This document shows positions 1 through 64,000 of a stretch of DNA of 64,000 nt, in pieces. Source of the stretch: Psychrobacter pygoscelis (GTDB lineage Bacteria > Pseudomonadota > Gammaproteobacteria > Pseudomonadales > Moraxellaceae); the NCBI RefSeq assembly GCF_004335015.1, contig NZ_RQRU01000001.1, forward strand, positions 434,001-498,000, written 5' to 3'. How positions within the stretch are numbered: position 1 is the first letter of the stretch; each line of letters starts with the position of its first letter. Position numbers and translations under genes: made by a program. The notes beneath the pieces were generated by a model. That model saw nothing but the letters and a program-made list of their open reading frames with translations. It was not told the origin of the DNA and did no database searches.

Positions 1-288
1 GATTGCGGCGCAATCATTATAGTATAGCCAAAGGTTATTGACGCGCTACGGTGCTAGCTATATTGAGTCAGCCATACTGACCAAGTAGGTGGCTAGCAAG
101 CTTTTAATTTCCATATATTTGTTTGACATTATTAGCAACTATCATTCATAGAGATTATTGTAGTAAACCTAATAAAACGGGCATAAGGACACAGAGCGCA
201 GATAGCTTAAGTAGTTGGGCCCGCATGTCTGACGCTGTAAAACAGCTGGTTCACTTGTAACAGTAAGAGATTATATTAAGGCAACTCT
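1..288. other. Left-edge intergenic stretch
   Basis: No open frame of useful length and no RNA gene is visible. It would carry the promoter of the DUF2062 gene that starts at 289, but I cannot place -35 and -10 boxes with confidence. Confidence 0.5.
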
Positions 289-882
289 GTGCCCCAAAAA
301 AAACTTAGAGCGTGGCTACCCACTCCTGATCAAATCCTGCAAAGTCGAACCTTAAAGTTATTTGCCCCGCATTTAGCTGACGTTCGGCTATGGCATTTTA
401 ACCGCCATAACTTAAATAAAGCCGTCTACATTGGCGTACTGTGCGCGTTTTTCCCACTTCCTGGTCAGATGGCTTTCGCCCTAATCGGCGCCCTAATCTT
501 TCGCGCTAATGTACCACTATCACTAGCACTGACTTGGATTACCAATCCCATCACCACACTACCCATATTCTATGCCGCCTATTATGTCGGTGCACAGATT
601 TTAGAGGTGCCACCGATTAGACTGCGGCTGATCGCACAGATGTTGGCTGATTTTAGCTCATGGATATTCTCTGATGGTGCCAATCCTTTTGTGACTTACC
701 AACATAGCTTTTCTCTATCGGCTTTTTGCTTAGGACTGATTATATTAGCCATTATTAGTAGCCTGATCAGCGGCCTTACTTTTAAGTTTTTTTGGCGCTA
801 TAAAGTGGTCGCGACCTGGAAAAATCGGTACGGCTATCGCCCTCATGTCACCGCAAAATCTCGAAAACATCCCAAACGCTGA
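289..882 (+). CDS. DUF2062 domain inner-membrane protein
   Basis: A 197-residue protein starting at a GTG codon. The central part (about residues 40-170) carries the DUF2062 pattern: a short hydrophobic run around FFPLPGQM, then a helix ending in WITNPITTLP, then a last membrane segment near residues 142-165. DUF2062 proteins are small membrane proteins of unknown biochemical role, and nothing here adds one. The tail is basic, rich in Arg, Lys and His. The gene converges on lolD with only 19 bases between the two stops, and no hairpin terminator is obvious in that gap. Family assignment is firm; function is unknown. Confidence 0.8.
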   Translation: MPQKKLRAWLPTPDQILQSRTLKLFAPHLADVRLWHFNRHNLNKAVYIGVLCAFFPLPGQMAFALIGALIFRANVPLSLALTWITNPITTLPIFYAAYYVGAQILEVPPIRLRLIAQMLADFSSWIFSDGANPFVTYQHSFSLSAFCLGLIILAIISSLISGLTFKFFWRYKVVATWKNRYGYRPHVTAKSRKHPKR

Positions 883-901
883 GCCACTATTACAATTTGT
901 T

Positions 902-1582
902 CTAATACTGCTCCCATTGACCACTGCGAAGCAATAACTGTCTATCTGCTAGCGCCGCAAGATTGCGATCATGGGTCACCATGAGTAGCGCCGTTTGCAA
1001 GGTCTCTTGCAGCTCTGACAATAAGCCAAACACACTCTGCGCATTGTCATAGTCCAGATTACCCGTCGGCTCATCGGCGAGTACCAATGATGGCTTCGTG
1101 ACTAGCGCCCGAGCGATAGCTACCCGCTGTCGCTCACCGCCTGATAGCTCACCCGGTCTATGGTCCAACCTGTGACCAAGCCCTACCTTTTCTAGCAGCT
1201 CAGTAGCTTGCAGCCGAGCTTGCTCTGTAGGTACTTTTGGACGCATAAGTAGCGGCATCGCAACATTCTCAACCGCGGTAAACTCAGCTAGCAGATGGTG
1301 AAACTGATAAATAAAACCCAAATGCTTATTACGCATCTCACCGCGCTGAGTCTCATTCATATTATTCAGACACTTATCGTGTAGCCAGACCTCTCCACTG
1401 CTAGGCGTATCAAGACCGCCTAAGATGTGTAGTAAGGTGCTTTTACCTGAGCCACTAGTCCCGACGATCGCAATGCGCTCACCAGGATGGATTGTTAAGT
1501 CTAATCCGGTCAAAACCTGAGTGCGAATCTTGCCCTCATCGTAAGTTTTATTAATATTATTGGCGACCAATATTGGCGACAT
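902..1582 (-). CDS. lolD: Lipoprotein-releasing ABC transporter ATPase LolD
   Basis: A 226-residue ABC ATPase that would power release of outer-membrane lipoproteins from the inner membrane to LolA. Walker A ([11 protein letters not shown]), Q-loop, signature ([15 protein letters not shown]) and Walker B ([12 protein letters not shown]) are all present, and the LolD/MacB-type layout fits the family length of about 230. I chose the ATG at 1582 because AAAGGG lies 8 bases upstream. A TTG 36 bases earlier would add 12 residues but has no ribosome-binding site. The gene lies downstream of its membrane partner, with a 180-base gap, and is probably in the same transcript. Confidence 0.93.
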
Positions 1583-1762
1583 AAGATACCCTTTAATTAC
1601 TTCAGTTACTTGCAACAACTACTTTCAATAACTTTAATTCAGCAGTTTGACAACCGCTTATTGATTATTAGTGCTGTCATCATCGATATTGCTATCTTTA
1701 TTCCAGCGAAAAAACCCTAACTTTCTATTGATAAAAATAAACCGCTAACAACAAACACCAGC

Positions 1763-2998
1763 TTATTCATAACGCAGGGTCTGGGCAGGCTGAATCTTTG
1801 CTGCTCGCCGCGCCGGATAGATAGTGGCTAAGAAACTCAGGACAAATGAGGCACTAGTGATAATGAGGACATCAACAATGCGTAGCTGTGAAGGCAGATA
1901 ATTGACAAAATAAGCATCAAATAAATGCAGACCAAAGCTTTGGTTAATCCAGCCGATCAGATCGCTAATGGTCAAAGCAAAAATCACCCCAAGGATCGCG
2001 CCTGCTACAGTACCGATAACCCCGATGACCACCCCTTGAACCATAAATACTTGGGTAATGAGCTTGGGTGAAGCACCAAAAGTCTTTAGGATAGCAATAT
2101 CAGCTTTTTTATCCGTGACCAGCATCACCAGACTGGAGACAATATTGAAAGCTGCGACCAAAATGATTAAGAATAATAGTAGTCCTACCATCGCCTTTTC
2201 CATTTGGATGGCGCCAAATAGCTGACCATGGGTCTGGGTCCAATCCGTCGGATAAAGGGTCTCAGGTGAGATAGCAGCAGCTTTTTGTGCGGCCATAGGG
2301 GCATTGAATATATTATTTAGGCGCATTCGAATACCTTGAGCGCCGCCTGGTAGTCTAAGCAGCTTGGCCGCATCATTCATAGGAATGAAAGCCATGAGCG
2401 AGTCAACCTCGGGACTGATGGTGAATATCCCAGTCAAAGTAAAGCGTTTAAAGCGGGGGATTACCCCAGCTGGCGAGGGAGATGCCTCGGGCAGTACTAG
2501 CGTAACCTTGTCTCCTAATTGCAGCCCTAGCGACTGCACCATACCCTCACCTAGGACGATGCTAAAGTCACCATCTTTAAGGGTATCGATACTACCCTCT
2601 ACCATATGTTTATTGATAATCGAGACTTCTTTTTCATAGTCTGGCTCAACGCCAGTCACCATGATACCTGCCACTTGACCATTTGACGTTAGCATCCCTT
2701 GTAGCTGGATAAATGGTGCGACAGCAGCGACCTCGGGGTCTTGACTGATCTTATCAGCCAAATCGGGCCAGTCTGTCATAATTTCAGTAGAGGAGACTGT
2801 CGCCTGTGGCACCATGCCTAAGATGCGACTTTTAAGCTCATGATCAAAGCCATTCATCACCGACAGCACCGTAATCAATACGGCGACGCCTAGCGTTAGC
2901 CCAATCATGGAGATTAATGAAATAAAGGAGATAAAGCGATTACTGCGCTCAGCACGCGTATAACGAAGACCTATAAATAAGGCAAGGGGACGAAACAT
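1763..2998 (-). CDS. lolC: Lipoprotein-releasing ABC transporter permease (LolC/LolE/LolF type)
   Basis: A 411-residue FtsX/MacB-type permease. It has an N-terminal membrane helix (about 21-48) preceded by the LolC/E-typical RYTRAERSNRFISFIS stretch, a large periplasmic domain (about 50-270), and three C-terminal membrane helices (about 270-295, 318-345 and 375-395). It ends in YPARRAAKIQPAQTLRYE, as in LolC and LolE. Start is the ATG with AAAGAG 8 bases upstream. Only one permease gene accompanies lolD, so the transporter may be the LolDF type, in which a single subunit forms a homodimer. That is an inference from the absence of a second copy here; a copy elsewhere cannot be excluded. Confidence 0.9.
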   Translation of the reverse strand: MFRPLALFIGLRYTRAERSNRFISFISLISMIGLTLGVAVLITVLSVMNGFDHELKSRILGMVPQATVSSTEIMTDWPDLADKISQDPEVAAVAPFIQLQGMLTSNGQVAGIMVTGVEPDYEKEVSIINKHMVEGSIDTLKDGDFSIVLGEGMVQSLGLQLGDKVTLVLPEASPSPAGVIPRFKRFTLTGIFTISPEVDSLMAFIPMNDAAKLLRLPGGAQGIRMRLNNIFNAPMAAQKAAAISPETLYPTDWTQTHGQLFGAIQMEKAMVGLLLFLIILVAAFNIVSSLVMLVTDKKADIAILKTFGASPKLITQVFMVQGVVIGVIGTVAGAILGVIFALTISDLIGWINQSFGLHLFDAYFVNYLPSQLRIVDVLIITSASFVLSFLATIYPARRAAKIQPAQTLRYE

Positions 2999-3578
2999 AG
3001 TAAGACTCTTTATTCAACTGTCTCTAGTGACGATTTCCCCATTATTATAAATGTTATCATAGGGAGTCCGACTATCATCGACAGGTCACTCACAAAAAAT
3101 GAAAGCTAGTTTGACATAAAATAGCTTAGTTTTGCCAATATTTACGAATATAGCCCGATATTTAATAAAAAAAAGCTTTTTTTGTACTATTTTTACCGCT
3201 TAACCTTACTGCCACTTGCGTCAGCGCACAAATATTGTATGCTAGAGACTATTTAAAGAAACTCTATCTTTAATTAAATTTTTTAATTTCTAACCTTTCA
3301 ACAGCCATTGTTGACTGTCGTTTTAATAAATTTTAAGCAGATATTAAATAGATTTTAGCGTCTGAATGTAACTTCGCCATAGATTAAGGCGATAGTTTGA
3401 GCCAATAGCTTAGATTAAAAGTTCCATTCAAACATCATAAAGTGAGTTAACCGCCAAAATATAGGTCAAAGATAAGCAACAAACAACTTTAGACCACAAG
3501 CTATATAGCTTTAGACCAAGCAAGATAGGCGTAACTATTTTTATACTGACTTAAAACCGATTCATTTTGAGTGCGTTC
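2999..3578. other. Divergent intergenic region, AT-rich
   Basis: 580 bases between lolC (minus) and the unknown gene at 3579 (plus). A perfect A/T palindrome, AAAAAAAGCTTTTTTT, sits at 3168-3183. The ten-base word CTTTAGACCA occurs twice near 3487 and 3511. Promoters for both flanking genes must lie here, but none can be fixed. Confidence 0.4.
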
Positions 3579-4550
3579 ATGACCATTAACTACCAATATA
3601 AAAACATTCAACCGCCAACCAAAGTTAGCTTAACTGATGATCAGACTGCAGGTCACGCAGACCATTGGCATCTATTGACAGATGATATCAGTACTGATGT
3701 GCCGCAGTGGCTACAAGAGATGATCGAGCATGCAGGCATCCCTAAAGGCCTAAACAATACGGCAAACGGTAATATCAATACTTCTAATAGCTATCTTTTA
3801 TTAGCAGATAATAACCCTTGTCATATTATTCAAGTGTTAGCCATGCAAGATGGCAAACCCCAAAACTTCGTCAACGCCTATCCTTGCGTCGTTAGCCCCT
3901 ATGGTTTGAACTGCAAAATAGAACGTGTTATCGTCAATGAGCGAAGCCAAGATGCGGTACTCAGGCTTTGTAGTAAAGATGGCTCGATTATTTATGCTTT
4001 TGATCAGCTGTACGCAGCCAATCGCTTTAGCTATCGACAGAGTAGCCAGTATTTTGTCAATTTTAGTGCTTGGGCATATGAGATCAGCAAAAGCGAGCAA
4101 TCCGAAGTGATTATGGTTGAGGATCCAGAAGCGATTCGCTATCACCGAGCTTTTAATGATATCGTCGCCGCAAATAATGGTGACGTGCCAGAAGATATCC
4201 AGCAGCGCATAGCTGATTGGCAGCCAGAAAGTGACGCACCACTTGCGCCTATTGAGATTAATCTTGGCAATATGTGTGCTTATCTATTCGGTGAGACCTT
4301 GGGTCAAGAAGATGAAGCATGGTGTCAAGGTCAGGTCCTAGGCAAACAGCAAACTGAATTTAATGGGATAGATTTGACCTTATTTGATGTCGTCATCCTA
4401 CGCGAGCCTGATGCTGATCCCTTTGTAGTACGAATAGCAGCTGTCACTAATGCAGCCACAGCAGCCATCGAGATTCATGACTATATTCAAGCCAATATTT
4501 GGTTACAAGCCGCTATTTACGAGCAAAACCAATCTGATTCTACAAGCTAA
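3579..4550 (+). CDS. Hypothetical protein, 323 residues
   Basis: I do not recognise this protein. It is acidic, has no signal peptide or membrane segment, and is predicted to be cytoplasmic. The C-terminal third (about residues 225-320) alternates short beta-like and helical runs and ends in a helix with IEIHDYIQANIWLQAAIYEQ. No catalytic motif or metal cluster stands out. I chose the ATG at 3579; a TTG 12 bases earlier is in frame. Neither start has a clear ribosome-binding site. The gene stands alone on the plus strand, between the divergent lol genes and a small membrane-protein gene. Codon usage looks like that of its neighbours, so it is probably a resident lineage-specific gene. Confidence 0.7.
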   Translation: MTINYQYKNIQPPTKVSLTDDQTAGHADHWHLLTDDISTDVPQWLQEMIEHAGIPKGLNNTANGNINTSNSYLLLADNNPCHIIQVLAMQDGKPQNFVNAYPCVVSPYGLNCKIERVIVNERSQDAVLRLCSKDGSIIYAFDQLYAANRFSYRQSSQYFVNFSAWAYEISKSEQSEVIMVEDPEAIRYHRAFNDIVAANNGDVPEDIQQRIADWQPESDAPLAPIEINLGNMCAYLFGETLGQEDEAWCQGQVLGKQQTEFNGIDLTLFDVVILREPDADPFVVRIAAVTNAATAAIEIHDYIQANIWLQAAIYEQNQSDSTS

Positions 4551-4682
4551 TGCTTAACATATTGTGATTTGCGCCTATTGATCGAGTATTGAAGCTCTTA
4601 AATAGATAGAAAGTATTGATAAACGCTTAGCCGCATAGATTTATCTCATACTTCATTTTAATTTGGCTCAAAGAGAGCGTAT

Positions 4683-4946
4683 ATGAAAGCGACTTACTCC
4701 TCTGCTTCGCCATCAAACCAAGCTGTCATGCCTAGGTTGAGCAAACCGCTTCACCTTACAGCATCGGCCTCTGACCCAGCAACGACCATAAAAGGGCTAG
4801 CCCCTTTTAAACAGGTAACGCACCGACCAACAGCTCCAGTGGAACGCTTTTGGCCGATTGATAATTCACTGACTCGTGTGATATTACCTGCTGCCTTCTT
4901 TGTCTCTGGGGTTATGCTGACTTGGTTTTTGCTGCATAGCAGCTAA
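4683..4946 (+). CDS. Small single-pass membrane protein, unknown
   Basis: An 87-residue protein with a soluble, Ser/Ala/Pro-rich N-terminal 60 residues and one hydrophobic segment near the end (VILPAAFFVSGVMLTWFLL), so it is probably tail-anchored with a very short C-terminal overhang. An AAGAGAG-like ribosome-binding site lies just before the ATG. It begins 132 bases after the unknown gene upstream and could share its transcript. No family is recognised. Its coding status rests on the start signal and the clean terminal membrane helix. Confidence 0.55.
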   Translation: MKATYSSASPSNQAVMPRLSKPLHLTASASDPATTIKGLAPFKQVTHRPTAPVERFWPIDNSLTRVILPAAFFVSGVMLTWFLLHSS

Positions 4947-5274
4947 CAGCCGACTGGTTGTTAAATAATAAAAATAGCGTCTAGTAGCGTCGCTTGACTG
5001 TCGCCAAATTTTGCTACTAACTGTCCCTAATAGTATCTCAGTACCAATTTATACTATCGTTAAACCCTTTTGTTTCAAACCTGCTAGAGCACGCTTAAAA
5101 TAGGTTATGCAGTGCCCGTTTCTCATCTTAGCCGTTCTCAATTGGTTATTTCATATTACCTGTATCGTGACGGCTAACAAATAAATTTGACCCTTCATGT
5201 ATTTGTTAGCCTCACTCCCCAGTTAGCAGACTCTAAAAATAATGTTTTGGTAATTCCTTGCTATCGTTTCAATA
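4947..5274. other. Intergenic stretch before a shared terminator
   Basis: About 330 bases with no credible open frame or RNA gene. It lies between the small membrane-protein gene and the terminator at 5275-5302. Confidence 0.4.
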
Positions 5275-5302
5275 AAAAAGCACCTAATTCTAGGTGCTTT
5301 TT
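5275..5302 (-). terminator. Rho-independent terminator, works in either direction
   Basis: A GCACCTA stem and TAGGTGC return arm around a 4-base loop (attc), flanked by five A on the left and five T on the right. Read on the minus strand it closes the SCP2 gene ending at 5354. Read on the plus strand it could stop transcripts from the unknown genes upstream. Confidence 0.85.
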
Positions 5303-5353
5303 CCAATTAAAGTCAGCTCTCAACAATAGTGAAAGCTGCCACTGCTCCTGAAC

Positions 5354-5743
5354 TTATACAAATTCAGTAGAAGATTTGATCTTTTGGAATAGCTCTTGTT
5401 GCTCGCTACTTGGCTTGGCCGTCTGAAGCGTCATCAATTGAGACATATCGCCTTCCACGCGGATTTTGCCACTCATAAATGCGCCCATGGCACTATTCAT
5501 ATCAAAATCTTTAAGTAGTTCAAGTAAGGTTTGTTTGTCTAATAATAGTGTCGTGGTCGCATCACTGTTAAGGCCACGAGTTAACAAGCCTTTAGTCAAG
5601 TTTGCTTGTTTTTCCTCGCCACCATCATTGACTTTTAGGTTAATAATCATGTTTTCAAGAGCTGGGGGTAGATTTAGATCGCCTGCCTCTTGACCCAAAG
5701 CTTCAACCTGATCAAACCATTCCTCTGTTAAAAATATAGCCAT
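5354..5743 (-). CDS. SCP2 sterol-binding domain protein
   Basis: A 129-residue protein made almost entirely of one SCP2-like domain (about residues 10-115), a fold that binds lipids or sterol-like hydrophobic ligands. The diagnostic part is the C-terminal half, DFDMNSAMGAFMSGKIRVEGDM followed by a helix, matching the usual 'aFmsGkikveGD' pattern of bacterial SCP2 proteins. The start ATG has AAAAAGGA about 7 bases upstream. No operon partner is visible; the gene is closed by the hairpin at 5275-5302. The ligand and physiological role cannot be told from sequence. Confidence 0.85.
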   Translation of the reverse strand: MAIFLTEEWFDQVEALGQEAGDLNLPPALENMIINLKVNDGGEEKQANLTKGLLTRGLNSDATTTLLLDKQTLLELLKDFDMNSAMGAFMSGKIRVEGDMSQLMTLQTAKPSSEQQELFQKIKSSTEFV

Positions 5744-6325
5744 TGTTCTGTCCTTTTTTAGTTACTAGGTTGGTGATAAACAAATTTTATCATGAGCTTT
5801 ATATCATATATAACGTAACTATTAACACGACGATTTGTAGCAAATCTATTAAATTAGCGGCCCATAAATCTTCTTTAATACTTAAATCATAAGGGCTAGG
5901 GAGATATTAGTGCCGTATTGTCTACTCAGTCATATATTGTTGTATTCTGCTGATACCTAACTTAATCCATCAGCTATCAACCGCTAGTCTTATAACATGA
6001 ATTCAGTTGAATAAGGATACAAGAAGGCTAGGATGAGCTTTGTAGCCTCTATCAGTAAGCGTACAATAAGCAAAAAAATTATATCAATATTGTGCTAGAC
6101 CTTATCGGTGTCTCTTTTATCTTTAACAAACTGTATAAGAATAAGATCCACACAGTTTATTTTTGCAACGACTGGCATTGAGTTTTCAAGCCTTAAGGCC
6201 ACCTTTAAATAGTGGCAGATCAGTAGTGACAGTAGCAGCTTGGGGATGCTTTTAGACATTTACTACCCTTGTTAATTGCTTCAGTATTGCAAAGCTATTA
6301 TTGCCCCCTATATTGGCAGCTCTAA

Positions 6326-6357
6326 TCTAAAACCCCTTTTACAATGGGGATTTTAGA
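6326..6357. repeat. Short extragenic hairpin of the GGGGATTT type
   Basis: Left arm TCTAAAACCCC and right arm GGGGATTTTAGA pair with one bulged base around a 9-base loop. The sequence resembles the hairpin at 13558-13583 and the CCCC/GGGG extragenic hairpins common in Moraxellaceae. It may be a dispersed repeat or a terminator remnant. Confidence 0.5.
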
Positions 6358-6835
6358 GGATTTACGGTAACAAGCAAGCAAGTCCATAGCTATGTTTATC
6401 CGTACTAATGACTTGTTTTTGAGCACTCAGACTGTCAATTCTGCCTAATTCACAGAGTGGGTCACAAAATCCTAAAAATACATATTGGCAGTTAGTGTCT
6501 TGAACGCTTTGCCAAAATAATTACCAAAGAGTTTATGCTTTACTGCACTCCATTGATGATATTTCATACAGTTTGCGTTACAATACCTTAAACAGAGTCG
6601 GGAGTTTTAACCTAACTTTACGAACGTACGATTTTTGTCAGCTGCCGCTAGCATTGTTTAAGTTATTTTGTTTTCTGCTTATCCGTCTGTACAATATATT
6701 TTAGATAGAATGATAACCAGAATGCTTAAGACTACTCATCACATGCCATCGGCAACTCCTTAAAATCAGTGCCATCCTAATCGCCACTATATTGTGCTTA
6801 GTTTACGTAATTGTCTGCTCTAATGGCCTTACGCC

Positions 6836-6855
6836 CTCACCTGATTTTAGGTGAG
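6836..6855. other. Perfect 7-bp hairpin in the ccoN leader
   Basis: CTCACCT pairs with AGGTGAG around a 6-base loop about 100 bases upstream of the ccoN start. It has no T tract, so it is not a standard terminator. It might be a leader structure or an operator, or it may be chance. Confidence 0.3.
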
Positions 6856-6952
6856 TATTACCAGTCAGGATTTACGCTTATTAGGATGGAATACGCGATA
6901 TCGTAATCTTGGTTAATTCTGTTGATTATTTAGGCTGTAAAGGAATCATCCA

Positions 6953-8446
6953 ATGAATTTACAAAACACAGCAGTCGCCTCCGTAGATCGCGAATACGAG
7001 ATCACAATCGTGAGATTCTTCACGGTTATGGCGGTTATTTGGGGTATCGTCGGCATGAGTGTTGGCGTATTTATCGCCTCGCAGTTGGCTTGGCCAGCAC
7101 TTAACTTTGATATACCGTGGCTAACTTTTAGCCGTTTAAGACCACTTCATACCAATGCCGTGATTTTTGCATTCGGTGGTTCTGCACTGTTTGCAACCTC
7201 TTACTATATCGTTCAACGTACTTGTAAGACGCGCTTGTTCGCGCCTTATTTGGCTTGGTTTACCTTTTGGGGTTGGCAAGCTGTCATTGTGTCAGCTGTG
7301 ATAACGTTACCCCTTGGTATCACCACTTCTAAAGAATATGCTGAGCTTGAGTGGCCGATTGATATTTTGATCGCACTGGTTTGGGTGTCTTATGCCATTG
7401 TCTTCTTTGGTACGCTTATTAAGCGTAAGACCTCACACATCTATGTGGCCAACTGGTTCTTTGCTGCTTTTATTATTGCGATTGCTCTACTACATATCGT
7501 CAATAGTATGGCAGTTCCTGTGGGTCCATTTAAGTCGTACTCGCTATTTGGCGGCGCGACAGATGCGATGGTGCAGTGGTGGTATGGCCATAACGCCGTT
7601 GGTTTTTATCTAACCGCAGCGTTCTTAGGTATGATGTATTACTTTGTGCCAGTGCAGATTGGCCGTCCTATTTACTCGTACCGTCTATCTATCGTTCACT
7701 TTTGGGCGCTAATTGCTGCTTATATGTGGGCAGGTGGTCACCATCTTCACTACTCAGCGCTTCCTGACTGGACTCAGTCGCTAGCGATGGTCTTCTCAGT
7801 TATTCTATTCGCACCTTCATGGGGCGGTATGATTAACGGTGTTCTAACCTTATCGGGTAGTTGGGATAAGCTCCGTACTGATCCAATCATTCGTTTCTTG
7901 ATTGTCGCTCTGTCATTCTATGCCATGTCGACTTTCGAAGGTCCGATGATGTCTATTAAGACCGTCAATGCCTTGTCACACAACACTGACTGGACTGTTG
8001 GTCACGTACATTCAGGCGCCCTTGGTTGGGTCGGCTTGATCACCATTGGCTCTCTATACGTCTTATTACCACGTATCTTTAACAAGCCCAAAATGTACTC
8101 AATTAGCTTAATTACGACGCATTTCTGGTTTGCTACAGCGGGTACTATTTTCTATATCGTGTCTATGTGGATCTCAGGTATTGGCCAAGGCATGATGTGG
8201 CTTGCAACCAACCCTGACGGTACATTGGTCTATAGCTTCGTAGATACAGTTGAATTCTCGCATCTACCTTATATTGGTCGTGCATTCGGTGGTCTTTTAT
8301 ATGTCACTGGTATGTTCGTTATGGCTTACAACTGCTATAAAACGATCAAAATGCCTGATGGCAAACCTGTTGATGCAGCTGATCCAACCGATCACGATCC
8401 AAATGTCACTGATGTCGATAACGACCCACAAACTGTTAAGGTATAA
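6953..8446 (+). CDS. ccoN: cbb3-type cytochrome c oxidase subunit I (CcoN)
   Basis: The 497-residue catalytic subunit of the cbb3 terminal oxidase, which reduces O2 to water at low oxygen. About twelve membrane helices and the cbb3 histidine pattern are visible: [16 protein letters not shown] for the low-spin heme, [12 protein letters not shown] and AGGHHLHY around Cu-B, and [14 protein letters not shown] for the hemes. Length is normal for CcoN (about 475-500). The start ATG has AAAGGA 8-9 bases upstream. It leads a tight four-gene operon, with 9 bases to ccoO. Heme and copper ligands appear intact. Confidence 0.97.
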
Positions 8447-8455
8447 GGAGCAGTC

Positions 8456-9094
8456 ATGGCTGGTACACCGCATGAAATTATCGAAAAAAATACAGGTTTG
8501 TTGGTCATATTTATTGTTATTGCCATCAGCTTTGCAACTTTAGTTGAAATTGTGCCATTAATTTTTGACCAAAAAGGACCGACTGAGGGCGGGGTGAACA
8601 CTCCCCTCCCAACTATGAAACCTTGGAAAGCGCTAGAGCTGGAAGGTCGCGACATCTATATTCGTGAAGGCTGTCACGTCTGTCACACGCAGATGATTCG
8701 TCCGCTTCGTGCTGAGGTCGAGCGTTATGGACCCTACTCTCGTGCTGCCGAATCAAGTTGGGATCACCCCTTCTTATGGGGCTCAAAGCGTACAGGACCT
8801 GACCTTGCCCGTGTGGGAGGTCGTTACTCAGATGACTGGCAAACACAGCATCTTATCAATCCTCGCTCTTTGGTTCCTGAGTCGGTCATGCCAGGCTTCC
8901 CATGGCTTGCTACTAACGAAGTAGATGGCACTAAAGTTCAAGAAAAAATGCGTCTTTTCCGTGATCGTTTTGGCGTACCCTATACCGAAGAGCAGATCGA
9001 AGCTGCGCCTGATGAAGTACTCGGTGCTACTGAACTTGATGCCGTAGTGGCTTATCTTCAGCAACTCGGTACGGCAATGGAAGGACAGCGCTAA
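8456..9094 (+). CDS. ccoO: cbb3-type cytochrome c oxidase subunit II (CcoO)
   Basis: A 212-residue monoheme cytochrome c subunit. It has one N-terminal membrane anchor (about residues 13-35), then a periplasmic domain with the heme motif CHVCH in [14 protein letters not shown]. Late Met-containing segments can supply the axial ligand. It passes electrons from CcoP to the CcoN heme. A strong AAGGAG lies 7 bases before the ATG. Its stop overlaps the ccoQ start by one base (TAATG), implying coupled translation. Confidence 0.97.
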
Positions 9095-9276
9095 TGAGTA
9101 TCGTTGACTTACAGATTTTTGCTACGGTAGCGGCATTTATCGCTTTTGTCAGCGTTGCTTGGTGGGCGTATTCGCCAAAAAATAAAAAACGCTTCGAAGA
9201 AGACGCACAACTTGCGCTTGATGATAAAGATAAAGCTGCCCTATCCTCAAAGCCGCGCAATAAGGATGAAAGATGA
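9094..9276 (+). CDS. ccoQ: cbb3 oxidase small subunit CcoQ
   Basis: A 60-residue protein with one membrane helix (about residues 5-26, FATVAAFIAFVSVAWWAY) and a charged cytoplasmic tail, as usual for CcoQ, which stabilises the cbb3 complex. The ribosome-binding site AAGGA lies inside the end of ccoO. The start shares a base with the ccoO stop, and the end overlaps ccoP by four bases (ATGA). Assignment rests on size, topology and its fixed place between ccoO and ccoP. Confidence 0.92.
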   Translation: MSIVDLQIFATVAAFIAFVSVAWWAYSPKNKKRFEEDAQLALDDKDKAALSSKPRNKDER

Positions 9277-10460
9277 CTTTTTTTTGGAGTTCTTGGATAA
9301 CGATTTTAAGTGTTCTATGCTGGGCACTTATCCTGGGCGTATTGTTATTCGTACTTAAATACAAGCCAAAGCTCGAAGAAGATGGGACCACAGGTCATAA
9401 CTATGATGGTATCACCGAATATGATAAGCCACTGCCAAAATGGTGGTTGGTCATCTTCTTTGGCACTATCATTTGGGGCTTAGGTTATTGGCTATTCTTC
9501 CCCGCTATCCAACCAGACAGCTGGGATGGTTTAGCCACAGTAGAAGTCGATGGCGAAACCGTACCTTGGACCTCTCGTAATGAGCTTTATAGCGAGCTTG
9601 AGAGTAACAATGACGTCTTTATCGCCAGTTTTGAAAAAGATATCTTAGCCAGAGCCAATGCTACAGGTGCTATGTCTTCATTAGCTCAGTTGGACGAATT
9701 GCAAAATACGCTCCGTCATAGTGAGACACCGCCTGCTGACTTGCAAAAGCAAATTGAGGCTCAGATCAGTGCCCTAGGACCTTATGTTGCTCAGCTGTCA
9801 CAAAGCCCTGACGCATTAAAAGTAGGCAGTCGCTTATTTTTACAAAACTGCTCGGTATGTCACGGGTCTAACGCCAAAGGTGCTACAGGCTATCCTAACC
9901 TAACCGATAACGATTGGTTATACGGTGGTCAGCCTGAAAACATCCTAACGACCTTACATAATGGTCGTGTAGGTGGTATGCCAGCTTGGCGTGAGCAGAT
10001 TGGTGAAGATGGTGTTCGTGCTGCTGCTGAGTATGTACTGTCACTATCTCCTAACCATGGCGATGTCCCTGGTAGAACACCAAATGGCGAGCTAGATAAG
10101 ACACTAGTCGCTCAAGGTGAAGCCATCTTTAAACAAAACTGTACTATCTGCCATGGTGAAAATGGCAAGGGTATGGAGTCAGTAGGTGCGCCTAACTTGA
10201 CTGATAATATCTGGCTATATGGCGGTGAGCGTGAAGTGGTTCGCAATACTCTACGTCATGGCCGTGCCGGTGTGATGCCTGAGTGGGAGACTAAGCTAGG
10301 TAATGAGCGTATTATGCTACTTGCTGCTTATATCTACTCATTGTCAAACAACGCTAATGCGGCGGCGCCAGCACCAGCTGAGCCTCGTGACAATGACAAT
10401 CTTGAGCTGATCCCTGAGCCTGGCGCTGTGGAAAACACAACAGAAACCACCACAAGCTAG
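9273..10460 (+). CDS. ccoP: cbb3-type cytochrome c oxidase subunit III (CcoP)
   Basis: A 395-residue diheme cytochrome c that takes electrons from soluble cytochromes. Two N-terminal membrane helices (about 5-30 and 56-78) precede a periplasmic region with two heme c motifs, CSVCH (about residue 194) and CTICH (about 290), each in a near-duplicate cytochrome domain with NLTDN.WLYGG and HGR..MP.W. That repeat shows the internal duplication expected of CcoP. The insert between membrane part and first heme domain includes a coiled-coil-like Leu/Gln-rich stretch (about 130-165), and the C-terminal 35 residues are Ala/Pro/Glu-rich. A rho-independent terminator follows at 10491. Confidence 0.96.
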   Translation: MTFFWSSWITILSVLCWALILGVLLFVLKYKPKLEEDGTTGHNYDGITEYDKPLPKWWLVIFFGTIIWGLGYWLFFPAIQPDSWDGLATVEVDGETVPWTSRNELYSELESNNDVFIASFEKDILARANATGAMSSLAQLDELQNTLRHSETPPADLQKQIEAQISALGPYVAQLSQSPDALKVGSRLFLQNCSVCHGSNAKGATGYPNLTDNDWLYGGQPENILTTLHNGRVGGMPAWREQIGEDGVRAAAEYVLSLSPNHGDVPGRTPNGELDKTLVAQGEAIFKQNCTICHGENGKGMESVGAPNLTDNIWLYGGEREVVRNTLRHGRAGVMPEWETKLGNERIMLLAAYIYSLSNNANAAAPAPAEPRDNDNLELIPEPGAVENTTETTTS

Positions 10461-10490
10461 CTTGAGCAATAAACTTGATTGTTTTTAGAT

Positions 10491-10522
10491 AAAAAAGGAC
10501 TGTAATATTCAGTCCTTTTTTT
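10491..10522 (+). terminator. Rho-independent terminator of ccoNOQP
   Basis: The stem AAAAAGGACTG pairs with CAGTCCTTTTT around a short AT loop, 30 bases after the ccoP stop, with a T-rich right arm. It ends the ccoNOQP transcript before ccoG, which therefore needs its own promoter. Confidence 0.88.
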
Positions 10523-11157
10523 ATGGGCTAAGCTATTCTATACCTAAAGCCACTACCTTAAAGCCAAGTATCCAATCAAGCTACTGGTCAAACAACTGAT
10601 AGGCTAGACTCACAATAAGACCAAGCTTGCTTCTGGGTTTTAGACTCTGGGTTTTAAATTTTAGATTGGAGCTAATACGCAACCAGTCACTGAGTATTGC
10701 ATTAAGAACTATCATAATAGCTAACATTGGATGACTAACTGGTGTTAGTTAAAGCAAAACTCCCCACTAAATTATGGAAAAATGGTAAAATACTCATTAC
10801 CAATTTAGTCGTCTCATTAGTAGGATGTAAGTAGCCCCAATGTATGACTATAGGTTATATCTAGGTTGAGCTTACTACCCCACTTTAGAGCTATAGAGGG
10901 CTATCAGCTTGTTTTTAAGCCTATCACTTTGCTTCCTTTATTGACGTTGATAACCCCTTAACGCACCACCATATATAACTCTATATCAATACCAACTCAT
11001 AATTCAATGATGGCCGTCCAAGTTGAATAGCCACATAGACTTTATGAAAGACGATCGCAAGCCGTACACTAAGTACTGCCAGCTAGTCTGTGTCGCAGCT
11101 TTATGCCGGAATTACGACATGCCAGCAGACTGGTTCTTTTTATAAAGAGGCAAGTTT
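10523..11157. other. Intergenic region between ccoP terminator and ccoG
   Basis: 635 bases without a credible gene. It contains a loose direct repeat of CTGGGTTTTA near 10640 and should contain the ccoG promoter. No FNR-type palindrome was found. Confidence 0.4.
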
Positions 11158-12558
11158 ATGTCAGCACAACCCTATAAGATCCCCGTGCATGAGCTAGACG
11201 CTACCAAAAAACGGGTCCATCCTCGCTTTGTTAAAGGTAAATACCAAAATATTCGCTTAGTCAGTATGTATTTTTTACTGGCGCTATTTTTGATATTGCC
11301 GTGGATTAAGTATGACAACCGTCAAGCAATACTGTTTGACTTTGCTGATCAGCGATTCTACGTCTTTGGTCTGACCTTTTTACCGCAAGATTTTTACTTT
11401 TTTGCGTTCTTCTTCATTATTTCAGCTTTTGCCTTATTCATGGTCACGGTCTATGCTGGTCGCGTCTGGTGTGGCTATGCATGTCCGCAAACGATCTGGA
11501 CCCATCTATATCAACACGTCGAAAAGTGGGTCATCGGTGATAGAAACAAGCGTATCAAGTTTGATAAAGCACCAACAGATGCTAAAAAAATCGCTAAACG
11601 TTCGCTGATTTATTTTATCTGGTTCATTATTGCCTTAATCACGGCCTTAACCTTTGTAAGCTACGTCGTAGGTACGCAAGACCTATATTTTAATTGGCAA
11701 AGTGCCGGTGCTATTCCCCTACCCAATTGGTCAGGGATGACGCTCATCTTTATTGGCATCTTCACCTTTGCCACTTATGTCAATGCAGGTTATATGCGTG
11801 AGCATATGTGTACCCATATCTGTCCCTATGGCCGCTTCCAGAGTGTCATGTTTGATAAAGACACCTTGATTGTCTCCTATGACTACAATCGCGGTGAACC
11901 TCGTGGTCCGCGAAAAAAAGGGACACATCCTGATCATCTGGGCGACTGTATTGAGTGTACGATGTGTGTTCAGGTCTGTCCTACCGGTATCGACATTCGT
12001 GATGGTCTGCAAGTCGAATGTATTCAGTGTGCTGCCTGTGTCGATGCTTGTAATGAGATTATGGATAAAGTCGGCTACCCGCGCGGTCTTATTCGTTATA
12101 CCACAGAGCGTCAGCTGGTCGAAAATGAAGATACAAAAATCTTAAGCTGGCGTATCTTTGCCTATTCGATATTGCTTGCTGGCCTTATTGGTATACTGTT
12201 ATACACGCTTACTGATCGCGTACCGCTTGAGATTGATATCCGCCGTGACCGTAATCAGCTGTCGTCTATGAATGCTCAAGGGTTAATCGAAAATAGCTAT
12301 ATCGTCAAGATTACCAATAAGACGCAAGACAAGCATAATTATACGATTGCTATGGAGCCACAAGACGGGCTTAGCTTACAGCTTCGCTTCAATGAGCTGC
12401 CCTTAGACCCTGGTGAAAGCTATGATATGCCAGTAAGTATCTACGGCGACCCTGCGGTCATTAATAAAGGTCAGACACCTGTAACTCTTACCGTTACTAG
12501 CGAAGATGGCACTTATTCGGTCAGTAAAGAAAACATCTTTACTACTCAAGGTCAATGA
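11158..12558 (+). CDS. ccoG: Cytochrome c oxidase accessory protein CcoG (FixG/RdxA)
   Basis: A 466-residue polytopic membrane ferredoxin-like protein needed for copper delivery and maturation of cbb3 oxidase. About five membrane segments are visible. Conserved pairs WCGYACPQTIW and CTHICPYGRFQ come first, then two ferredoxin-type motifs, CIECTMCVQVCP and CIQCAACVDACN, each giving a 4Fe-4S site. A C-terminal FixG-type Ig-like domain fills the last 120 residues or so. Start has GAGG about 10 bases upstream. It follows ccoNOQP, as in many proteobacteria, and is followed by a fixH-like gene. Confidence 0.95.
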   Translation: MSAQPYKIPVHELDATKKRVHPRFVKGKYQNIRLVSMYFLLALFLILPWIKYDNRQAILFDFADQRFYVFGLTFLPQDFYFFAFFFIISAFALFMVTVYAGRVWCGYACPQTIWTHLYQHVEKWVIGDRNKRIKFDKAPTDAKKIAKRSLIYFIWFIIALITALTFVSYVVGTQDLYFNWQSAGAIPLPNWSGMTLIFIGIFTFATYVNAGYMREHMCTHICPYGRFQSVMFDKDTLIVSYDYNRGEPRGPRKKGTHPDHLGDCIECTMCVQVCPTGIDIRDGLQVECIQCAACVDACNEIMDKVGYPRGLIRYTTERQLVENEDTKILSWRIFAYSILLAGLIGILLYTLTDRVPLEIDIRRDRNQLSSMNAQGLIENSYIVKITNKTQDKHNYTIAMEPQDGLSLQLRFNELPLDPGESYDMPVSIYGDPAVINKGQTPVTLTVTSEDGTYSVSKENIFTTQGQ

Positions 12559-12568
12559 TAAAGCTAAC

Positions 12569-12603
12569 ATAATGCGCGATGGCTCGTATGCATCGCGTAT
12601 TAT
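12569..12603. other. Hairpin directly after ccoG
   Basis: Thirteen bases, ATAATGCGCGATG, pair with CATCGCGTATTAT (one G.T pair) around a 9-base loop, starting 11 bases after the ccoG stop. There is no T tract. It may attenuate or stabilise the ccoG-fixH transcript. The rest of 12559-12868 holds three copies of CTTAAGTTA-like words and no gene. Confidence 0.5.
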
Positions 12604-12868
12604 GCTAAGTTGTCTGTGCTGCAATTTCGGTGGTGAATGGAATATCAAGCCTATTGATCGGCTGATGAGGTATAACAAGACAGTTAATCGATATCGTTCA
12701 TGAGGCTTAAGTTACTTTCTGTAGGTTAACTTTGTCCTGGTTATCCGTATAATACCTTAGGGCTTAAGTTATTTGATTGATGTAAGTGACTTAAGTTACT
12801 CGGTGGGATTTATCTTCGCTCGTTCACCACCACTCTCATTCGCTTGTTCTTAGCCTAATAGGTCCTTT

Positions 12869-13459
12869 ATGGCATCGAAGCTAAACTCTTCTAATTTTAA
12901 ACATCAAGACGCCCAGCCTTGGTACAAAAACTACATGGTGGTCATCTTTGTCATTGGTATGCCTACCTTTGTGGTACTGGCCTGTCTTGGCTTAGTGTAT
13001 TACTCATTCATCGTGAGAGATACCGTGGTCCGTGATGACTGGTATATGGACGGCAAGACCTTATATCAGGATGTCTCCCGCGATAAACTGGCCCATGATC
13101 TTGACCTCCATGGCAAGCTACACTTTGCGCCAGATGGGCAGGTGACCTTCTACCTGAACTATCCTGAGCAGAGTATCCAAAGTGGCAAGCTCCTAAATGG
13201 TGCACCCCTCACCTATCCAGACAGCTTAGCATTATCAATATCCCATGCCACCGATATCCATAGAGACCGTGACGCAACATTGGTTCATCAACAAGCAAAC
13301 CGCTATACCACTCACGTCGATCTTGATGACACTAAAGCTAAATACTATCTACAGGTAAGTAATGATGGCGCGCTTAATTGGCGGCTTCGTGATGTCGCAT
13401 TGCTCCCAAGAGAGGATTTGACGTTTAATCCGCTTAAGAGCTTTGATGAGCCCCAATAG
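12869..13459 (+). CDS. FixH-like (CcoH) cbb3 oxidase assembly protein
   Basis: A 196-residue protein with an N-terminal membrane anchor (about residues 20-45, MVVIFVIGMPTFVVLACLGLVYY is interrupted only by polar caps) and a periplasmic domain of about 145 residues. The sequence PWYKNYMVVIFVIGMP before the helix and YYSFIVRDTVVRDDWYMDGK after it match the FixH/CcoH pattern. These proteins help assemble or stabilise cbb3 oxidase. The ribosome-binding site is weak (AGG). It follows ccoG at 310 bases. The usual downstream partners ccoI and ccoS are not here; a P450 gene comes next. Confidence 0.82.
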   Translation: MASKLNSSNFKHQDAQPWYKNYMVVIFVIGMPTFVVLACLGLVYYSFIVRDTVVRDDWYMDGKTLYQDVSRDKLAHDLDLHGKLHFAPDGQVTFYLNYPEQSIQSGKLLNGAPLTYPDSLALSISHATDIHRDRDATLVHQQANRYTTHVDLDDTKAKYYLQVSNDGALNWRLRDVALLPREDLTFNPLKSFDEPQ

Positions 13460-13916
13460 CTTAGCTATCATCAAAGACCATGACATAACTTCACATCTAA
13501 TCTCCTTGATGCAACGCCTCCTTTTGGCAACTTCTTTTTGCCTCAGAAAACTTTCCTAAATCCTCCTTATATAAGGGGGATTTTTCGTCTTTGTCGGTGG
13601 CAAGCTAAAACACTAGCTAGATATGGACAGGCTTTTATAAGGCTAGACCTAGAATAGCTATAAAATAGGGCAAGTACTGCCCATAAATACTTAACAACGC
13701 TTTGATGATAGACCGTCGTAGTAATGAATACTGAATAGTATGAGGTATATGAAGTTGCAAGAAAAAAGCTTAAGCTAACTTGACTATTGGCTACGCTAAT
13801 AGGTTAAGAGAGACAGATAAGTCATAATAACAGTGTTATTTTTAACGAAACTTGAGAGAGATGGATGACAATAAGCCGTCTCTATAAGTGGTACTAATTG
13901 ATTTATAAGTTCGACT
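13460..13916. other. Intergenic region between fixH-like gene and P450 gene
   Basis: 457 bases without a gene. An imperfect inverted repeat, CTTTGATGA (13441-13449) with TCATCAAAG (13468-13476), spans the fixH stop and encloses ATAGC/GCTAT. The palindromic hairpin at 13558 follows. The remainder should hold the P450 promoter. Confidence 0.4.
13558..13583. repeat. Palindromic GGGGGATTT hairpin, terminator-like
   Basis: AAATCCTCCTTAT pairs over 13 bases with ATAAGGGGGATTT (one G.T pair, essentially no loop) and runs into TTTTT. It resembles the element at 6326-6357 and extragenic hairpins common in Moraxellaceae. It could terminate the fixH transcript. Confidence 0.6.
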
Positions 13917-15086
13917 ATGACTGCTGGCTCAATTTACGAGCCATCAACTATGAATAACGATATCCGCAGCCAAACTGACAAGCTACGTCAGCAGCACGAT
14001 GTCATCATTAGCGAAACTGGAGATTGGGTGCTGCTACGTCATGACGATGTCGGCGCAGCTGCCTTAGATGACCAGCGCTTCTCTAGTCAAGTATCTCGTT
14101 TTTTACAAGTTCCCAATGGTCTAGATGGCGCTGAACATCAGCGTTTTCGGGCACTTATCGAGCGTTATCTTAGCCCAGAAGCACTAACACCCTATCTACC
14201 GGTTTTTGAGAGAATAGCGGCGGACCTTGTAGCCTCGTTGTCTAAAGGCTCTATCATCGATGCTGTGAGTGAGATTGGCTCAGTGTTTGCTGTTCGCGCG
14301 CAGTGTGCTTGGCTGAGCTGGCCCACAGAGCTTGAGCCTAAACTGCTCCAGTGGATGCGTGATAATCATCAAGCAGCTCGCAACAAAGACTCCGCTAAAA
14401 TGGCGCAAGTCGCCAAAGATTTCGACGACATTATCCACTCCATTATTCGCCCTGACCGAGCGCCTGCCACTTTCACTACTGCGACCAGCGCTACTGCTAC
14501 CAAGACGGACAGTGTCACTGGCAGATTATGTCATGAGCGTATAGAAGGGCGTGACCTTACTGAAGCGGAGTTGGTGTCGATATTACGCAACTGGACTGGC
14601 GGGGATTTGGGACCCATCGCCCTATGCGTGGGCGTTATTACAGTACATCTGCTACAACATCCTGAGCAAGTCCGTGTCTTAGCCTCGGCAGAGGACAGTA
14701 AGCTCGAAGCGATGATTGATGAAATACTGCGTATTGATGACCCATTTGTATCCAACCGGCGTATTACCACCTGTCCTGTCCGCATCGGCGAGCATCAACT
14801 GCCCAGTGAAACACGGGTACAATTAAACTGGACTTCGGCCAACCGTGATGAGAGTGTATTTGACAGTAACACCTTCGCCCCACAAAAGCATCGCTCTGAC
14901 AGTCTAGTGTACGGTATCGGCAAATATGTATGCCCTGGCCGACTGCTTGCGACTTGGCAGCTTAGAACTATCACTCGCGCCTTATTAAACAACATCAGCA
15001 ATATAGCATTGGCCCCCGATGCGATATTAACGCGTGAGCAACTGCCCTTAGGCGGCTATTATAGAGTACCTGTGATTTTAAGCTAA
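13917..15086 (+). CDS. Cytochrome P450
   Basis: A 389-residue soluble P450. The heme-thiolate loop is VYGIGKYVCPGRLLA, with Cys339 as ligand and Tyr in place of the usual leading Phe. The K-helix ExxR is E269-R272. The I-helix reads NWTGGDLGPIAL, so Leu stands where most monooxygenases have the oxygen-activating Thr. Proteins with this I-helix form a recognised bacterial group, and substrates are not deducible. Residues 180-205 are a Thr/Ala-rich insertion. ATG at 13950 (Met12) is an alternative start; neither has a good ribosome-binding site. No ferredoxin or reductase gene lies nearby, so redox partners must come from elsewhere. Confidence 0.9.
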   Translation: MTAGSIYEPSTMNNDIRSQTDKLRQQHDVIISETGDWVLLRHDDVGAAALDDQRFSSQVSRFLQVPNGLDGAEHQRFRALIERYLSPEALTPYLPVFERIAADLVASLSKGSIIDAVSEIGSVFAVRAQCAWLSWPTELEPKLLQWMRDNHQAARNKDSAKMAQVAKDFDDIIHSIIRPDRAPATFTTATSATATKTDSVTGRLCHERIEGRDLTEAELVSILRNWTGGDLGPIALCVGVITVHLLQHPEQVRVLASAEDSKLEAMIDEILRIDDPFVSNRRITTCPVRIGEHQLPSETRVQLNWTSANRDESVFDSNTFAPQKHRSDSLVYGIGKYVCPGRLLATWQLRTITRALLNNISNIALAPDAILTREQLPLGGYYRVPVILS

Positions 15087-15176
15087 ACTGAAGCCCCATT
15101 GATTTGTCCGCTTGGACAAGCTTGGCTATATAGAGTCGACTTAGAATAACGAAACTAGCGCTCTACAGCAGCTAAC

Positions 15177-16319
15177 CTACAACAGCGGATTAATCGTTGG
15201 TATCTTTTTGGCCGTCTGCTCTTTAGGGCGAGCCTTACTATCTGTCACAGACTTGCTGTATTTAGGGTTAAAGGTCTGGACGTCGGGGGTCACTGGCAGG
15301 CCAATCTCCGCCAACCCTTCAGCCTGCCCAGACTGAATATTATCACCTTCAAATAAGCGCTCGTCATCATCGCGATCGAGCTGCAAACTCTCAAAATCGA
15401 ATAACTCCCGATCGGCCAGCTGCGAAGGCGCTACATTTTGCATGGCTTTAAATATCGATGCCAGTCGTTGTGGGTGGGCATCATCCCATTCACGCAGCAT
15501 ATCATTGATAATTGCACGCTGAAGGTTGGCTTGACTACCACATAAGTTGCAGGGAATAATCGGAAAGTCTTTGTATCTGGCATATTTAATAATGTCTTTT
15601 TCTTCGACATAGGCCAGCGGCCGGATCAAGATATTTTGCTTATCATCGCTGAGTAGCTTAGGCGGCATAGCCTTTAGCGACCCACCGTGAAATAGGTTCA
15701 AAAAGAAGGTCGCTAAGATATCATCTCGGTGGTGACCCAAGGCAATCTTGGTCGCGCCAATCTGCTTGGCAAAGCCATATAAAGAGCCACGGCGTAGGCG
15801 TGAACAAGCTGAACAGTAAGTTTTACCCTCTGGTACGACGCTTTTGACAATACTATAAGTATCTTTCTCTAGAATATAATGCGGAATGCCTTGCTCATTA
15901 AGATAGTTGGGCAAGATATCTTCTGGATAGCCTGGTTGCTTTTGATCCAGATTGACCACCACCACGTCGAAGTTAATCGGAGCGATTCGCTTTAAAAACA
16001 GTAAGATATCGAGCAAGGTATAGCTGTCTTTACCACCCGAGACGCAGACCATAACCACGTCGCCATCTTCGATCATATTAAAGTCGCGAATCGCCCAAGA
16101 TACCTGCTTACGCAGCTTTTTCTGTAGCTTACGAAAGCGCACTGAGTTAGTACCCTTGTGCTCTATGGCAGACTCCGTAGTATGATCACTTGTCTCTAGC
16201 TCATCTTGCTCTTCTTCGGTTTTGGCCTCGTTCAACTCATAATCTTCATGTGTAATAGGCGTTGAAGCATTCTGATCAGTGGTATCTGGCTGCGGATTGA
16301 ATATCGTAGCGGTGGTCAT
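15177..16319 (-). CDS. ttcA: tRNA 2-thiocytidine(32) synthetase TtcA
   Basis: A 380-residue ATP-dependent enzyme that puts sulfur on C32 of tRNA. It shows the PP-loop [10 protein letters not shown], the cluster-binding [10 protein letters not shown] and [12 protein letters not shown], and [16 protein letters not shown], all diagnostic. At 380 residues it is longer than E. coli TtcA (311): there is an acidic N-terminal extension of about 60 residues and a C-terminal tail of about 60 residues ending in a Lys-rich stretch. I chose ATG 16319; a TTG four codons earlier is possible. It stands alone on the minus strand, facing the P450 gene. Confidence 0.94.
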
Positions 16320-16665
16320 AGTATGGCTCAAAATTTGTAAGACGAAAATAAGTAGGACTGAGAAATTACTGGGGCTGGTAAAGACGTATTAAAGTGGCAG
16401 CAATTATAGCAAAAATCACCAATAGAAATCTAAGTTGAATCTTGATTCGCTCGTCATGACGCCCTGCTAGCCTAACAGAGCTATGACAACACAGCCGACT
16501 ATCGATGAGCAATCGACATGCTTAGGAAGGCTATAGTAGTAAAAATAGCAAGAATCGACAGATAGCACTGCGAAACATTGATAAATACTGATAAACACTG
16601 ACAAACGTCGATGCGTTACTAAGCAGCTGTCGTATCAGCCTAGATTAACTACTACCATCTATAAT
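16320..16665. other. Intergenic region upstream of ttcA
   Basis: 346 bases without a gene. Positions 16579-16608 carry three consecutive 10-base units, TGATAAATAC, TGATAAACAC and TGACAAACGT. Their role is unknown. The ttcA promoter should lie here. Confidence 0.45.
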
Positions 16666-17352
16666 TTATAGCTTACCGGCATCAACGCTGCACTCCTCGG
16701 TACGGATCATCTCAGGATTGACTTGCTTCTGAAAATTATCAATCATAATGCGCTGCACTCGCTCTTGCCAATACTTCGCAAACTGCGCTTTATCCGCATC
16801 AGTCGCCGCCCCTGCTCGAATCTTTTGCATCGCCTCTATCATCTCAGGCTTAGGAGGTACTACGTGGGGATTATACAGTACCTTTACGCTAGCAACGGGG
16901 GCTTGCTGCTCATCGAGCCGAGTGAAAATCGTATATAAAGGACCTTCAGCGCTGTCATTATTAAAGGTTAGCAAGGCCTGTCTATTGGTCTGGGGTTGTC
17001 GAAAAAGACCGCCAAAACCTTGCTTATGCGTAGCACCAGTAATCACACTAATGACATTCGCCATCGCCCCCGTGTGACCGTCATCTTCACGTCCTTTCAT
17101 TGCCACATGTATAAGGCCTCGAGTGGGTATCTCGTTCGCAAATAGAGCCTTTAAACCTACCACTGTCTGCATCCAAGCGCCAGCGATAGAAGGACATGAA
17201 TGACCCGCTGTCTTCACCGCGTCGATAAACTGATATTCAAAATAGCCGTCTGACGCACCTAAAACCCTAGCAAGGTTGTCTTGCATAATGATAGGGGTTA
17301 TCTGTTTATAATAATCTGGATAGACGAGGTTGACTGCTGATTCAGTGGTCAT
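16666..17352 (-). CDS. FmdE-domain protein
   Basis: A 228-residue protein. Residues 35-140 match the FmdE (formylmethanofuran dehydrogenase subunit E) N-terminal domain, with the signature AGHSCPSIAGAWM (His51, Cys53), a GREDDGHTGAMANVISVITGAT stretch and a conserved KQGFGGLFRQ. The C-terminal zinc ribbon of archaeal FmdE is absent; instead there is a helical tail (about 170-228) with one late Cys in EECSVDAG. FmdE relatives often occur with molybdenum enzymes, but their biochemical role is unsettled. Start is ATG 17352 with AAGGAG 9 bases upstream; a longer in-frame reading upstream is not needed. It is divergent from narK, linking it to the nitrate region. Confidence 0.75.
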   Translation of the reverse strand: MTTESAVNLVYPDYYKQITPIIMQDNLARVLGASDGYFEYQFIDAVKTAGHSCPSIAGAWMQTVVGLKALFANEIPTRGLIHVAMKGREDDGHTGAMANVISVITGATHKQGFGGLFRQPQTNRQALLTFNNDSAEGPLYTIFTRLDEQQAPVASVKVLYNPHVVPPKPEMIEAMQKIRAGAATDADKAQFAKYWQERVQRIMIDNFQKQVNPEMIRTEECSVDAGKL

Positions 17353-17989
17353 GGTGTCAGACTCCTTTATATTGTGCGTGATAATTAGAGGTAAATTAGA
17401 GGTGCTGTTAATCAAATGTGCAACCGATAGTAGCGGCAAAAAACTCAGCCCAATATCACTGTACTCTTTATAGATTGAATTCACTATCTCAACGAGGCAA
17501 ATAAGATATGAATGTACCGTTCAGTATTAGTGGCAATAGTATTGCGGATAAGCACTATGTTGACCCAGAATCCCTGTTAGTGTGAGGCTTAGCTTATTTG
17601 CATCATAGTTACTAGGAACGCTAACGCCCCTCATTTACGCTTTATCTTACTCTCATTGTATCCTTTCGCGGCGAGCGATGAGAGTAAGGTAACCTCAACG
17701 CTAATCGTCTGTCTCAGCCTCTCCAACTTCTCTTGCTCTACATTGCTACGGCATTAATCAATGCTAATTACCAACTATTTCGATCTATTATCCTATTGCC
17801 AAGAAGTAGTATTTTTTCGAGATTATCTACCGCTTTCGTACGATAGGTTACGCTGCTTTTTATTGCTACTGTATCTCCATAATCTGATTAAGGGAATTGG
17901 TCCATTCATACGCCTATTTTCTAGTCTGCGATGTCTTATAAGGATCGGTTCCCTTAGTCGTCACCTACCGCTAGTAAGGATTGCAGACT
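17353..17989. promoter_or_regulatory. Divergent fmdE-narK intergenic region
   Basis: 637 bases between the minus-strand FmdE gene and plus-strand narK. It should contain both promoters and any NarL or FNR sites. The dominant feature is a long inverted repeat at 17642-17692. No convincing FNR palindrome was found. Confidence 0.5.
17642..17692. repeat. 15-bp inverted repeat upstream of narK
   Basis: TTATCTTACTCTCAT and ATGAGAGTAAGGTAA pair over 15 bases with a single G.T pair, around a 21-base loop that can itself form a TCG-CGA mini-hairpin. There is no T tract. It lies about 300 bases from each flanking start codon. Confidence 0.6.
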
Positions 17990-19465
17990 ATGCATGCCAA
18001 AGAGCTGCTCGAAATAGAACGCCGCGATATAAGAGCGCTCCACTATACGTGGATCGCTTTTTTTCTTACCTTTTATGTTTGGTTTAATATGGCGCCGCTA
18101 GCTACTTCTATGCTAGCCACAGAAAACTACCTTACCCCTGATCACATCAAGCTATTTTTGATCGCTAACGTGGCTTTAACTATTCCTGGCCGCGTTGTGG
18201 TCGGCATGGCGTTAGACCGTTTTGGTCCCAGACGCGTGTTTTCATTATTAATGATACTGATGGCCATACCGACTTGGTTCTTTGCCTTTGGTAATTCGGC
18301 GATGCAGCTTTTTGTATCCCGTTTATTCATGTCCATCGTCGGTGCAGGTTTCGTCGTCGGTATTCATATGACGGCGCTATGGTTTAAGCCAAAAGACATT
18401 GGCTTTGCCGAAGGGTTCTATGCTGGTTGGGGGAACTTTGGCTCTGCGGCAGCGGCCATCACTATCCCTACAGTGGCTCTACAGTTCTTTGGTGGCGACG
18501 ATGGCTGGCGCTGGGCTATTGCCTTATCTGGTTTGATTATGGCTGTGTATGGTGTCGCGTACTGGTTTTTGCTCACTGATGGCCCAACACCAGATACCCT
18601 TAAAAAATCACGCAAAGCAGGTGCTTTAGAGGTATCTACTTGGGCAGATCTACTGTTATATTGCCTATTTATCATCCCTTTATACGGTATTTTGTCGCTG
18701 CTGGTATATCGTACTCAAGATATGGGCTTTTTAGATTCTTCTAGCGCTTGGATTTGCTATGGTGTTATTGGCTTAATGGTGTTGTATCAAATTTATAAAG
18801 CCATTAGCGTTAATGTCCCTATGATTAAAGCGGGTATTCCTGAAGATGATAAATATCCGTTTACCTCAGTTGCTGCCCTGAATGTGACCTATTTTGCCAA
18901 CTTCGGTGCTGAGCTGGCGGTGGTCTCTATGTTGCCTATGTTCTTTGCCTCAACTTGGGAGCTTGACCCAACAGTAGCGGGCTTGGTTGCATCAACCTTT
19001 GCTTTTGTCAATCTATGGGCACGTCCGCTTGGAGGGTATATCTCCGATCGCATCGGTAACCGCCGTCTGGTTATGTTGATATATATGTTTGGTATTGGTA
19101 TTGGCTTTGGCTTGATGGGATTGTTAAATGCTCAGTGGCCATTATTTATCGCTGTTGTCTTTACCATCATGTGCTCGGTATTTGTACAGGGAGCAGAAGG
19201 CGCAACCTTTGGTATTATTCCTTCAATTAAGCGTCGCCTTACTGGTCAGATATCAGGCATGGCAGGTGCTTATGGTAACGTCGGTGCGGTCTTCTATTTA
19301 TTTCTATTTACCTTGGTGGAGCCCAACCAGTTCTTTTTCATTATCGCTGGTGGTGCATTTTTAGCTTGGATACTTTGTTTCTTCTGGTTAAAAGAGCCTG
19401 AAGCTGCTTTTGGTGATGAATATAAAATGTCATCAGTCGATCGAAGACTTGCCGAAGAAGGCTAG
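17990..19465 (+). CDS. narK: Nitrate/nitrite MFS transporter, NarK family (first copy)
   Basis: A 491-residue protein with about 12 membrane helices of the nitrate/nitrite porter family. Signatures are FLIANVALTIPGRVVVGMALDRFGPR after helix 2, the glycine-rich GWGNFGSAAAA in helix 5, and GAEGATFGIIPSIKRR with GQISGMAGAYGNVGAV in helix 11, the second nitrate motif. It differs from the second copy in having a longer cytoplasmic loop near 205-220 and no N-terminal ITDWRP motif. Start is ATG 17990 with AAGGA 9 bases upstream; a TTG three codons earlier is less likely. A terminator follows. It converges on narXL. Confidence 0.93.
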   Translation: MHAKELLEIERRDIRALHYTWIAFFLTFYVWFNMAPLATSMLATENYLTPDHIKLFLIANVALTIPGRVVVGMALDRFGPRRVFSLLMILMAIPTWFFAFGNSAMQLFVSRLFMSIVGAGFVVGIHMTALWFKPKDIGFAEGFYAGWGNFGSAAAAITIPTVALQFFGGDDGWRWAIALSGLIMAVYGVAYWFLLTDGPTPDTLKKSRKAGALEVSTWADLLLYCLFIIPLYGILSLLVYRTQDMGFLDSSSAWICYGVIGLMVLYQIYKAISVNVPMIKAGIPEDDKYPFTSVAALNVTYFANFGAELAVVSMLPMFFASTWELDPTVAGLVASTFAFVNLWARPLGGYISDRIGNRRLVMLIYMFGIGIGFGLMGLLNAQWPLFIAVVFTIMCSVFVQGAEGATFGIIPSIKRRLTGQISGMAGAYGNVGAVFYLFLFTLVEPNQFFFIIAGGAFLAWILCFFWLKEPEAAFGDEYKMSSVDRRLAEEG

Positions 19466-19495
19466 GTGAAAAACTTGCACCCGCTTTATCACTTT

Positions 19496-19525
19496 ACCGC
19501 CTGAGACTAGATCAGGCGGTTTTTT
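19496..19525 (+). terminator. Rho-independent terminator after narK
   Basis: ACCGCCTGA pairs perfectly with TCAGGCGGT around a 7-base loop, followed by TTTTT. It lies 30 bases after the narK stop. Confidence 0.92.
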
Positions 19526-19718
19526 ATTATCTTATCTTTCTTGATTGTCTTATCTTTTTATAGAAGCTATTATTTTAATCCAGTCAATACTCACCTAAAT
19601 CATGCCCCTGCCGCTATTTTTTCACCCCCACTGACTTACAAAGCTATTCACAGCTCAAAAACAGCTCACTGGCGCAGCTTTAAAGTATTTGAGTTAAAGG
19701 ACTATATTAATCTCATGG

Positions 19719-20372
19719 CTATAAATGATTCACCGCCCAAACTGCCGCTTCTACGCGTGAGCGCAGGCCTGTCTTATGCAGAATATTTTTCACATGGACT
19801 TTAACCGTCGATTCGGCGATGCCCAGCTGATTGCCAATCATTTTATTGCTCGCCCCTTCTGCAATCATCTGGATCACTTCTAGCTCTCGACTGGTGAGAT
19901 TACTCGCAATCTCGTCAACACTTGGCGTTCTTAAAGCCCGCGCTAATATTGGTGCTAAATCGGGACTAATAACCAGCTCTCCGCGTAGAATCTTTCTGAT
20001 ATCACCAATAATCTCATCAGGGTCCATGTCCTTGAGTAGATAGCCATCAACGCCTAGCTTGAGTGCCTCTTGAACATCATCACCAGAGTTAGAGACCGTA
20101 AAGAGAAGGATTTTAGCTTCAATCTCGCGCGCCTTAATCTCTTTTAGCGTTTCGATACCACTTAACACCGGCATCCTATGATCTAAGATAACCAGATCGA
20201 CCTTGTGATCCTGCAAATACTCTAAAGCCTCACTGCCATTGTCTGCCTCAGCGACTACCTCAACATCAGACTCCAAACTTAGTAAATCTAACAGCCCTCG
20301 CCGGAGCATTGGATGATCGTCAACCAATAGCAGCTTAGCTGGTGAGACACTGGTATATACATTAGTAGTCAT
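19719..20372 (-). CDS. narL: Nitrate/nitrite response regulator NarL
   Basis: A 217-residue response regulator. The N-terminal receiver has the acidic pair in LLVDDHP and the phospho-acceptor Asp64 in VILDHRMPVLSG. A LuxR/NarL-type helix-turn-helix fills residues 150-212 (LTSRELEVIQMIAEGASNK, then AESTVKVHVKNIL). Length equals E. coli NarL. It lies 111 bases downstream of narX on the same strand, so the two form a cognate pair. When phosphorylated it should activate the nar genes. The start ATG has GAGAG about 9 bases upstream. Confidence 0.94.
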   Translation of the reverse strand: MTTNVYTSVSPAKLLLVDDHPMLRRGLLDLLSLESDVEVVAEADNGSEALEYLQDHKVDLVILDHRMPVLSGIETLKEIKAREIEAKILLFTVSNSGDDVQEALKLGVDGYLLKDMDPDEIIGDIRKILRGELVISPDLAPILARALRTPSVDEIASNLTSRELEVIQMIAEGASNKMIGNQLGIAESTVKVHVKNILHKTGLRSRVEAAVWAVNHL

Positions 20373-20483
20373 AAATTGCTCTCAAATCAAAAATATTTTT
20401 AAAAGTTAAGTTATTCATTATTCATAAGCCTATATCCTTATGGGGTCTGTGGGCGCTAGCCTATTGCCTCACTCTTGCACTCG

Positions 20484-22436
20484 TTATTCCTTACTCATAT
20501 TTTTATCAAAAAATTCAGGAACGAATTCAGTGGTGACCACCGTACCCGAAGGCACATAGTCAGATATCGTCAGCGTTCCCCCTAGGTTATGCGCCCGCTC
20601 TTTCATAATCATCAAGCCATGGTGCTGTGATAGGTCTATATCTTTACTGTTAGATATGCCGATCCCATCATCAGTGATACTCATAATAATATGGGTTTTT
20701 TCTTCATTATAGCCAAGTAACACCTCGACATTCTTAGCCTGTGCATGCCGACTGATATTGGATAAGGCTTCTCTGGCGATTTGGATTAAATCGACTTGCT
20801 CAGTAGCACTAAGATTAAGAGACATGACCCGATTGGTCACGATAATGTCAAATTTGCCTTTCAGTGCAAACTCATTGGCGGCCTCATGCAAAGCTTCATC
20901 AAAACTGTCATTGTTAATCGTCAGACGAAAGGTGACCAATAGCTCACGCAGCTCTTGATATGCTGAATTTAGCCCTGCCTTGATCTGGGTAGTGTGCTGC
21001 CAGATATCAGCGTTCTTTTCTTGTTCTCGCTGAGTAACTTTAGCCAGATGCTTCTCTAGTACGCTGACTTGGATTTTGAGATAGGACAATGACTGTGCCA
21101 AGGAGTCATGCAGCTCTCTTGCTATGGTTGAGCGCTCTTCAAATAAGATCAATTGATGTTCTTGCTGCCTTTGTCTACGCATCGATAGCGCGGTACTAAT
21201 TAAGTTCGTCAGTGCAATGATCAACTCATTATTCTCTTCCATTACTGCTGCTACCGTATTCTCAATCGTTTTGATACGTTGCGGCGATTGCTCCGAATCA
21301 AACGCTACTAACTCACCAGCAGCGGCATTCACCATCTCCATAGGCTTCGGCGTCACCCTAAGCTCGCCAAACTGCACCTTTTGATGAATGATGGGATAAG
21401 ACTTGGTGTGAATATGGTGTTTCAGCTGACAGTTATGACAAGCAAGTTTATTACACAGCTCTTTCATCTCATCGCCATGCAAGGCGATAGAGTCTTGATT
21501 ATTGAGCACCTCGTTTTGAATGCATAAAGTAAACTCTAAGTACGGCAAAATCTCACCAAAATCCGCAATTAAGCTATCCAACTTATGAAGACTAACTTGG
21601 CTGGTCGTCAGATGTTTGGCGAAATCATAGAGTAATGAGAGTACTTGGTTGGCCTTAACCAAATGCTGCGTTTTAGTCTGTACTTCTGATTTAAGAGAAC
21701 TTTGATAACTCTCAATGGTTCGAGCCATATCATTAAATGAGTTTCCAAGCGCTCTAAACTCAGCATACCCATTAATAGTAACATCGGTATCTAGCTTGCC
21801 CCGCTTGAAACTACTATTCGCTTTAATGAGCTTACGCACGGGTATGAGGACATTTTGTCGAAGCTCGTGCATACCCACAAGCATGATAAAAATGGTCAAT
21901 ACTAGCGAGGTCAGCTGAATGATCTGCTGCCAGTTCTGCCGCTTCTCGTTACGATACTGTAGCTGGCTTACAAAGTTATCAACATCAGCGATGTAGCGCA
22001 GCGATGCCTGATAAAACCGCTGGTCATCTTGCACTAATAATGCAGGCTTTAGGATATTGTCCCATTGGTTCTCTATATTGTTTAGCTGCTTCGTTATTGC
22101 CTCATGTTGATTAGTAGTCGCCTGCTGGTATTCACGCAGTTTATCGATTCTCGCCTGCATATCCACAACCAGATCTGTCTCATCATTAACCTGTGTCCCA
22201 ACTGCCGTAGACGCTCCCCGTTGCTTACGATTAAGTCGCTCAGTCGTTAGACGGTAATTGATACGATAAGTTGCCATTCTTATAGAACCCGCCGTATTAA
22301 TCGCTTGGGCATCTGACTCAGAGGCCCAAGCTAATATCCCACTACTAAATGTCGAAAGCAGGCACAGGCCGGTAATGGTAAAAATCGCAAGCCACGCGCG
22401 AATAGGCAAAGAATCGGGTAAGACATTTTGCAGCAT
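20484..22436 (-). CDS. narX: Nitrate/nitrite sensor histidine kinase NarX
   Basis: A 650-residue membrane sensor. A first helix (about 13-36) leads into the periplasmic domain, which starts with the ligand-binding P-box DAQAINTAGSIRMATYRI (42-59). A second helix (about 172-190), HAMP linker (about 190-245) and a central GAF-like module follow, with the NarX cysteine group Cys305, Cys328, Cys333 and Cys336. The kinase core has the phospho-His at 443 (ARELHDSLAQ) and a HATPase with DDGIGI. The P-box Arg that contacts nitrate is present. It is divergent from the second narK gene and lies upstream of narL. Confidence 0.95.
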   Translation of the reverse strand: MLQNVLPDSLPIRAWLAIFTITGLCLLSTFSSGILAWASESDAQAINTAGSIRMATYRINYRLTTERLNRKQRGASTAVGTQVNDETDLVVDMQARIDKLREYQQATTNQHEAITKQLNNIENQWDNILKPALLVQDDQRFYQASLRYIADVDNFVSQLQYRNEKRQNWQQIIQLTSLVLTIFIMLVGMHELRQNVLIPVRKLIKANSSFKRGKLDTDVTINGYAEFRALGNSFNDMARTIESYQSSLKSEVQTKTQHLVKANQVLSLLYDFAKHLTTSQVSLHKLDSLIADFGEILPYLEFTLCIQNEVLNNQDSIALHGDEMKELCNKLACHNCQLKHHIHTKSYPIIHQKVQFGELRVTPKPMEMVNAAAGELVAFDSEQSPQRIKTIENTVAAVMEENNELIIALTNLISTALSMRRQRQQEHQLILFEERSTIARELHDSLAQSLSYLKIQVSVLEKHLAKVTQREQEKNADIWQHTTQIKAGLNSAYQELRELLVTFRLTINNDSFDEALHEAANEFALKGKFDIIVTNRVMSLNLSATEQVDLIQIAREALSNISRHAQAKNVEVLLGYNEEKTHIIMSITDDGIGISNSKDIDLSQHHGLMIMKERAHNLGGTLTISDYVPSGTVVTTEFVPEFFDKNMSKE

Positions 22437-22978
22437 AATTGGGGGTTAACCTATGGTAACTGTGCAGCGCTTAGAAGCTGTTTAGTGTTGATAAACCTTT
22501 TAGCCATCATAAATAACGATGTATAACGACGTATTCATAATAGTGCGCTACATAAGACAGGTGTGGGCCTAGATTGCATGTATCTAGATATCTAAATCTT
22601 TCTGCCTGAAACCTAGGCTTATAGGTGTTTTGTTAGCAGCTTGGCTCTAGGCGAAGCATAGCACTTTATCATTAACCTTTTTGCCCCTTCTATACCTCTA
22701 AAGTATTACTTAACTATAAGTAGGCTAAATTACCACTAATGGACGTTAAGCTACGCCCTTGTACTAATAGTCATACATAGAATAAACCAGTAAGGTAACT
22801 GCTTAGCAACTGTCTATCAAAAAGTAGTAACAGGACTGACCCGATTGACCACGGTGAAGGAAAATTTAATAACCAATACTGAGCGCTGCATAGGATATAA
22901 GCTCCTCATTTCAGAATGAGCGCATCGCTTCATATTGATAGGCAGTGAACGATATATACTCTACTAAGAGAGGTTTAT
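22437..22978. promoter_or_regulatory. Divergent narX-narK2 intergenic region
   Basis: 542 bases between the narX and second narK starts. CTCATT-TCAG-AATGAG forms a perfect small hairpin at 22905-22920. A TTGAT half-site occurs near 22936 without a good partner. Promoters for both directions must lie here. Confidence 0.45.
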
Positions 22979-24343
22979 ATGAAGAATGAGGACAGTCTTA
23001 AAGGTGGTAAACTCATTACAGACTGGCGTCCTGAAAGCGAAGACTTTTGGGAAAACGGCGGTAAAAAGGTAGCCAATCGTAATCTATGGATATCTATTCC
23101 AGCCCTGCTTCTCGCCTTCGCCGTTTGGATGGTCTGGAGTGCCGTCATTGTACGCCTGCCAGATATTGGCTTTGCCTTTGATCAAAAGCAGCTGTTTTGG
23201 TTGGCAGCACTGCCAGGATTGTCGGGAGCTACTTTTCGTATTTTTTATTCATTTATGGTGCCGATATTTGGCGGTCGCCGCTGGACTGCTATCTCGACCG
23301 CTTCACTACTTATTCCCTCCATATGGATGGGATTCGCGGTGCAAAATCCAAATACTCCCTTTAGTGTATTCGTAATTATTGCCTTACTGTGTGGATTCGG
23401 TGGCGGTAATTTTGCATCGTCAATGTCGAATATCTCCTTCTTCTTTCCTAAGGCAAAGCAAGGTACTGCTCTTGGTCTAAATGCAGGCCTAGGTAACCTT
23501 GGCGTTTCAGTAATGCAGTTTTTAGTACCGATCGTCATTGGCTTTGCGGTATTTGGTGCACTCGGTGGTCAAGCACAGATGACAGCCTCAGGTCAGCAGC
23601 TCTATCTGCAAAACGCAGGCTTTATTTGGGTACCTTTTATCGCTATTGTCTCGATTTTGGCTTGGTTCGGTATGAACGACTTGTCGTCTGCTCAGGCCTC
23701 CTTTAAAGAGCAGTCAGTCATATTCAGTCGTAAACACAACTGGATCATGTGCATTCTATATATGGCGACATTTGGGTCTTTTATCGGCTTCTCAGCAGCC
23801 TTCCCTATGCTAATCAAAAACTCTTTTCCGCATATAGATGCCTTAAAGTTTGCCTTTTTGGGACCGTTAGTGGGTGCCCTATTTCGTCCACTGGGTGGCT
23901 GGATCTCTGACAAGCTTGGCGGCGCTAGAGTAACCTTTTGGAATTATGTGATTATGATTTTGGCGGTAGTAGCCGTCATGTATTTCTTACCTAGTGAGAC
24001 TCGTCCTGGCAGCTTTGTCGGTTACTTTATCTCATTTATGGTGCTATTCATTACCACAGGTATCGGTAACGGCTCGACTTTCCGCATGATTCCCGTCATC
24101 TTCCGCACCTTTCATGAACGACTTGGTACTAAAGACATTGTGGTGCAATCTAATAAAGAGTCTGCTGCTGTGGTCGGCTTTACCTCTGCTGTCGCGGCTT
24201 ATGGTGCCTTCTTTATTCCAAAAATGTTTGGTTCAGGACTGGGCGTCTACGGTACTTTCATCGCCTTAATCATCTATTACTTAGTGTGCATAGCCTTGAC
24301 TTGGTGGTACTACAGTCGTGGTAACGCGGAATATCCTTGCTAG
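22979..24343 (+). CDS. narK2: Nitrate/nitrite MFS transporter, NarK family (second copy)
   Basis: A 454-residue nitrate/nitrite porter close in pattern to E. coli NarK. It begins with the motif LITDWRPE, then NRNLWISIPALLLAF, and has GGRRWTA in the first inner loop, NFASSMSNISFFFPK with GLNAGLGNLGVS (first nitrate motif), and GIGNGSTFRMIPVIF near helix 10. The Arg residues that bind substrate in NarK (helix 2 and helix 8 regions) lie in conserved context. AGAGG sits 7-8 bases before the ATG. It lies upstream of narG on the same strand, but 520 bases with a hairpin intervene. Nitrate uptake and nitrite export are the likely roles. Confidence 0.93.
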   Translation: MKNEDSLKGGKLITDWRPESEDFWENGGKKVANRNLWISIPALLLAFAVWMVWSAVIVRLPDIGFAFDQKQLFWLAALPGLSGATFRIFYSFMVPIFGGRRWTAISTASLLIPSIWMGFAVQNPNTPFSVFVIIALLCGFGGGNFASSMSNISFFFPKAKQGTALGLNAGLGNLGVSVMQFLVPIVIGFAVFGALGGQAQMTASGQQLYLQNAGFIWVPFIAIVSILAWFGMNDLSSAQASFKEQSVIFSRKHNWIMCILYMATFGSFIGFSAAFPMLIKNSFPHIDALKFAFLGPLVGALFRPLGGWISDKLGGARVTFWNYVIMILAVVAVMYFLPSETRPGSFVGYFISFMVLFITTGIGNGSTFRMIPVIFRTFHERLGTKDIVVQSNKESAAVVGFTSAVAAYGAFFIPKMFGSGLGVYGTFIALIIYYLVCIALTWWYYSRGNAEYPC

Positions 24344-24863
24344 CCATTCGTGATATGGCTCCTGATGAAAGGCCAAAAATTAAAGTCACAGTATAGACGC
24401 GAAAAACAAGCATTAAGACCTTACCCAAAGTACGAACAGTTAACACCAGTTAAGTATTTTGATAGTAATCTTACTGCTGTCTCTATCGTAATTACTGTCA
24501 TTATCGTACCGCAACTATCAACGTTAATTTGAAGTCGGCCAAGTAAAGTCGGCTTCAAATTATCTGCTAATCCAGCTGAGTATTAAGTCACGTCTTTTCA
24601 CCTACTAAAAGTGCTAAAGGATTTAATTTATCTTTAGGTATAGCCCTTAAACGCTCTTACTACTTAACTTCTCTTAGTTTCTCTTAGTTTTGAAACCTTC
24701 TGTACTACTAAAGGGGTAGGCATCTGCCCACCTTAGTCAATTGGTACAGTGAGAATATCTCTCTAAACTACGCTTATCGAAATTGTACTTATCGCTTTTA
24801 TGCTGCCGCTGAGTCTAAGACTTCGCTACGCGCATAAATAGCACCACTATAGAGGATAGCAAA
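24344..24863. promoter_or_regulatory. narK2-narG intergenic region
   Basis: 520 bases. After the hairpin at 24526-24561 there is a tandem TTCTCTTAGT word near 24668. The narG promoter should lie in the last 300 bases. A palindrome-like AAAGGATTTAATTTATCTTT at about 24615-24634 could be an operator, but it does not match the NsrR or FNR pattern. Confidence 0.4.
24526..24561. terminator. 14-bp hairpin after narK2
   Basis: AATTTGAAGTCGGC pairs with GTCGGCTTCAAATT (two G.U pairs) around an 8-base loop, about 180 bases past the narK2 stop. No T run follows, so it is a weak or Rho-assisted terminator candidate, or an mRNA end protector. Confidence 0.5.
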
Positions 24864-27800
24864 ATGAGCCATTTACTCGACCAATTTCGTTTTTTTAAAC
24901 GCAAAAAGTCAGAGTTCGCCGATGGACATGGCGAATTACGAAACGAGTCTCGTGATTGGGAAAATGTCTACCGTAGCCGTTGGCAATACGACAAGATCGT
25001 ACGCTCAACCCACGGCGTAAACTGTACTGGATCGTGCTCTTGGAAAATCTATGTCAAAAACGGTCTGGTCACTTGGGAGACTCAGCAAACTGACTATCCG
25101 CGTACCCGCCCTGATTTACCCAACCATGAACCCCGTGGCTGTCCTCGCGGTGCAAGCTATAGCTGGTATATGTACTCGGCCAACCGAGTCAAATATCCCA
25201 AAGTACGCAAACCGCTCCTTAAACTGTGGCGAGCGGCCAAAGCAGAATTTTCTGACCCAGTAGATGCTTGGGCCAGTATCGTAGAAGACCCAGCTAAGAG
25301 CGAACAATACAAGTCTAAGCGTGGCCTTGGCGGCTTCATCCGCTCGACATGGGCTGAGGTCAATGAGATTATCGCTGCCAGTAATATCTATACTGCCAAA
25401 ACCTACGGCCCAGACCGTATCATTGGCTTCTCCCCTATTCCAGCGATGTCAATGGTGAGCTATGCAGCAGGCAGTCGCTATCTGTCGCTTATTGGCGGCG
25501 CTTGTCTTTCATTTTATGATTGGTACTGCGATTTACCACCGTCATCTCCTATGACTTGGGGCGAGCAAACGGACGTTCCTGAGTCTGCCGACTGGTACAA
25601 CTCCGACTATATCATCGCTTGGGGCTCTAACGTTCCGCAAACTCGGACTCCCGACGCACACTTCTTTACCGAAGTTCGCTACAAAGGGACTAAAACGGTC
25701 TCTATCACCCCTGACTATGCTGAGATATCCAAACTAACTGACCTTTGGCTAAACCCAAAACAAGGTACCGATGCGGCAGTGGGTCAAGCCTTCTGCCATG
25801 TCATTATCAAAGAATTTTATCTCAAGCAGCCAAGTGACTATTTCTTGGATTACGCCAAGCGCTATACCGACCTGCCCATCCTAGTCATGCTAGAAGGTGA
25901 AGAAGGCAAACGTCGACCAGGGCGCTACCTACGTGCCTCAGATCTGGTGGATAACCTCGGTCAAGAAAATAATCCAGAATGGAAAACCATCGGTCTCAAT
26001 AAAGACGGCAATCTGGTCTCGCCACAAGGCTCTATTGGCTACCGCTGGGGCGAAAAGGGCAAGTGGAACATTGAGCAAAAAAATGGCACTACTGGGGAGG
26101 ACATCGACTTAACTTTAACGCTTAAAGATAGCGGCGAGGTCAGTCAAGTTGCCTTTGACTATTTCGGTCATACTTCTCACCCCTACTTCACCTCGGTCGA
26201 AGGGGACGCGCTACAAGTAAAAAACGTACCTTGTAAGACAGTTCAATTGGCCGATGGCAGCACAGCCGTCGTCGCTACTGTGTTTGATTTAACGGTAGCT
26301 AACCTTGGCGTTGATAATGGCGTCGGCGGCGAGCATGTCACCGATGACTACAATGACGCTACCGTTCCAGGAACGCCAGCATGGCAAGAAGTCATCACTG
26401 GCCTCAGCCGTGAGCGCGTTATTCAAGTTGCTCGCGAATTCGCTGAGAACGCCCATAAGACGCATGGTAAGTCGATGATCATCATCGGTGCTGGTATGAA
26501 CCACTGGTACCACCTCGATATGAACTATCGCGGCGCTATTAACATGCTTATGCTCTGCGGCTGTATTGGCAAATCTGGTGGCGGCTGGGCGCATTACGTC
26601 GGTCAAGAGAAGCTACGGCCACAGACAGGCTGGTTGCCGCTTGCTTTTGCCTTAGATTGGCAGCGACCACCACGCCACATGGCAGGTACGAGCTTCTTCT
26701 ATCTGCACAGCTCACAGTGGCGGCATGAGACGGTCTCTGCCCATGAGATATTATCGCCGCACGCCAATAAGCACATCTTCCCAGAGCACATGCTTGACTA
26801 CAATATTCAAGCCGAGCGGGCCGGTTGGATGCCCTCAGCGCCGCAGTTAAACCGAAACCCGCTGACTATCGCTGCAACCGCTAAAGCAGCGGGCAAGTCG
26901 ATTGAAGACTACGTCGTGGACTCTCTTGAACAAGGCAGCCTAAGCTTCGCCTGCGAGTCGCCTGATAGTCCGCAAAACTTCCCCCGCAATATGTTTATCT
27001 GGCGCTCAAACCTACTAGGCTCATCAGGTAAAGGTCATGAATACATGCTCAAGTATTTCTTGGGCACCAAAAATGGCTTATTAAGTGATGAAAACCTCGC
27101 AGGGGATCTGCAACCGAAAGAGGTTGACTGGGTCGAAGATGCGCCTACTGGTAAGCTCGATCTAGTGGTGACGCTTGATTTCCGCATGTCATCTACTTGC
27201 TTGTATTCTGACATCGTACTGCCTACCGCCACGTGGTATGAAAAAGATGACATGAATACCTCAGACATGCACCCCTTTATCCATCCTCTCACTGCTGCCA
27301 CTGATCCTGCTTGGGAGTCAAAAACAGATTGGGAGATCTATAAAGGTATCGCTAAATACTTCTCAGCGCTATCGGTAGGTCACTTAGGAGTAGAGACCGA
27401 CGTTGTAACTCTACCCATGCAGCACGATAGCCCTGGCGAGCTGGCGCAGCCCTTTGGTGGCAGTGACTGGAAAACAGCGGGTGAAAAGCCCAAACCTGGC
27501 ATCAACTGCCCGATGATCAAAGTCGTCGAGCGCGACTACCCCAATACTTATGCCAAATTCACCTCGCTTGGGCCTTTAATGGAGAAGCTGGGTAATGGCT
27601 CCAAGGGTCTGAACTGGGATATGAAAGTCCAAGTCAAAGACTTAGGCGATCTTAACCACCGTGTCACTGAACCTGGCATAGCTGAAGGTCGTCCTCGTAT
27701 TAATACCGCTATTGATGCCTCAGAGACTATCTTAATGCTGGCCCCTGAGACCAATGGGCATGTGGCAGTCAAAGGCTGGGCAGCCCTATCAGAATTCACT

Positions 27801-28640
27801 GGTCGTGATCATACTCATCTGGCTAAGTCTAGCGCCCATGAGAAGATTCGCTTCAGAGATATCGTGGCCCAACCGCGCAAGATTATCTCAAGCCCCACTT
27901 GGTCAGGTATCGAGTCAGATGAAGTCAGCTATAACGCCGGCTACACCAACGTCCATGAGCTGATTCCTTGGCGCACCATCACTGGCCGTCAGCAGTTTTA
28001 TCAAGATCATCCTTGGATGCAGGCCTTTGGTGAGCAGATGCAGCAGTATCGCCCACCTATTGATACCAAAACCACCGAAATCATACAAAACGCTAAACCC
28101 AATGGTAATGACGTAGTGGTCCTGAACTTCTTAACACCACACCAGAAGTGGGGTATCCACAGTACTTACTCTGAAAACCTACTCATGCTGACACTAAGCC
28201 GTGGCGGTCCTTGTGTGTGGATGTCAGAGATTGATGCCAAAAAAGCAGGCATTGAAGACAACGACTGGATCGAGGTGTTCAATAAGAACGGCGCGATTAC
28301 GGCGCGCGCTATCGTCAGCCAGCGCGTCAAAGAAGGCATGTGCATGATGTACCACGCTCAAGAAAAACTGGTCAATATCCCAGGCTCTGAGCAGACCGGA
28401 ACACGCGGCGGTATTCACAACTCAGTGACTCGTGCCATCTTGAAACCGACGCACATGATTGGTGGTTATGCCCAGCAAGCCTATGGCTTTAACTATTACG
28501 GTACTGTCGGCTGTAACCGTGACGAGTTCGTCGTCGTGCGCAAGATGTCTAAGGTCGATTGGCTAGAGGATAAGCCAGATGACTCGCTACCTCGTCCTTT
28601 GCCAACTAATCTTGACGACGATCGCCCCGTCCACAGCTAG
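24864..28640 (+). CDS. narG: Respiratory nitrate reductase alpha subunit NarG
   Basis: The 1258-residue catalytic subunit, reducing nitrate to nitrite on the cytoplasmic face with a Mo-bisMGD cofactor. The FS0 4Fe-4S ligands His50, Cys54, Cys58 and Cys93 match E. coli numbering exactly. The Mo-ligand Asp lies in DWYCDLPP, and cofactor-binding blocks such as WGSNVPQTRTPDAHF and CGCIGKSGGGWAHYVGQEK are intact. Length equals the usual 1240-1260. The N-terminus has no cleaved signal, as expected for a cytoplasm-facing subunit. GAGGA lies 8-9 bases before the ATG. It leads narGHJI, and downstream spacing is 115 bases to narH. Confidence 0.98.
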   Translation: MSHLLDQFRFFKRKKSEFADGHGELRNESRDWENVYRSRWQYDKIVRSTHGVNCTGSCSWKIYVKNGLVTWETQQTDYPRTRPDLPNHEPRGCPRGASYSWYMYSANRVKYPKVRKPLLKLWRAAKAEFSDPVDAWASIVEDPAKSEQYKSKRGLGGFIRSTWAEVNEIIAASNIYTAKTYGPDRIIGFSPIPAMSMVSYAAGSRYLSLIGGACLSFYDWYCDLPPSSPMTWGEQTDVPESADWYNSDYIIAWGSNVPQTRTPDAHFFTEVRYKGTKTVSITPDYAEISKLTDLWLNPKQGTDAAVGQAFCHVIIKEFYLKQPSDYFLDYAKRYTDLPILVMLEGEEGKRRPGRYLRASDLVDNLGQENNPEWKTIGLNKDGNLVSPQGSIGYRWGEKGKWNIEQKNGTTGEDIDLTLTLKDSGEVSQVAFDYFGHTSHPYFTSVEGDALQVKNVPCKTVQLADGSTAVVATVFDLTVANLGVDNGVGGEHVTDDYNDATVPGTPAWQEVITGLSRERVIQVAREFAENAHKTHGKSMIIIGAGMNHWYHLDMNYRGAINMLMLCGCIGKSGGGWAHYVGQEKLRPQTGWLPLAFALDWQRPPRHMAGTSFFYLHSSQWRHETVSAHEILSPHANKHIFPEHMLDYNIQAERAGWMPSAPQLNRNPLTIAATAKAAGKSIEDYVVDSLEQGSLSFACESPDSPQNFPRNMFIWRSNLLGSSGKGHEYMLKYFLGTKNGLLSDENLAGDLQPKEVDWVEDAPTGKLDLVVTLDFRMSSTCLYSDIVLPTATWYEKDDMNTSDMHPFIHPLTAATDPAWESKTDWEIYKGIAKYFSALSVGHLGVETDVVTLPMQHDSPGELAQPFGGSDWKTAGEKPKPGINCPMIKVVERDYPNTYAKFTSLGPLMEKLGNGSKGLNWDMKVQVKDLGDLNHRVTEPGIAEGRPRINTAIDASETILMLAPETNGHVAVKGWAALSEFTGRDHTHLAKSSAHEKIRFRDIVAQPRKIISSPTWSGIESDEVSYNAGYTNVHELIPWRTITGRQQFYQDHPWMQAFGEQMQQYRPPIDTKTTEIIQNAKPNGNDVVVLNFLTPHQKWGIHSTYSENLLMLTLSRGGPCVWMSEIDAKKAGIEDNDWIEVFNKNGAITARAIVSQRVKEGMCMMYHAQEKLVNIPGSEQTGTRGGIHNSVTRAILKPTHMIGGYAQQAYGFNYYGTVGCNRDEFVVVRKMSKVDWLEDKPDDSLPRPLPTNLDDDRPVHS

Positions 28641-28755
28641 ATACGGCAACCACTACCCACTCGGTACTCTCTCACTAGCTCCGGCTTAACTGCTAGGGCT
28701 AGTGACGGGATTACCAAAGCAGGTAAATTCTTATTCAATCTCGGAGCACACACCC

Positions 28756-30294
28756 ATGAAAATTCGTTCACAAGTAGGCATGGTGCTTAATCTCGATAAA
28801 TGTATCGGTTGCCATACCTGTTCAGTGACTTGTAAAAACGTCTGGACCAGTCGTGAAGGTATGGAATACGCCTGGTTTAACAACGTTGAATCCAAGCCCG
28901 GTATTGGCTATCCCAAAGAATGGGAGAACCAAAACAAATGGAACGGTGGCTGGATTCGCAATGCCAACGGCACCATCAATCCACGTATCGGCGGTAAATT
29001 TAGAGTACTCGCCAATATATTTGCCAACCCTGATTTGCCAGAAATCGATGACTATTATGAGCCATTCGACTTTGACTATCAGCATCTACACACCGCCCCT
29101 ATCAGCAATCATCAACCGATCGCCCGACCTCGCTCTGCCATCACTGGCAAGCGTATGCAAAAGATCGAATGGGGTCCAAACTGGGAAGAGATCCTCGGTT
29201 CGGAGTTTGAAAAACGTCGCCGCGACAAAAACTTTGATAATGTCCAAGCCGAGATTTACGGTGAGTACGAAAACACCTTTATGATGTACCTACCACGTCT
29301 GTGCGAGCATTGCCTCAACCCAACGTGTGTGGCCTCTTGCCCAAGTGGTGCTATCTACAAGCGTGAAGAAGACGGCATCGTCTTGATCGATCAAGAAAAA
29401 TGCCGCGGTTGGCGCATGTGTATCTCAGGCTGCCCATACAAAAAAATCTACTACAACTGGAAGTCGGGCAAATCTGAAAAATGTATCTTCTGTTATCCTC
29501 GCATTGAGTCCGGTATGCCCACCATCTGCTCAGAGACTTGTGTCGGCCGTATCCGCTATCTTGGCGTCCTGCTTTATGACGCCGATAAAATCTCTGAAGC
29601 GGCTAGCACCCCAAATGAGCAAGACTTATATCAGGCTCAGCTCGATGTATTCCTAGACCCTAATGATCCTGCTGTCATTGCTCAAGCCCTAGCTGACGGT
29701 GTACCGCAGTCTGTCATAGATGCCGCCCAGCGCTCTCCTGTCTATAAGCTGGCGATGGATTGGCAGCTTGCCCTACCGCTGCATCCTGAATATCGTACGC
29801 TACCGATGGTCTGGTACGTACCACCATTATCACCTATTCAAAATGCAGCCGAAGCGGGCAAAGTAGGTATGGATGGTCTCATCCCTGATGTCGACAGTCT
29901 GCGTATCCCTCTTCGCTACCTTGCCAATATGCTAACCGCTGGTGATGAAGCGCCGGTGCGCTTAGCTCTTAAACGCCTGCTTGCTATGCGCAGCTACAAG
30001 CGTATGCAGCTGGTCGATAAGCAAGAAGTGCAGAGCATATTAGATGAGGTAGGTCTAACCAAGCTACAAGTCGAAGAGATGTACCGCTACCTTGCGATTG
30101 CCAATTATGAAGACCGATTTGTCATCCCCACAGCGCATCGTGAAGAAGCGATGAGTGATGCCTTCGCTGAGCGTAACGGCTGCGGCTTTACCTTTGGTGA
30201 GGGCTGCTCAGGGCACTCTGACACCAATATGTTCGGTCAACGTAAAGCCAACCGCCGCGACTTCATCGATACTGTTCAAAAGTGGGAGGCTTAG
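28756..30294 (+). CDS. narH: Respiratory nitrate reductase beta subunit NarH
   Basis: A 512-residue iron-sulfur subunit that carries electrons from NarI to NarG. Four cysteine groups are visible: CIGCHTCSVTCKNVW, CEHCLNPTCVASCP, CRGWRMCISGCP and CIFCYPRIESGMPTICSETC. In the third, Trp replaces the second Cys, so that site holds a 3Fe-4S cluster, as in E. coli. I chose ATG 28756 (MKIRSQVGMV), which has GGAG 9-10 bases upstream and matches the family N-terminus; an in-frame start 54 bases earlier is not supported. The next gene starts directly after the stop. Confidence 0.97.
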   Translation: MKIRSQVGMVLNLDKCIGCHTCSVTCKNVWTSREGMEYAWFNNVESKPGIGYPKEWENQNKWNGGWIRNANGTINPRIGGKFRVLANIFANPDLPEIDDYYEPFDFDYQHLHTAPISNHQPIARPRSAITGKRMQKIEWGPNWEEILGSEFEKRRRDKNFDNVQAEIYGEYENTFMMYLPRLCEHCLNPTCVASCPSGAIYKREEDGIVLIDQEKCRGWRMCISGCPYKKIYYNWKSGKSEKCIFCYPRIESGMPTICSETCVGRIRYLGVLLYDADKISEAASTPNEQDLYQAQLDVFLDPNDPAVIAQALADGVPQSVIDAAQRSPVYKLAMDWQLALPLHPEYRTLPMVWYVPPLSPIQNAAEAGKVGMDGLIPDVDSLRIPLRYLANMLTAGDEAPVRLALKRLLAMRSYKRMQLVDKQEVQSILDEVGLTKLQVEEMYRYLAIANYEDRFVIPTAHREEAMSDAFAERNGCGFTFGEGCSGHSDTNMFGQRKANRRDFIDTVQKWEA

Positions 30295-31158
30295 ATGTCA
30301 ATTGATACTGTACAACCCTTGAATACGACCAATATGTATGAGGTGCAGCAAGATGAGAGCCAAGAGGGTATGCCCCCTATCGGTGACTCTGATATGAAGC
30401 TGTTGAAGGTATTGAGCCTGCTCATCGACTATCCGAGTAACGAGTTATTTGCCGACGATACCCTAGCGCAATGTCAGCAGATTGTAACCAGCTCGACGCT
30501 AATTAGCCCTGAGGTTCGGGCGCAAATTGTTGCTCTAATAGATGATTTGCTCAGCACGGACTCTTTAGAGGCGCAAGCGCGTTACGACGGTCTATTTGAG
30601 CGTGGTCGCTCTTTATCATTATGGCTGTTTGAGCATGTGCATGGAGAGTCTCGCGACCGTGGTCAAGCCATGGTGGATCTGATGGGTCAGTACGAAGCAG
30701 CTGGCTTTGAGATCGGTATCAAAGAGCTGCCTGACTATCTGCCTTTATATTTAGAGTTTTTGGCGTATCAAGCCGCAGTGACTGGTGACGACATTCAGAT
30801 TCGCATGGATATCGCTGACGTCAGCCATATCTTGGCTTTACTGGCAGCGCGCTTAAAAGATCGTGGCAGCCTATATTTAGGTTGCTTCAATGCGCTGCTA
30901 CAGATCGCTGGAAAGCCTTTAGAAATCGTTGATGATTATCAAGAAAAAATTAGCAAAGAGCAGCGCGATGACACCAAAGATGCGCTAGATAAAGAGTGGG
31001 AAGAAGAGGTGGTCGACTTTTTAGGGGCGCAGCAAGAAGAGCGCTGCCCATCCCAGACCAGTACGCAAAATTTAGCCGCCAAATCAGCCATTAAGAAACC
31101 AGCCAGTGCACCCGTCCACTGGGTCGACTTTAACAAGTCCTCAATGGCCAAAAATTAA
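30295..31158 (+). CDS. narJ: Nitrate reductase chaperone NarJ
   Basis: A 287-residue member of the TorD/NarJ chaperone family, which holds NarG until the Mo cofactor is inserted. It has the diagnostic LLIDYPSNELF, ARYDGLFERGRSLSLWLFEHVHGESRDRGQAM and ELPDYLPLYLEFLA. The N-terminal 30 residues and the acidic, Lys-rich C-terminal 60 residues extend beyond E. coli NarJ (236). The start codon abuts the narH stop, with GGGAGG 5 bases before it, so translation is coupled. narI follows after 14 bases. Confidence 0.95.
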   Translation: MSIDTVQPLNTTNMYEVQQDESQEGMPPIGDSDMKLLKVLSLLIDYPSNELFADDTLAQCQQIVTSSTLISPEVRAQIVALIDDLLSTDSLEAQARYDGLFERGRSLSLWLFEHVHGESRDRGQAMVDLMGQYEAAGFEIGIKELPDYLPLYLEFLAYQAAVTGDDIQIRMDIADVSHILALLAARLKDRGSLYLGCFNALLQIAGKPLEIVDDYQEKISKEQRDDTKDALDKEWEEEVVDFLGAQQEERCPSQTSTQNLAAKSAIKKPASAPVHWVDFNKSSMAKN

Positions 31159-31172
31159 TAAGGAGATTAGAT

Positions 31173-31898
31173 ATGAACGTTGCCGATCCTGGTATCCAGT
31201 CGTTAGCCAATCTAAACTGGATACAAATCTTCACTTTTGGAATCTATCCCTATATTGCTTTGGCCATTGCTATCATCGGTACTTGGGTGCGTTTTGACTT
31301 GTCTCAGTATTCTTGGAAGACCAATTCTTCTCAGATGATGAGTAATAAAAATATGCGCTGGGCCAGTAATCTATTTCACGTTGGTATTATTATTGTCCTA
31401 TTAGGTCACCTATTTGGGATGCTCACCCCACATTTTATCTACGAAACCTTCATCAGCGCAGCTCGTAAGCAGGTGTTAGCAGTCGTCGTAGGCGGGGTAG
31501 CTGGCGTGATCTGCTGGATAGGAATGGTGATGCTTATGTGGCGACGCTTTACCAATGATCGCGTCTCACATACCTCATCATTCTCGGACAAGCTGGTACT
31601 GGTGCTGCTATTCATCCAGTTAAATTTAGGTCTTGCTTCAATCTTTACCTCTATGCAGCATCTAGATGGCCTTACTATGATGAACCTTGCTGGTTGGGCG
31701 CAGGACATTACTATCCTCAGACCTTGGCACGCGGCAGCGCGAATCGAGCAAACCGATCTCATCTATCAGCTGCATATGGCATTGGGGATTACCTTAGTCA
31801 TGATCTTCCCGTTCACTCGTTTGATTCACATTATCAGTGCACCTGTCTGGTATTTGGGTCGACGCTACCAGATCGTCAGACAAAAAAGCGCCCAGTAA
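31173..31898 (+). CDS. narI: Respiratory nitrate reductase gamma subunit NarI
   Basis: A 241-residue membrane cytochrome b that oxidises quinol. It has five membrane helices and the four heme-b histidines His69, His79, His201 and His219, with the same spacing (10 and 18) as E. coli NarI. An AAGGAG ribosome-binding site sits 8 bases before the ATG. It closes the narGHJI operon; a large nested hairpin follows at 31951-32006. Confidence 0.96.
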   Translation: MNVADPGIQSLANLNWIQIFTFGIYPYIALAIAIIGTWVRFDLSQYSWKTNSSQMMSNKNMRWASNLFHVGIIIVLLGHLFGMLTPHFIYETFISAARKQVLAVVVGGVAGVICWIGMVMLMWRRFTNDRVSHTSSFSDKLVLVLLFIQLNLGLASIFTSMQHLDGLTMMNLAGWAQDITILRPWHAAARIEQTDLIYQLHMALGITLVMIFPFTRLIHIISAPVWYLGRRYQIVRQKSAQ

Positions 31899-31950
31899 TA
31901 GTGATTTGAGCAAGCGTCAGTGACTACTGACATCCCGTACTGTCATTGTT

Positions 31951-32006
31951 AGCGCCATATCTTAGAGTGTGTTAAACCGTTTTAACGGCTAACTGAGTAT
32001 GGCGCT
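31951..32006. terminator. Nested hairpin after narI
   Basis: AGCGCCATA pairs with TATGGCGCT across 38 bases, and inside it CCGTTTTAACGG forms a second stem. It starts about 50 bases after narI. No T tract follows directly (GATAAAAATT), so termination would be weak; separation of nar from hmp is plausible. Confidence 0.5.
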
Positions 32007-32136
32007 GATAAAAATTATTTGTCCTACCCTATCCCTGTAACTTTTATAACTTCAACTGCGCAAATTATAGTTTTATCTCTATAACGCTGACTTAGCGCTA
32101 TGTCTTTGCCAACCTGTGAGGTTATTAACACAGATA

Positions 32137-32167
32137 TTTACATAAACATTCTTTAAAAATATATCTT
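32137..32167 (+). promoter_or_regulatory. hmp core promoter with overlapping NsrR-type operator
   Basis: A -35 box TTTACA (32137-32142), a 17-base spacer and a -10 box TATATC (32160-32165) form a good sigma-70 promoter. The NsrR-type site spans 32145-32167: left half AACATTCTTTA, one base, right half AAATATATCTT. The right half matches 10 of 11 bases of the gammaproteobacterial half-site AAATACATCTT; the left half matches 6 of 11. Binding would cover the spacer and -10, so repression is expected. Confidence 0.65.
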
Positions 32168-32294
32168 TAAACCTCATACAGGGCATCAAAGCGCATTAGC
32201 ATGAGTCGGCCTCAATTAAATTTGATCTTGACGACAATGACCGCTTTTAGCTTTTATTCTTTTTATAACCGTTATTGTCAATTAGGAGCCACCT

Positions 32295-33506
32295 ATGGCC
32301 AGCCCAAAGACTATCGAAATCGTTAAATCTACCGTTCCTGTACTAGAAGAGCATGGCACTACCATCACCAAAGTTTTCTATCAAAATATGTTCGCCGAGC
32401 ACCCAGAGCTGCTCGATATCTTTAATGAGACCAACCAAAAGATTGGCCGTCAGCAAAACGCCTTAGCGTCTACCGTTCTTGCCGCTGCCAAGCATCTCGA
32501 TCAGCTTGAAGTCCTATTACCACAAGTCACGCAGATTAGCCACAAGCACCGCGCCCTACAGATTAAGCCTGAGCACTACCCTATCGTCGGCAAGCACCTC
32601 CTTGGCGCTATCAAAGAAGTGCTTGGCGACGCCGCTAATGACGATATTATTAATGCTTGGGCAGAAGCCTACGGCGATATCGCTGAAGTATTTATCCAAC
32701 TCGAGCAAGCGATGTATGAGCAAGCAATGTGGGATGGCTTCGCGAGCTTTAAAGTAGTCGACAAGACGCTTACCGGCACAGATATTGCTGCTTTTACTGT
32801 TGTACCTAACCCCGATGCGACCAGTCAAAATAGCGATGAGGCGCAAAATATTGACCTTGATAAATTAACCTTAACCGCCGGTCAATACATCACGGTTAAG
32901 ACTGACCCTGAAGACAGCGATCATTTAGCACTACGTCACTATTCGTTATGCTCGACTCACACTGACAAAGGTATTCAGTTTGCAGTACGCCGGGATAACC
33001 GCGATGAGCATCGTGGCCTCGTATCCAACCACCTACACGATAATGTCGAAGTCGGCGACACCCTCTTACTCTCCGCCCCTGCAGGCGACTTTGCCCTCGA
33101 TAGCAGCTTGATCATGCAAAATGAGATTCCGTTAGCGCTTATCAGTGCTGGCGTCGGTATCACGCCTGTATTGGCAATGTTAGAGGCGCAAGTCAGCGCC
33201 AACCCAAAACGCCCTATAATCTGGGCTTATGCTTGTCAAAATGCCGAGCATCATGCTTTTAAAGCACGCGTAGAGGCATTATTAGAGCAAGCTGAGCAGG
33301 TTGAGAAGCATATCTTCTATTCTGAAGAGGGGCAGTTGTTAAATGAGGAGTGGCTGGCTACCTTGCCGGTTCCAGCTGATGTCTATACCTGTGGCTCTAT
33401 GGCATTTATGGATAGCATCATTGATGGTCTTATCGCCCTTAAGCATAGTGCCGATAGCGTGCACTATGAGCCATTTGGACCTAAGATGAGTCTAAAGACA
33501 GCATAG
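32295..33506 (+). CDS. hmp: Flavohemoglobin, nitric oxide dioxygenase
   Basis: A 403-residue three-domain enzyme that oxidises NO to nitrate. The globin domain (about 1-140) has the proximal His85 in ISHKHRAL, the same number as E. coli Hmp. The FAD domain (about 150-265) shows LRHYSLCSTHTDK, and the NAD domain (about 270-403) shows LISAGVGITPVLAML and a terminal FGPKM. AGGAG lies 8 bases before the ATG. It stands between narGHJI and the cofactor genes, which fits removal of NO made from nitrite. The promoter carries a candidate NsrR site. Confidence 0.96.
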   Translation: MASPKTIEIVKSTVPVLEEHGTTITKVFYQNMFAEHPELLDIFNETNQKIGRQQNALASTVLAAAKHLDQLEVLLPQVTQISHKHRALQIKPEHYPIVGKHLLGAIKEVLGDAANDDIINAWAEAYGDIAEVFIQLEQAMYEQAMWDGFASFKVVDKTLTGTDIAAFTVVPNPDATSQNSDEAQNIDLDKLTLTAGQYITVKTDPEDSDHLALRHYSLCSTHTDKGIQFAVRRDNRDEHRGLVSNHLHDNVEVGDTLLLSAPAGDFALDSSLIMQNEIPLALISAGVGITPVLAMLEAQVSANPKRPIIWAYACQNAEHHAFKARVEALLEQAEQVEKHIFYSEEGQLLNEEWLATLPVPADVYTCGSMAFMDSIIDGLIALKHSADSVHYEPFGPKMSLKTA

Positions 33507-33786
33507 TTTATAGACCATAGCGTTTATAGACATTAGCTTTTATGGCGAATCTACGCTATATCTGCTACAGAGCCATTGGCGAGATTTATACAGACTTAAG
33601 TCTATCGTGACTACTAGCAAGTAAATTTCACCAGTGGCTCATTAACTCATTAGCTGTTAATACAGTTGAGATCAATTTTATTAAATAGTGATGCTTAGCG
33701 AACCTTGATAATCCAGCCGCATCATCTCCTAAACCCTACATCCTTCACCTATTGTTAATCATTACCATTTTTTGCGGAGCCTTCCC

Positions 33787-34785
33787 ATGACGGTCAGTAC
33801 TTATAATCCTGCTACCAACAGCAATAGTGAATCCAGTGCGGCGCCTTCTAACGAAGCTTTGAGCAATGACGATAATATTCGTATCATGCCTACCAGCGCT
33901 GATCTCAAGAAGCCACACTCGGACAAAGAGCTCATCGAGCAGGCGCTAGCAGAAGAGCGCCGCGATCATAGCAATCTTATTGCCTCAAGCCGTGATGAGC
34001 TGCCGACGATTCATATTAATGGTGTCATGCTAGATAAAAAAGCTATTGCAGAAGAACTACAATACCACCCTGCTGATAGTAAAGAAGATGCGGTATTTCT
34101 AGCGGCGCAAGCCCTGGTGGTGCGTGAGCTATTAAAGCAGGCGGTACTGGCTGATCCTGAGTTAGGAGAAAACGCTTGGCAGCATGACGAGGAGCAAGCC
34201 ATCTCCGCGCTTATTGACAAGCATGTTCAAGCCGCTACCCCAGATAAAGCCACTTGCGAGCGCTACTATCAGCAGAATCAGTCAAGCTTCGTCACGCCGC
34301 CACTGATGTCAGTGCGCCATATCCTACTGGCCTGCTTGCCTGAAGATGGTGAAGAGCGCTTGGCGCTTAAAAAGCAGGCTTATGAGCTGATTGAACAAAT
34401 TACTCAAAGTAGCAATCCTACTGCTGAATTTATCGGGCTGGCTGAACGCTACTCTGCTTGTCCCTCTAAATCGCAAGGCGGTGAGCTTGGGGTTATATCC
34501 AAAGGCCAGACCGTCCCTGAGTTTGAGAGTGTGCTATTTAGTTTAGACAAAGGTCTAGCGCCCAGCCCTATTGAATCACGCTACGGCTTTCATATTGTTG
34601 AGGTTACTGACAAACAAGCTGGTATTCAGATGAGCTATGAGCAGGCCTATCCTGCGATAGCCAATCAGCTTAGTCAGCAGGCCTTCCACCATGCGTTATG
34701 TGACTATTTATATGCCCTAGCAGATTCGGCAGATATTGACGGTATCGAAATGGCGCTAACCCAAGAAAACATCTTTCGCGGCTAA
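33787..34785 (+). CDS. Parvulin-type peptidyl-prolyl cis-trans isomerase (nitrate-region type)
   Basis: A 332-residue protein with a parvulin domain at about residues 175-285: VRHILLACLPEDG, a helix, FIGLAERYSACPSKSQGGELG and ESRYGFHIVEV. A helical N-terminal chaperone-like part precedes it (NifM/SurA layout). No signal peptide or membrane helix is seen, so it is probably cytoplasmic. In Pseudomonas aeruginosa a PpiC-type gene (PA3871) sits just after narGHJI and before moaA1, so this is a conserved neighbour; a folding role in nitrate reductase assembly is suggested, not proven. ATG 33787 has GGAG 8 bases upstream. Confidence 0.88.
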   Translation: MTVSTYNPATNSNSESSAAPSNEALSNDDNIRIMPTSADLKKPHSDKELIEQALAEERRDHSNLIASSRDELPTIHINGVMLDKKAIAEELQYHPADSKEDAVFLAAQALVVRELLKQAVLADPELGENAWQHDEEQAISALIDKHVQAATPDKATCERYYQQNQSSFVTPPLMSVRHILLACLPEDGEERLALKKQAYELIEQITQSSNPTAEFIGLAERYSACPSKSQGGELGVISKGQTVPEFESVLFSLDKGLAPSPIESRYGFHIVEVTDKQAGIQMSYEQAYPAIANQLSQQAFHHALCDYLYALADSADIDGIEMALTQENIFRG

Positions 34786-34899
34786 GCTAATAGCTAAGCC
34801 AATAAAGCTATATTTTAATACTTTAACAATAGGATAATTGGTAAGTAACGCCTTATCTTGTGTTACTCTTGATTTGAATATATGACGGGTCCGACTATC

Positions 34900-36195
34900 A
34901 TGATAACTGTAGAACAACTCCAAGCTGCGATTCATAAGCGAGTAGAAACTTTCAACCAGGCCGACTATCCACTCAGTGCTAGAGCACTTGAGCAAGTCGA
35001 GCTACTAGCCTGTCAGAATCAAATACTTGGAGAGGATATTGCCTCACCCTTTGATGTGCCAAGGCAGAATATCTCAGCAATGGATGGCTTTGCCTTTGCT
35101 AAAGGCAGTAGCTTAGAGGCGGGTAATAGTATAACGATCATCGGTGAGTCTCAGGCAGGCTCACCTTTTGTTGGGACACTAAATGCGGATCAAGGCGTGC
35201 GTATATTTACCGGCGCCGTCGTACCGCTCGCCTGCGATACCGTAGAGATGCAAGAGAATACGAATTTTGCTGATATTAAAGACACTTTAGATAAGTCTAA
35301 ACCTTATAGTATAACGCTGAATAAAGCCGTTAAGCTCAAAAATAATATTCGCTACCAAGGCGAAGAGATTGCCAAAGATGAAGCGGTGCTAAGCCGTGGT
35401 AAGCGTCTTAACCCCACGGATATCAGTCTCCTAGCTAATCTAGGGATTGCTAAAGTATCGGTATATAAGCCCTTAACCATAGGCTTGCTTTCCACAGGTG
35501 ATGAGCTAGTGGCTATCGGTGAGCCGCTTACCCATCAAGCGCAGATTTATAACTCCAATACCCCTACTCTCAAAAGCTTACTTAAACCATTACCGATTAC
35601 TATTAATGACTATGGTATCATTCCAGACGACTTGTCAGCGACCACGCAGGCAGTAGCACAGGCCATGAGTGAATGCGACGTGCTCATCTCGACAGCTGGC
35701 GTTTCGGTAGGCGACTATGACTTCTTGACCACTGTCATTGAACAGTTGGGAAAAATCAACCATTACAAAGTCGCCATGAAGCCGGGCAAGCCCTTTGTAT
35801 TTGGCGAATTAACACAAAATCTTGATACCCCAGTTCTATATTTTGGTCTACCGGGCAATCCACTATCTGCTGTCGTGGGTGCTTTAAATTTGGTCATTCC
35901 AGCTTTGTGGCAGATGACTGGCGCACTAGCCAGTGAAACACCTAAGACATTGCAGCTGACCGCCACCTTACTAGATGATGTCAAAAAATCACCAGGGCGC
36001 GTAGACTTTCAGCGTGGTATCTTGTCTCAAGATGAGTCAGGAGCGTATCAAGTTTCTGTCTTTAAGAGTCAACAGTCCCATCGTATCAAGCAGTTGAGCC
36101 AAGCCAACTGCCTAGTTGTACTAGCCAAAGATAGTGGTAGCGCTGCTGCTGGTAGTCAGGTACAAGTACAGCCTTTCCCTTGGCTATTAGCTTAA
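34900..36195 (+). CDS. moeA: Molybdopterin molybdenumtransferase MoeA
   Basis: A 431-residue enzyme that inserts molybdate into adenylated molybdopterin. Domain order is normal: N-terminal linker with VPRQNISAMDGFAF (ligand loop), a beta-rich insert with GVRIFTGAVVPLACDTVEMQE, the MogA-like domain with GLLSTGDELV, STAGVSVGDYDF, KPGKPFVFG and GLPGNPLSAVVG, and a C-terminal beta barrel. I chose ATG 34900. ATG 34882 would add six residues; neither has a clear ribosome-binding site. It starts the run of molybdenum cofactor genes after the isomerase gene. Confidence 0.94.
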   Translation: MITVEQLQAAIHKRVETFNQADYPLSARALEQVELLACQNQILGEDIASPFDVPRQNISAMDGFAFAKGSSLEAGNSITIIGESQAGSPFVGTLNADQGVRIFTGAVVPLACDTVEMQENTNFADIKDTLDKSKPYSITLNKAVKLKNNIRYQGEEIAKDEAVLSRGKRLNPTDISLLANLGIAKVSVYKPLTIGLLSTGDELVAIGEPLTHQAQIYNSNTPTLKSLLKPLPITINDYGIIPDDLSATTQAVAQAMSECDVLISTAGVSVGDYDFLTTVIEQLGKINHYKVAMKPGKPFVFGELTQNLDTPVLYFGLPGNPLSAVVGALNLVIPALWQMTGALASETPKTLQLTATLLDDVKKSPGRVDFQRGILSQDESGAYQVSVFKSQQSHRIKQLSQANCLVVLAKDSGSAAAGSQVQVQPFPWLLA

Positions 36196-36408
36196 AAAGT
36201 GGTTAACTTAAATCAGCCGCTTTGTTGTGGGTGGAATGATCTTATGGCTGCTTGCTACTCTACTACCAAAGTAGTAGTGAGGATTCATAAGGTTAATGGT
36301 TAATCGCTATAAATCTGCCATAATACAATCTCTAATAATTTCTCTAATAATTTTCAACTCTCAACCTGAGGCAACGCTTAGAGCACACGACATATACGGT
36401 AACAAACT

Positions 36409-37557
36409 ATGAGCCAAGCAGTCCGTCCTTTAGGGGATGCCCACCTATATATTCCCACGCCTTCTCCTCGAAGCAGTGATCTACCTATGTCTGTAGCCAC
36501 GTCTGTGTCTTCATCTGTACCTACAACATCGGCTCCTGCTATAAACTCCTCAACCGCTAATATCTCAAACACGCAAACCACGCAAAAATTGACGGATAAT
36601 TTCTCTCGGCAATTGGCCTATCTACGACTGTCCATCACTGACTTTTGTAATTTTAGCTGTGAGTATTGCTTGCCGAATGGCTATCAAGGCAAACGGCCAA
36701 AGAATGAGCTTACCGTTGCAGAAATTGAGACCTTAGTGCGCGGCTTTGCTCAAGTTGGTACCAAAAAAGTACGCATTACTGGCGGTGAACCCTCAATCCG
36801 CCGTGATGTGGTCGATATAATCGATACGATTAAGCAGACTCCTGGTATCGAGACGGTAGCGATGACCAGTAATGGTTATAAGCTTGGGCGTCACCTAGCC
36901 GCGTGGCAAGCAGCAGGGTTGAATCAAATCAACATCAGTATCGACAGCTTCGATGCGGCTACCTTTCATAGTATGACTGGCTTTAATATATTGCCGCAGC
37001 TGCTGACTGATATGGATCAATTGCTTGAGACCACGGACATTAAGCTGAAAATAAATAGTATTTTGATGGCAGAGACCGCCTTTGATAATCTCATTAATGC
37101 GATGGCCTACATCAAAGATCGCCCTGTGACCTACCGCTTTATTGAGTTTATGCAGACCAGTGACAATAGCGATCTTTTCTTCGCCCAGCATGCTCACTCA
37201 GCCCTGATTACCAATTATTTGCTTAATCATGGCTGGCGGGCGCATGAGCGTGGTAGTAACGATGGTCCAGCGGTAGAATACAGCCACCCTGACTATGTCG
37301 GTCGTATCGGTATGATCGCACCTTACGCCGCGCATTTTTGTGACAGCTGTAATCGTCTACGGGTGAGCAGTCAAGGCAAGGTACATCTGTGCTTATTTGA
37401 CCAAGGCAATTATGACATTAGGCCTTATTTACAGAATCAAGACGTGGATGGACTGATCCAAACGCTACAAAGCTTTATGCCGATCAAGCCTGAGCATCAC
37501 CATCTCCATGAGTCCGATAGTGGCATCATGCATAACCTATCGATTATCGGCGGTTAG
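36409..37557 (+). CDS. moaA: GTP 3',8-cyclase MoaA
   Basis: A 382-residue radical-SAM enzyme, the first step of molybdenum cofactor synthesis. The radical-SAM cluster is CNFSCEYC (C-x3-C-x2-C), followed by RITGGEPSIRRD. The second cluster near the C-terminus is CDSCNRLR with a third Cys at VHLC. It ends in IIGG, the double glycine needed for activity. The first 65 residues or so are a Ser/Thr/Pro-rich extension not usual in MoaA. If a later start is used (Met27 at 36487) part of this is lost; no good ribosome-binding site decides it. Confidence 0.94.
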   Translation: MSQAVRPLGDAHLYIPTPSPRSSDLPMSVATSVSSSVPTTSAPAINSSTANISNTQTTQKLTDNFSRQLAYLRLSITDFCNFSCEYCLPNGYQGKRPKNELTVAEIETLVRGFAQVGTKKVRITGGEPSIRRDVVDIIDTIKQTPGIETVAMTSNGYKLGRHLAAWQAAGLNQINISIDSFDAATFHSMTGFNILPQLLTDMDQLLETTDIKLKINSILMAETAFDNLINAMAYIKDRPVTYRFIEFMQTSDNSDLFFAQHAHSALITNYLLNHGWRAHERGSNDGPAVEYSHPDYVGRIGMIAPYAAHFCDSCNRLRVSSQGKVHLCLFDQGNYDIRPYLQNQDVDGLIQTLQSFMPIKPEHHHLHESDSGIMHNLSIIGG

Positions 37558-37684
37558 AGAACCTAAAGCGTATAAGGCGCATGATGGCAGCGCCACTGTC
37601 TTCGGTTAAAGTCAAACTACAGAACAAGTAACTTACTGAATTTAACCTGCCAAATTTATTTTAATTATTAATTAAGGAGTCTCA

Positions 37685-38215
37685 ATGTCCAAGCCTGAAG
37701 CGAAATTTATTCCACTTAATATTGCGGTTTTAACCGTCTCTGACAGCCGCACGCTAGCAGAAGATACCTCGGGGCAATATCTCGCAGACTCCCTCACCGC
37801 TGCCGGACATAATCTTGCCGATCGCAAGCTTATTACTGATGATATTTATCAGATTCGCGCCGTGTTAAGTGCTTGGATAGCAGACCCTAACGTTCATGCT
37901 GTGATTACCACTGGTGGTACAGGATTCTATATTCGTGACAGTATGCCAGAGGCGGCCAGCGTGTTATTCGACAAGAGTATCGATGGCTTTGGCGAGATGT
38001 TTCGTCTGATATCTAAAGATGAGATTGGCATGTCTACCGTGCAATCGCGCGCGATTGCTGGCATGGCGAATGGTACGGGTATCTTTTGCTTGCCCGGCTC
38101 CTCAGGGGCCTGTCGAACTGGCTGGGAGCAGATTCTAAAAGAGCAATTCGATAGCCGCACTCGTCCCTGCAACTTTGTGCCCCACTTTTTACGCAGTAAC
38201 CCAACTCATGACTAA
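37685..38215 (+). CDS. moaB: Molybdopterin biosynthesis protein MoaB (MogA-like)
   Basis: A 176-residue MogA/MoaB-fold protein that adenylates molybdopterin before metal insertion, or acts in place of MogA. It has NIAVLTVSDSRTLAEDTSGQ, AVITTGGTGFYIRDSMPEA and PGSSGACRTGW, all typical. AAGGAG lies 6-7 bases before the ATG. Its last 8 bases overlap the start of mobA, so the two are coupled. Confidence 0.94.
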   Translation: MSKPEAKFIPLNIAVLTVSDSRTLAEDTSGQYLADSLTAAGHNLADRKLITDDIYQIRAVLSAWIADPNVHAVITTGGTGFYIRDSMPEAASVLFDKSIDGFGEMFRLISKDEIGMSTVQSRAIAGMANGTGIFCLPGSSGACRTGWEQILKEQFDSRTRPCNFVPHFLRSNPTHD

Positions 38216-39020
38216 TCAAACCAACAGTACGATCGACCCTGACACGACTGATAAGCTTGGTTCTACAGACAATAGCGACTTTTACGGCTTAGATAACCTA
38301 GCTGCTGTCGTTATTGTCGCAGGCGGCGAGTCAAAGAGAATGGGCTCAGCCAAAGCTCAACTCTCACTGCCCTCTAATGAGCGGCTTTTGGATTATCATG
38401 TGCGCCATGCCAGCCAGCTTGGCGTGCCAATTATGATCGCAGATAATGAGCGCGGTTTTACAGTGGATCAAGCGCTATTGCTTGACCCATCCACTGCCCC
38501 GCTACTGCATATCAAAGACTATCGCCCTACCATTGAGACAGCGGACAGTAAACCTGCTGGGGCATTGGCCGCTATTGCCTCTGCGATGCAGGTACTGACT
38601 GAGTTAGGTGGCAATCGAGCGTTATCCGCTAATGAAAGCCAAGCTTCAAGCACGCCAGAATGGCTGATGGTGCTTAGCTGTGACAGCTTAATTACGGCGA
38701 CTGACCTGTGGCAAGTACTACAGCCAGTCTTAACCAGAAATACTGCTAAGGCCAAGGCTCAAAATCTCTCGCCTGATGATAGTCAAAAGCAGTCTGTGAT
38801 CTGTCTGGCAGATGCTGATATTCCTTACCCCCTTTTGGGAGTTTATCACTTAGCTGTTTATCCTGAATTAATTAACTATCTGGATCGTGGTGAGCGCCGA
38901 GTGATTAAGTTCATTGAACCATTATACGAGCTGCTCCCTCTACCTTTAGAGTGGCAGCAGCTGGCTAATTTGAATACCCCAGATGACTTTAAAACGGCCT
39001 GTGCGCAGCTGTCGTTTTAA
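38208..39020 (+). CDS. mobA: Molybdenum cofactor guanylyltransferase MobA
   Basis: A 270-residue nucleotidyltransferase that adds GMP to make the bis-MGD form used by NarG. The N-terminal nucleotide loop is VVIVAGGESKRMGSAKAQL, and a later segment, LMVLSCDSLI, stands for the metal-binding Asp motif (usually PCD). The C-terminal part is degenerate compared with E. coli MobA and longer than the usual 195 residues. The ATG at 38208 lies inside the end of moaB; a GTG at 38175 is in frame but less likely. Need for MGD by NarG and gene position support the call. Confidence 0.87.
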   Translation: MTNQTNSTIDPDTTDKLGSTDNSDFYGLDNLAAVVIVAGGESKRMGSAKAQLSLPSNERLLDYHVRHASQLGVPIMIADNERGFTVDQALLLDPSTAPLLHIKDYRPTIETADSKPAGALAAIASAMQVLTELGGNRALSANESQASSTPEWLMVLSCDSLITATDLWQVLQPVLTRNTAKAKAQNLSPDDSQKQSVICLADADIPYPLLGVYHLAVYPELINYLDRGERRVIKFIEPLYELLPLPLEWQQLANLNTPDDFKTACAQLSF

Positions 39021-39085
39021 GCTCGCCGCTGCCTTATTCTTAGTTAATAAATCCTATATCCATTATCTTTAGACTGAAAAATGCT

Positions 39086-39598
39086 ATGAGCGAATCACAT
39101 TCTCAAACACCACCTGCTACTTTATCGCATCTCGACAGCGATGGTGATATCCATATGGTGGACGTCAGTGCTAAAACAGCGACGACTAGGCAAGCTTGCG
39201 CCTCAGGCTACGTGCGTTTTCCAGCAGATATCTATGCTCAAATTAAAGACGCCGACGGCATGACTAAGAAGGGTAGCATTACCCAAACGGCACATATCGC
39301 GGGCATTATGGCAGCCAAGCGCACCCATGACCTAATTCCGCTCTGTCACCCGCTACCACTAGATAAGATCGGTCTTACCTTTAGTTATGAAGACGCCGGT
39401 CACGCCATTGCAGTGACAGCGACGGTCAAGGTAACGCATAAAACTGGCGTTGAGATGGAGGCGCTAACAGCAGTCAGCGTCGCCTGCTTGACCCTATACG
39501 ACATGACCAAAGCATTATCGCATGACATTATTATCGATAATATTCGGCTGGTTACCAAAACGGGCGGTAAGTCGGATTATCAGCAGCCGTCTACCTGA
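39086..39598 (+). CDS. moaC: Cyclic pyranopterin monophosphate synthase MoaC
   Basis: A 170-residue enzyme that converts the MoaA product to cyclic pyranopterin monophosphate. Signatures are HMVDVSAKTATTRQA, AHIAGIMAAKRTHDLIPLCHPLPL and KTGVEMEALTAVSVACLTLYDMTKAL. Length and active-site blocks are normal. The ribosome-binding site is poor. It sits between mobA and moaD with short gaps and is probably in the same transcript. Confidence 0.96.
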   Translation: MSESHSQTPPATLSHLDSDGDIHMVDVSAKTATTRQACASGYVRFPADIYAQIKDADGMTKKGSITQTAHIAGIMAAKRTHDLIPLCHPLPLDKIGLTFSYEDAGHAIAVTATVKVTHKTGVEMEALTAVSVACLTLYDMTKALSHDIIIDNIRLVTKTGGKSDYQQPST

Positions 39599-39679
39599 CC
39601 TCTATAAATCAATGGGAATGATCGATTAATAATTTAGTACCATTTATTACCATCAGTAGTACTATCAGGAAAACCCAAT

Positions 39680-39922
39680 ATGAAAATTACGGTCTTATAT
39701 TTTGCCAGCTTAGCCGATAAAGCTGGCATTGCTCAAGAAACATTGACGCTTGAGCCGCCAGTAACGCTACCTGAACTGTTTGAGCAACTTAATGGCCAGT
39801 ATCATTTTGGCCGTGAGCAGTCGCAACTTGGCGTCGCTATTAATGATAGCTTTGCCGAGTGGTCAGATATGATTGAGGATGGTGACCAAGTTGCCTTTAT
39901 TCCGCCAGTCGCTGGTGGTTAA
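39680..39922 (+). CDS. moaD: Molybdopterin synthase sulfur carrier MoaD
   Basis: An 80-residue ubiquitin-like protein ending in FIPPVAGG; the terminal Gly-Gly carries the thiocarboxylate. AGGA lies 9-10 bases before the ATG. It acts with MoaE, encoded 115 bases downstream, to make molybdopterin from cyclic pyranopterin. Confidence 0.95.
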   Translation: MKITVLYFASLADKAGIAQETLTLEPPVTLPELFEQLNGQYHFGREQSQLGVAINDSFAEWSDMIEDGDQVAFIPPVAGG

Positions 39923-40037
39923 CTTATTAAAGCTTATGACCTTCGCTATTAATGCTGCTTAGGCTATTTTTATTGTTTAAAGCACATCTCCTTAGATAGC
40001 AAGTGATACTCATAATGACATTGAGCAAGTGGATACT

Positions 40038-40550
40038 ATGAATAATTCAAACTCTAAAGCAGAAGATACTGTTCATGAGCGCTCTATGCGTATCAATCGT
40101 AGCGCCGACGAAGCTTATAGCATTGCCCAGCAAGACGGCTTTGCGCTATTAGATATCGCGATTGACGAGGTCAGACTTAAAAACATGCTACAAGATGACA
40201 GCTGCGGCGCTTTAGCTACCTTTGAGGGCTGGGTTCGCAACCATAACAACGCTACTCAAGTATCCAAGCTCACCTACTACGGCTACGAAAACTTAGCGCT
40301 CAATCAAGGCCGCGCTATTATTGCAGAGGCCAAACGCCGCTTTGATATTACTCAAGCGGTTGCCATACATCGTATTGGTGCATTAGAGATTGGCGATATG
40401 GCGGTCTGGATTGGCGTGGCCTCAAGCCATCGCTATCCGGCATTTGATGCCTGCCGCTGGATACTAGACACCATTAAGGCTGATATTCCTATTTGGAAGC
40501 AAGAATACTACGGCGATAACTCTTCTGAGTGGCTGAGCAACAACGGATAA
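40038..40550 (+). CDS. moaE: Molybdopterin synthase catalytic subunit MoaE
   Basis: A 170-residue subunit. Typical blocks are CGALATFEGWVRNHN, LTYYGYENLA, IHRIGALEIGDMAVWIGVASSHRYPAF and ADIPIWKQEYYG with the active-site Lys. I chose ATG 40038; a GTG nine bases earlier and a later Met (MRINRSADEA) are possible. The latter would give a size closer to E. coli MoaE (150). It closes the moa run; a hemerythrin-type gene follows. Confidence 0.95.
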   Translation: MNNSNSKAEDTVHERSMRINRSADEAYSIAQQDGFALLDIAIDEVRLKNMLQDDSCGALATFEGWVRNHNNATQVSKLTYYGYENLALNQGRAIIAEAKRRFDITQAVAIHRIGALEIGDMAVWIGVASSHRYPAFDACRWILDTIKADIPIWKQEYYGDNSSEWLSNNG

Positions 40551-40679
40551 ACTCGAAAGAATCTATGGATGAAGTCTGGGGTCAATTTTAATAATCAACT
40601 TTAATCATTAGATTTGATGTTAATAGAATTGATATTAACAGTAACTCGGTTTCACAACCGCCTACTTAAAAGGATTATT

Positions 40680-41147
40680 ATGAAACGTGCCAAACAACTC
40701 CAGCCTTTATCCCGCGAGCATCATTTAGGCCTTCATCTTGGCCGTCATGGCAGAGAGTGCCCTGATAACCCTGCACAAATTAACCAACACTGGACCGCGC
40801 TGACCAACTATATTAATAAGGACATGACGCATCACTTTAGTATTGAGGATAATCTATTAGTCAATGCGTTAATGCCCTTTAAAGAACAAGATCCGGAAGT
40901 GGCAGCGGTACTGAAAACTCTCGAAGCGCAACATCATGAGTTAGACGAGTTATCGCAATTACCTGCCGGTCAAGATACGCCTACCATCGAGCAAGTACAT
41001 AAGCTTGCTAACGCCCTCTACGCTCATGTGCGCTTTGAAGAGCGGCAGCTGTTCCCTACTGCTGAGCAGTTTCTAAGCGAGGCAGAATTGGACGAGATCT
41101 ACGCCGCTAGCGCTGACAATGTCAAAAAGATTGATGAGCATCGATAA
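40680..41147 (+). CDS. Hemerythrin-domain (HHE) protein
   Basis: A 155-residue four-helix protein with the diiron histidine pattern: SREHHLGLHLGRH near the start, THHFSIEDNLL near residue 50, EAQHHELDEL near 85, and YAHVRFEERQLFP near 120. Such proteins bind O2 or NO or, like YtfE, take part in iron-sulfur repair after nitrosative damage. It lacks the N-terminal Cys domain of YtfE. Start is ATG 40680 with AAAAGGA 7-8 bases upstream. Its place between moaE and a YeaR-like gene suggests a role in NO defence, which is an inference. Confidence 0.88.
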   Translation: MKRAKQLQPLSREHHLGLHLGRHGRECPDNPAQINQHWTALTNYINKDMTHHFSIEDNLLVNALMPFKEQDPEVAAVLKTLEAQHHELDELSQLPAGQDTPTIEQVHKLANALYAHVRFEERQLFPTAEQFLSEAELDEIYAASADNVKKIDEHR

Positions 41148-41285
41148 CCGTAGCTCGAATGATTTTAGCGGCCTGCGGTTTAAATAAGCTGTTAGCCTTT
41201 TATAAGACAAGTTTTGTGAGACAAATTTACGAGTTAAGTTTGCTCGTTAAATGCCTATCTATAAGCCAATTTACAAGGAGTTACC

Positions 41286-41690
41286 ATGAGTCATCAAGTG
41301 ATACCTAGCCATTGGCGAGTAAAGCGCTCCACGCCCTTTTTTACCAAAGACAATGTTCCCCAAGCCTTACTGACGCATCACAATACTGCTGAAGGGGTGT
41401 TTGGTCAGATTTGCGTGATGCAAGGGGTCGTTACCTTTTATGGCTTTGCTAACGAAGAAGCGACAGAGCCTGAAAAAAAGGTAGTGATTAATGCGGGACA
41501 ATTTGCCACTAGCCCGCCGCAGTATTGGCACCGCGTAGAGTTAAGTGACGATGCCCAGTTTAATATTAACTTCTGGACTGACCCAAGCTTAAGCAATAGC
41601 AAAGAAGCTGGCAGTAATAAGATGTTTAACAGCTCTAAAATTCATAGCAAACCTATTGAAAAATTATTTGATAAACCAGAAGACAAGTAA
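41286..41690 (+). CDS. DUF1971 (YeaR/TehB-N-like) protein
   Basis: A 134-residue cupin-like protein. About residues 10-100 match DUF1971: KRSTPFFTKDNVPQALLTHHNTAEGVFGQICVMQG in outline, then FATSPPQYWHRVELSDDAQFNINFW. E. coli YeaR, of the same family, is induced by nitrate through NarL and repressed by NsrR. Here it sits at the end of the cofactor genes, next to the nsrR operon. AAGGAG is 7 bases before the ATG. I saw no NsrR-like site just upstream. Molecular function is unknown. Confidence 0.85.
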   Translation: MSHQVIPSHWRVKRSTPFFTKDNVPQALLTHHNTAEGVFGQICVMQGVVTFYGFANEEATEPEKKVVINAGQFATSPPQYWHRVELSDDAQFNINFWTDPSLSNSKEAGSNKMFNSSKIHSKPIEKLFDKPEDK

Positions 41691-41720
41691 AATCATTGCG
41701 TTTAAAAACCACTAAAAAAT

Positions 41721-41752
41721 AAGGTGTTGACTAAAAAAGCCAACACCTTTTA
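41721..41752. terminator. Terminator shared by convergent genes
   Basis: AAGGTGTTG pairs with CAACACCTT around an A-rich loop and is followed by TTTAT; the left side is A-rich. It lies between the YeaR-like gene and modB and can serve both directions. Confidence 0.8.
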
Positions 41753-41800
41753 TCTCAATAAGCTAATACTTAACGTATTTATTATCAGCATGTTTATTAG

Positions 41801-42514
41801 TTATGAGCGCTGGCCAAACTTATTGACGCTAGCAATGAGACTGACCATGACCATACCTAGGATGATAAGCACAAGGGACATGGTGTGCGCCGCCTCATAG
41901 TTTAGTGACTCCACCTGCTCGTAAATGGCAATAGACACCACCTTGGTCTCCCCAGCGATACTGCCACCAATCATCAGCACCACGCCAAACTCACCAATTG
42001 TATGCGCAAAGCTAATCAAACTACCAAGAATGATACCTACTTTGGCCTGCGGCAGTGCCACGGTCATAAAGCGGCGCAAGCGGCTAGACTCTAATAGCTG
42101 CGCCATCTCCGTCACACTTTTTGGAATTCGCAAAAACTGCGCATACACCGGTTGAATATAAAATGGCAGAGAGTAAATGATAGAGCCGATGACCAAGCCC
42201 TCAAAGGTAAAGGCTAAGGCACTAATATTATGCCGAGCGAGCCAGTGACCAACGCCAAAGCTCGGACTCATCAGCAGTAGTAAGTAAAAGCCAATGACAG
42301 TCGGCGGCAGCACTAATGGCATAGCAATCACCCCCATCAGCACTATCTTAAAGCGCTCAATGATACGTCGAGGGCTAGGCTTGGCCAACCAATAAGCGAG
42401 CGGCGTAGCGACCAGCAACAAACACAAAGTCGTGACGCCAGCTAGCTTGATACTCAGCCAGATTGGCCTGAGCATATCTAGCAAAAGCGGTGATAAAAGA
42501 GACGATTGCAGCAT
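41801..42514 (-). CDS. modB: Molybdate ABC transporter permease ModB
   Basis: A 237-residue inner-membrane permease with about five or six helices. The EAA loop for contact with the ATPase is visible as EMAQLLESSRLRRFMTVALPQAKVGI. The preceding MPLVLPPTVIGFYLL and following HTIGEFGVVLMIGGSIAGET are typical of ModB. It follows modA by 46 bases on the minus strand. No modC follows: the next gene is convergent and unrelated, so the ATPase must be encoded elsewhere or be shared. Confidence 0.95.
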   Translation of the reverse strand: MLQSSLLSPLLLDMLRPIWLSIKLAGVTTLCLLLVATPLAYWLAKPSPRRIIERFKIVLMGVIAMPLVLPPTVIGFYLLLLMSPSFGVGHWLARHNISALAFTFEGLVIGSIIYSLPFYIQPVYAQFLRIPKSVTEMAQLLESSRLRRFMTVALPQAKVGIILGSLISFAHTIGEFGVVLMIGGSIAGETKVVSIAIYEQVESLNYEAAHTMSLVLIILGMVMVSLIASVNKFGQRS

Positions 42515-42560
42515 CTTAACGTCGATGTCAGTGGGTGGTCGCTATAGTCTACTTGACTGC

Positions 42561-43436
42561 CTACTGAACCGCTACCGATTCTGAGGACTGCTGAACAGGC
42601 AGATACCCTGCTCGTGCAAATTGCTGTTGACCTGCCTCAGATTGTAAATACTCTGCAAAGTCGGCAGCACTAGACGACTCAGTGATGACTACGCCATCTT
42701 GCAAGATTGGTGGATAGGCGTCTGCAGGTAAGGTCGCAAACTGCGAATCGGGCGCCTTAACTGCCACTACCTGCGACTGTGCCACAAAGCCATAATCGAC
42801 ATTACCCGTGTGCGTATACTGAAAGGTCTGACCGATATTTTCAGCTTGGATTATCCGCTTTTGGGCGGTTAAATCTTGATAGAGCTGCTGCGACTCAAGG
42901 TAAGCTTTGGCGGATGCGCCATACGGTGCAAGCTCTGGATTAGCGATAGCGATCTTACTCGTCGGCTGCGAATTAATAATAGCAGTCAACGAAGTCTGGC
43001 TTAACGGGCCGATAGGTTGAGATTGCGTCACACTATATAGTGCCAATTGTCCTCGAGCATAAGTAAAGGGCTGCCGCGCTGGAGTATTTTGCCCCCGCTC
43101 TTGGATGAGCTTGGCAGGATAGTCTTGATTGGCAGCCAGATACAGATCATAGGGCGCACCCGCCTGAATTTGGGCAAATAGTTTCCCTGATGAGCCATAG
43201 GTTACCTCTATATCTTGCACGGATGAATGATGCTCAGCTTTATAATCGTCAATAATGAGGGGTAAGACATCGGCAAGGTTAGCTGCAGCAGCAATGTGCA
43301 ATACAGCACCCTCATTCGCTGAAGCAGAATCTGCAAGCGTGCGCTTAGCTTGACTTTGATCACTACAAGATATCAGCGCCACACTACTCGCTATAATCGC
43401 CCCTGTTAAAACTTTAGATCTAAAACGGTAACTCAC
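42561..43436 (-). CDS. modA: Molybdate-binding lipoprotein ModA
   Basis: A 291-residue substrate-binding protein. The signal peptide ends in a lipobox, VALISC, so it is probably a lipoprotein anchored in the membrane. VTYGSSGKLFAQIQAGAPYDLYLAAN and AIANPELAPYGASAKAYLE are ModA signatures around the oxyanion pocket. I chose the GTG at 43436: GGGAG lies 8 bases upstream and its first four bases overlap the nsrR stop (GTGA). A TTG five codons earlier is less likely. Coupling to nsrR ties molybdate uptake to NO control. Confidence 0.93.
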   Translation of the reverse strand: MSYRFRSKVLTGAIIASSVALISCSDQSQAKRTLADSASANEGAVLHIAAAANLADVLPLIIDDYKAEHHSSVQDIEVTYGSSGKLFAQIQAGAPYDLYLAANQDYPAKLIQERGQNTPARQPFTYARGQLALYSVTQSQPIGPLSQTSLTAIINSQPTSKIAIANPELAPYGASAKAYLESQQLYQDLTAQKRIIQAENIGQTFQYTHTGNVDYGFVAQSQVVAVKAPDSQFATLPADAYPPILQDGVVITESSSAADFAEYLQSEAGQQQFARAGYLPVQQSSESVAVQ

Positions 43437-43903
43437 TTCAATAACTCCCAAAGCATCTGTTCATTTTGGACAATGTCCGCCAATGTATAGCCATCCATTA
43501 CGGCTATAAAAGCTATTGTGGCTTCTCTGAAGATTCGCTTTAACCGGCAAGCTGGCTGAATAGCACAGGGCGCGCCTATACGCTCTTTTTGGCCAGCATC
43601 TGCGGTCTTATTCATGACTTCAAAACAAGGCACAACATCAAAGTCCGGTTCAGTTTGTCGAACCACATCGCCAAGATTAATCTGTTCGGCAGGACGACCT
43701 AAGCGAATACCGCCATTTTTCCCACGGACACTTTCAATAAATCCTAACTGGGCCAATTGATGAATAACTTTCGTTAAGTGACTCTTCGATATCTGATAAC
43801 TGTCCGCTATCTCGCTGATGGTGGCAAGTTTAGTCGCGTCAGGCATCACTGCCAAATACATTAGAGTGCGGAGCGCGTAATCGCTATAGTTGGTTAAGCG
43901 CAT
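43433..43903 (-). CDS. nsrR: NO-sensing transcriptional repressor NsrR
   Basis: A 156-residue Rrf2-family repressor. The winged helix includes ISKSHLTKVIHQLAQLGFIESVRGKNGGIRLG, as in NsrR. Cluster ligands are Cys93, Cys113 and Cys119 in ...VVPCFEV and GAPCAIQPACRLK. The spacing between the first and second Cys is 20, against 5 in E. coli NsrR (Cys91, Cys96, Cys102), so about 15 residues are inserted in the cluster loop. The C-terminal helix with YTLADIV is typical. AGGATT lies 6-7 bases before the ATG. It leads nsrR-modA-modB and is divergent from a CopD-like gene. Confidence 0.9.
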   Translation of the reverse strand: MRLTNYSDYALRTLMYLAVMPDATKLATISEIADSYQISKSHLTKVIHQLAQLGFIESVRGKNGGIRLGRPAEQINLGDVVRQTEPDFDVVPCFEVMNKTADAGQKERIGAPCAIQPACRLKRIFREATIAFIAVMDGYTLADIVQNEQMLWELLK

Positions 43904-43961
43904 AAGAATCCTATAGACTGGAGTTTATATCCAATAAAATGGATTAAAAGATGAGTATATA

Positions 43962-43984
43962 ATGCCATATTTCAAATGAATGTT
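43962..43984. promoter_or_regulatory. Candidate NsrR operator between nsrR and CopD-like gene
   Basis: Left half ATGCCATATTT and right half AAATGAATGTT, separated by one base. The right half is identical to that of the nnrS site. On the plus strand a TATAAT box (43984-43989) begins at the edge of the site, and on the minus strand a TATACT box lies just beyond it, so one operator could control both directions, including nsrR itself. Confidence 0.6.
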
Positions 43985-44027
43985 ATAATAAACCATTGAT
44001 TAATAGCTACTCCGAGACTTAAGCTTT

Positions 44028-44468
44028 ATGCTCAATTACCTTTTAATCGCGCATTTATTAGCGGCAACTATCTGGACCGGTGGCCACTTAATATTAGCGA
44101 TTGGTGTTCTTCCCAAGGTGCTGATTAGCCGCCACATCGAGACTTTGATCGCTTTTGAAAGTCAATTCGAAAAAGTTGGCATGCCAGCCTTGGCTATCCA
44201 AGTAGTAACCGGCTTGTGGATGGCGCACAGAATGCTGCCAGATGTCCACTCTTGGTTCACCTTAAACAATGATATTAGTATGTTAATCAGTCTGAAGCTG
44301 GCAATACTCCTGACGACAATTATCGTTGCGCTTCATGCTCGCTTTCGCGTCATCCCCACCCTTCAAGACAGCTCACTTAATTGGTTCGCAGCCCACATCT
44401 TTACTGTCACTGCCTTGTCCGTAGGCTTCGTCATTGTGGGCAGTCTATTTCGCACTGGGCTTGGTTAA
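44028..44468 (+). CDS. CopD-like four-helix membrane protein
   Basis: A 146-residue protein with four membrane helices (about 3-28, 52-70, 85-108 and 120-142). Histidines His9 and His20 in helix 1, His103 at the end of helix 3 and His123 in helix 4 are placed as in heme-b or copper-binding membrane proteins. The closest pattern I recognise is the CopD/DUF2269-like family. It has no known enzymatic motif. It is divergent from nsrR and shares its candidate NsrR operator, and nnrS lies just downstream on the other strand, so a role in NO or heme handling is suggested. Confidence 0.7.
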   Translation: MLNYLLIAHLLAATIWTGGHLILAIGVLPKVLISRHIETLIAFESQFEKVGMPALAIQVVTGLWMAHRMLPDVHSWFTLNNDISMLISLKLAILLTTIIVALHARFRVIPTLQDSSLNWFAAHIFTVTALSVGFVIVGSLFRTGLG

Positions 44469-44646
44469 CAAATACAGCAGTTAGCTCAAGCATAAATTAG
44501 CTTATAAAATACTATCGTAAACCAATAACTGCGCTCTAATAACCTTATACTTCCCTTGATACAAACTCATAAAGTGACTGAGATCGAATAAGGGTCGAAT
44601 AATTATTCCCAGCCACTCTATAGACCGTTAATGCCTCTTAGCACTA

Positions 44647-45882
44647 TTAACCAAATAGCTTATCTGGTCTTGGTTTTGACAATATCGGGATATAGGTAAT
44701 GCAGAATAATACAAAGCAGAGTATCCAAGCCGACTGCGCTATCATCAACCACATGGTGTAATAATCCATAGCAACTAGCGGTAGCAAAACCCGAAAGACA
44801 AAAGCACACCCCATTAATACAAACATCGCGACGACCGCTTTTGGTGGCTGATGAATACTACGACCCGTATGGCCTAAGGATACCCTCGACATCATAGCAA
44901 CCGTCATCATACCCACCCCTGAGATAGCTAAGGCATGAACAGCAAGGCTATGGCTAAAGCCTAACCACGGCTGAATCGCAAATAAGGCAAAGGCCAAACA
45001 CATGCCCAAAAATGCTAAGTACAGTGACCAAAGCAATGGCTTTTGCCAAATACCGCGATGATACCAGCCTAATAAGCGAATGACATTGACCAAGCCTACG
45101 CCCAAGGCGCTCATACTAAGCAGATATTTATTGGGATAGAAGACATCAACGATCAAAAATACCAAGAAGGTCAACAAACTCAGCACATCAAGTACGCGGC
45201 TGTTTTTAACCTGCACTTCTTTATCACCGTCAAAGCTAATGCCCCGCTCGATAAAGAACGGTACTACGCGGCGGCCGATCGTCAGTACAATACCAAGGAT
45301 AAGATAAAGACCGAGATAAACCCCAATGCGGACGTACTCCATATTGCCACTATATATACCCCAGTAGCACAGGCCATTGCCGATAGTTAGCAAGGTCAAT
45401 TTAGAGATAATCCCCATCTGTTTATATTGCTTGACGCTCATAACTGCTTGGGTAATCACGCCGGCACTCCACAGCATAAAGAGCAAATCAAATATTGCCG
45501 CTATGGCTAACCAATGCTTGGGGCTTCCTACGCCTACGCCCACAGCAATCCAACCGAACCGCGCCAACAGCCAACAGCTAAATATACCCAGCAGACGATA
45601 ACCATAAGGCATCATAACCCCAGTCCAAGTCTTAACCGCCGTCAGCAAAAAGCCGGCAATAATCGCCATCGTGTAGCCATATAGCATCTCATGAGCATGC
45701 CAATAAAGTGGGTTAATGGTCATGACATCGATCTCAGTCTTGCCCATGAACACAAATACCCACAACAGCATTGTCACAATGGCAAACACTGCTCCACCAC
45801 TAAAGAAGATACGAAAGGCAAGATTTAAGATAGCATGCGGTGACGTTGGTCGATCACTGGGAGACTGAATTTGCAGCATCAT
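44647..45882 (-). CDS. nnrS: NnrS family heme-copper membrane protein
   Basis: A 411-residue protein with about twelve membrane helices. NnrS signatures are visible: LNLAFRIFFSGGAVFAIVTMLLW near the start, YWHAHEMLYGYTMAIIAGFLLTAVKTWTG (His pair for metal), GRRVVPFFIERG and HALAISGVGMMTVAMMSRVSLGHTGR. NnrS proteins protect against nitrosative stress and are often under NO control. The start is ATGATG with GAGG close upstream; the second ATG is equally possible. A candidate NsrR operator sits 16-38 bases before the start. Confidence 0.95.
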   Translation of the reverse strand: MMLQIQSPSDRPTSPHAILNLAFRIFFSGGAVFAIVTMLLWVFVFMGKTEIDVMTINPLYWHAHEMLYGYTMAIIAGFLLTAVKTWTGVMMPYGYRLLGIFSCWLLARFGWIAVGVGVGSPKHWLAIAAIFDLLFMLWSAGVITQAVMSVKQYKQMGIISKLTLLTIGNGLCYWGIYSGNMEYVRIGVYLGLYLILGIVLTIGRRVVPFFIERGISFDGDKEVQVKNSRVLDVLSLLTFLVFLIVDVFYPNKYLLSMSALGVGLVNVIRLLGWYHRGIWQKPLLWSLYLAFLGMCLAFALFAIQPWLGFSHSLAVHALAISGVGMMTVAMMSRVSLGHTGRSIHQPPKAVVAMFVLMGCAFVFRVLLPLVAMDYYTMWLMIAQSAWILCFVLFCITYIPILSKPRPDKLFG

Positions 45883-45897
45883 AGCGCCTCTGGCTTA

Positions 45898-45920
45898 AAG
45901 GTATATTTAAAATGAATGTT
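45898..45920 (-). promoter_or_regulatory. Candidate NsrR operator of nnrS
   Basis: Left half AAGGTATATTT and right half AAATGAATGTT with a one-base spacer. Against the E. coli-type pattern (AAGATGTATTT, one base, AAATACATCTT) it matches 9 and 8 of 11. A minus-strand -10 box TATAAT lies at 45930-45935, so the operator covers the likely transcription start. Confidence 0.7.
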
Positions 45921-46346
45921 TATGTATAAATTATAATACATTAGCCTCTAGAAGCCTAGTAAGTAATTTGCACTCAGATCAAATGACGTTCGTTTAGTCA
46001 TGCTGTGATTCTCTTAGAACATACCTTCTGTTAGCGCGCCACCTCTATTAGCTTATAAGGCTTCAAATGAGCGCGATTTTTGTCAGTCAAAGCAAGTCTT
46101 GTAGAGAATATACTTATATTGTCTACAACATTATAAAGATTGACCTAGCTAACCATCAGCGTCATAAAACATCCGTCTCAATAACTAAGCGTTAAGCCCT
46201 TATACGCTATAAAGTTTATATGACCTACCCCACGCCGTGCTGTCTTTATCATTGCCAGCTGTTAGTCTCAAAACTGATAATGATTAATCGACAAAGTCAA
46301 TAAATGGCTTGTCTAAATTTCCAGTGAGCTACGCGCGCTCTGGCAA
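45921..46346. other. Intergenic region upstream of nnrS and the VIT pseudogene
   Basis: About 425 bases. Apart from the nnrS -10 box, no gene or repeat is recognised. The missing 5' part of the VIT1/CCC1 gene is not found here. Confidence 0.4.
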
Positions 46347-46822
46347 ATGGCTTTTATTGCAAAGGCTGACTTGATAAAAGAACAATATGAGCTAAGTAAT
46401 AATGCGGACCGTGAGCTTATTGAGCTAACGCGAATCTATGAACAACGTGGTCTTGGTCCTACACTTGTTCATCAAGTCGCTGTCGCTCTGACGCGGCATA
46501 ACGCGCTCGAGACGAGATTGGCTTGACTGAAGGTAGCCAAGCCAGACCTTTTCAAGCGACCGTAACCTCCGCGTTGTCATTCATGATTGGCGCTATTATC
46601 CCCATTATCGGTATATTATTATTACCCATGCCCTGCATGATTTGGTCATTGGCAATCCTAACTTTGGTAGGGCTAATTATCCTAGGTATCGCCTCAGCAA
46701 AGCTAGGTGGTGCGCCTATCATGCCTGCTACCTCACGCGTCGTAATCTGGGGAATATTAGCGATGCTTGCCACCTCATTAATTGGCCGCTTATTTGGCGT
46801 CACTGTTTCGACATTACATTGA
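46347..46822 (+). pseudogene. Decayed VIT1/CCC1 iron/manganese transporter gene
   Basis: Only the 3' two thirds of a VIT1/CCC1-family gene survives. Frame one reads AKADLIKEQYELSNN, ELIELTRIYEQRGLGP and HQVAVALTRHNALE, the cytoplasmic helix block. It stops at 46525. After a deletion and frameshift near 46512, the next frame reads DEIGLTEGSQARPFQATVTSA, then three membrane helices with SAKLGGAP and SLIGRLFGV, the family C-terminus. The first two helices are missing and replaced by unrelated sequence. The intact family moves Fe or Mn across membranes. The 3' part alone could look like a 99-residue gene but lacks the transport core. Confidence 0.82.
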
Positions 46823-46899
46823 ATAATGGCTGGTTTTACTTTGATAAGGACAGAATAATCTTAGCAGTCAGTGTGCTGGGATGGAGGGGACTTTATAAC

Positions 46900-47037
46900 A
46901 TGAGCGTTGCAGATCACTTTTTTAATCATGCGCTAGTGTCTGTGTTACTGTCTTGATGGATAGCTTGTGGTATTGCAGCTTTCATATTCCCCACCAAAAA
47001 CCCAAAAAAACGTGCGATTAATCCGATAGCTCAATGA
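46900..47037 (+). pseudogene. Possible small membrane gene with in-frame TGA
   Basis: An ATG with GGAGGGG about 12 bases upstream opens MSVADHFFNHALVSVLLS, then TGA at 46954, after which the same frame continues WIACGIAAFIFPTKNPKKRA to a TGA at 47035. Read through, it would be a one-helix protein with a basic tail. I take it as a possible gene broken by one base change; it could be chance. Confidence 0.25.
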
Positions 47038-47044
47038 GCACCGC

Positions 47045-48394
47045 TTATCCAGACCGGTAGTGAATAGTAAACGTACTGCCACCTGACTCGTTGGTTTGAT
47101 GGATCAGCCTCCAGCCTAGATGCGTCATGATGCGTTGCACGATACTAAGGCCTAGGCCGCTACCTTCAATGATAGCACTAAGCTGAGCCTCACTCTTATT
47201 ACACTGTTCATTACTATCAGGCATAACCGCCGATATATTCTCCATGCCACGCTCAAAGCGCTTGTACAGCAGTGGCATCATCTCATTTGAGATACCTACC
47301 CCTGAGTCTGCTACTGTTATGGTTTGTTTATCGATAGTGAGGGTGACTTCACCTTCATCCGTATATTGAAAGGCATTCTTGATAAGATTGCCCAGCGCCA
47401 TTTTGAGCAACTCAGGTCTTACATTTGCCGTATATTCTCGCTCGGCCACTATCTTGCAACTGACGGGCTTAAAGCGTAGCAAGTAGCTAAGGCGATTAAC
47501 CTCACTAGTCGCAATATTATTAATAGAGGTAACGGGGGCGTCTAGCTTTTCTGGAGCGCGAGATAATAATAATAGGGCTGTGATAATCCCTGACGTCTCT
47601 TTTGCTGTGGTATTAATACGATTGGTAAATTCATTAAGCTTACTGCCCTCAGGCAGTTGTGAGGACAATACCTCGGCTGCGCCCATGATGATTGTCAAAG
47701 GGGTCCGCAGCTCATGGCTCACATCGCCGGTAAACAGCTGTTCACGTTTCAGATAGTCGGCTAATTTATTGTTTTTTTCATCAATGGTGCGAGCTAGCAC
47801 GCCTACCTCTGAGGGCAGGTGGGTAAGCTCAGTTAAGTTTTGATGGTCGCTCTCGACAGCTTGTTTTAAGTCCAATAAAGGTTTAATAATGGCTTTAGAG
47901 GACAGGTAGGAAAATAAAAAGGCGATGAGCAGGCTCATAGCAACGGCAACCCACAGTGCAGTATAAAATATACTTTCAAAGTGCTCAAAGATAGCTAAGA
48001 CAGGATAGTCCGAATTATCCACTTCGCTGTTTTCTAAATAGGTCATGATATAGCGTTGACCAGCTTGCTCATAGGTAAAAAAGTGCAACTCATTGTCTTG
48101 CTGATTAACGATAACCGGCATCTCTTGAACCATCGAGGTGGCCAGCTCTTGCAATTCAGCAGGCGCACTGCCAAATTGATAAATGGTAATACCAGAGTTG
48201 GTGGTATAGATAGCTTGGTTGCCATCAGCCTCTTGACTCAGTTGTAGCTGCTGAATTAGCCGACTTTTAACCAAGGCTTTTTCAATTTGACCTTCTGCTG
48301 TGTAAAAGATACCGACGAACGTCGCACACAGTAGTACCGCGAATATAAAGTACGATAAGCGAAATTTATTAGCGATTGAATCAAGATTGAGCAT
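47045..48394 (-). CDS. pmrB: Sensor histidine kinase, PmrB-like
   Basis: A 449-residue kinase. Two membrane helices (about 12-33 and 140-163) bracket a periplasmic sensor of roughly 105 residues. A short HAMP-like linker follows, then HisKA with GDVSHELRTPLTIIMG (His227), and HATPase with NLIKNAFQY, VADSGVGIS and GSGLGLSIVQRIM. ATG 48394 is preferred over a TTG 33 bases earlier. It lies 72 bases downstream of the response regulator on the same strand, below eptA, as in the Acinetobacter pmrCAB operon. The PmrB name rests on that context; the sensed signal is not known. Confidence 0.8.
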   Translation of the reverse strand: MLNLDSIANKFRLSYFIFAVLLCATFVGIFYTAEGQIEKALVKSRLIQQLQLSQEADGNQAIYTTNSGITIYQFGSAPAELQELATSMVQEMPVIVNQQDNELHFFTYEQAGQRYIMTYLENSEVDNSDYPVLAIFEHFESIFYTALWVAVAMSLLIAFLFSYLSSKAIIKPLLDLKQAVESDHQNLTELTHLPSEVGVLARTIDEKNNKLADYLKREQLFTGDVSHELRTPLTIIMGAAEVLSSQLPEGSKLNEFTNRINTTAKETSGIITALLLLSRAPEKLDAPVTSINNIATSEVNRLSYLLRFKPVSCKIVAEREYTANVRPELLKMALGNLIKNAFQYTDEGEVTLTIDKQTITVADSGVGISNEMMPLLYKRFERGMENISAVMPDSNEQCNKSEAQLSAIIEGSGLGLSIVQRIMTHLGWRLIHQTNESGGSTFTIHYRSG

Positions 48395-48466
48395 TCTATA
48401 ATTCAATCCATACCGTAATCGTCGCAATCATTAAGGCCCGTCCTATATCTTATCTGTCTGGCACAT

Positions 48467-49159
48467 TCATTCAGCTTGCAAATGAGGCTCGATAATCTGA
48501 TACCCCACACCAGTCACGGTGATTATCATCGGCTGGGCAAAGGGTCTGTCTACTTGCTGACGGATACTATGCAAGTGAGTGCGTAGGGCATCACTACTCG
48601 GAATGTCTTGACCCCAGACCTTTTCTTCAAGCTCTGCTTTACTCACTACCCGCGGCGATGCCGTCATTAACACCTGCAATATTTTAAACCCAGTTGGGGT
48701 AAGCTTGATGGTCGTTTGTTCCCGCTTGGCGGTGTGCTCATCCAAGTTTAATGATAACGGACCGACCTCTATGTGCGCGCAAAAATGGTCATTATCATAT
48801 CGGCGAATCAGCGCCTTTATTCGAGCCTCTAATTCTACCAATGAGAAAGGCTTGACCAGATAATCGTCAGCGCCACTTTCAAAGCCTACCACTTTATCTG
48901 CTATAGTATCGCGGGCTGTCAGCATCAAAATAGGCGTCTTGTTATAAAACTCCTCTCTCAATGTTCTGCATATTTTGATCCCGTCCATTCCTGGTAGCAT
49001 GACGTCCAATAGTATGACGTCATAGCGGTTAGTCGAGACCAATGCCAAGCCACTTTTACCATTATGAGCATTATCGATCTCGAAGCCTTTTGCCTCAAAA
49101 AAAGCATAAATATTGGCCACGATATCTGGATTGTCTTCAATAATTAAAATCTTATGCAT
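48467..49159 (-). CDS. pmrA: OmpR-family response regulator, PmrA-like
   Basis: A 230-residue regulator. The receiver has acidic residues in ILIIEDNPD and phospho-acceptor Asp52 in VILLDVMLPGMDG, with Lys in DDYLVKPFSLVELEARI. An OmpR-type winged helix fills residues 130-225. Start is ATG 49159 with GAG about 9 bases upstream; a TTG six codons earlier is less likely. It is placed between eptA and the kinase, on the same strand, and probably controls eptA. Gene name is from context. Confidence 0.85.
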   Translation of the reverse strand: MHKILIIEDNPDIVANIYAFFEAKGFEIDNAHNGKSGLALVSTNRYDVILLDVMLPGMDGIKICRTLREEFYNKTPILMLTARDTIADKVVGFESGADDYLVKPFSLVELEARIKALIRRYDNDHFCAHIEVGPLSLNLDEHTAKREQTTIKLTPTGFKILQVLMTASPRVVSKAELEEKVWGQDIPSSDALRTHLHSIRQQVDRPFAQPMIITVTGVGYQIIEPHLQAE

Positions 49160-49229
49160 GGTGCTACTCTGATACAAGCTATGGTAAAAAGCGGGTGATT
49201 TTATAAAAACCAGATATCTATTATAGGCT

Positions 49230-50912
49230 TTAGGACCTCAGTTTAAAAAAGGCCGGTTTGTCCACCGTCTCTTCTGTAGTAATACCAAAAAAGCTCAATA
49301 AGGTAGGGGTTATACCGTCGTGGGATACTGGCTGATTTAACTGAGCTTCAATACTACCCGCGTCAATAGGGCCATTAGCAGGTGACCAAATGATCAGCGG
49401 TACGTGCTTTTGCGATTCGGGTGCGACTTTATACGGCAGCCCATGTAGATAGATATTATTTTCACCCAAGCTCTCCCCGTGATCACTCATATATACCATG
49501 ACAACATCATAAGAGTCTTGGTACTTCTTAAGCGCTTCGATAACTGAATTTAAGAAATAATCAGTATAGACAACAGCATTATCATACGCATTGATTACCG
49601 ACTGCGTATCACACTTTGATAGCTCATTGCTCATACAGACTGGGGTATATAGCTCGAACGCTTTAGGATAGCGCTTGTAATAAGCCGGACCATGATTGCC
49701 CATTTGATGCAATATGATAAGCATGTCTTTATTTACAGAGTCTACACTATTGTCAGAGACTGTACTTGCAGGCTTAGGTGGGTCAGCGATCAACTTATCA
49801 AAACCAGCCAACATGCCCATATCTCGGCACTCTTCATCACAATCAGGATTAGTATCTGGCGACTTAAACTCCTGATACACCACTCTATCCGCCACCCCTT
49901 TTGAGCTAGAATTATTATCTCGCCAGATGACATGGATACCTTGTTGGCTTAGGGTGTCCAGCACATTTTCCTGATAATTAGCCTCATCCATATTGTAATT
50001 ATTACGGTCCATATAACTGAACATACACGGGACAGAATAAGCCGTAGAAGTCCCGCAAGAAGTAGCCTCTTTATAGCTATAGACATCTTGCTGCTTGCTC
50101 AATAGCGGCGTAGTATTGCGACTATAGCCATTAAGACCGACATGATCAGCTCGTACCGTCTCTCCCACGACAAATACCATGAGCTTCGGCTTGGCTAAGC
50201 TGGAGACCGTCCTTTTGGCATCTGTGGCACGTGGCGTCATGGTGTCTGGACGGCGCCAATCATCAAAGCTATCTTTTGCCAGTTTTATCACAGAGTATAT
50301 TGGGGTGACTGGATTGGTGTAATAGCGTACTTGCTTGTGCTGACGAAAGAAGCTTGCGTATTGGTCACCAAAAGGCAGTATACATACCGCAGCCAGTGCA
50401 ATAGCGGCTAGCAAAGTAATGATTTTCTGAAGCGTTGCTCGCTTGACGGGCACTCGCTTAAGTCGTAGCTTTGCTATGATTATGGCAGGCACTACACCTA
50501 CCAGTAACACGCGAACGATAAAGCTGGGCGCAATTAAATCCATCGCTTCAGCTTGGTCGGTCTGCAGGCCATTGATGAGCATATTGCTATCAAATATCGT
50601 GCCATAGCTGTCCGTAAAATAACCACAAATTGCGGCAATCATAACCATCGCAATCAATACTGCTTTTGTCGTAAGCCGGTAACATAGCAACTGTAACAGC
50701 AGCCAGAACAGACCAAATAATAACCCTATCATCGATATGATAAAGCCAAAATTAGTGGCAAAAGGATACACCGCTAATACTTGAGCAAAAAAACCCAAGT
50801 TAGCCGTAGCGACTAAATAGAGCGCGGTGATGCCGACCAGTAGGTTGTGATTGATGTCTTTAGGTAACACACCATATTTAGTGTGCTTAGAGAGGGGCTT
50901 GGTTTGACTCAT
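49230..50912 (-). CDS. eptA: Lipid A phosphoethanolamine transferase (EptA/PmrC, MCR-like)
   Basis: A 560-residue inner-membrane enzyme that adds phosphoethanolamine to lipid A. Five N-terminal helices (to about residue 180) lead to a periplasmic alkaline-phosphatase-fold domain. Zinc and nucleophile motifs are intact: VVGETVRADH (Glu251), TSCGTSTAYSVPCMFS (Thr290 as nucleophile, flanking cysteines), LHQMGNHGPAY and YMSDHGESLG. The motifs are close to those of MCR proteins, for which Moraxellaceae are regarded as a likely source. It heads the operon with the response regulator 70 bases downstream. This change lowers binding of cationic peptides in known family members; activity here is not tested. 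Confidence 0.93.
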   Translation of the reverse strand: MSQTKPLSKHTKYGVLPKDINHNLLVGITALYLVATANLGFFAQVLAVYPFATNFGFIISMIGLLFGLFWLLLQLLCYRLTTKAVLIAMVMIAAICGYFTDSYGTIFDSNMLINGLQTDQAEAMDLIAPSFIVRVLLVGVVPAIIIAKLRLKRVPVKRATLQKIITLLAAIALAAVCILPFGDQYASFFRQHKQVRYYTNPVTPIYSVIKLAKDSFDDWRRPDTMTPRATDAKRTVSSLAKPKLMVFVVGETVRADHVGLNGYSRNTTPLLSKQQDVYSYKEATSCGTSTAYSVPCMFSYMDRNNYNMDEANYQENVLDTLSQQGIHVIWRDNNSSSKGVADRVVYQEFKSPDTNPDCDEECRDMGMLAGFDKLIADPPKPASTVSDNSVDSVNKDMLIILHQMGNHGPAYYKRYPKAFELYTPVCMSNELSKCDTQSVINAYDNAVVYTDYFLNSVIEALKKYQDSYDVVMVYMSDHGESLGENNIYLHGLPYKVAPESQKHVPLIIWSPANGPIDAGSIEAQLNQPVSHDGITPTLLSFFGITTEETVDKPAFFKLRS

Positions 50913-51177
50913 CGTAGACAGCTTCTAAACAACTAGGAATAAAATAGCTGGAGAAGATAACAAGAAGCCCGTTAAGAAAATGTTAAGCGCAGTGGAAAGA
51001 GGTGCTACTTTATAGAAGCGCCTACTAGCAAACATTTGCTATCGCAGACATGGTGAAGGCAAGACACCTTATGCGTTGTATCTTACTTCGCTATCCTTAT
51101 AATTTCTTAATACTTAATCTGAGATACCACTCTCCATAAGTATCTTGCTAGAATAGCGTTCTTTTAAAGTTGAGATT

Positions 51178-52365
51178 ATGACCCCTAGCCCGCAGCCCGC
51201 CCCTAATACTCGCCAGCTACAATATTTCCAAATGATCTTAATGGGCATCAGCGCCTTTGTGGTCAATACCACAGAGTTCGTCCCAGTCGCGTTGTTAAGT
51301 GACATCGCCAAAGACTTTGCTATTACTACCGCGCAGACCGGCTGGATGCTGACGCTTTATGCGTGGATTGTGGCTGCCATGTCATTACCGCTCATGCTAC
51401 TGACTGGCAAGATGGAGCGTAAGCGCTTACTTTTAACGGTATTTGCGGTCTTTATTATCAGCCATGTGCTGTCCGTCGTGGCATGGAATTTTCAGATCCT
51501 CTTAATTAGTAGAGTGGGAATTGCCCTATCCCACGCCATATTTTGGTCGATTACCGCTGCGATAACGCTTCGGGTCGCACCAGAGGGCAAAAAAGCCTTG
51601 GCGCTGAGTATCCTAGCGACAGGAACCTCATTGGCGATGGTATTAGGAGTGCCACTAGGTCGGCTGGTAGGCCAATGGTTTGGCTGGCGTGCAACATTTG
51701 CGGGTATAGGAGCGATTGCCTTTGCCGTTTGTATACTACAAGCCAAGCTCCTACCTACCCTGCCTAGCATGTTTGATGGCTCTATCAAAAAAGTGCCTGA
51801 GTTGCTCAAAAACCCTCTATTAGTCTGTCTGTATTTGTTCTGCTTTGTAGTGTTTACTGCGCACTATACCGCTTACTCTTATATCGAACCCTTTATGCGT
51901 GAAGTCGGCTCAATCAGTGCCAATGAAGCCACGCTGGTACTATTGATATTCGGCGGCGCAGGGATTATTGGTAGTGTGCTGTTTAGCTATTGGGGGGATA
52001 GGTATAATAAAGCGCTGATGGTGATCGCTAGCATATTGCTGCTCCTATCGTTGCTTACGCTCACGCTAGCGGTGACCTCGATATGGTCGCTCACCATACT
52101 GGCGCTCATCTGGGGCGCTGTCTTGATGATGCTGTTGCTCGCCGTTCAGGCCAAGGTCATTATGATTGATTTAAAAGCGCAGGATATGGTGATGTCGATG
52201 TTCTCAGGAATTATCAATCTTGGCATTGGCGCTGGAGCATTGCTTGGTGGCTATACCGTCGCTCATGCTTCTTTATCGAGCGTAGGGTTTGTGGGGGCAG
52301 GCGTCGCTAGCGTGGCTTTGCTATTGATGATATTTATGGTGCGGCGCTTTGTGGCCTTGCGCTAA
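51178..52365 (+). CDS. MFS exporter, SotB-like sugar efflux transporter
   Basis: A 395-residue major-facilitator protein with twelve helices. The first helix carries NTTEFVPVALLSDIA, and the central region GVPLGRLVGQWFGWR; both are characteristic of SotB/YdeA and the DHA1 drug-proton antiporter group. SotB proteins export arabinose or IPTG-like sugars, but other substrates are possible. The start ATG has GAG about 7 bases upstream. It is divergent from eptA with 265 bases between, and no regulator gene is adjacent. Confidence 0.85.
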   Translation: MTPSPQPAPNTRQLQYFQMILMGISAFVVNTTEFVPVALLSDIAKDFAITTAQTGWMLTLYAWIVAAMSLPLMLLTGKMERKRLLLTVFAVFIISHVLSVVAWNFQILLISRVGIALSHAIFWSITAAITLRVAPEGKKALALSILATGTSLAMVLGVPLGRLVGQWFGWRATFAGIGAIAFAVCILQAKLLPTLPSMFDGSIKKVPELLKNPLLVCLYLFCFVVFTAHYTAYSYIEPFMREVGSISANEATLVLLIFGGAGIIGSVLFSYWGDRYNKALMVIASILLLLSLLTLTLAVTSIWSLTILALIWGAVLMMLLLAVQAKVIMIDLKAQDMVMSMFSGIINLGIGAGALLGGYTVAHASLSSVGFVGAGVASVALLLMIFMVRRFVALR

Positions 52366-52480
52366 GCGCTTGGGGTTCTGCTTATTTAAGCTAATGACTA
52401 TAGATTATCACACGCAAAAAACGTTTCATAAATACCCATTTGATGAACCGTTACCCAGTAAAGGAAAGGTGCGTTGCTAC

Positions 52481-53407
52481 TTATTGTAGGTAACCATCCT
52501 TAGGAGTTATAGCAGGTGGTAGCTCGCTCTCGCCTAACGCCTCTAACAGGTTGATCTCAATAGTTCGCGATAGTGTCGTTAGTGGCAGCTGATTGGCCGC
52601 CAAGCCAAAAGGATCTTCCAACTCTTCACTCAGAGTATCCAGCCCAAAAAAGGTATAGGCAATAACCGCACTAATCAAAGGCATGGCCCAGCCAAGAGAA
52701 GACGCTAGTCCAAAAGGCAACATGAAGCAATACAGATAAGTCGTACGATGGACCAATAGCGTATATGCAAAGGGCAGTGGCGTATAGTGAATACGCTCAC
52801 ATGCCGATAATACCAACGTCATAGAGGTGACCCGCTCGTCCATATTTTGCAGCATGTGCTCTGATACTAGGCGCTTCTGCCTAATACATCCAAGCTCTTT
52901 ACCCAATAGTCTAAGCAGATACTCGGGTACATTGGTTGCCTCATGCAGGGCTTGGTGATGCTCTGATGCCACCCATCGATCTATGTCCTCCCAAGGCTCA
53001 GTATCTCGAAGGCGGTGACGCAAAGCATGGGTAAAAGCGATACTCAGCTCTATAATACGCCGTTGACTGATCTTCCCTCTGTCAGTGGTCTCATCTATAA
53101 ACGAGATGGCTTGACGCGCCAAGCTACGAGTATCTACCACCAGCTGCCCCCACAGTGTCCGCCCCTCCCACCAGCGTTGATAGCTGGCATTATTGCGAAA
53201 GCCAAGAAACAGCGATAGTGCAATGCCCAATAAAGTAAAAGGCGCTGAGCCAAACGACGCAAAAGACCTTGGGTACCAGTGCTGGACAGTCGATATTAGG
53301 GTACTAAGCAAAGTGATGAGCAGAATCTGTGGAAAAATCTTAGGAATAATTGACCCATGCAAGGTAAATAACATCTTAAAAGCATTTGGTCTATGCCGAA
53401 CAATCAT
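52481..53407 (-). CDS. Bestrophin-family membrane protein
   Basis: A 308-residue bestrophin-like (UPF0187/YneE) protein, a family of pentameric anion channels. Early membrane helices (about 20-42 and 53-70) are followed by LFLGFRNNASYQRWWEGRTLWGQLV, the family hallmark, and late helices near 215-255 are followed by a cytoplasmic end with GLDTLSEELEDPFG. TAGGAGG lies 7-8 bases before the ATG, a strong start. It is convergent with the SotB-like gene and stands alone. Ion selectivity cannot be told. Confidence 0.92.
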   Translation of the reverse strand: MIVRHRPNAFKMLFTLHGSIIPKIFPQILLITLLSTLISTVQHWYPRSFASFGSAPFTLLGIALSLFLGFRNNASYQRWWEGRTLWGQLVVDTRSLARQAISFIDETTDRGKISQRRIIELSIAFTHALRHRLRDTEPWEDIDRWVASEHHQALHEATNVPEYLLRLLGKELGCIRQKRLVSEHMLQNMDERVTSMTLVLSACERIHYTPLPFAYTLLVHRTTYLYCFMLPFGLASSLGWAMPLISAVIAYTFFGLDTLSEELEDPFGLAANQLPLTTLSRTIEINLLEALGESELPPAITPKDGYLQ

Positions 53408-53854
53408 GTCAGCCTCCTAGTGAGAGAATGTAAGTGCAGTAACAAAGGAGTCATCGAAGTCAATCAATAGGAGATGAGGCTACTGAATGGCATGAGGCTA
53501 CTGAGTGAGGAGTAAGGCTATCTTTTAGGATTGGTATTTTACGGGCTGACAATATACCACTAACCATTTTTAGAATAAATATGCACTGTGGTTAGTTAGA
53601 TAGGCGATAGCCGTAGGTCTCGATATCAGCTTACCTAAACCTATTGAGGATTATAGTAGGCAGACTATAATAGATAAAACAAACCAACAACTCTAAAATA
53701 TAGATAGCGGCTACTTATTACCTGTCCCTCCCCCCATCCAAGTAGTTCTCTAATGGTTTGGTAGGTAATTTCTCAGCTACTGCCCTTGGTCTACACTTGG
53801 GTTACCTAGCTATAGAACTATTTTATATTTATACAAGCTCATTAAGGAAAGCTC
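53408..53854. other. Intergenic region between bestrophin and M14 genes
   Basis: 447 bases. ATGAGGCTACTGA occurs twice, at 53474-53486 and 53492-53504 (18-base period), close to the bestrophin start. Both flanking genes are transcribed outward from here. No gene is seen. Confidence 0.4.
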
Positions 53855-54994
53855 ATGCACATCACTGCTAATTTCGATGCGGGTAATATTGAGGTTATTA
53901 GTTTAGAAGATAAGCAAGATATCCAGCTGGCCATTCGCCCAGACTTTGGTGGCGAGTTTTTTCAGTGGTTTAACTTTCGCCTATCAGGTCAGATTGGCGA
54001 GCAATATGTCCTTAACATTATGAATGCAGGGGCAGCGTCGTACCCTGATGGCTGGGAGGATTATCAAGCAGTGGCTTCATACGACCGTGAGTATTGGTTC
54101 CGATTGCCCACCTCTTATCAAGATGGCAAGCTAACCATAACCGTCGATATGCAATGTGACACCATCCAAATCGCTTATTTTGCGCCTTACAGTTACGAGC
54201 GTCATCAAGATTTATTAGCGGCGGTACAAACGCACCCATTAGTAACCTTAGAGCATTTAGGGGCGACTCTCGATAAACGCGACTTAACGTTAGTCAAAGT
54301 TGCTGATGAAGATAGCAATAGCGCTGCGAATAAACGCAATATTTGGATCATTGCGCGTCAGCATCCGGGTGAGACGATGGCTGAATGGCTGGTCGAAGGC
54401 CTACTACATAGTTTGTTAGACAGTGATAATGCCACCGGTAGATCATTATTAGAGAAAGCGAACTTCTATATTGTCCCTAATATGAATCCCGATGGTAGCG
54501 TGCGCGGTCATCTCCGTACCAATGCGGTCGGGGCCAATTTAAACCGCGAGTGGTTAAACCCAAGCTTAGATAGAAGCCCTGAGGTATTCCATGTCATTAA
54601 TAAGATGGAAGAGACTGGGGTCGATCTATTTTATGATGTGCACGGTGATGAAGCCCTGCCCTACGTGTTTCTCGCTGGCTCTCAAGGGACGCCCAGCTAC
54701 AATGACCGCCTCGCCCGACTACGAGATAGATTCTCAGAAGTGTTAAAGCTGGCCTGTGCCGATTTTCAGACTGAGTTTGGTTATGCTGTTGACGCGCCGG
54801 GTGAGGCGAATATGACCATCGCCACTCACTGGGTGGCTGAGCGTTTTGACTGCCTTGCCAATACCCTAGAGATGCCGTTTAAAGATAATGATAATATCCC
54901 TGACGCTGATACAGGTTGGTCACCAGAGCGTTCTATTAAATTAGGGGAAGCTTCCTTGGTGGCTATGTTGGCGGTCGTTGATGAATTACGGTAA
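53855..54994 (+). CDS. M14-family metallocarboxypeptidase (cytosolic CCP-like)
   Basis: A 379-residue protein with an N-terminal beta domain (about 1-120) and an M14 peptidase domain. Zinc ligands are in ARQHPGETMAEW (His and Glu) and DVHGDEALPYVF (His); the substrate-binding block is PNMNPDGSVRGHLRTNAVGANLNREW, and the catalytic Glu is in NTLEMPF. This is the layout of bacterial relatives of cytosolic carboxypeptidases. No signal peptide, so it is probably cytoplasmic. AAGGAAA precedes the ATG. A terminator follows. The substrate is unknown. Confidence 0.9.
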   Translation: MHITANFDAGNIEVISLEDKQDIQLAIRPDFGGEFFQWFNFRLSGQIGEQYVLNIMNAGAASYPDGWEDYQAVASYDREYWFRLPTSYQDGKLTITVDMQCDTIQIAYFAPYSYERHQDLLAAVQTHPLVTLEHLGATLDKRDLTLVKVADEDSNSAANKRNIWIIARQHPGETMAEWLVEGLLHSLLDSDNATGRSLLEKANFYIVPNMNPDGSVRGHLRTNAVGANLNREWLNPSLDRSPEVFHVINKMEETGVDLFYDVHGDEALPYVFLAGSQGTPSYNDRLARLRDRFSEVLKLACADFQTEFGYAVDAPGEANMTIATHWVAERFDCLANTLEMPFKDNDNIPDADTGWSPERSIKLGEASLVAMLAVVDELR

Positions 54995-55020
54995 ATGTGA
55001 CTATTCGCATAGAGAAATAA

Positions 55021-55055
55021 AAAAAGCTACGATTCATTGAGAGTCGTGGCTTTTA
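55021..55055 (+). terminator. Rho-independent terminator after M14 gene
   Basis: AAAAGCTACGA pairs with TCGTGGCTTTT (one G.T pair) around an 11-base loop, about 27 bases after the M14 stop. The A-rich left arm also allows use from the opposite strand for the gene ending at 55084. Confidence 0.82.
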
Positions 55056-55083
55056 ATTAACTTAAACTCATTTAACTTACAAT

Positions 55084-55431
55084 CTAACCAATATATAAAA
55101 CGATATCATCTCTGAGTTGTTCTGCGTCATCAAGCTTCTCAAGAAACAACTCAATTCGGGAAAGAATATACTTTCTTTCAGATAAATAATAGAGATCCTC
55201 TCCTTTTAATAAAAAATCTCGAAATAAATTTAACTCTTTTCTTACTGCATCAAAGCTAGATTTTTCCACCTCAATACCATATAGAAAAAATTTAAGCCAA
55301 TACAGATCGTTTTCCTCAGCAAATTTATACCAATAGTTTTTATATACTCTCTCGAAAGCAATAGGAAACATAAATTTTTTTTCATTAGCATTTATTTGAT
55401 TGTCTATATCTATCATACCCAATACTGACAT
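55084..55431 (-). CDS. Small unknown protein, immunity-like context
   Basis: A 115-residue soluble protein, rich in Glu, Lys, Leu and Tyr, with predicted long helices (for example residues 60-105). The coding sequence is more AT-rich than its neighbours. I recognise no family. Its start overlaps by 19 bases the end of an upstream frame that looks like the tail of a larger protein (55413-55595), the arrangement seen for toxin-immunity pairs. GGAG lies about 11 bases before the ATG. An immunity function is a hypothesis from context only. Confidence 0.6.
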   Translation of the reverse strand: MSVLGMIDIDNQINANEKKFMFPIAFERVYKNYWYKFAEENDLYWLKFFLYGIEVEKSSFDAVRKELNLFRDFLLKGEDLYYLSERKYILSRIELFLEKLDDAEQLRDDIVLYIG

Positions 55432-55595
55432 AGTTCTTTAACTCCATAGATTGCATTAAAACTATACTCAGGATTTTCCCTTTTTAGGTTAGCCATAGCT
55501 TTATTTATAACTCTTTGCCTTTCTCTGAGTCTACTAATAAGTAATGCAGTCAGGTTGAAGCGCAGTTGTGTGATTGGGAAGGTCAGTTGTCCTAC
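55413..55595 (-). pseudogene. Possible 3' remnant of a toxin gene
   Basis: A 60-codon open frame without a convincing start codon, bounded upstream by TAG at 55596-55598. It reads PITQLRFNLTALLISRLRER, then INKAMANLKRENPEYSFNAI, and ends in KELCQYWV. The composition is protein-like and it overlaps the start of the 115-residue gene. It resembles an orphan toxin C-terminus left after recombination. No named domain is recognised. Confidence 0.35.
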
Positions 55596-55668
55596 CTAAA
55601 ACTAAAAAAGCAACAAAAACTATGAATAAGGCATCTTGGCTAGCCATTCAATCTCGCGCCCTTGCTCC

Positions 55669-56331
55669 TCAATTACTCGTCTTTTGCAGTACGGCCACCG
55701 AATACTGCCTGTCGACCATCTGCCCTGATTTACTTTTGGCTCTATCATTCTCGTCGATGAACTCAATGACTTGTAATGGGCTATGCTTAACCAGTTGCGC
55801 CACATCGCTACTGTCATATAATTGGAACATCTCTCCCACGAATGGCAAAGTTTTCATAAACTGCTTTTGCGCATAAGTAAGGAGCGCCAGACCATTCGGT
55901 TTTAACACTCGCGCTATCTCATCCCTAAGCGCCTGAGCCGGCGACCAAAAATACAGCGTATTGACCGAGAATATCTTATCGAAACTGTTATCAGGATAAG
56001 GGATTTGCACCCCGTCATAGTGCTGAAATGCTATATCATGATTGGCTATTAATGACTTATTAAGCTTGATTGCTTGTTGCTTCATAAGCGTTGATGTCTC
56101 AAGGCCTACATAACGAACGTGCGGCGCTATTGCCGTAATCTCGGCCAGATGGCCACAATTCCCATGGCCCAACTCTAAGACTCTCTCACCGTCCTGAATA
56201 TCCAGTCGCGCTATGGTCCTCAAAGTCATACCTAAATTGGATGCGTGCATTTCATGGCCAAATTTGACCCCCAGCTCGCCGCTTGGGCAGCGCAGTTGTT
56301 GTTCTATTTCGTGAAGCTCTGGCTCAAGCAT
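55669..56331 (-). CDS. Class I SAM-dependent methyltransferase
   Basis: A 220-residue methyltransferase of the UbiE/COQ5-like fold. The SAM-binding motif is VLELGHGNCGHLAEI (motif I), with an acidic end of strand 2 in YVGLETS, VQIPYPDNSFDKIFSVNTLYFW (motif post-II) and RVLKPNGLALLTY (motif III). AAAAGGA lies 8-9 bases before the ATG. It lies 91 bases downstream of a second methyltransferase gene on the same strand. The substrate is unknown. Confidence 0.88.
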   Translation of the reverse strand: MLEPELHEIEQQLRCPSGELGVKFGHEMHASNLGMTLRTIARLDIQDGERVLELGHGNCGHLAEITAIAPHVRYVGLETSTLMKQQAIKLNKSLIANHDIAFQHYDGVQIPYPDNSFDKIFSVNTLYFWSPAQALRDEIARVLKPNGLALLTYAQKQFMKTLPFVGEMFQLYDSSDVAQLVKHSPLQVIEFIDENDRAKSKSGQMVDRQYSVAVLQKTSN

Positions 56332-56422
56332 CGCTTTATTCCTTTTACTATTTTTAGTATTTTTGAAAAATAGGCAGTGAGCATCTAGTGATATGAATGG
56401 ATTACATGTAAGCTCAATTAAC

Positions 56423-57115
56423 TCATTTTACTTTTATCGTAAATTCCATACCCTTATCTGGCTTTACTACGCTGGAAATATAGCCATTGTCAGGGCTGCG
56501 CACATAATCCAGATAGTCCTGCATTGCCGGAGTAAAGCCTTCTACATCATCGACCATGATCACCGCCCCAGTCTTGAGCTTAGGCTCTAGCAATTTAAAT
56601 ACCTCAAATACCAAATCCGGCCAGCCATCGAGTAACACCAAGTCAATCTCACCCTCTACCTCTTTCAAGGTTTCAAGCGCATCACCTTCTAAAATCTGGA
56701 TATAGTCCGCAAGCCCAGCTTGGTCGAAGTTCTGCTGCGCGGTGGCCGCCTTTTTGGGCACGTACTCGGTGGTGATAACCTTACCGCCGTTGTCTTTAGC
56801 TGCCTTGGCTAGATATAGGGTGGAGATACCGAAAGATGTGCCGAACTCAACGATGTTTTTAGCCTTTAATGCGCAAGCTTGCATGTATAAAAAGGCCCCT
56901 TGGGCGGGCACTATTGGGATATATTTATCCTCATAATAAGCGTTATCTTTATTATCCCAATCTGCGCCGCCCCTTATCATCTTCGGTAACTGAGGCAATA
57001 ACCGCCACATTACCGGCCAAATCTGCTTGACCGCCTCATTATAAAGACGGGCCAGTACAGCTTCGAGTTTAGGATCATTTAACACATGAAATAGCTCGGG
57101 AGTGACTTTTGCCAT
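56423..57115 (-). CDS. O-methyltransferase family protein
   Basis: A 230-residue SAM-dependent enzyme with the catechol-O-methyltransferase-like layout: AKNIVEFGTSFGISTLYLA (SAM loop), VITTEYVP, ILEGDALETL, IDLVLLDGWPD (metal-binding Asp region) and GAVIMVDDVEGF. The N-terminal 75 residues are helical and include a WDNKDNAYYEDKYIPI segment. Ribosome-binding site is weak. It probably shares a transcript with the following methyltransferase gene. The acceptor is unknown. Confidence 0.87.
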   Translation of the reverse strand: MAKVTPELFHVLNDPKLEAVLARLYNEAVKQIWPVMWRLLPQLPKMIRGGADWDNKDNAYYEDKYIPIVPAQGAFLYMQACALKAKNIVEFGTSFGISTLYLAKAAKDNGGKVITTEYVPKKAATAQQNFDQAGLADYIQILEGDALETLKEVEGEIDLVLLDGWPDLVFEVFKLLEPKLKTGAVIMVDDVEGFTPAMQDYLDYVRSPDNGYISSVVKPDKGMEFTIKVK

Positions 57116-57641
57116 AATCTTACGATTCCATGTCAGCGATGATATGACCGTTACGGGCCAGCCTATCTGATACTGATAGTTGATTGTGAATAGCTAGAGC
57201 AGATTCAATAAACAATCGAAAACCTTAAGTCTTATTAAGTTATCAACAAATGATTATTAAACCAATAATAAATGATTCTTATTATCAATATTAGACTTTA
57301 TTTTTCCGTGCTTCAATACTAAACACTGACTTAATTTTTGACGCTTGAACTCCCAAAGCTTACCTTGGTCGACTATGGTAATAACCATTTGTTTTGGTTT
57401 GAAAGTGTTAGTTATTTAATAAGCCCAATCACTCTGCCTTTCACTGATACAGCGGTGAGCTATACCTTTAGTGAATCAACGCCTATAACTTGAATGCAAA
57501 TTAAACACTGAACTGACTAGATTTTCTTAGTATTGGTAGACCTTTGCTGATATCGCTATACTCGATAGTAGTTTGTAGCAATGACTGGTGTAATAAGTCA
57601 TTGATATGGTTCAATCAGAATGGAAGCTAAAGGAGTTCTAA
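57116..57641. other. Divergent intergenic region before the GMC gene
   Basis: 526 bases, very AT-rich around 57240-57300 with repeated AAATGATT words. Promoters of the O-methyltransferase (minus) and GMC oxidoreductase (plus) should lie here. No gene is seen. Confidence 0.4.
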
Positions 57642-59291
57642 ATGGAATTTGATTATATCATCGTGGGTGGTGGTTCAACAGGATGCGCCTTAGCAGGACG
57701 CTTATCAGAAGATCCTAGTATTAATGTGTGCCTATTAGAGTACGGCGGCGATGGCAAAGACCTTGCTGTTCGTGTACCCGCTGGGCTGATTCTTATGGTG
57801 CCAGGCAAACCCAAGATATTAAATAACTGGTGCTTTGACACCATGCCCCAAGCCCACCTTAATAACCGTACCTGCTTTCAACCTCGCGGTCAGTGCTTGG
57901 GCGGGTCATCTGCTATTAATGCTATGGTCTACACTCGTGGCAACCCTAAAGATTATGACCAATGGGCAGAGCTTGGCTGTACGGGTTGGGGCTATGATGA
58001 CGTACTGCCCTACTTTAAAAAGTCTGAAAACAACAGCCGCGGCGCAGACGAGTTCCATGGTGATAGCGGGCCTTTACAAGTCACTGAGCTGCTCAGTCCA
58101 CGGCCTATATCTCAAGCCTTTGTCGATGCTGCGATCGCTAATGGGCTGGAGCACAATCCCGATTTCAATGGAGCAAAGCATAAAGGCGCTGGTCTCTATC
58201 AAGTGACTCACTTTCATGAGGGTAAGCACGGGGAGCGCTGCTCATCGGCTGCCGCCTATATCCATCCTGTCGAGAACCGCAAAAACCTGACGATCATTAC
58301 TCACGCACTAGCCTCACGCATCGTCTTTGAAAACAAGCGCGCTACGGGCGTTGAGTACAAAAAAGACGGTCAACTGCACACGGCTCATGCCCGCTCAGAA
58401 GTGATCGTCTGTAGCGGCTCATTTGGCTCACCGCAGCTGCTTATGCTGTCAGGTATCGGTCCTGCTGAGCACTTGCAATCGCATGGTATTGAAGTGATCA
58501 AAGATGCGCCGGATGTCGGTAGCAACCTTCAAGATCACTTGGACATTGTCTTCGACTATGAAGTCAATACTAAGGATGTTTTTGGTATTGGTCTTAGCAC
58601 CGTTCCCAAGCTCCTTAAAGCCTTGTCGCGCTGGAAAAAAGATAGTACTGGTATTTTGACCACTAACTTCTGTGAATCAGGCGGGTTCTTCACCTCTAAA
58701 GAAGGTGGCTCCGAGGACTGGCCGGATACGCAGCTGCATTTTATTATCTCACGAGTTATTAATCATGGCCGCGATATTAAATGGGGCAATGCAGTCTCTA
58801 TTCACAGCTGTTATCTACGTCCGGAAAGCCGCGGTACGGTACGACTGGCCTCAACAGACGCCAGTGATCCACCACTGATTGATCCTAACTTCTTATCTAA
58901 CCCTAACGACCTTCAGCCATTTATGGATGGGGCAAAGCGCACTCGTGAGATTATGCAAGAAGCGCCAATGGCTAAATACATCAAAAAAGACTACGCTGCC
59001 GCTCATATCAAAAAGCACGGCCTTGAAGATTACCTGCGTACAAATTCGGATACCGTTTATCATCCGGTGGGTACCTGCCGAATGGGCGCTGATGACCAGT
59101 CCGTCGTTGACCCTGAATTAAAGGTTCGCGGCGTTACGGGACTTCGGGTTGCTGACTGCTCGATTATGCCAAGACTCATCAGTGCCAATACCAATGCCCC
59201 TGCCATTATGATTGGTGAGAAGCTCGCTGATATGATTAAGGCGCAGCATTCTCAAAACAGCCTACCTACTGAGCAGGCGGTCATGGCTTAG
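57642..59291 (+). CDS. GMC-family FAD-dependent oxidoreductase (choline/alcohol dehydrogenase type)
   Basis: A 549-residue flavoprotein. The FAD motif is [20 protein letters not shown] followed by LLEYG, where the usual Ala is Tyr. The first GMC signature is [16 protein letters not shown], and the second is [15 protein letters not shown]. The catalytic His lies in [11 protein letters not shown] and the C-terminal FAD contact in [12 protein letters not shown]. Size and motifs fit BetA- and AlkJ-type alcohol dehydrogenases. No betB or betI is adjacent, so an alcohol rather than choline is as likely. AAAGGAG sits 7-8 bases before the ATG and a terminator follows. Confidence 0.92.
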
Positions 59292-59357
59292 TTAGTATTT
59301 GACTGCTCTAGGTAATACTAACGGTCCTAGTTAATATTTAATCCAATAATAAAAAAA

Positions 59358-59391
59358 CACTCGTATCTAGTACGGGTGCTTTTGCTTTTTT
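59358..59391 (+). terminator. Rho-independent terminator after the GMC gene
   Basis: CACTCGTA pairs with TACGGGTG (one G.T pair) around TCTAG and is followed by CTTTTGCTTTTTT. It lies about 65 bases past the GMC stop. Confidence 0.85.
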
Positions 59392-59414
59392 AAGCCCAAT
59401 TAACAAAATCTAAA

Positions 59415-60313
59415 CTAGGTCGTCTTTTCGGAGTCAATATTCACCACACCGCGACACTTGGGAAATTGCGAACACCCCAAAAACTCTGCCCTTGACGCTG
59501 ACCTGACTTGGCGACACGTCTAATCATATCGCTACCACATTTGGGGCAAGCAGGCTGAGATGCTACTTGATTCTCTTCTGGTCGTGATGCGAATTTTTTA
59601 TCATCCTCATCAGGAGTAACCTTGTTGTCTGAATCATTGATAGCAAATGGGATTATAAATACTGGTGGTTTTGCCGCTGAATTACTGGAGGCTCGAACTA
59701 TATTTTTCGAAGTCTCTGTCGGTACCTTATCTTTTAAAGTCTTGCCAGCGACTTTGTCTTTTACATAGGCTTTATGCTGAGCATTGGTACGCCATGATTT
59801 AGTAAAGCGCCCCGCTTCAATCTGTCCTACTATGGCCTGAACTTGCGCTTCTGATAAAATTTCGTCTTGTTTGTTTTTAATGTAAGACACCATACCACTG
59901 GTTAATACATGCTCGGGTAATTGGTCACGGGTCTTAAGCTGACAGTCGCCGATGAAGGCAATCATAGAGTGAAAGTACGATAATTCTAAACCTAATAAAT
60001 CTGACAGCGTCTTAATGTGTAGGTAATTTTGCCGTAAGGGGTTTTGAAATTTGTATTTCTTACCGCCTAGCGTCTGTGTCCACTGTCTTTGCTTTTCATT
60101 ACCAAATATCCAGCCTTTATAGTTCTTGGTCTCAATGACAAAGATACCGTAGACCGAGACAATGATGTGGTCAATTTGGGTACTGCCTCCATCTGGCAGT
60201 GGCAAGGTGACACTGTTAATTCGGTGATAGACATCTTTGTCTAACATGAGCCACGTGGCGACATTAATGACGGCTTCGCCAAGCATGCCTTTGAAGGAGG
60301 ACATTAGGGACAT
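59415..60313 (-). CDS. NERD-domain protein with frameshifted C-terminal zinc finger
   Basis: The N-terminal part is a NERD (nuclease-related) domain, about residues 10-130: GSTQIDHIIVSVYGIFVIETKNYKGWIFG is diagnostic. A Lys-rich linker leads to CPKCGSDMIRRVAKSGQ, the first half of a topoisomerase-type C4 zinc finger. In the current frame the product then reads FWGVRNFPSVAVW and stops at 59441 (290 residues). One frame over, the DNA reads CSQFPKCRGVVNIDSEKTT to a stop at 59415, exactly the missing second half. A single base is lost in the TTTTTGGGG run at 59475-59483. Start signals are weak. The role may be DNA or RNA processing; unproven. Confidence 0.85.
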
Positions 60314-60528
60314 TACAGAGGTTCATTTAGAAAGGTTATATAGATACTACGCTATAAGTATTTAAAGTACATGAAAATTATTTAAAAAAAATTAAGTAGC
60401 TGCTTAGATCTTTAGTAGATGTCATAAAATTGAATTGAGCAGTTGCCGTAGGATAGCTTTAGTTTTAATCAGCTCTTGTAGAGAGTCTATTAAAAGGAGA
60501 TCCAACAAATAACTTATGACCTAAGTAT

Positions 60529-62049
60529 CTAAATAAAAACCTTAATTATTTTTAATATTGCTACAAAAATAAGAACGCCAATTATAATTTTTATAGGGCT
60601 TATGCCCTCTTCTTGTCTGTCTTCCAAACTCTGATAAATTGATGCTTTAACAAAGTCTATGTCGTTTGAAATAGGATTATAACTACTAAAAGAGATTTCG
60701 TTGGCTAAGCTAGGAATAGTATCAATCAGCTCAGCCACTTTTGGACGGAGGTATTTTTCGTTCTTTTTCCAAGGATTTTCACTTTCATAAAGCTTGCGAA
60801 CGCCATAATACATATCGGCACGAATATAACTCTCTTCGAGCCATTTATTATAATAGGCTTCGTCCCAAAACTTGGCAGGGAGCACAGTAACAGCTTCAGT
60901 GGTATCACTAATCAAAACTGGAAAGGCTGCTTGAGTCAATACGCCATTGGGTAAGTGCAGTCGCCATATAAACATCGTCGTGGATTTGAGCGGTAAGGGG
61001 GTAATGCTGTTAGGTATATCAAAACCAACCATTCGAGTGCGTTCGTTTGTTATATGCTTAGCGTATTCTAAAATCTCAGGCTCATTGGCATCAGGAGTAG
61101 TATTCTTTAGCGCATAAAGTTCATGCGCAATCTCTGCTAAATGAGCAACAGGCGTGCGGCCAGTGGGGTCATATACAACTTCAGCAGGACAAGAATAAAC
61201 GTCATCAGTAGAAAACAACATAACATTGGCTTGCACAATATGCGCCCAGACCACTTTGCCTGTTTTGTATAGCGTTGCTAGTTGATTCAGCTGTTCATAC
61301 AGGGCATCATCTTTCATCCAACTAGGCGGCATCATTTGTAAGTAAGCTAAGTCCGCTTTGTCCAAATTAGCAAATGCTTTTTTCCTATCAAAGTACAATG
61401 ACATAGTCGGAACAGGGGGCAAGGGTTGGTCAAAATCAACACCATCCAATACATGAGGCGGAATCAGATCTAGTGTACTTTGCCAAACTGTTTGAGCTGG
61501 TAAAACGCCAAAATTATTTGAAGCTAATAAAGCCTGATAAATGATTTGTATGGGAATAAACCAGTCGCATAAATCTTGAAAATCACTGTCAAACTCAACA
61601 GACATAATGTCAGTACGTGCTTTCTTATTCCCTATAAAATGTGCTTCGGAGCAGTAATGCCAGACCGGCACTTCTCTGCGAGCTCGTCCAATCAACTCGC
61701 CTAAATAATAGCTCAATAACTTAATCATTGAGTCGTTATAAAAGGGGTCTTCTGAAGAGAGAATCTTATCTTCTGTCAAGTCAGGTAGACTTTGCTTAAT
61801 ACTTAACAACAACTTATCAATGCGCTTGATGCTATTTAGTGAGTAGTCGAGATGACACTCTCTAATCTGACTTTCATAAGTAAAGCTATGACCTATTTCC
61901 GGATCGTCTAACTCAGTAGATACCGTCTGACTAGATACTTCGTTAAAGAAGTTATGTAGTGTTTCTAGTACAACCACCGTTCCAATGCTGGGTTGATACT
62001 GCGTAAGGAATGGTTTTTGGGAGTTAAGAGCGGAAGTGTGATTTGTCAT
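60529..62049 (-). CDS. Unknown 506-residue tail-anchored protein
   Basis: I do not recognise the family. The protein is largely soluble and acidic, with alternating helical segments, WHYCSEAHFIGNKKA near residue 130, and PAEVVYDPTGRTPVAHLAEIAHELYALK near 290. The last 22 residues are hydrophobic (IIIGVLIFVAILKIIKVFI), so it should be anchored by its C-terminus with the bulk in the cytoplasm. There is no signal peptide. The start codon lacks a strong ribosome-binding site. It follows no obvious partner; the NERD gene lies 215 bases downstream on the same strand. Confidence 0.75.
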   Translation of the reverse strand: MTNHTSALNSQKPFLTQYQPSIGTVVVLETLHNFFNEVSSQTVSTELDDPEIGHSFTYESQIRECHLDYSLNSIKRIDKLLLSIKQSLPDLTEDKILSSEDPFYNDSMIKLLSYYLGELIGRARREVPVWHYCSEAHFIGNKKARTDIMSVEFDSDFQDLCDWFIPIQIIYQALLASNNFGVLPAQTVWQSTLDLIPPHVLDGVDFDQPLPPVPTMSLYFDRKKAFANLDKADLAYLQMMPPSWMKDDALYEQLNQLATLYKTGKVVWAHIVQANVMLFSTDDVYSCPAEVVYDPTGRTPVAHLAEIAHELYALKNTTPDANEPEILEYAKHITNERTRMVGFDIPNSITPLPLKSTTMFIWRLHLPNGVLTQAAFPVLISDTTEAVTVLPAKFWDEAYYNKWLEESYIRADMYYGVRKLYESENPWKKNEKYLRPKVAELIDTIPSLANEISFSSYNPISNDIDFVKASIYQSLEDRQEEGISPIKIIIGVLIFVAILKIIKVFI

Positions 62050-62386
62050 AGTTTTCTTATTTTATAGGTATTGGATATTTAGTTAGCGGCTGGCTAACTA
62101 ATAGTAAATTAATAGATTTAAAAAGAAATAGTATCATGACTCCGCTAACAAGAAACTGTTAAATGTAATGACAAAAGCCAATCGAATGGCGCCTATTCCA
62201 ATGCGCTAACACTCGCCTGCTCACAGAATCTATTATGTTTCCTTAACTACTCCAAATATCAATAACCTTGTAGGTTGGGAGAAGCTTGAAATATCCAACA
62301 AAATCATTGAAATTGACTCAATATTTTGAAAGGTAGCGTGGGAGGTAACCCACGGAATTGATATCTCCCTCCCATACTTCCAGACC
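62050..62386. other. Intergenic region between unknown gene and tkt terminator
   Basis: About 340 bases. A small perfect hairpin, CGTGGG with CCCACG around six bases, lies at 62337-62354. A 66-codon frame on the minus strand here has no protein-like features and is not reported. The 506-residue gene must be started from this region. Confidence 0.4.
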
Positions 62387-62426
62387 AAAAAAAAGAGCCA
62401 CCAGATTTCTCTAGTAGCTCTTTTTT
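62387..62426 (-). terminator. Rho-independent terminator of tkt
   Basis: AAAAAAGAGC pairs with GCTCTTTTTT, with a partly paired interior. Read on the minus strand it lies about 75 bases after the transketolase stop and ends in a run of T. Confidence 0.85.
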
Positions 62427-62499
62427 CGTGCACTATGATTAACTCAAATACTAATCATAATATGACTAATTGCTGGGCTAAAGCCACAGCCTACGACTG

Positions 62500-64000
62500 T
62501 TACTTAACCAAGCTTTTAACTGCATCGGTAACCGCTTCAGCCGTAATACCAAACTCTTTGTACAAGTCGCTGGCAGGCGCTGACTCACCATAAGTGGTCA
62601 TGCCAATGACTTTGCCATCAAGGCCGACGAACTTGTACCAGTAGTCGACATGGGCGGCTTCAACAGCGACGCGGGCGCGGACATTGCTTGGCAATACTGA
62701 CTCGCGGTAGTCCGCGTCTTGCTTCATGAACACTTCAGCACATGGCATAGACACGACACGGGCGCCGATACCCTGCTCGCTTAATGTTTCATACGCTTGG
62801 GCCGCAAGACCGACTTCTGAACCAGTAGCGATGATGATAGCTTGAAGCTCGCCTTTTTCCTTGGCAAGGACATAACCACCTTTGGCGATGTTGGCCACTT
62901 GGTCGCTATCGCGGTCTTGATGTGGCAGACCTTGACGGCTAAAGATAAGCGCGGTTGGAGTGCTGTCAGCTTTTAGCGCCTCTACCCAAGCAGTAGCAGA
63001 CTCGGTGGTATCACAGGGACGCCAAGTGTGCAGGTTTGGTGTAGTGCGAAGGCTGGTCAATTGTTCGACAGGCTGATGCGTCGGGCCATCTTCACCAAGG
63101 CCGATAGAGTCATGGGTATAGACATGGATGACGCGCTGCTTCATAAGAGCGCCCATGCGTACGGCGTTGCGCGCGTATTCCATAAACATCAGGAAGGTCG
63201 CAACGTAAGGAATAAAGCCGCCGTGCAAGGCAATACCATTGGCAATGGCGGTCATACCAAATTCGCGAACGCCATAATAGATATAGTTGCCTGAGGCATC
63301 GTCTTGGATACCTATAGCGTCTTTAAATAGCGTGAGGTTAGAGCCTGCTAGGTCAGCTGAGCCGCCAAGTAGCTCTGGTAGCATAGGCTGGAAGGTATTG
63401 ATTGCGTTAAAGCTGGCTTTACGACTGGCAACGTCCACGCCTTCATCTTGGCACTGCTGGATGTAGTCTTTGGCTTTTTGCTCAAAGTCAGCAGGTAGCT
63501 CACCGTTTAGGCGACGTAGTAGCTCTGAGGCCAGCTCTGGATAGGCCTTTTTGTAAGCTTCAAAGTCAGCTTCCCAGTTCTTTTGCAGCGCCTCGCCTTT
63601 AGCTCTGCCATCCCAAGCCTGATAGATTTCATCATCTAGATCAAACGGACCATGTTTCCAAGCCAACTCATCACGGGTCAAGGCAATCTCATCATCGCCT
63701 AGTGGCGCACCATGACTGGCCGCTTTGCCTTGTTTGTTCGGACTGCCCACACCGATGATGGTTTTACAGATAATAAGGCTTGGCTTACTGGTCTCATTAA
63801 CAGCCTCTTCAGTAGCCTTGGTGATAGCGTCAGTGTCATGACCGTCGACTTTAATCACTTGCCAGCCATAGCTCTCAAAGCGTTTTTGCGTATCATCGGT
63901 GAACCAACCTTCGACTTCACCATCGATTGAGATACCATTGTCATCGTAGAAGAAGACTAATTTGCCCAAACCTAGCGTACCTGCTAGCGAGCAGACTTCA
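62500..64000 (-). CDS. tkt: Transketolase, C-terminal part (gene runs off the window)
   Basis: The last 500 codons of transketolase, open to the window edge (reading [20 protein letters not shown] at the border). It transfers two-carbon units in the pentose phosphate pathway with thiamine diphosphate. Visible are the [11 protein letters not shown] region, [48 protein letters not shown] outline, [17 protein letters not shown] (transketolase motif, here VYTHDSIG) and the C-terminal domain with [11 protein letters not shown]. About 165 N-terminal residues lie outside. The terminator at 62387 closes it. Confidence 0.95.

Follow-up and report, generated by a model that had tools for sequence, protein, structure and literature searches.

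A candidate NsrR nitric oxide regulon in Psychrobacter, with predicted operators at hmp, nnrS, norB and copD

Three candidate NsrR-type operators were found in a 64-kb stretch of Psychrobacter pygoscelis DNA (the whole stretch is called the window below), located at hmp, at nnrS and in the spacer between nsrR and a copD-like gene. The motif occurs together with nsrR in the genus Psychrobacter, and the sites at hmp and nnrS are conserved before the corresponding genes of other members. We consider it highly probable that the sites belong to an NsrR nitric oxide (NO) regulon of the Psychrobacter genome, in which the site at 43962 mainly represses copD and feedback on nsrR comes mostly from its position behind nnrS.

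Without NO, iron-sulfur NsrR would occupy 23-bp palindromes (consensus AACATTCATTTnAAATGAATGTT) and block RNA polymerase at hmp, nnrS and norB, the last of which lies outside the window. NO would attack the NsrR cluster, NsrR would leave the DNA and the NO-removing genes would then be expressed. At 43962, where the site lies over the predicted copD promoter, repression would fall mainly on copD; the divergent nsrR, with modAB behind it, would be affected secondarily if at all, and only in a few lineages. For most of the genus, feedback would reach nsrR through its position as the gene behind nnrS. We infer NsrR binding, repression, the NO response, promoter overlap and the co-transcription of nnrS with nsrR from the sequence.

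The locus and its three sites

Upstream of hmp lie the narGHJI nitrate reductase genes (24864..31898, plus strand), open reading frames named by reading alone. The hmp gene (32295..33506, plus strand) encodes a flavohemoprotein NO dioxygenase with Pfam globin, FAD and NAD domains, and it scored 403.8 bits against NF009805 (NO-inducible flavohemoprotein), below the curated cut-off of 432. Further along the window are nsrR (43433..43903, minus strand), encoding an Rrf2-family repressor of 156 amino acids with Asp8 and Cys93/113/119, the copD-like membrane protein gene (44028..44468, plus strand; 146 amino acids; PF05425 CopD, 43.1 bits) and nnrS (44647..45882, minus strand), encoding a membrane protein (PF05940 NnrS, 332.5 bits). 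A terminator scan of 43850-46100 returned one candidate, inside nnrS, compared with 2.1 in shuffles. Behind nsrR on the same strand lie modA and modB (window 41801-43903), with the modA reading frame overlapping the nsrR end; the order nsrR-modA-modB is likewise found in G006 and G078, and through these genes an operator at nsrR might act on molybdate uptake.

The preliminary description had reported three 23-bp sites together with their right halves, and all of these were read directly in the sequence. The candidate operator at hmp, AACATTCTTTAAAAATATATCTT (32145-32167), lies within the 396-bp narI-hmp spacer, where it overlaps no promoter match in a consensus scan; a second, ATGCCATATTTCAAATGAATGTT (43962-43984), lies in the spacer between nsrR (minus strand) and the CopD-like gene (plus strand); and a third, AAGGTATATTTAAAATGAATGTT (45898-45920), lies 5' of nnrS (minus strand), 15 bp from the start codon. 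Sites were scored with a matrix built from 37 norB-promoter sites of 19 genomes, none of them from the window. Over the 64 kb, the top three positions were those at nnrS (25.3 bits), hmp (20.1 bits) and nsrR/copD (9.6 bits), with the next at 1.6 bits, and of the window's 47 upstream regions no more than four exceeded 2 bits, at nnrS, hmp, copD and nsrR, with copD and nsrR sharing one site. When 3 Mb of order-3 Markov sequence was scanned, the hmp and nnrS scores were not reached at any position and the nsrR/copD score at three, which corresponds to about 0.0003 such positions per 300-bp promoter. Of the three sites, that at nsrR/copD is clearly the weakest, its right half being perfect and its left half poor.

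FNR-like boxes with at most one mismatch number 14 in the window, versus 3.2 expected from shuffles. The sole perfect box (30929) falls within the narJ gene, and the hmp promoter contains no box of this kind; we therefore claim no dual control involving FNR.

Conservation across the genus and sites outside the window

The genus was surveyed in 105 genomes, with nsrR called from a match at E 1e-15 or better and up to three mismatches allowed in the motif. An nsrR match was found in 91 genomes, in one of them (G102) truncated. The motif was present in all 91, as against 2 of the 14 without a match (Fisher 4.7e-14, a value that ignores ancestry), and a reversed-pattern control was found in 3 of the 105. 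The two motif-bearing exceptions are a genome that is 77% complete (G081) and one in which nsrR is represented by a fragment at the end of a contig (G095). Part of the co-occurrence is co-loss, as 8 of the 14 nsrR-less genomes also lack hmp and nnrS. Where nsrR-less genomes have kept targets, no site was found at hmp (G026 and G104) or at nnrS (G104); none was seen at the nnrS gene of G074, the 5' end of which is uncertain. G005, which has an nsrR remnant only, retains a 24.1-bit site at nnrS. In the family outside the genus, an nsrR-like match was found in 142 of 194 genomes, the motif in 30 and the reversed control in 3, and no site of at least 6 bits was present in any of four Moraxella loci, indicating that the exact motif is a feature of the genus and not of the family.

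At hmp, agreement with 18 or more of the 22 consensus positions was found in 28 of the 30 best loci, that of the window among them; this count covers L064-L093 only, leaves aside 12 further hmp loci that were chosen by motif, and comes from a locus table that has repeats of the same genome. The two loci without the operator belong to G006 and G102, and in the near relative G006 neither of the two hmp genes has a site. Before nnrS, the operator was found at 83 of the 83 genes adjoining nsrR. At L262-L265 (G003 C33, G104 C4) a nar island was observed that carries hmp and nnrS copies of its own, and these copies have no NsrR sites either in G003, which has nsrR, or in G104, which lacks it. The earlier proposal that NsrR controls hmp and nnrS is well supported, as a prediction, by the conservation of the sites and, inside the genus, by their occurrence together with nsrR, and the expected conservation of operators upstream of orthologs holds at these two genes while failing at nsrR/copD (3 of 91).

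The regulon had also been described as physically joined to the nitrate genes. While narI is present in 46 of the 105 genus genomes, 30 of these (own included) entered the nar-locus comparison. In 17 of the 30, hmp lies directly 3' of narI, with an operator in the spacer in 14; the spacers without one are those of G006 (216 bp), G003 (60 bp) and G104 (60 bp). The gene order nar-hmp-ppi-moeA-moaA is also found in these three genomes, and the remaining 13 nar loci have a peptidyl-prolyl isomerase gene behind narI. Within about 15 kb of hmp, nsrR is found in 7 of the 82 genomes that have both (counted by eye; short contigs may hide more). The junction with the nitrate genes is thus borne out for hmp, whereas proximity of nsrR to hmp is rare.

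The 3.4-Mb genome contains seven copies of the right half shared by the nsrR/copD and nnrS sites, AAATGAATGTT. A pair of them makes up a perfect palindrome at C11:586780-586802, and another copy is part of a second site at C11:586990-587012; these two sites are located 247 and 37 bp, respectively, 5' of the start of a 754-amino-acid protein, about 107 kb away from the site at nnrS; further half-site matches lie at C11:124259 and C22:201871. By our reading the 754-amino-acid protein is a putative quinol-type NO reductase, NorB; no NCBIfam model passed 0.001 for it. The sites before norB are the best of the genome, and all 19 norB promoters compared carry a site, mostly two each, these being the sites on which the matrix was trained. 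A compact regulon confined to the 14-kb span is therefore wrong, because the strongest operators stand before norB, about 107 kb away.

A site also precedes L242, a gene above the cut-off for Cu nitrite reductase (TIGR02376, 378.4 bits), and the look-alikes of L242 in other genomes, which are known by resemblance and not by model scores, have a site as well. NsrR-type sites were observed before small lipoprotein-like genes of 122-141 amino acids (L249, L250, L252, L253 and L247, from G038, G039, G040, G044 and G032), where the lipobox is our own reading; the two of these genes that were compared with Pfam gave no match. In G039, which is without hmp, a DUF1971 gene (L251 2016-2450) related to window 41286-41690 has a 34.1-bit NsrR site at its start.

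The site between nsrR and copD

An operator in the nsrR/copD spacer was found in 3 of the 91 genomes with nsrR (G000, G077 and G078), all of which have copD between nnrS and nsrR. This arrangement occurs in 12 genomes; the operator was found in none of the 79 genomes without copD, an association for which the Fisher value is 0.0018 (ignoring ancestry). The other nine copD genomes have no site of at least 7 bits there, while G087 and G006 retain 8 of the 11 bases of the right half.

The predicted copD promoter (43962..43989, plus strand) comprises a -35 element ATGCCA (43962-43967), a spacer of 16 and a -10 element TATAAT (43984-43989) preceded by TG. With 10 of 12 consensus positions matched it is the best of seven promoter matches in the region, and seven matches are no more than shuffles give. 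The 23-mer begins with the opening base of the -35 element and closes on that of the -10 element. In 10 of the 12 copD genomes a TATAAT is found 35-118 bp 5' of copD. In G000, G077 and G078 the operator terminates at one and the same base of this hexamer, a shared register that is favoured by the selection of the -10 hexamer through the best half-site match of its upstream bases. Operators that run into a TATAAT-like box (at least 5 of 6 bases) are a minority at norB (15/35), hmp (15/37) and nnrS (14/70).

On the simplest reading, copD is the likelier target of the 43962 site: the site falls on the predicted copD promoter, scores lowest of the three and was found in 3 of the 91 nsrR genomes. 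Given the divergent arrangement of the two genes, nsrR may respond to it as well. Where copD is absent, nsrR follows nnrS on the same strand in 71 genomes, at a distance of 31-415 bp (median 134), so that feedback there would act at the nnrS operator, provided that the two genes are co-transcribed. Possible nnrS-nsrR operons have already been noted in other bacteria, in the passages of Rodionov et al. 2005 (PMC1274295) used here. A late insertion of copD into an nnrS-nsrR operon was considered: in an nnrS tree (41 of 84 rows, midpoint root) copD genomes fall on both sides of the root, making repeated copD loss as likely as insertion, and we claim neither.

In the preliminary description the 43962 site was an autoregulatory operator of nsrR and the 14-kb span a compact, self-contained NO regulon, an interpretation that we now think unlikely. 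There is a real site 59-81 bp before the nsrR start codon, the spacer is common to the divergent nsrR and copD, and in 6 of 7 distant named loci from outside the family (mostly betaproteobacterial MAGs) a matching site stands directly before nsrR, the best scoring 24.4-27.0 bits. However, 88 of the 91 nsrR genomes lack such a site, and here it coincides with the predicted -35 and -10 elements of copD, leaving autoregulation from this position weak; the regulon members outside the 14-kb span argue against self-containment. It is also rather improbable that the 43962 element is the copD promoter alone, with its extended -10 TGTTATAAT imitating the end of a half-site. Such a reading would fit the poor left half, the part of the match that the -35 and -10 hexamers account for, and the nine of 12 copD genomes without an operator, seven of which still have TATAAT before copD. 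Yet the promoter accounts for only the last few of the 11 bases that match, out of 11, in the right half, and G077 and G078 carry sites of 18.6 and 22.8 bits in the same register at copD.

Use of the palindrome by another regulator, such as a different Rrf2 protein, NarL or FNR, appears very improbable to us. The genome does contain a second, weaker Rrf2 match, and narL and a NarX/NarQ-like kinase gene lie within the window. Against this, a weaker match to Rrf2 (best E values from 5e-10 to 9e-8) persists in 11 of the 12 motif-less genomes of the genus, and the targets are the classical NsrR set, as given in the parts of PMC1274295 drawn upon.

NsrR and its relation to known systems

The best NCBIfam model for the putative repressor is NF008240 (NsrR), with 152.9 bits against a cut-off of 182. 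Among 14 control genomes one passed this cut-off; E. coli and B. subtilis both match the model, and since NsrR is present in each (according to a database record and to a passage of PMC1274295, respectively), at least one true NsrR scores below the cut-off. The Rrf2 domain PF02082 reached 124.3 bits (cut-off 30), and the best relative in the PDB is the HTH-type repressor NsrR (5n07). Cys93 and the motif containing the second and third cysteines were found in 90 of 92 genus reading frames, the other two being the truncated gene of G102 and the remnant of G005. Asp8 is present in 69 of 69 named Psychrobacter loci, which are largely the same genomes as the genus survey and so not an independent sample. 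The alignment comprised 80 named relatives (these 69, four Moraxella and seven others); the peptide patterns behind it include the recognition helix, and helix sharing among the matches therefore proves nothing.

Cys93 and Cys113 are separated by 19 residues, compared with 4 in E. coli. This insert (window 43433-43903, residues 93-113) is hypervariable, with 15-57 residues in 90 genus proteins, 23-45 in the four Moraxella and 7 in the seven other relatives; in an AlphaFold model from 14 sequences (mean pLDDT 77.8), residues 101-114 have pLDDT below 50. If a short turn between the first two cysteines (4 residues in E. coli, 5 in Streptomyces coelicolor) is taken as an NsrR trait, the protein departs from it, and we regard the long loop as variation rather than as a defining feature because the cluster ligands and targets agree. 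The closest solved relative, S. coelicolor NsrR (PMC5411485, in the passages available), has three Cys ligands and Asp8, as here, with 5 residues from Cys93 to Cys99 as opposed to 19 here and 15-57 in the genus. According to those passages its short turn between ligands 1 and 2 relays the cluster state to the DNA-recognition helix, being oriented to contact the DNA backbone and helping to place that helix. Since a long loop replaces this turn, the coupling of cluster to DNA may differ here. It is conceivable, though we advance it tentatively, that the NsrR proteins of Psychrobacter and Moraxella form a structurally distinct class, in which a disordered, fast-evolving loop of 15-57 residues stands in place of the turn and the NO signal would have to be relayed differently; here, an operator merged with the copD core promoter would make a copper-domain membrane protein NO-inducible, and in most of the genus nsrR feedback would run via the nnrS operator.

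The sites resemble and differ from those of the NsrR regulon of gamma- and betaproteobacteria as set out in the accessible passages of Rodionov et al. 2005 (PMC1274295), the main text of which has no occurrence of Psychrobacter. There, as here, a palindrome precedes hmp and nnrS, and in several betaproteobacteria also norB and nirK, the same kinds of target as here. The consensus gATGyAT-N5-ATrCATc of that report contrasts with ATTCAT-N5-ATGAAT here: its G4 is not kept, with T in 83% (norB), 96% (hmp) and 90% (nnrS) of halves, and an E. coli-type NsrR consensus had no match in the window. The sites are 11-1-11 palindromes, the form that the preliminary description gave for gammaproteobacterial NsrR, and lie at NO-detoxification genes, but the T/A exchange at positions 4 and 16 sets them apart from the general gammaproteobacterial motif. 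T and A also replace G4 and C16 in the Neisseria motif of the same report, where norB and nirK are targets; compared with the Neisseria system as that paper presents it, the placement of hmp behind narI and an operator at copD set the present case apart. Within the same family, nsrR, aniA and norB of Moraxella catarrhalis rise together on cold shock (PMC3699543); an operator is not described in the passages of that report available to us, and none was found near nsrR in four other Moraxella. No published description of an NsrR regulon in Psychrobacter was found in the papers searched, which included passages of PMC6080646 and PMC3699543. The predicted regulon is well supported and of a known kind.

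In summary, the analysis puts forward an NsrR regulon that can be tested in a widespread, cold-adapted genus, where natural losses of the regulator serve as controls; after nsrR loss, operators are seen both missing and persisting. The genus presents two wirings of the same repressor, with nsrR right behind nnrS or set apart from it by copD. The long and variable sensor loop, moreover, calls into question the generality of the published coupling from cluster to DNA.
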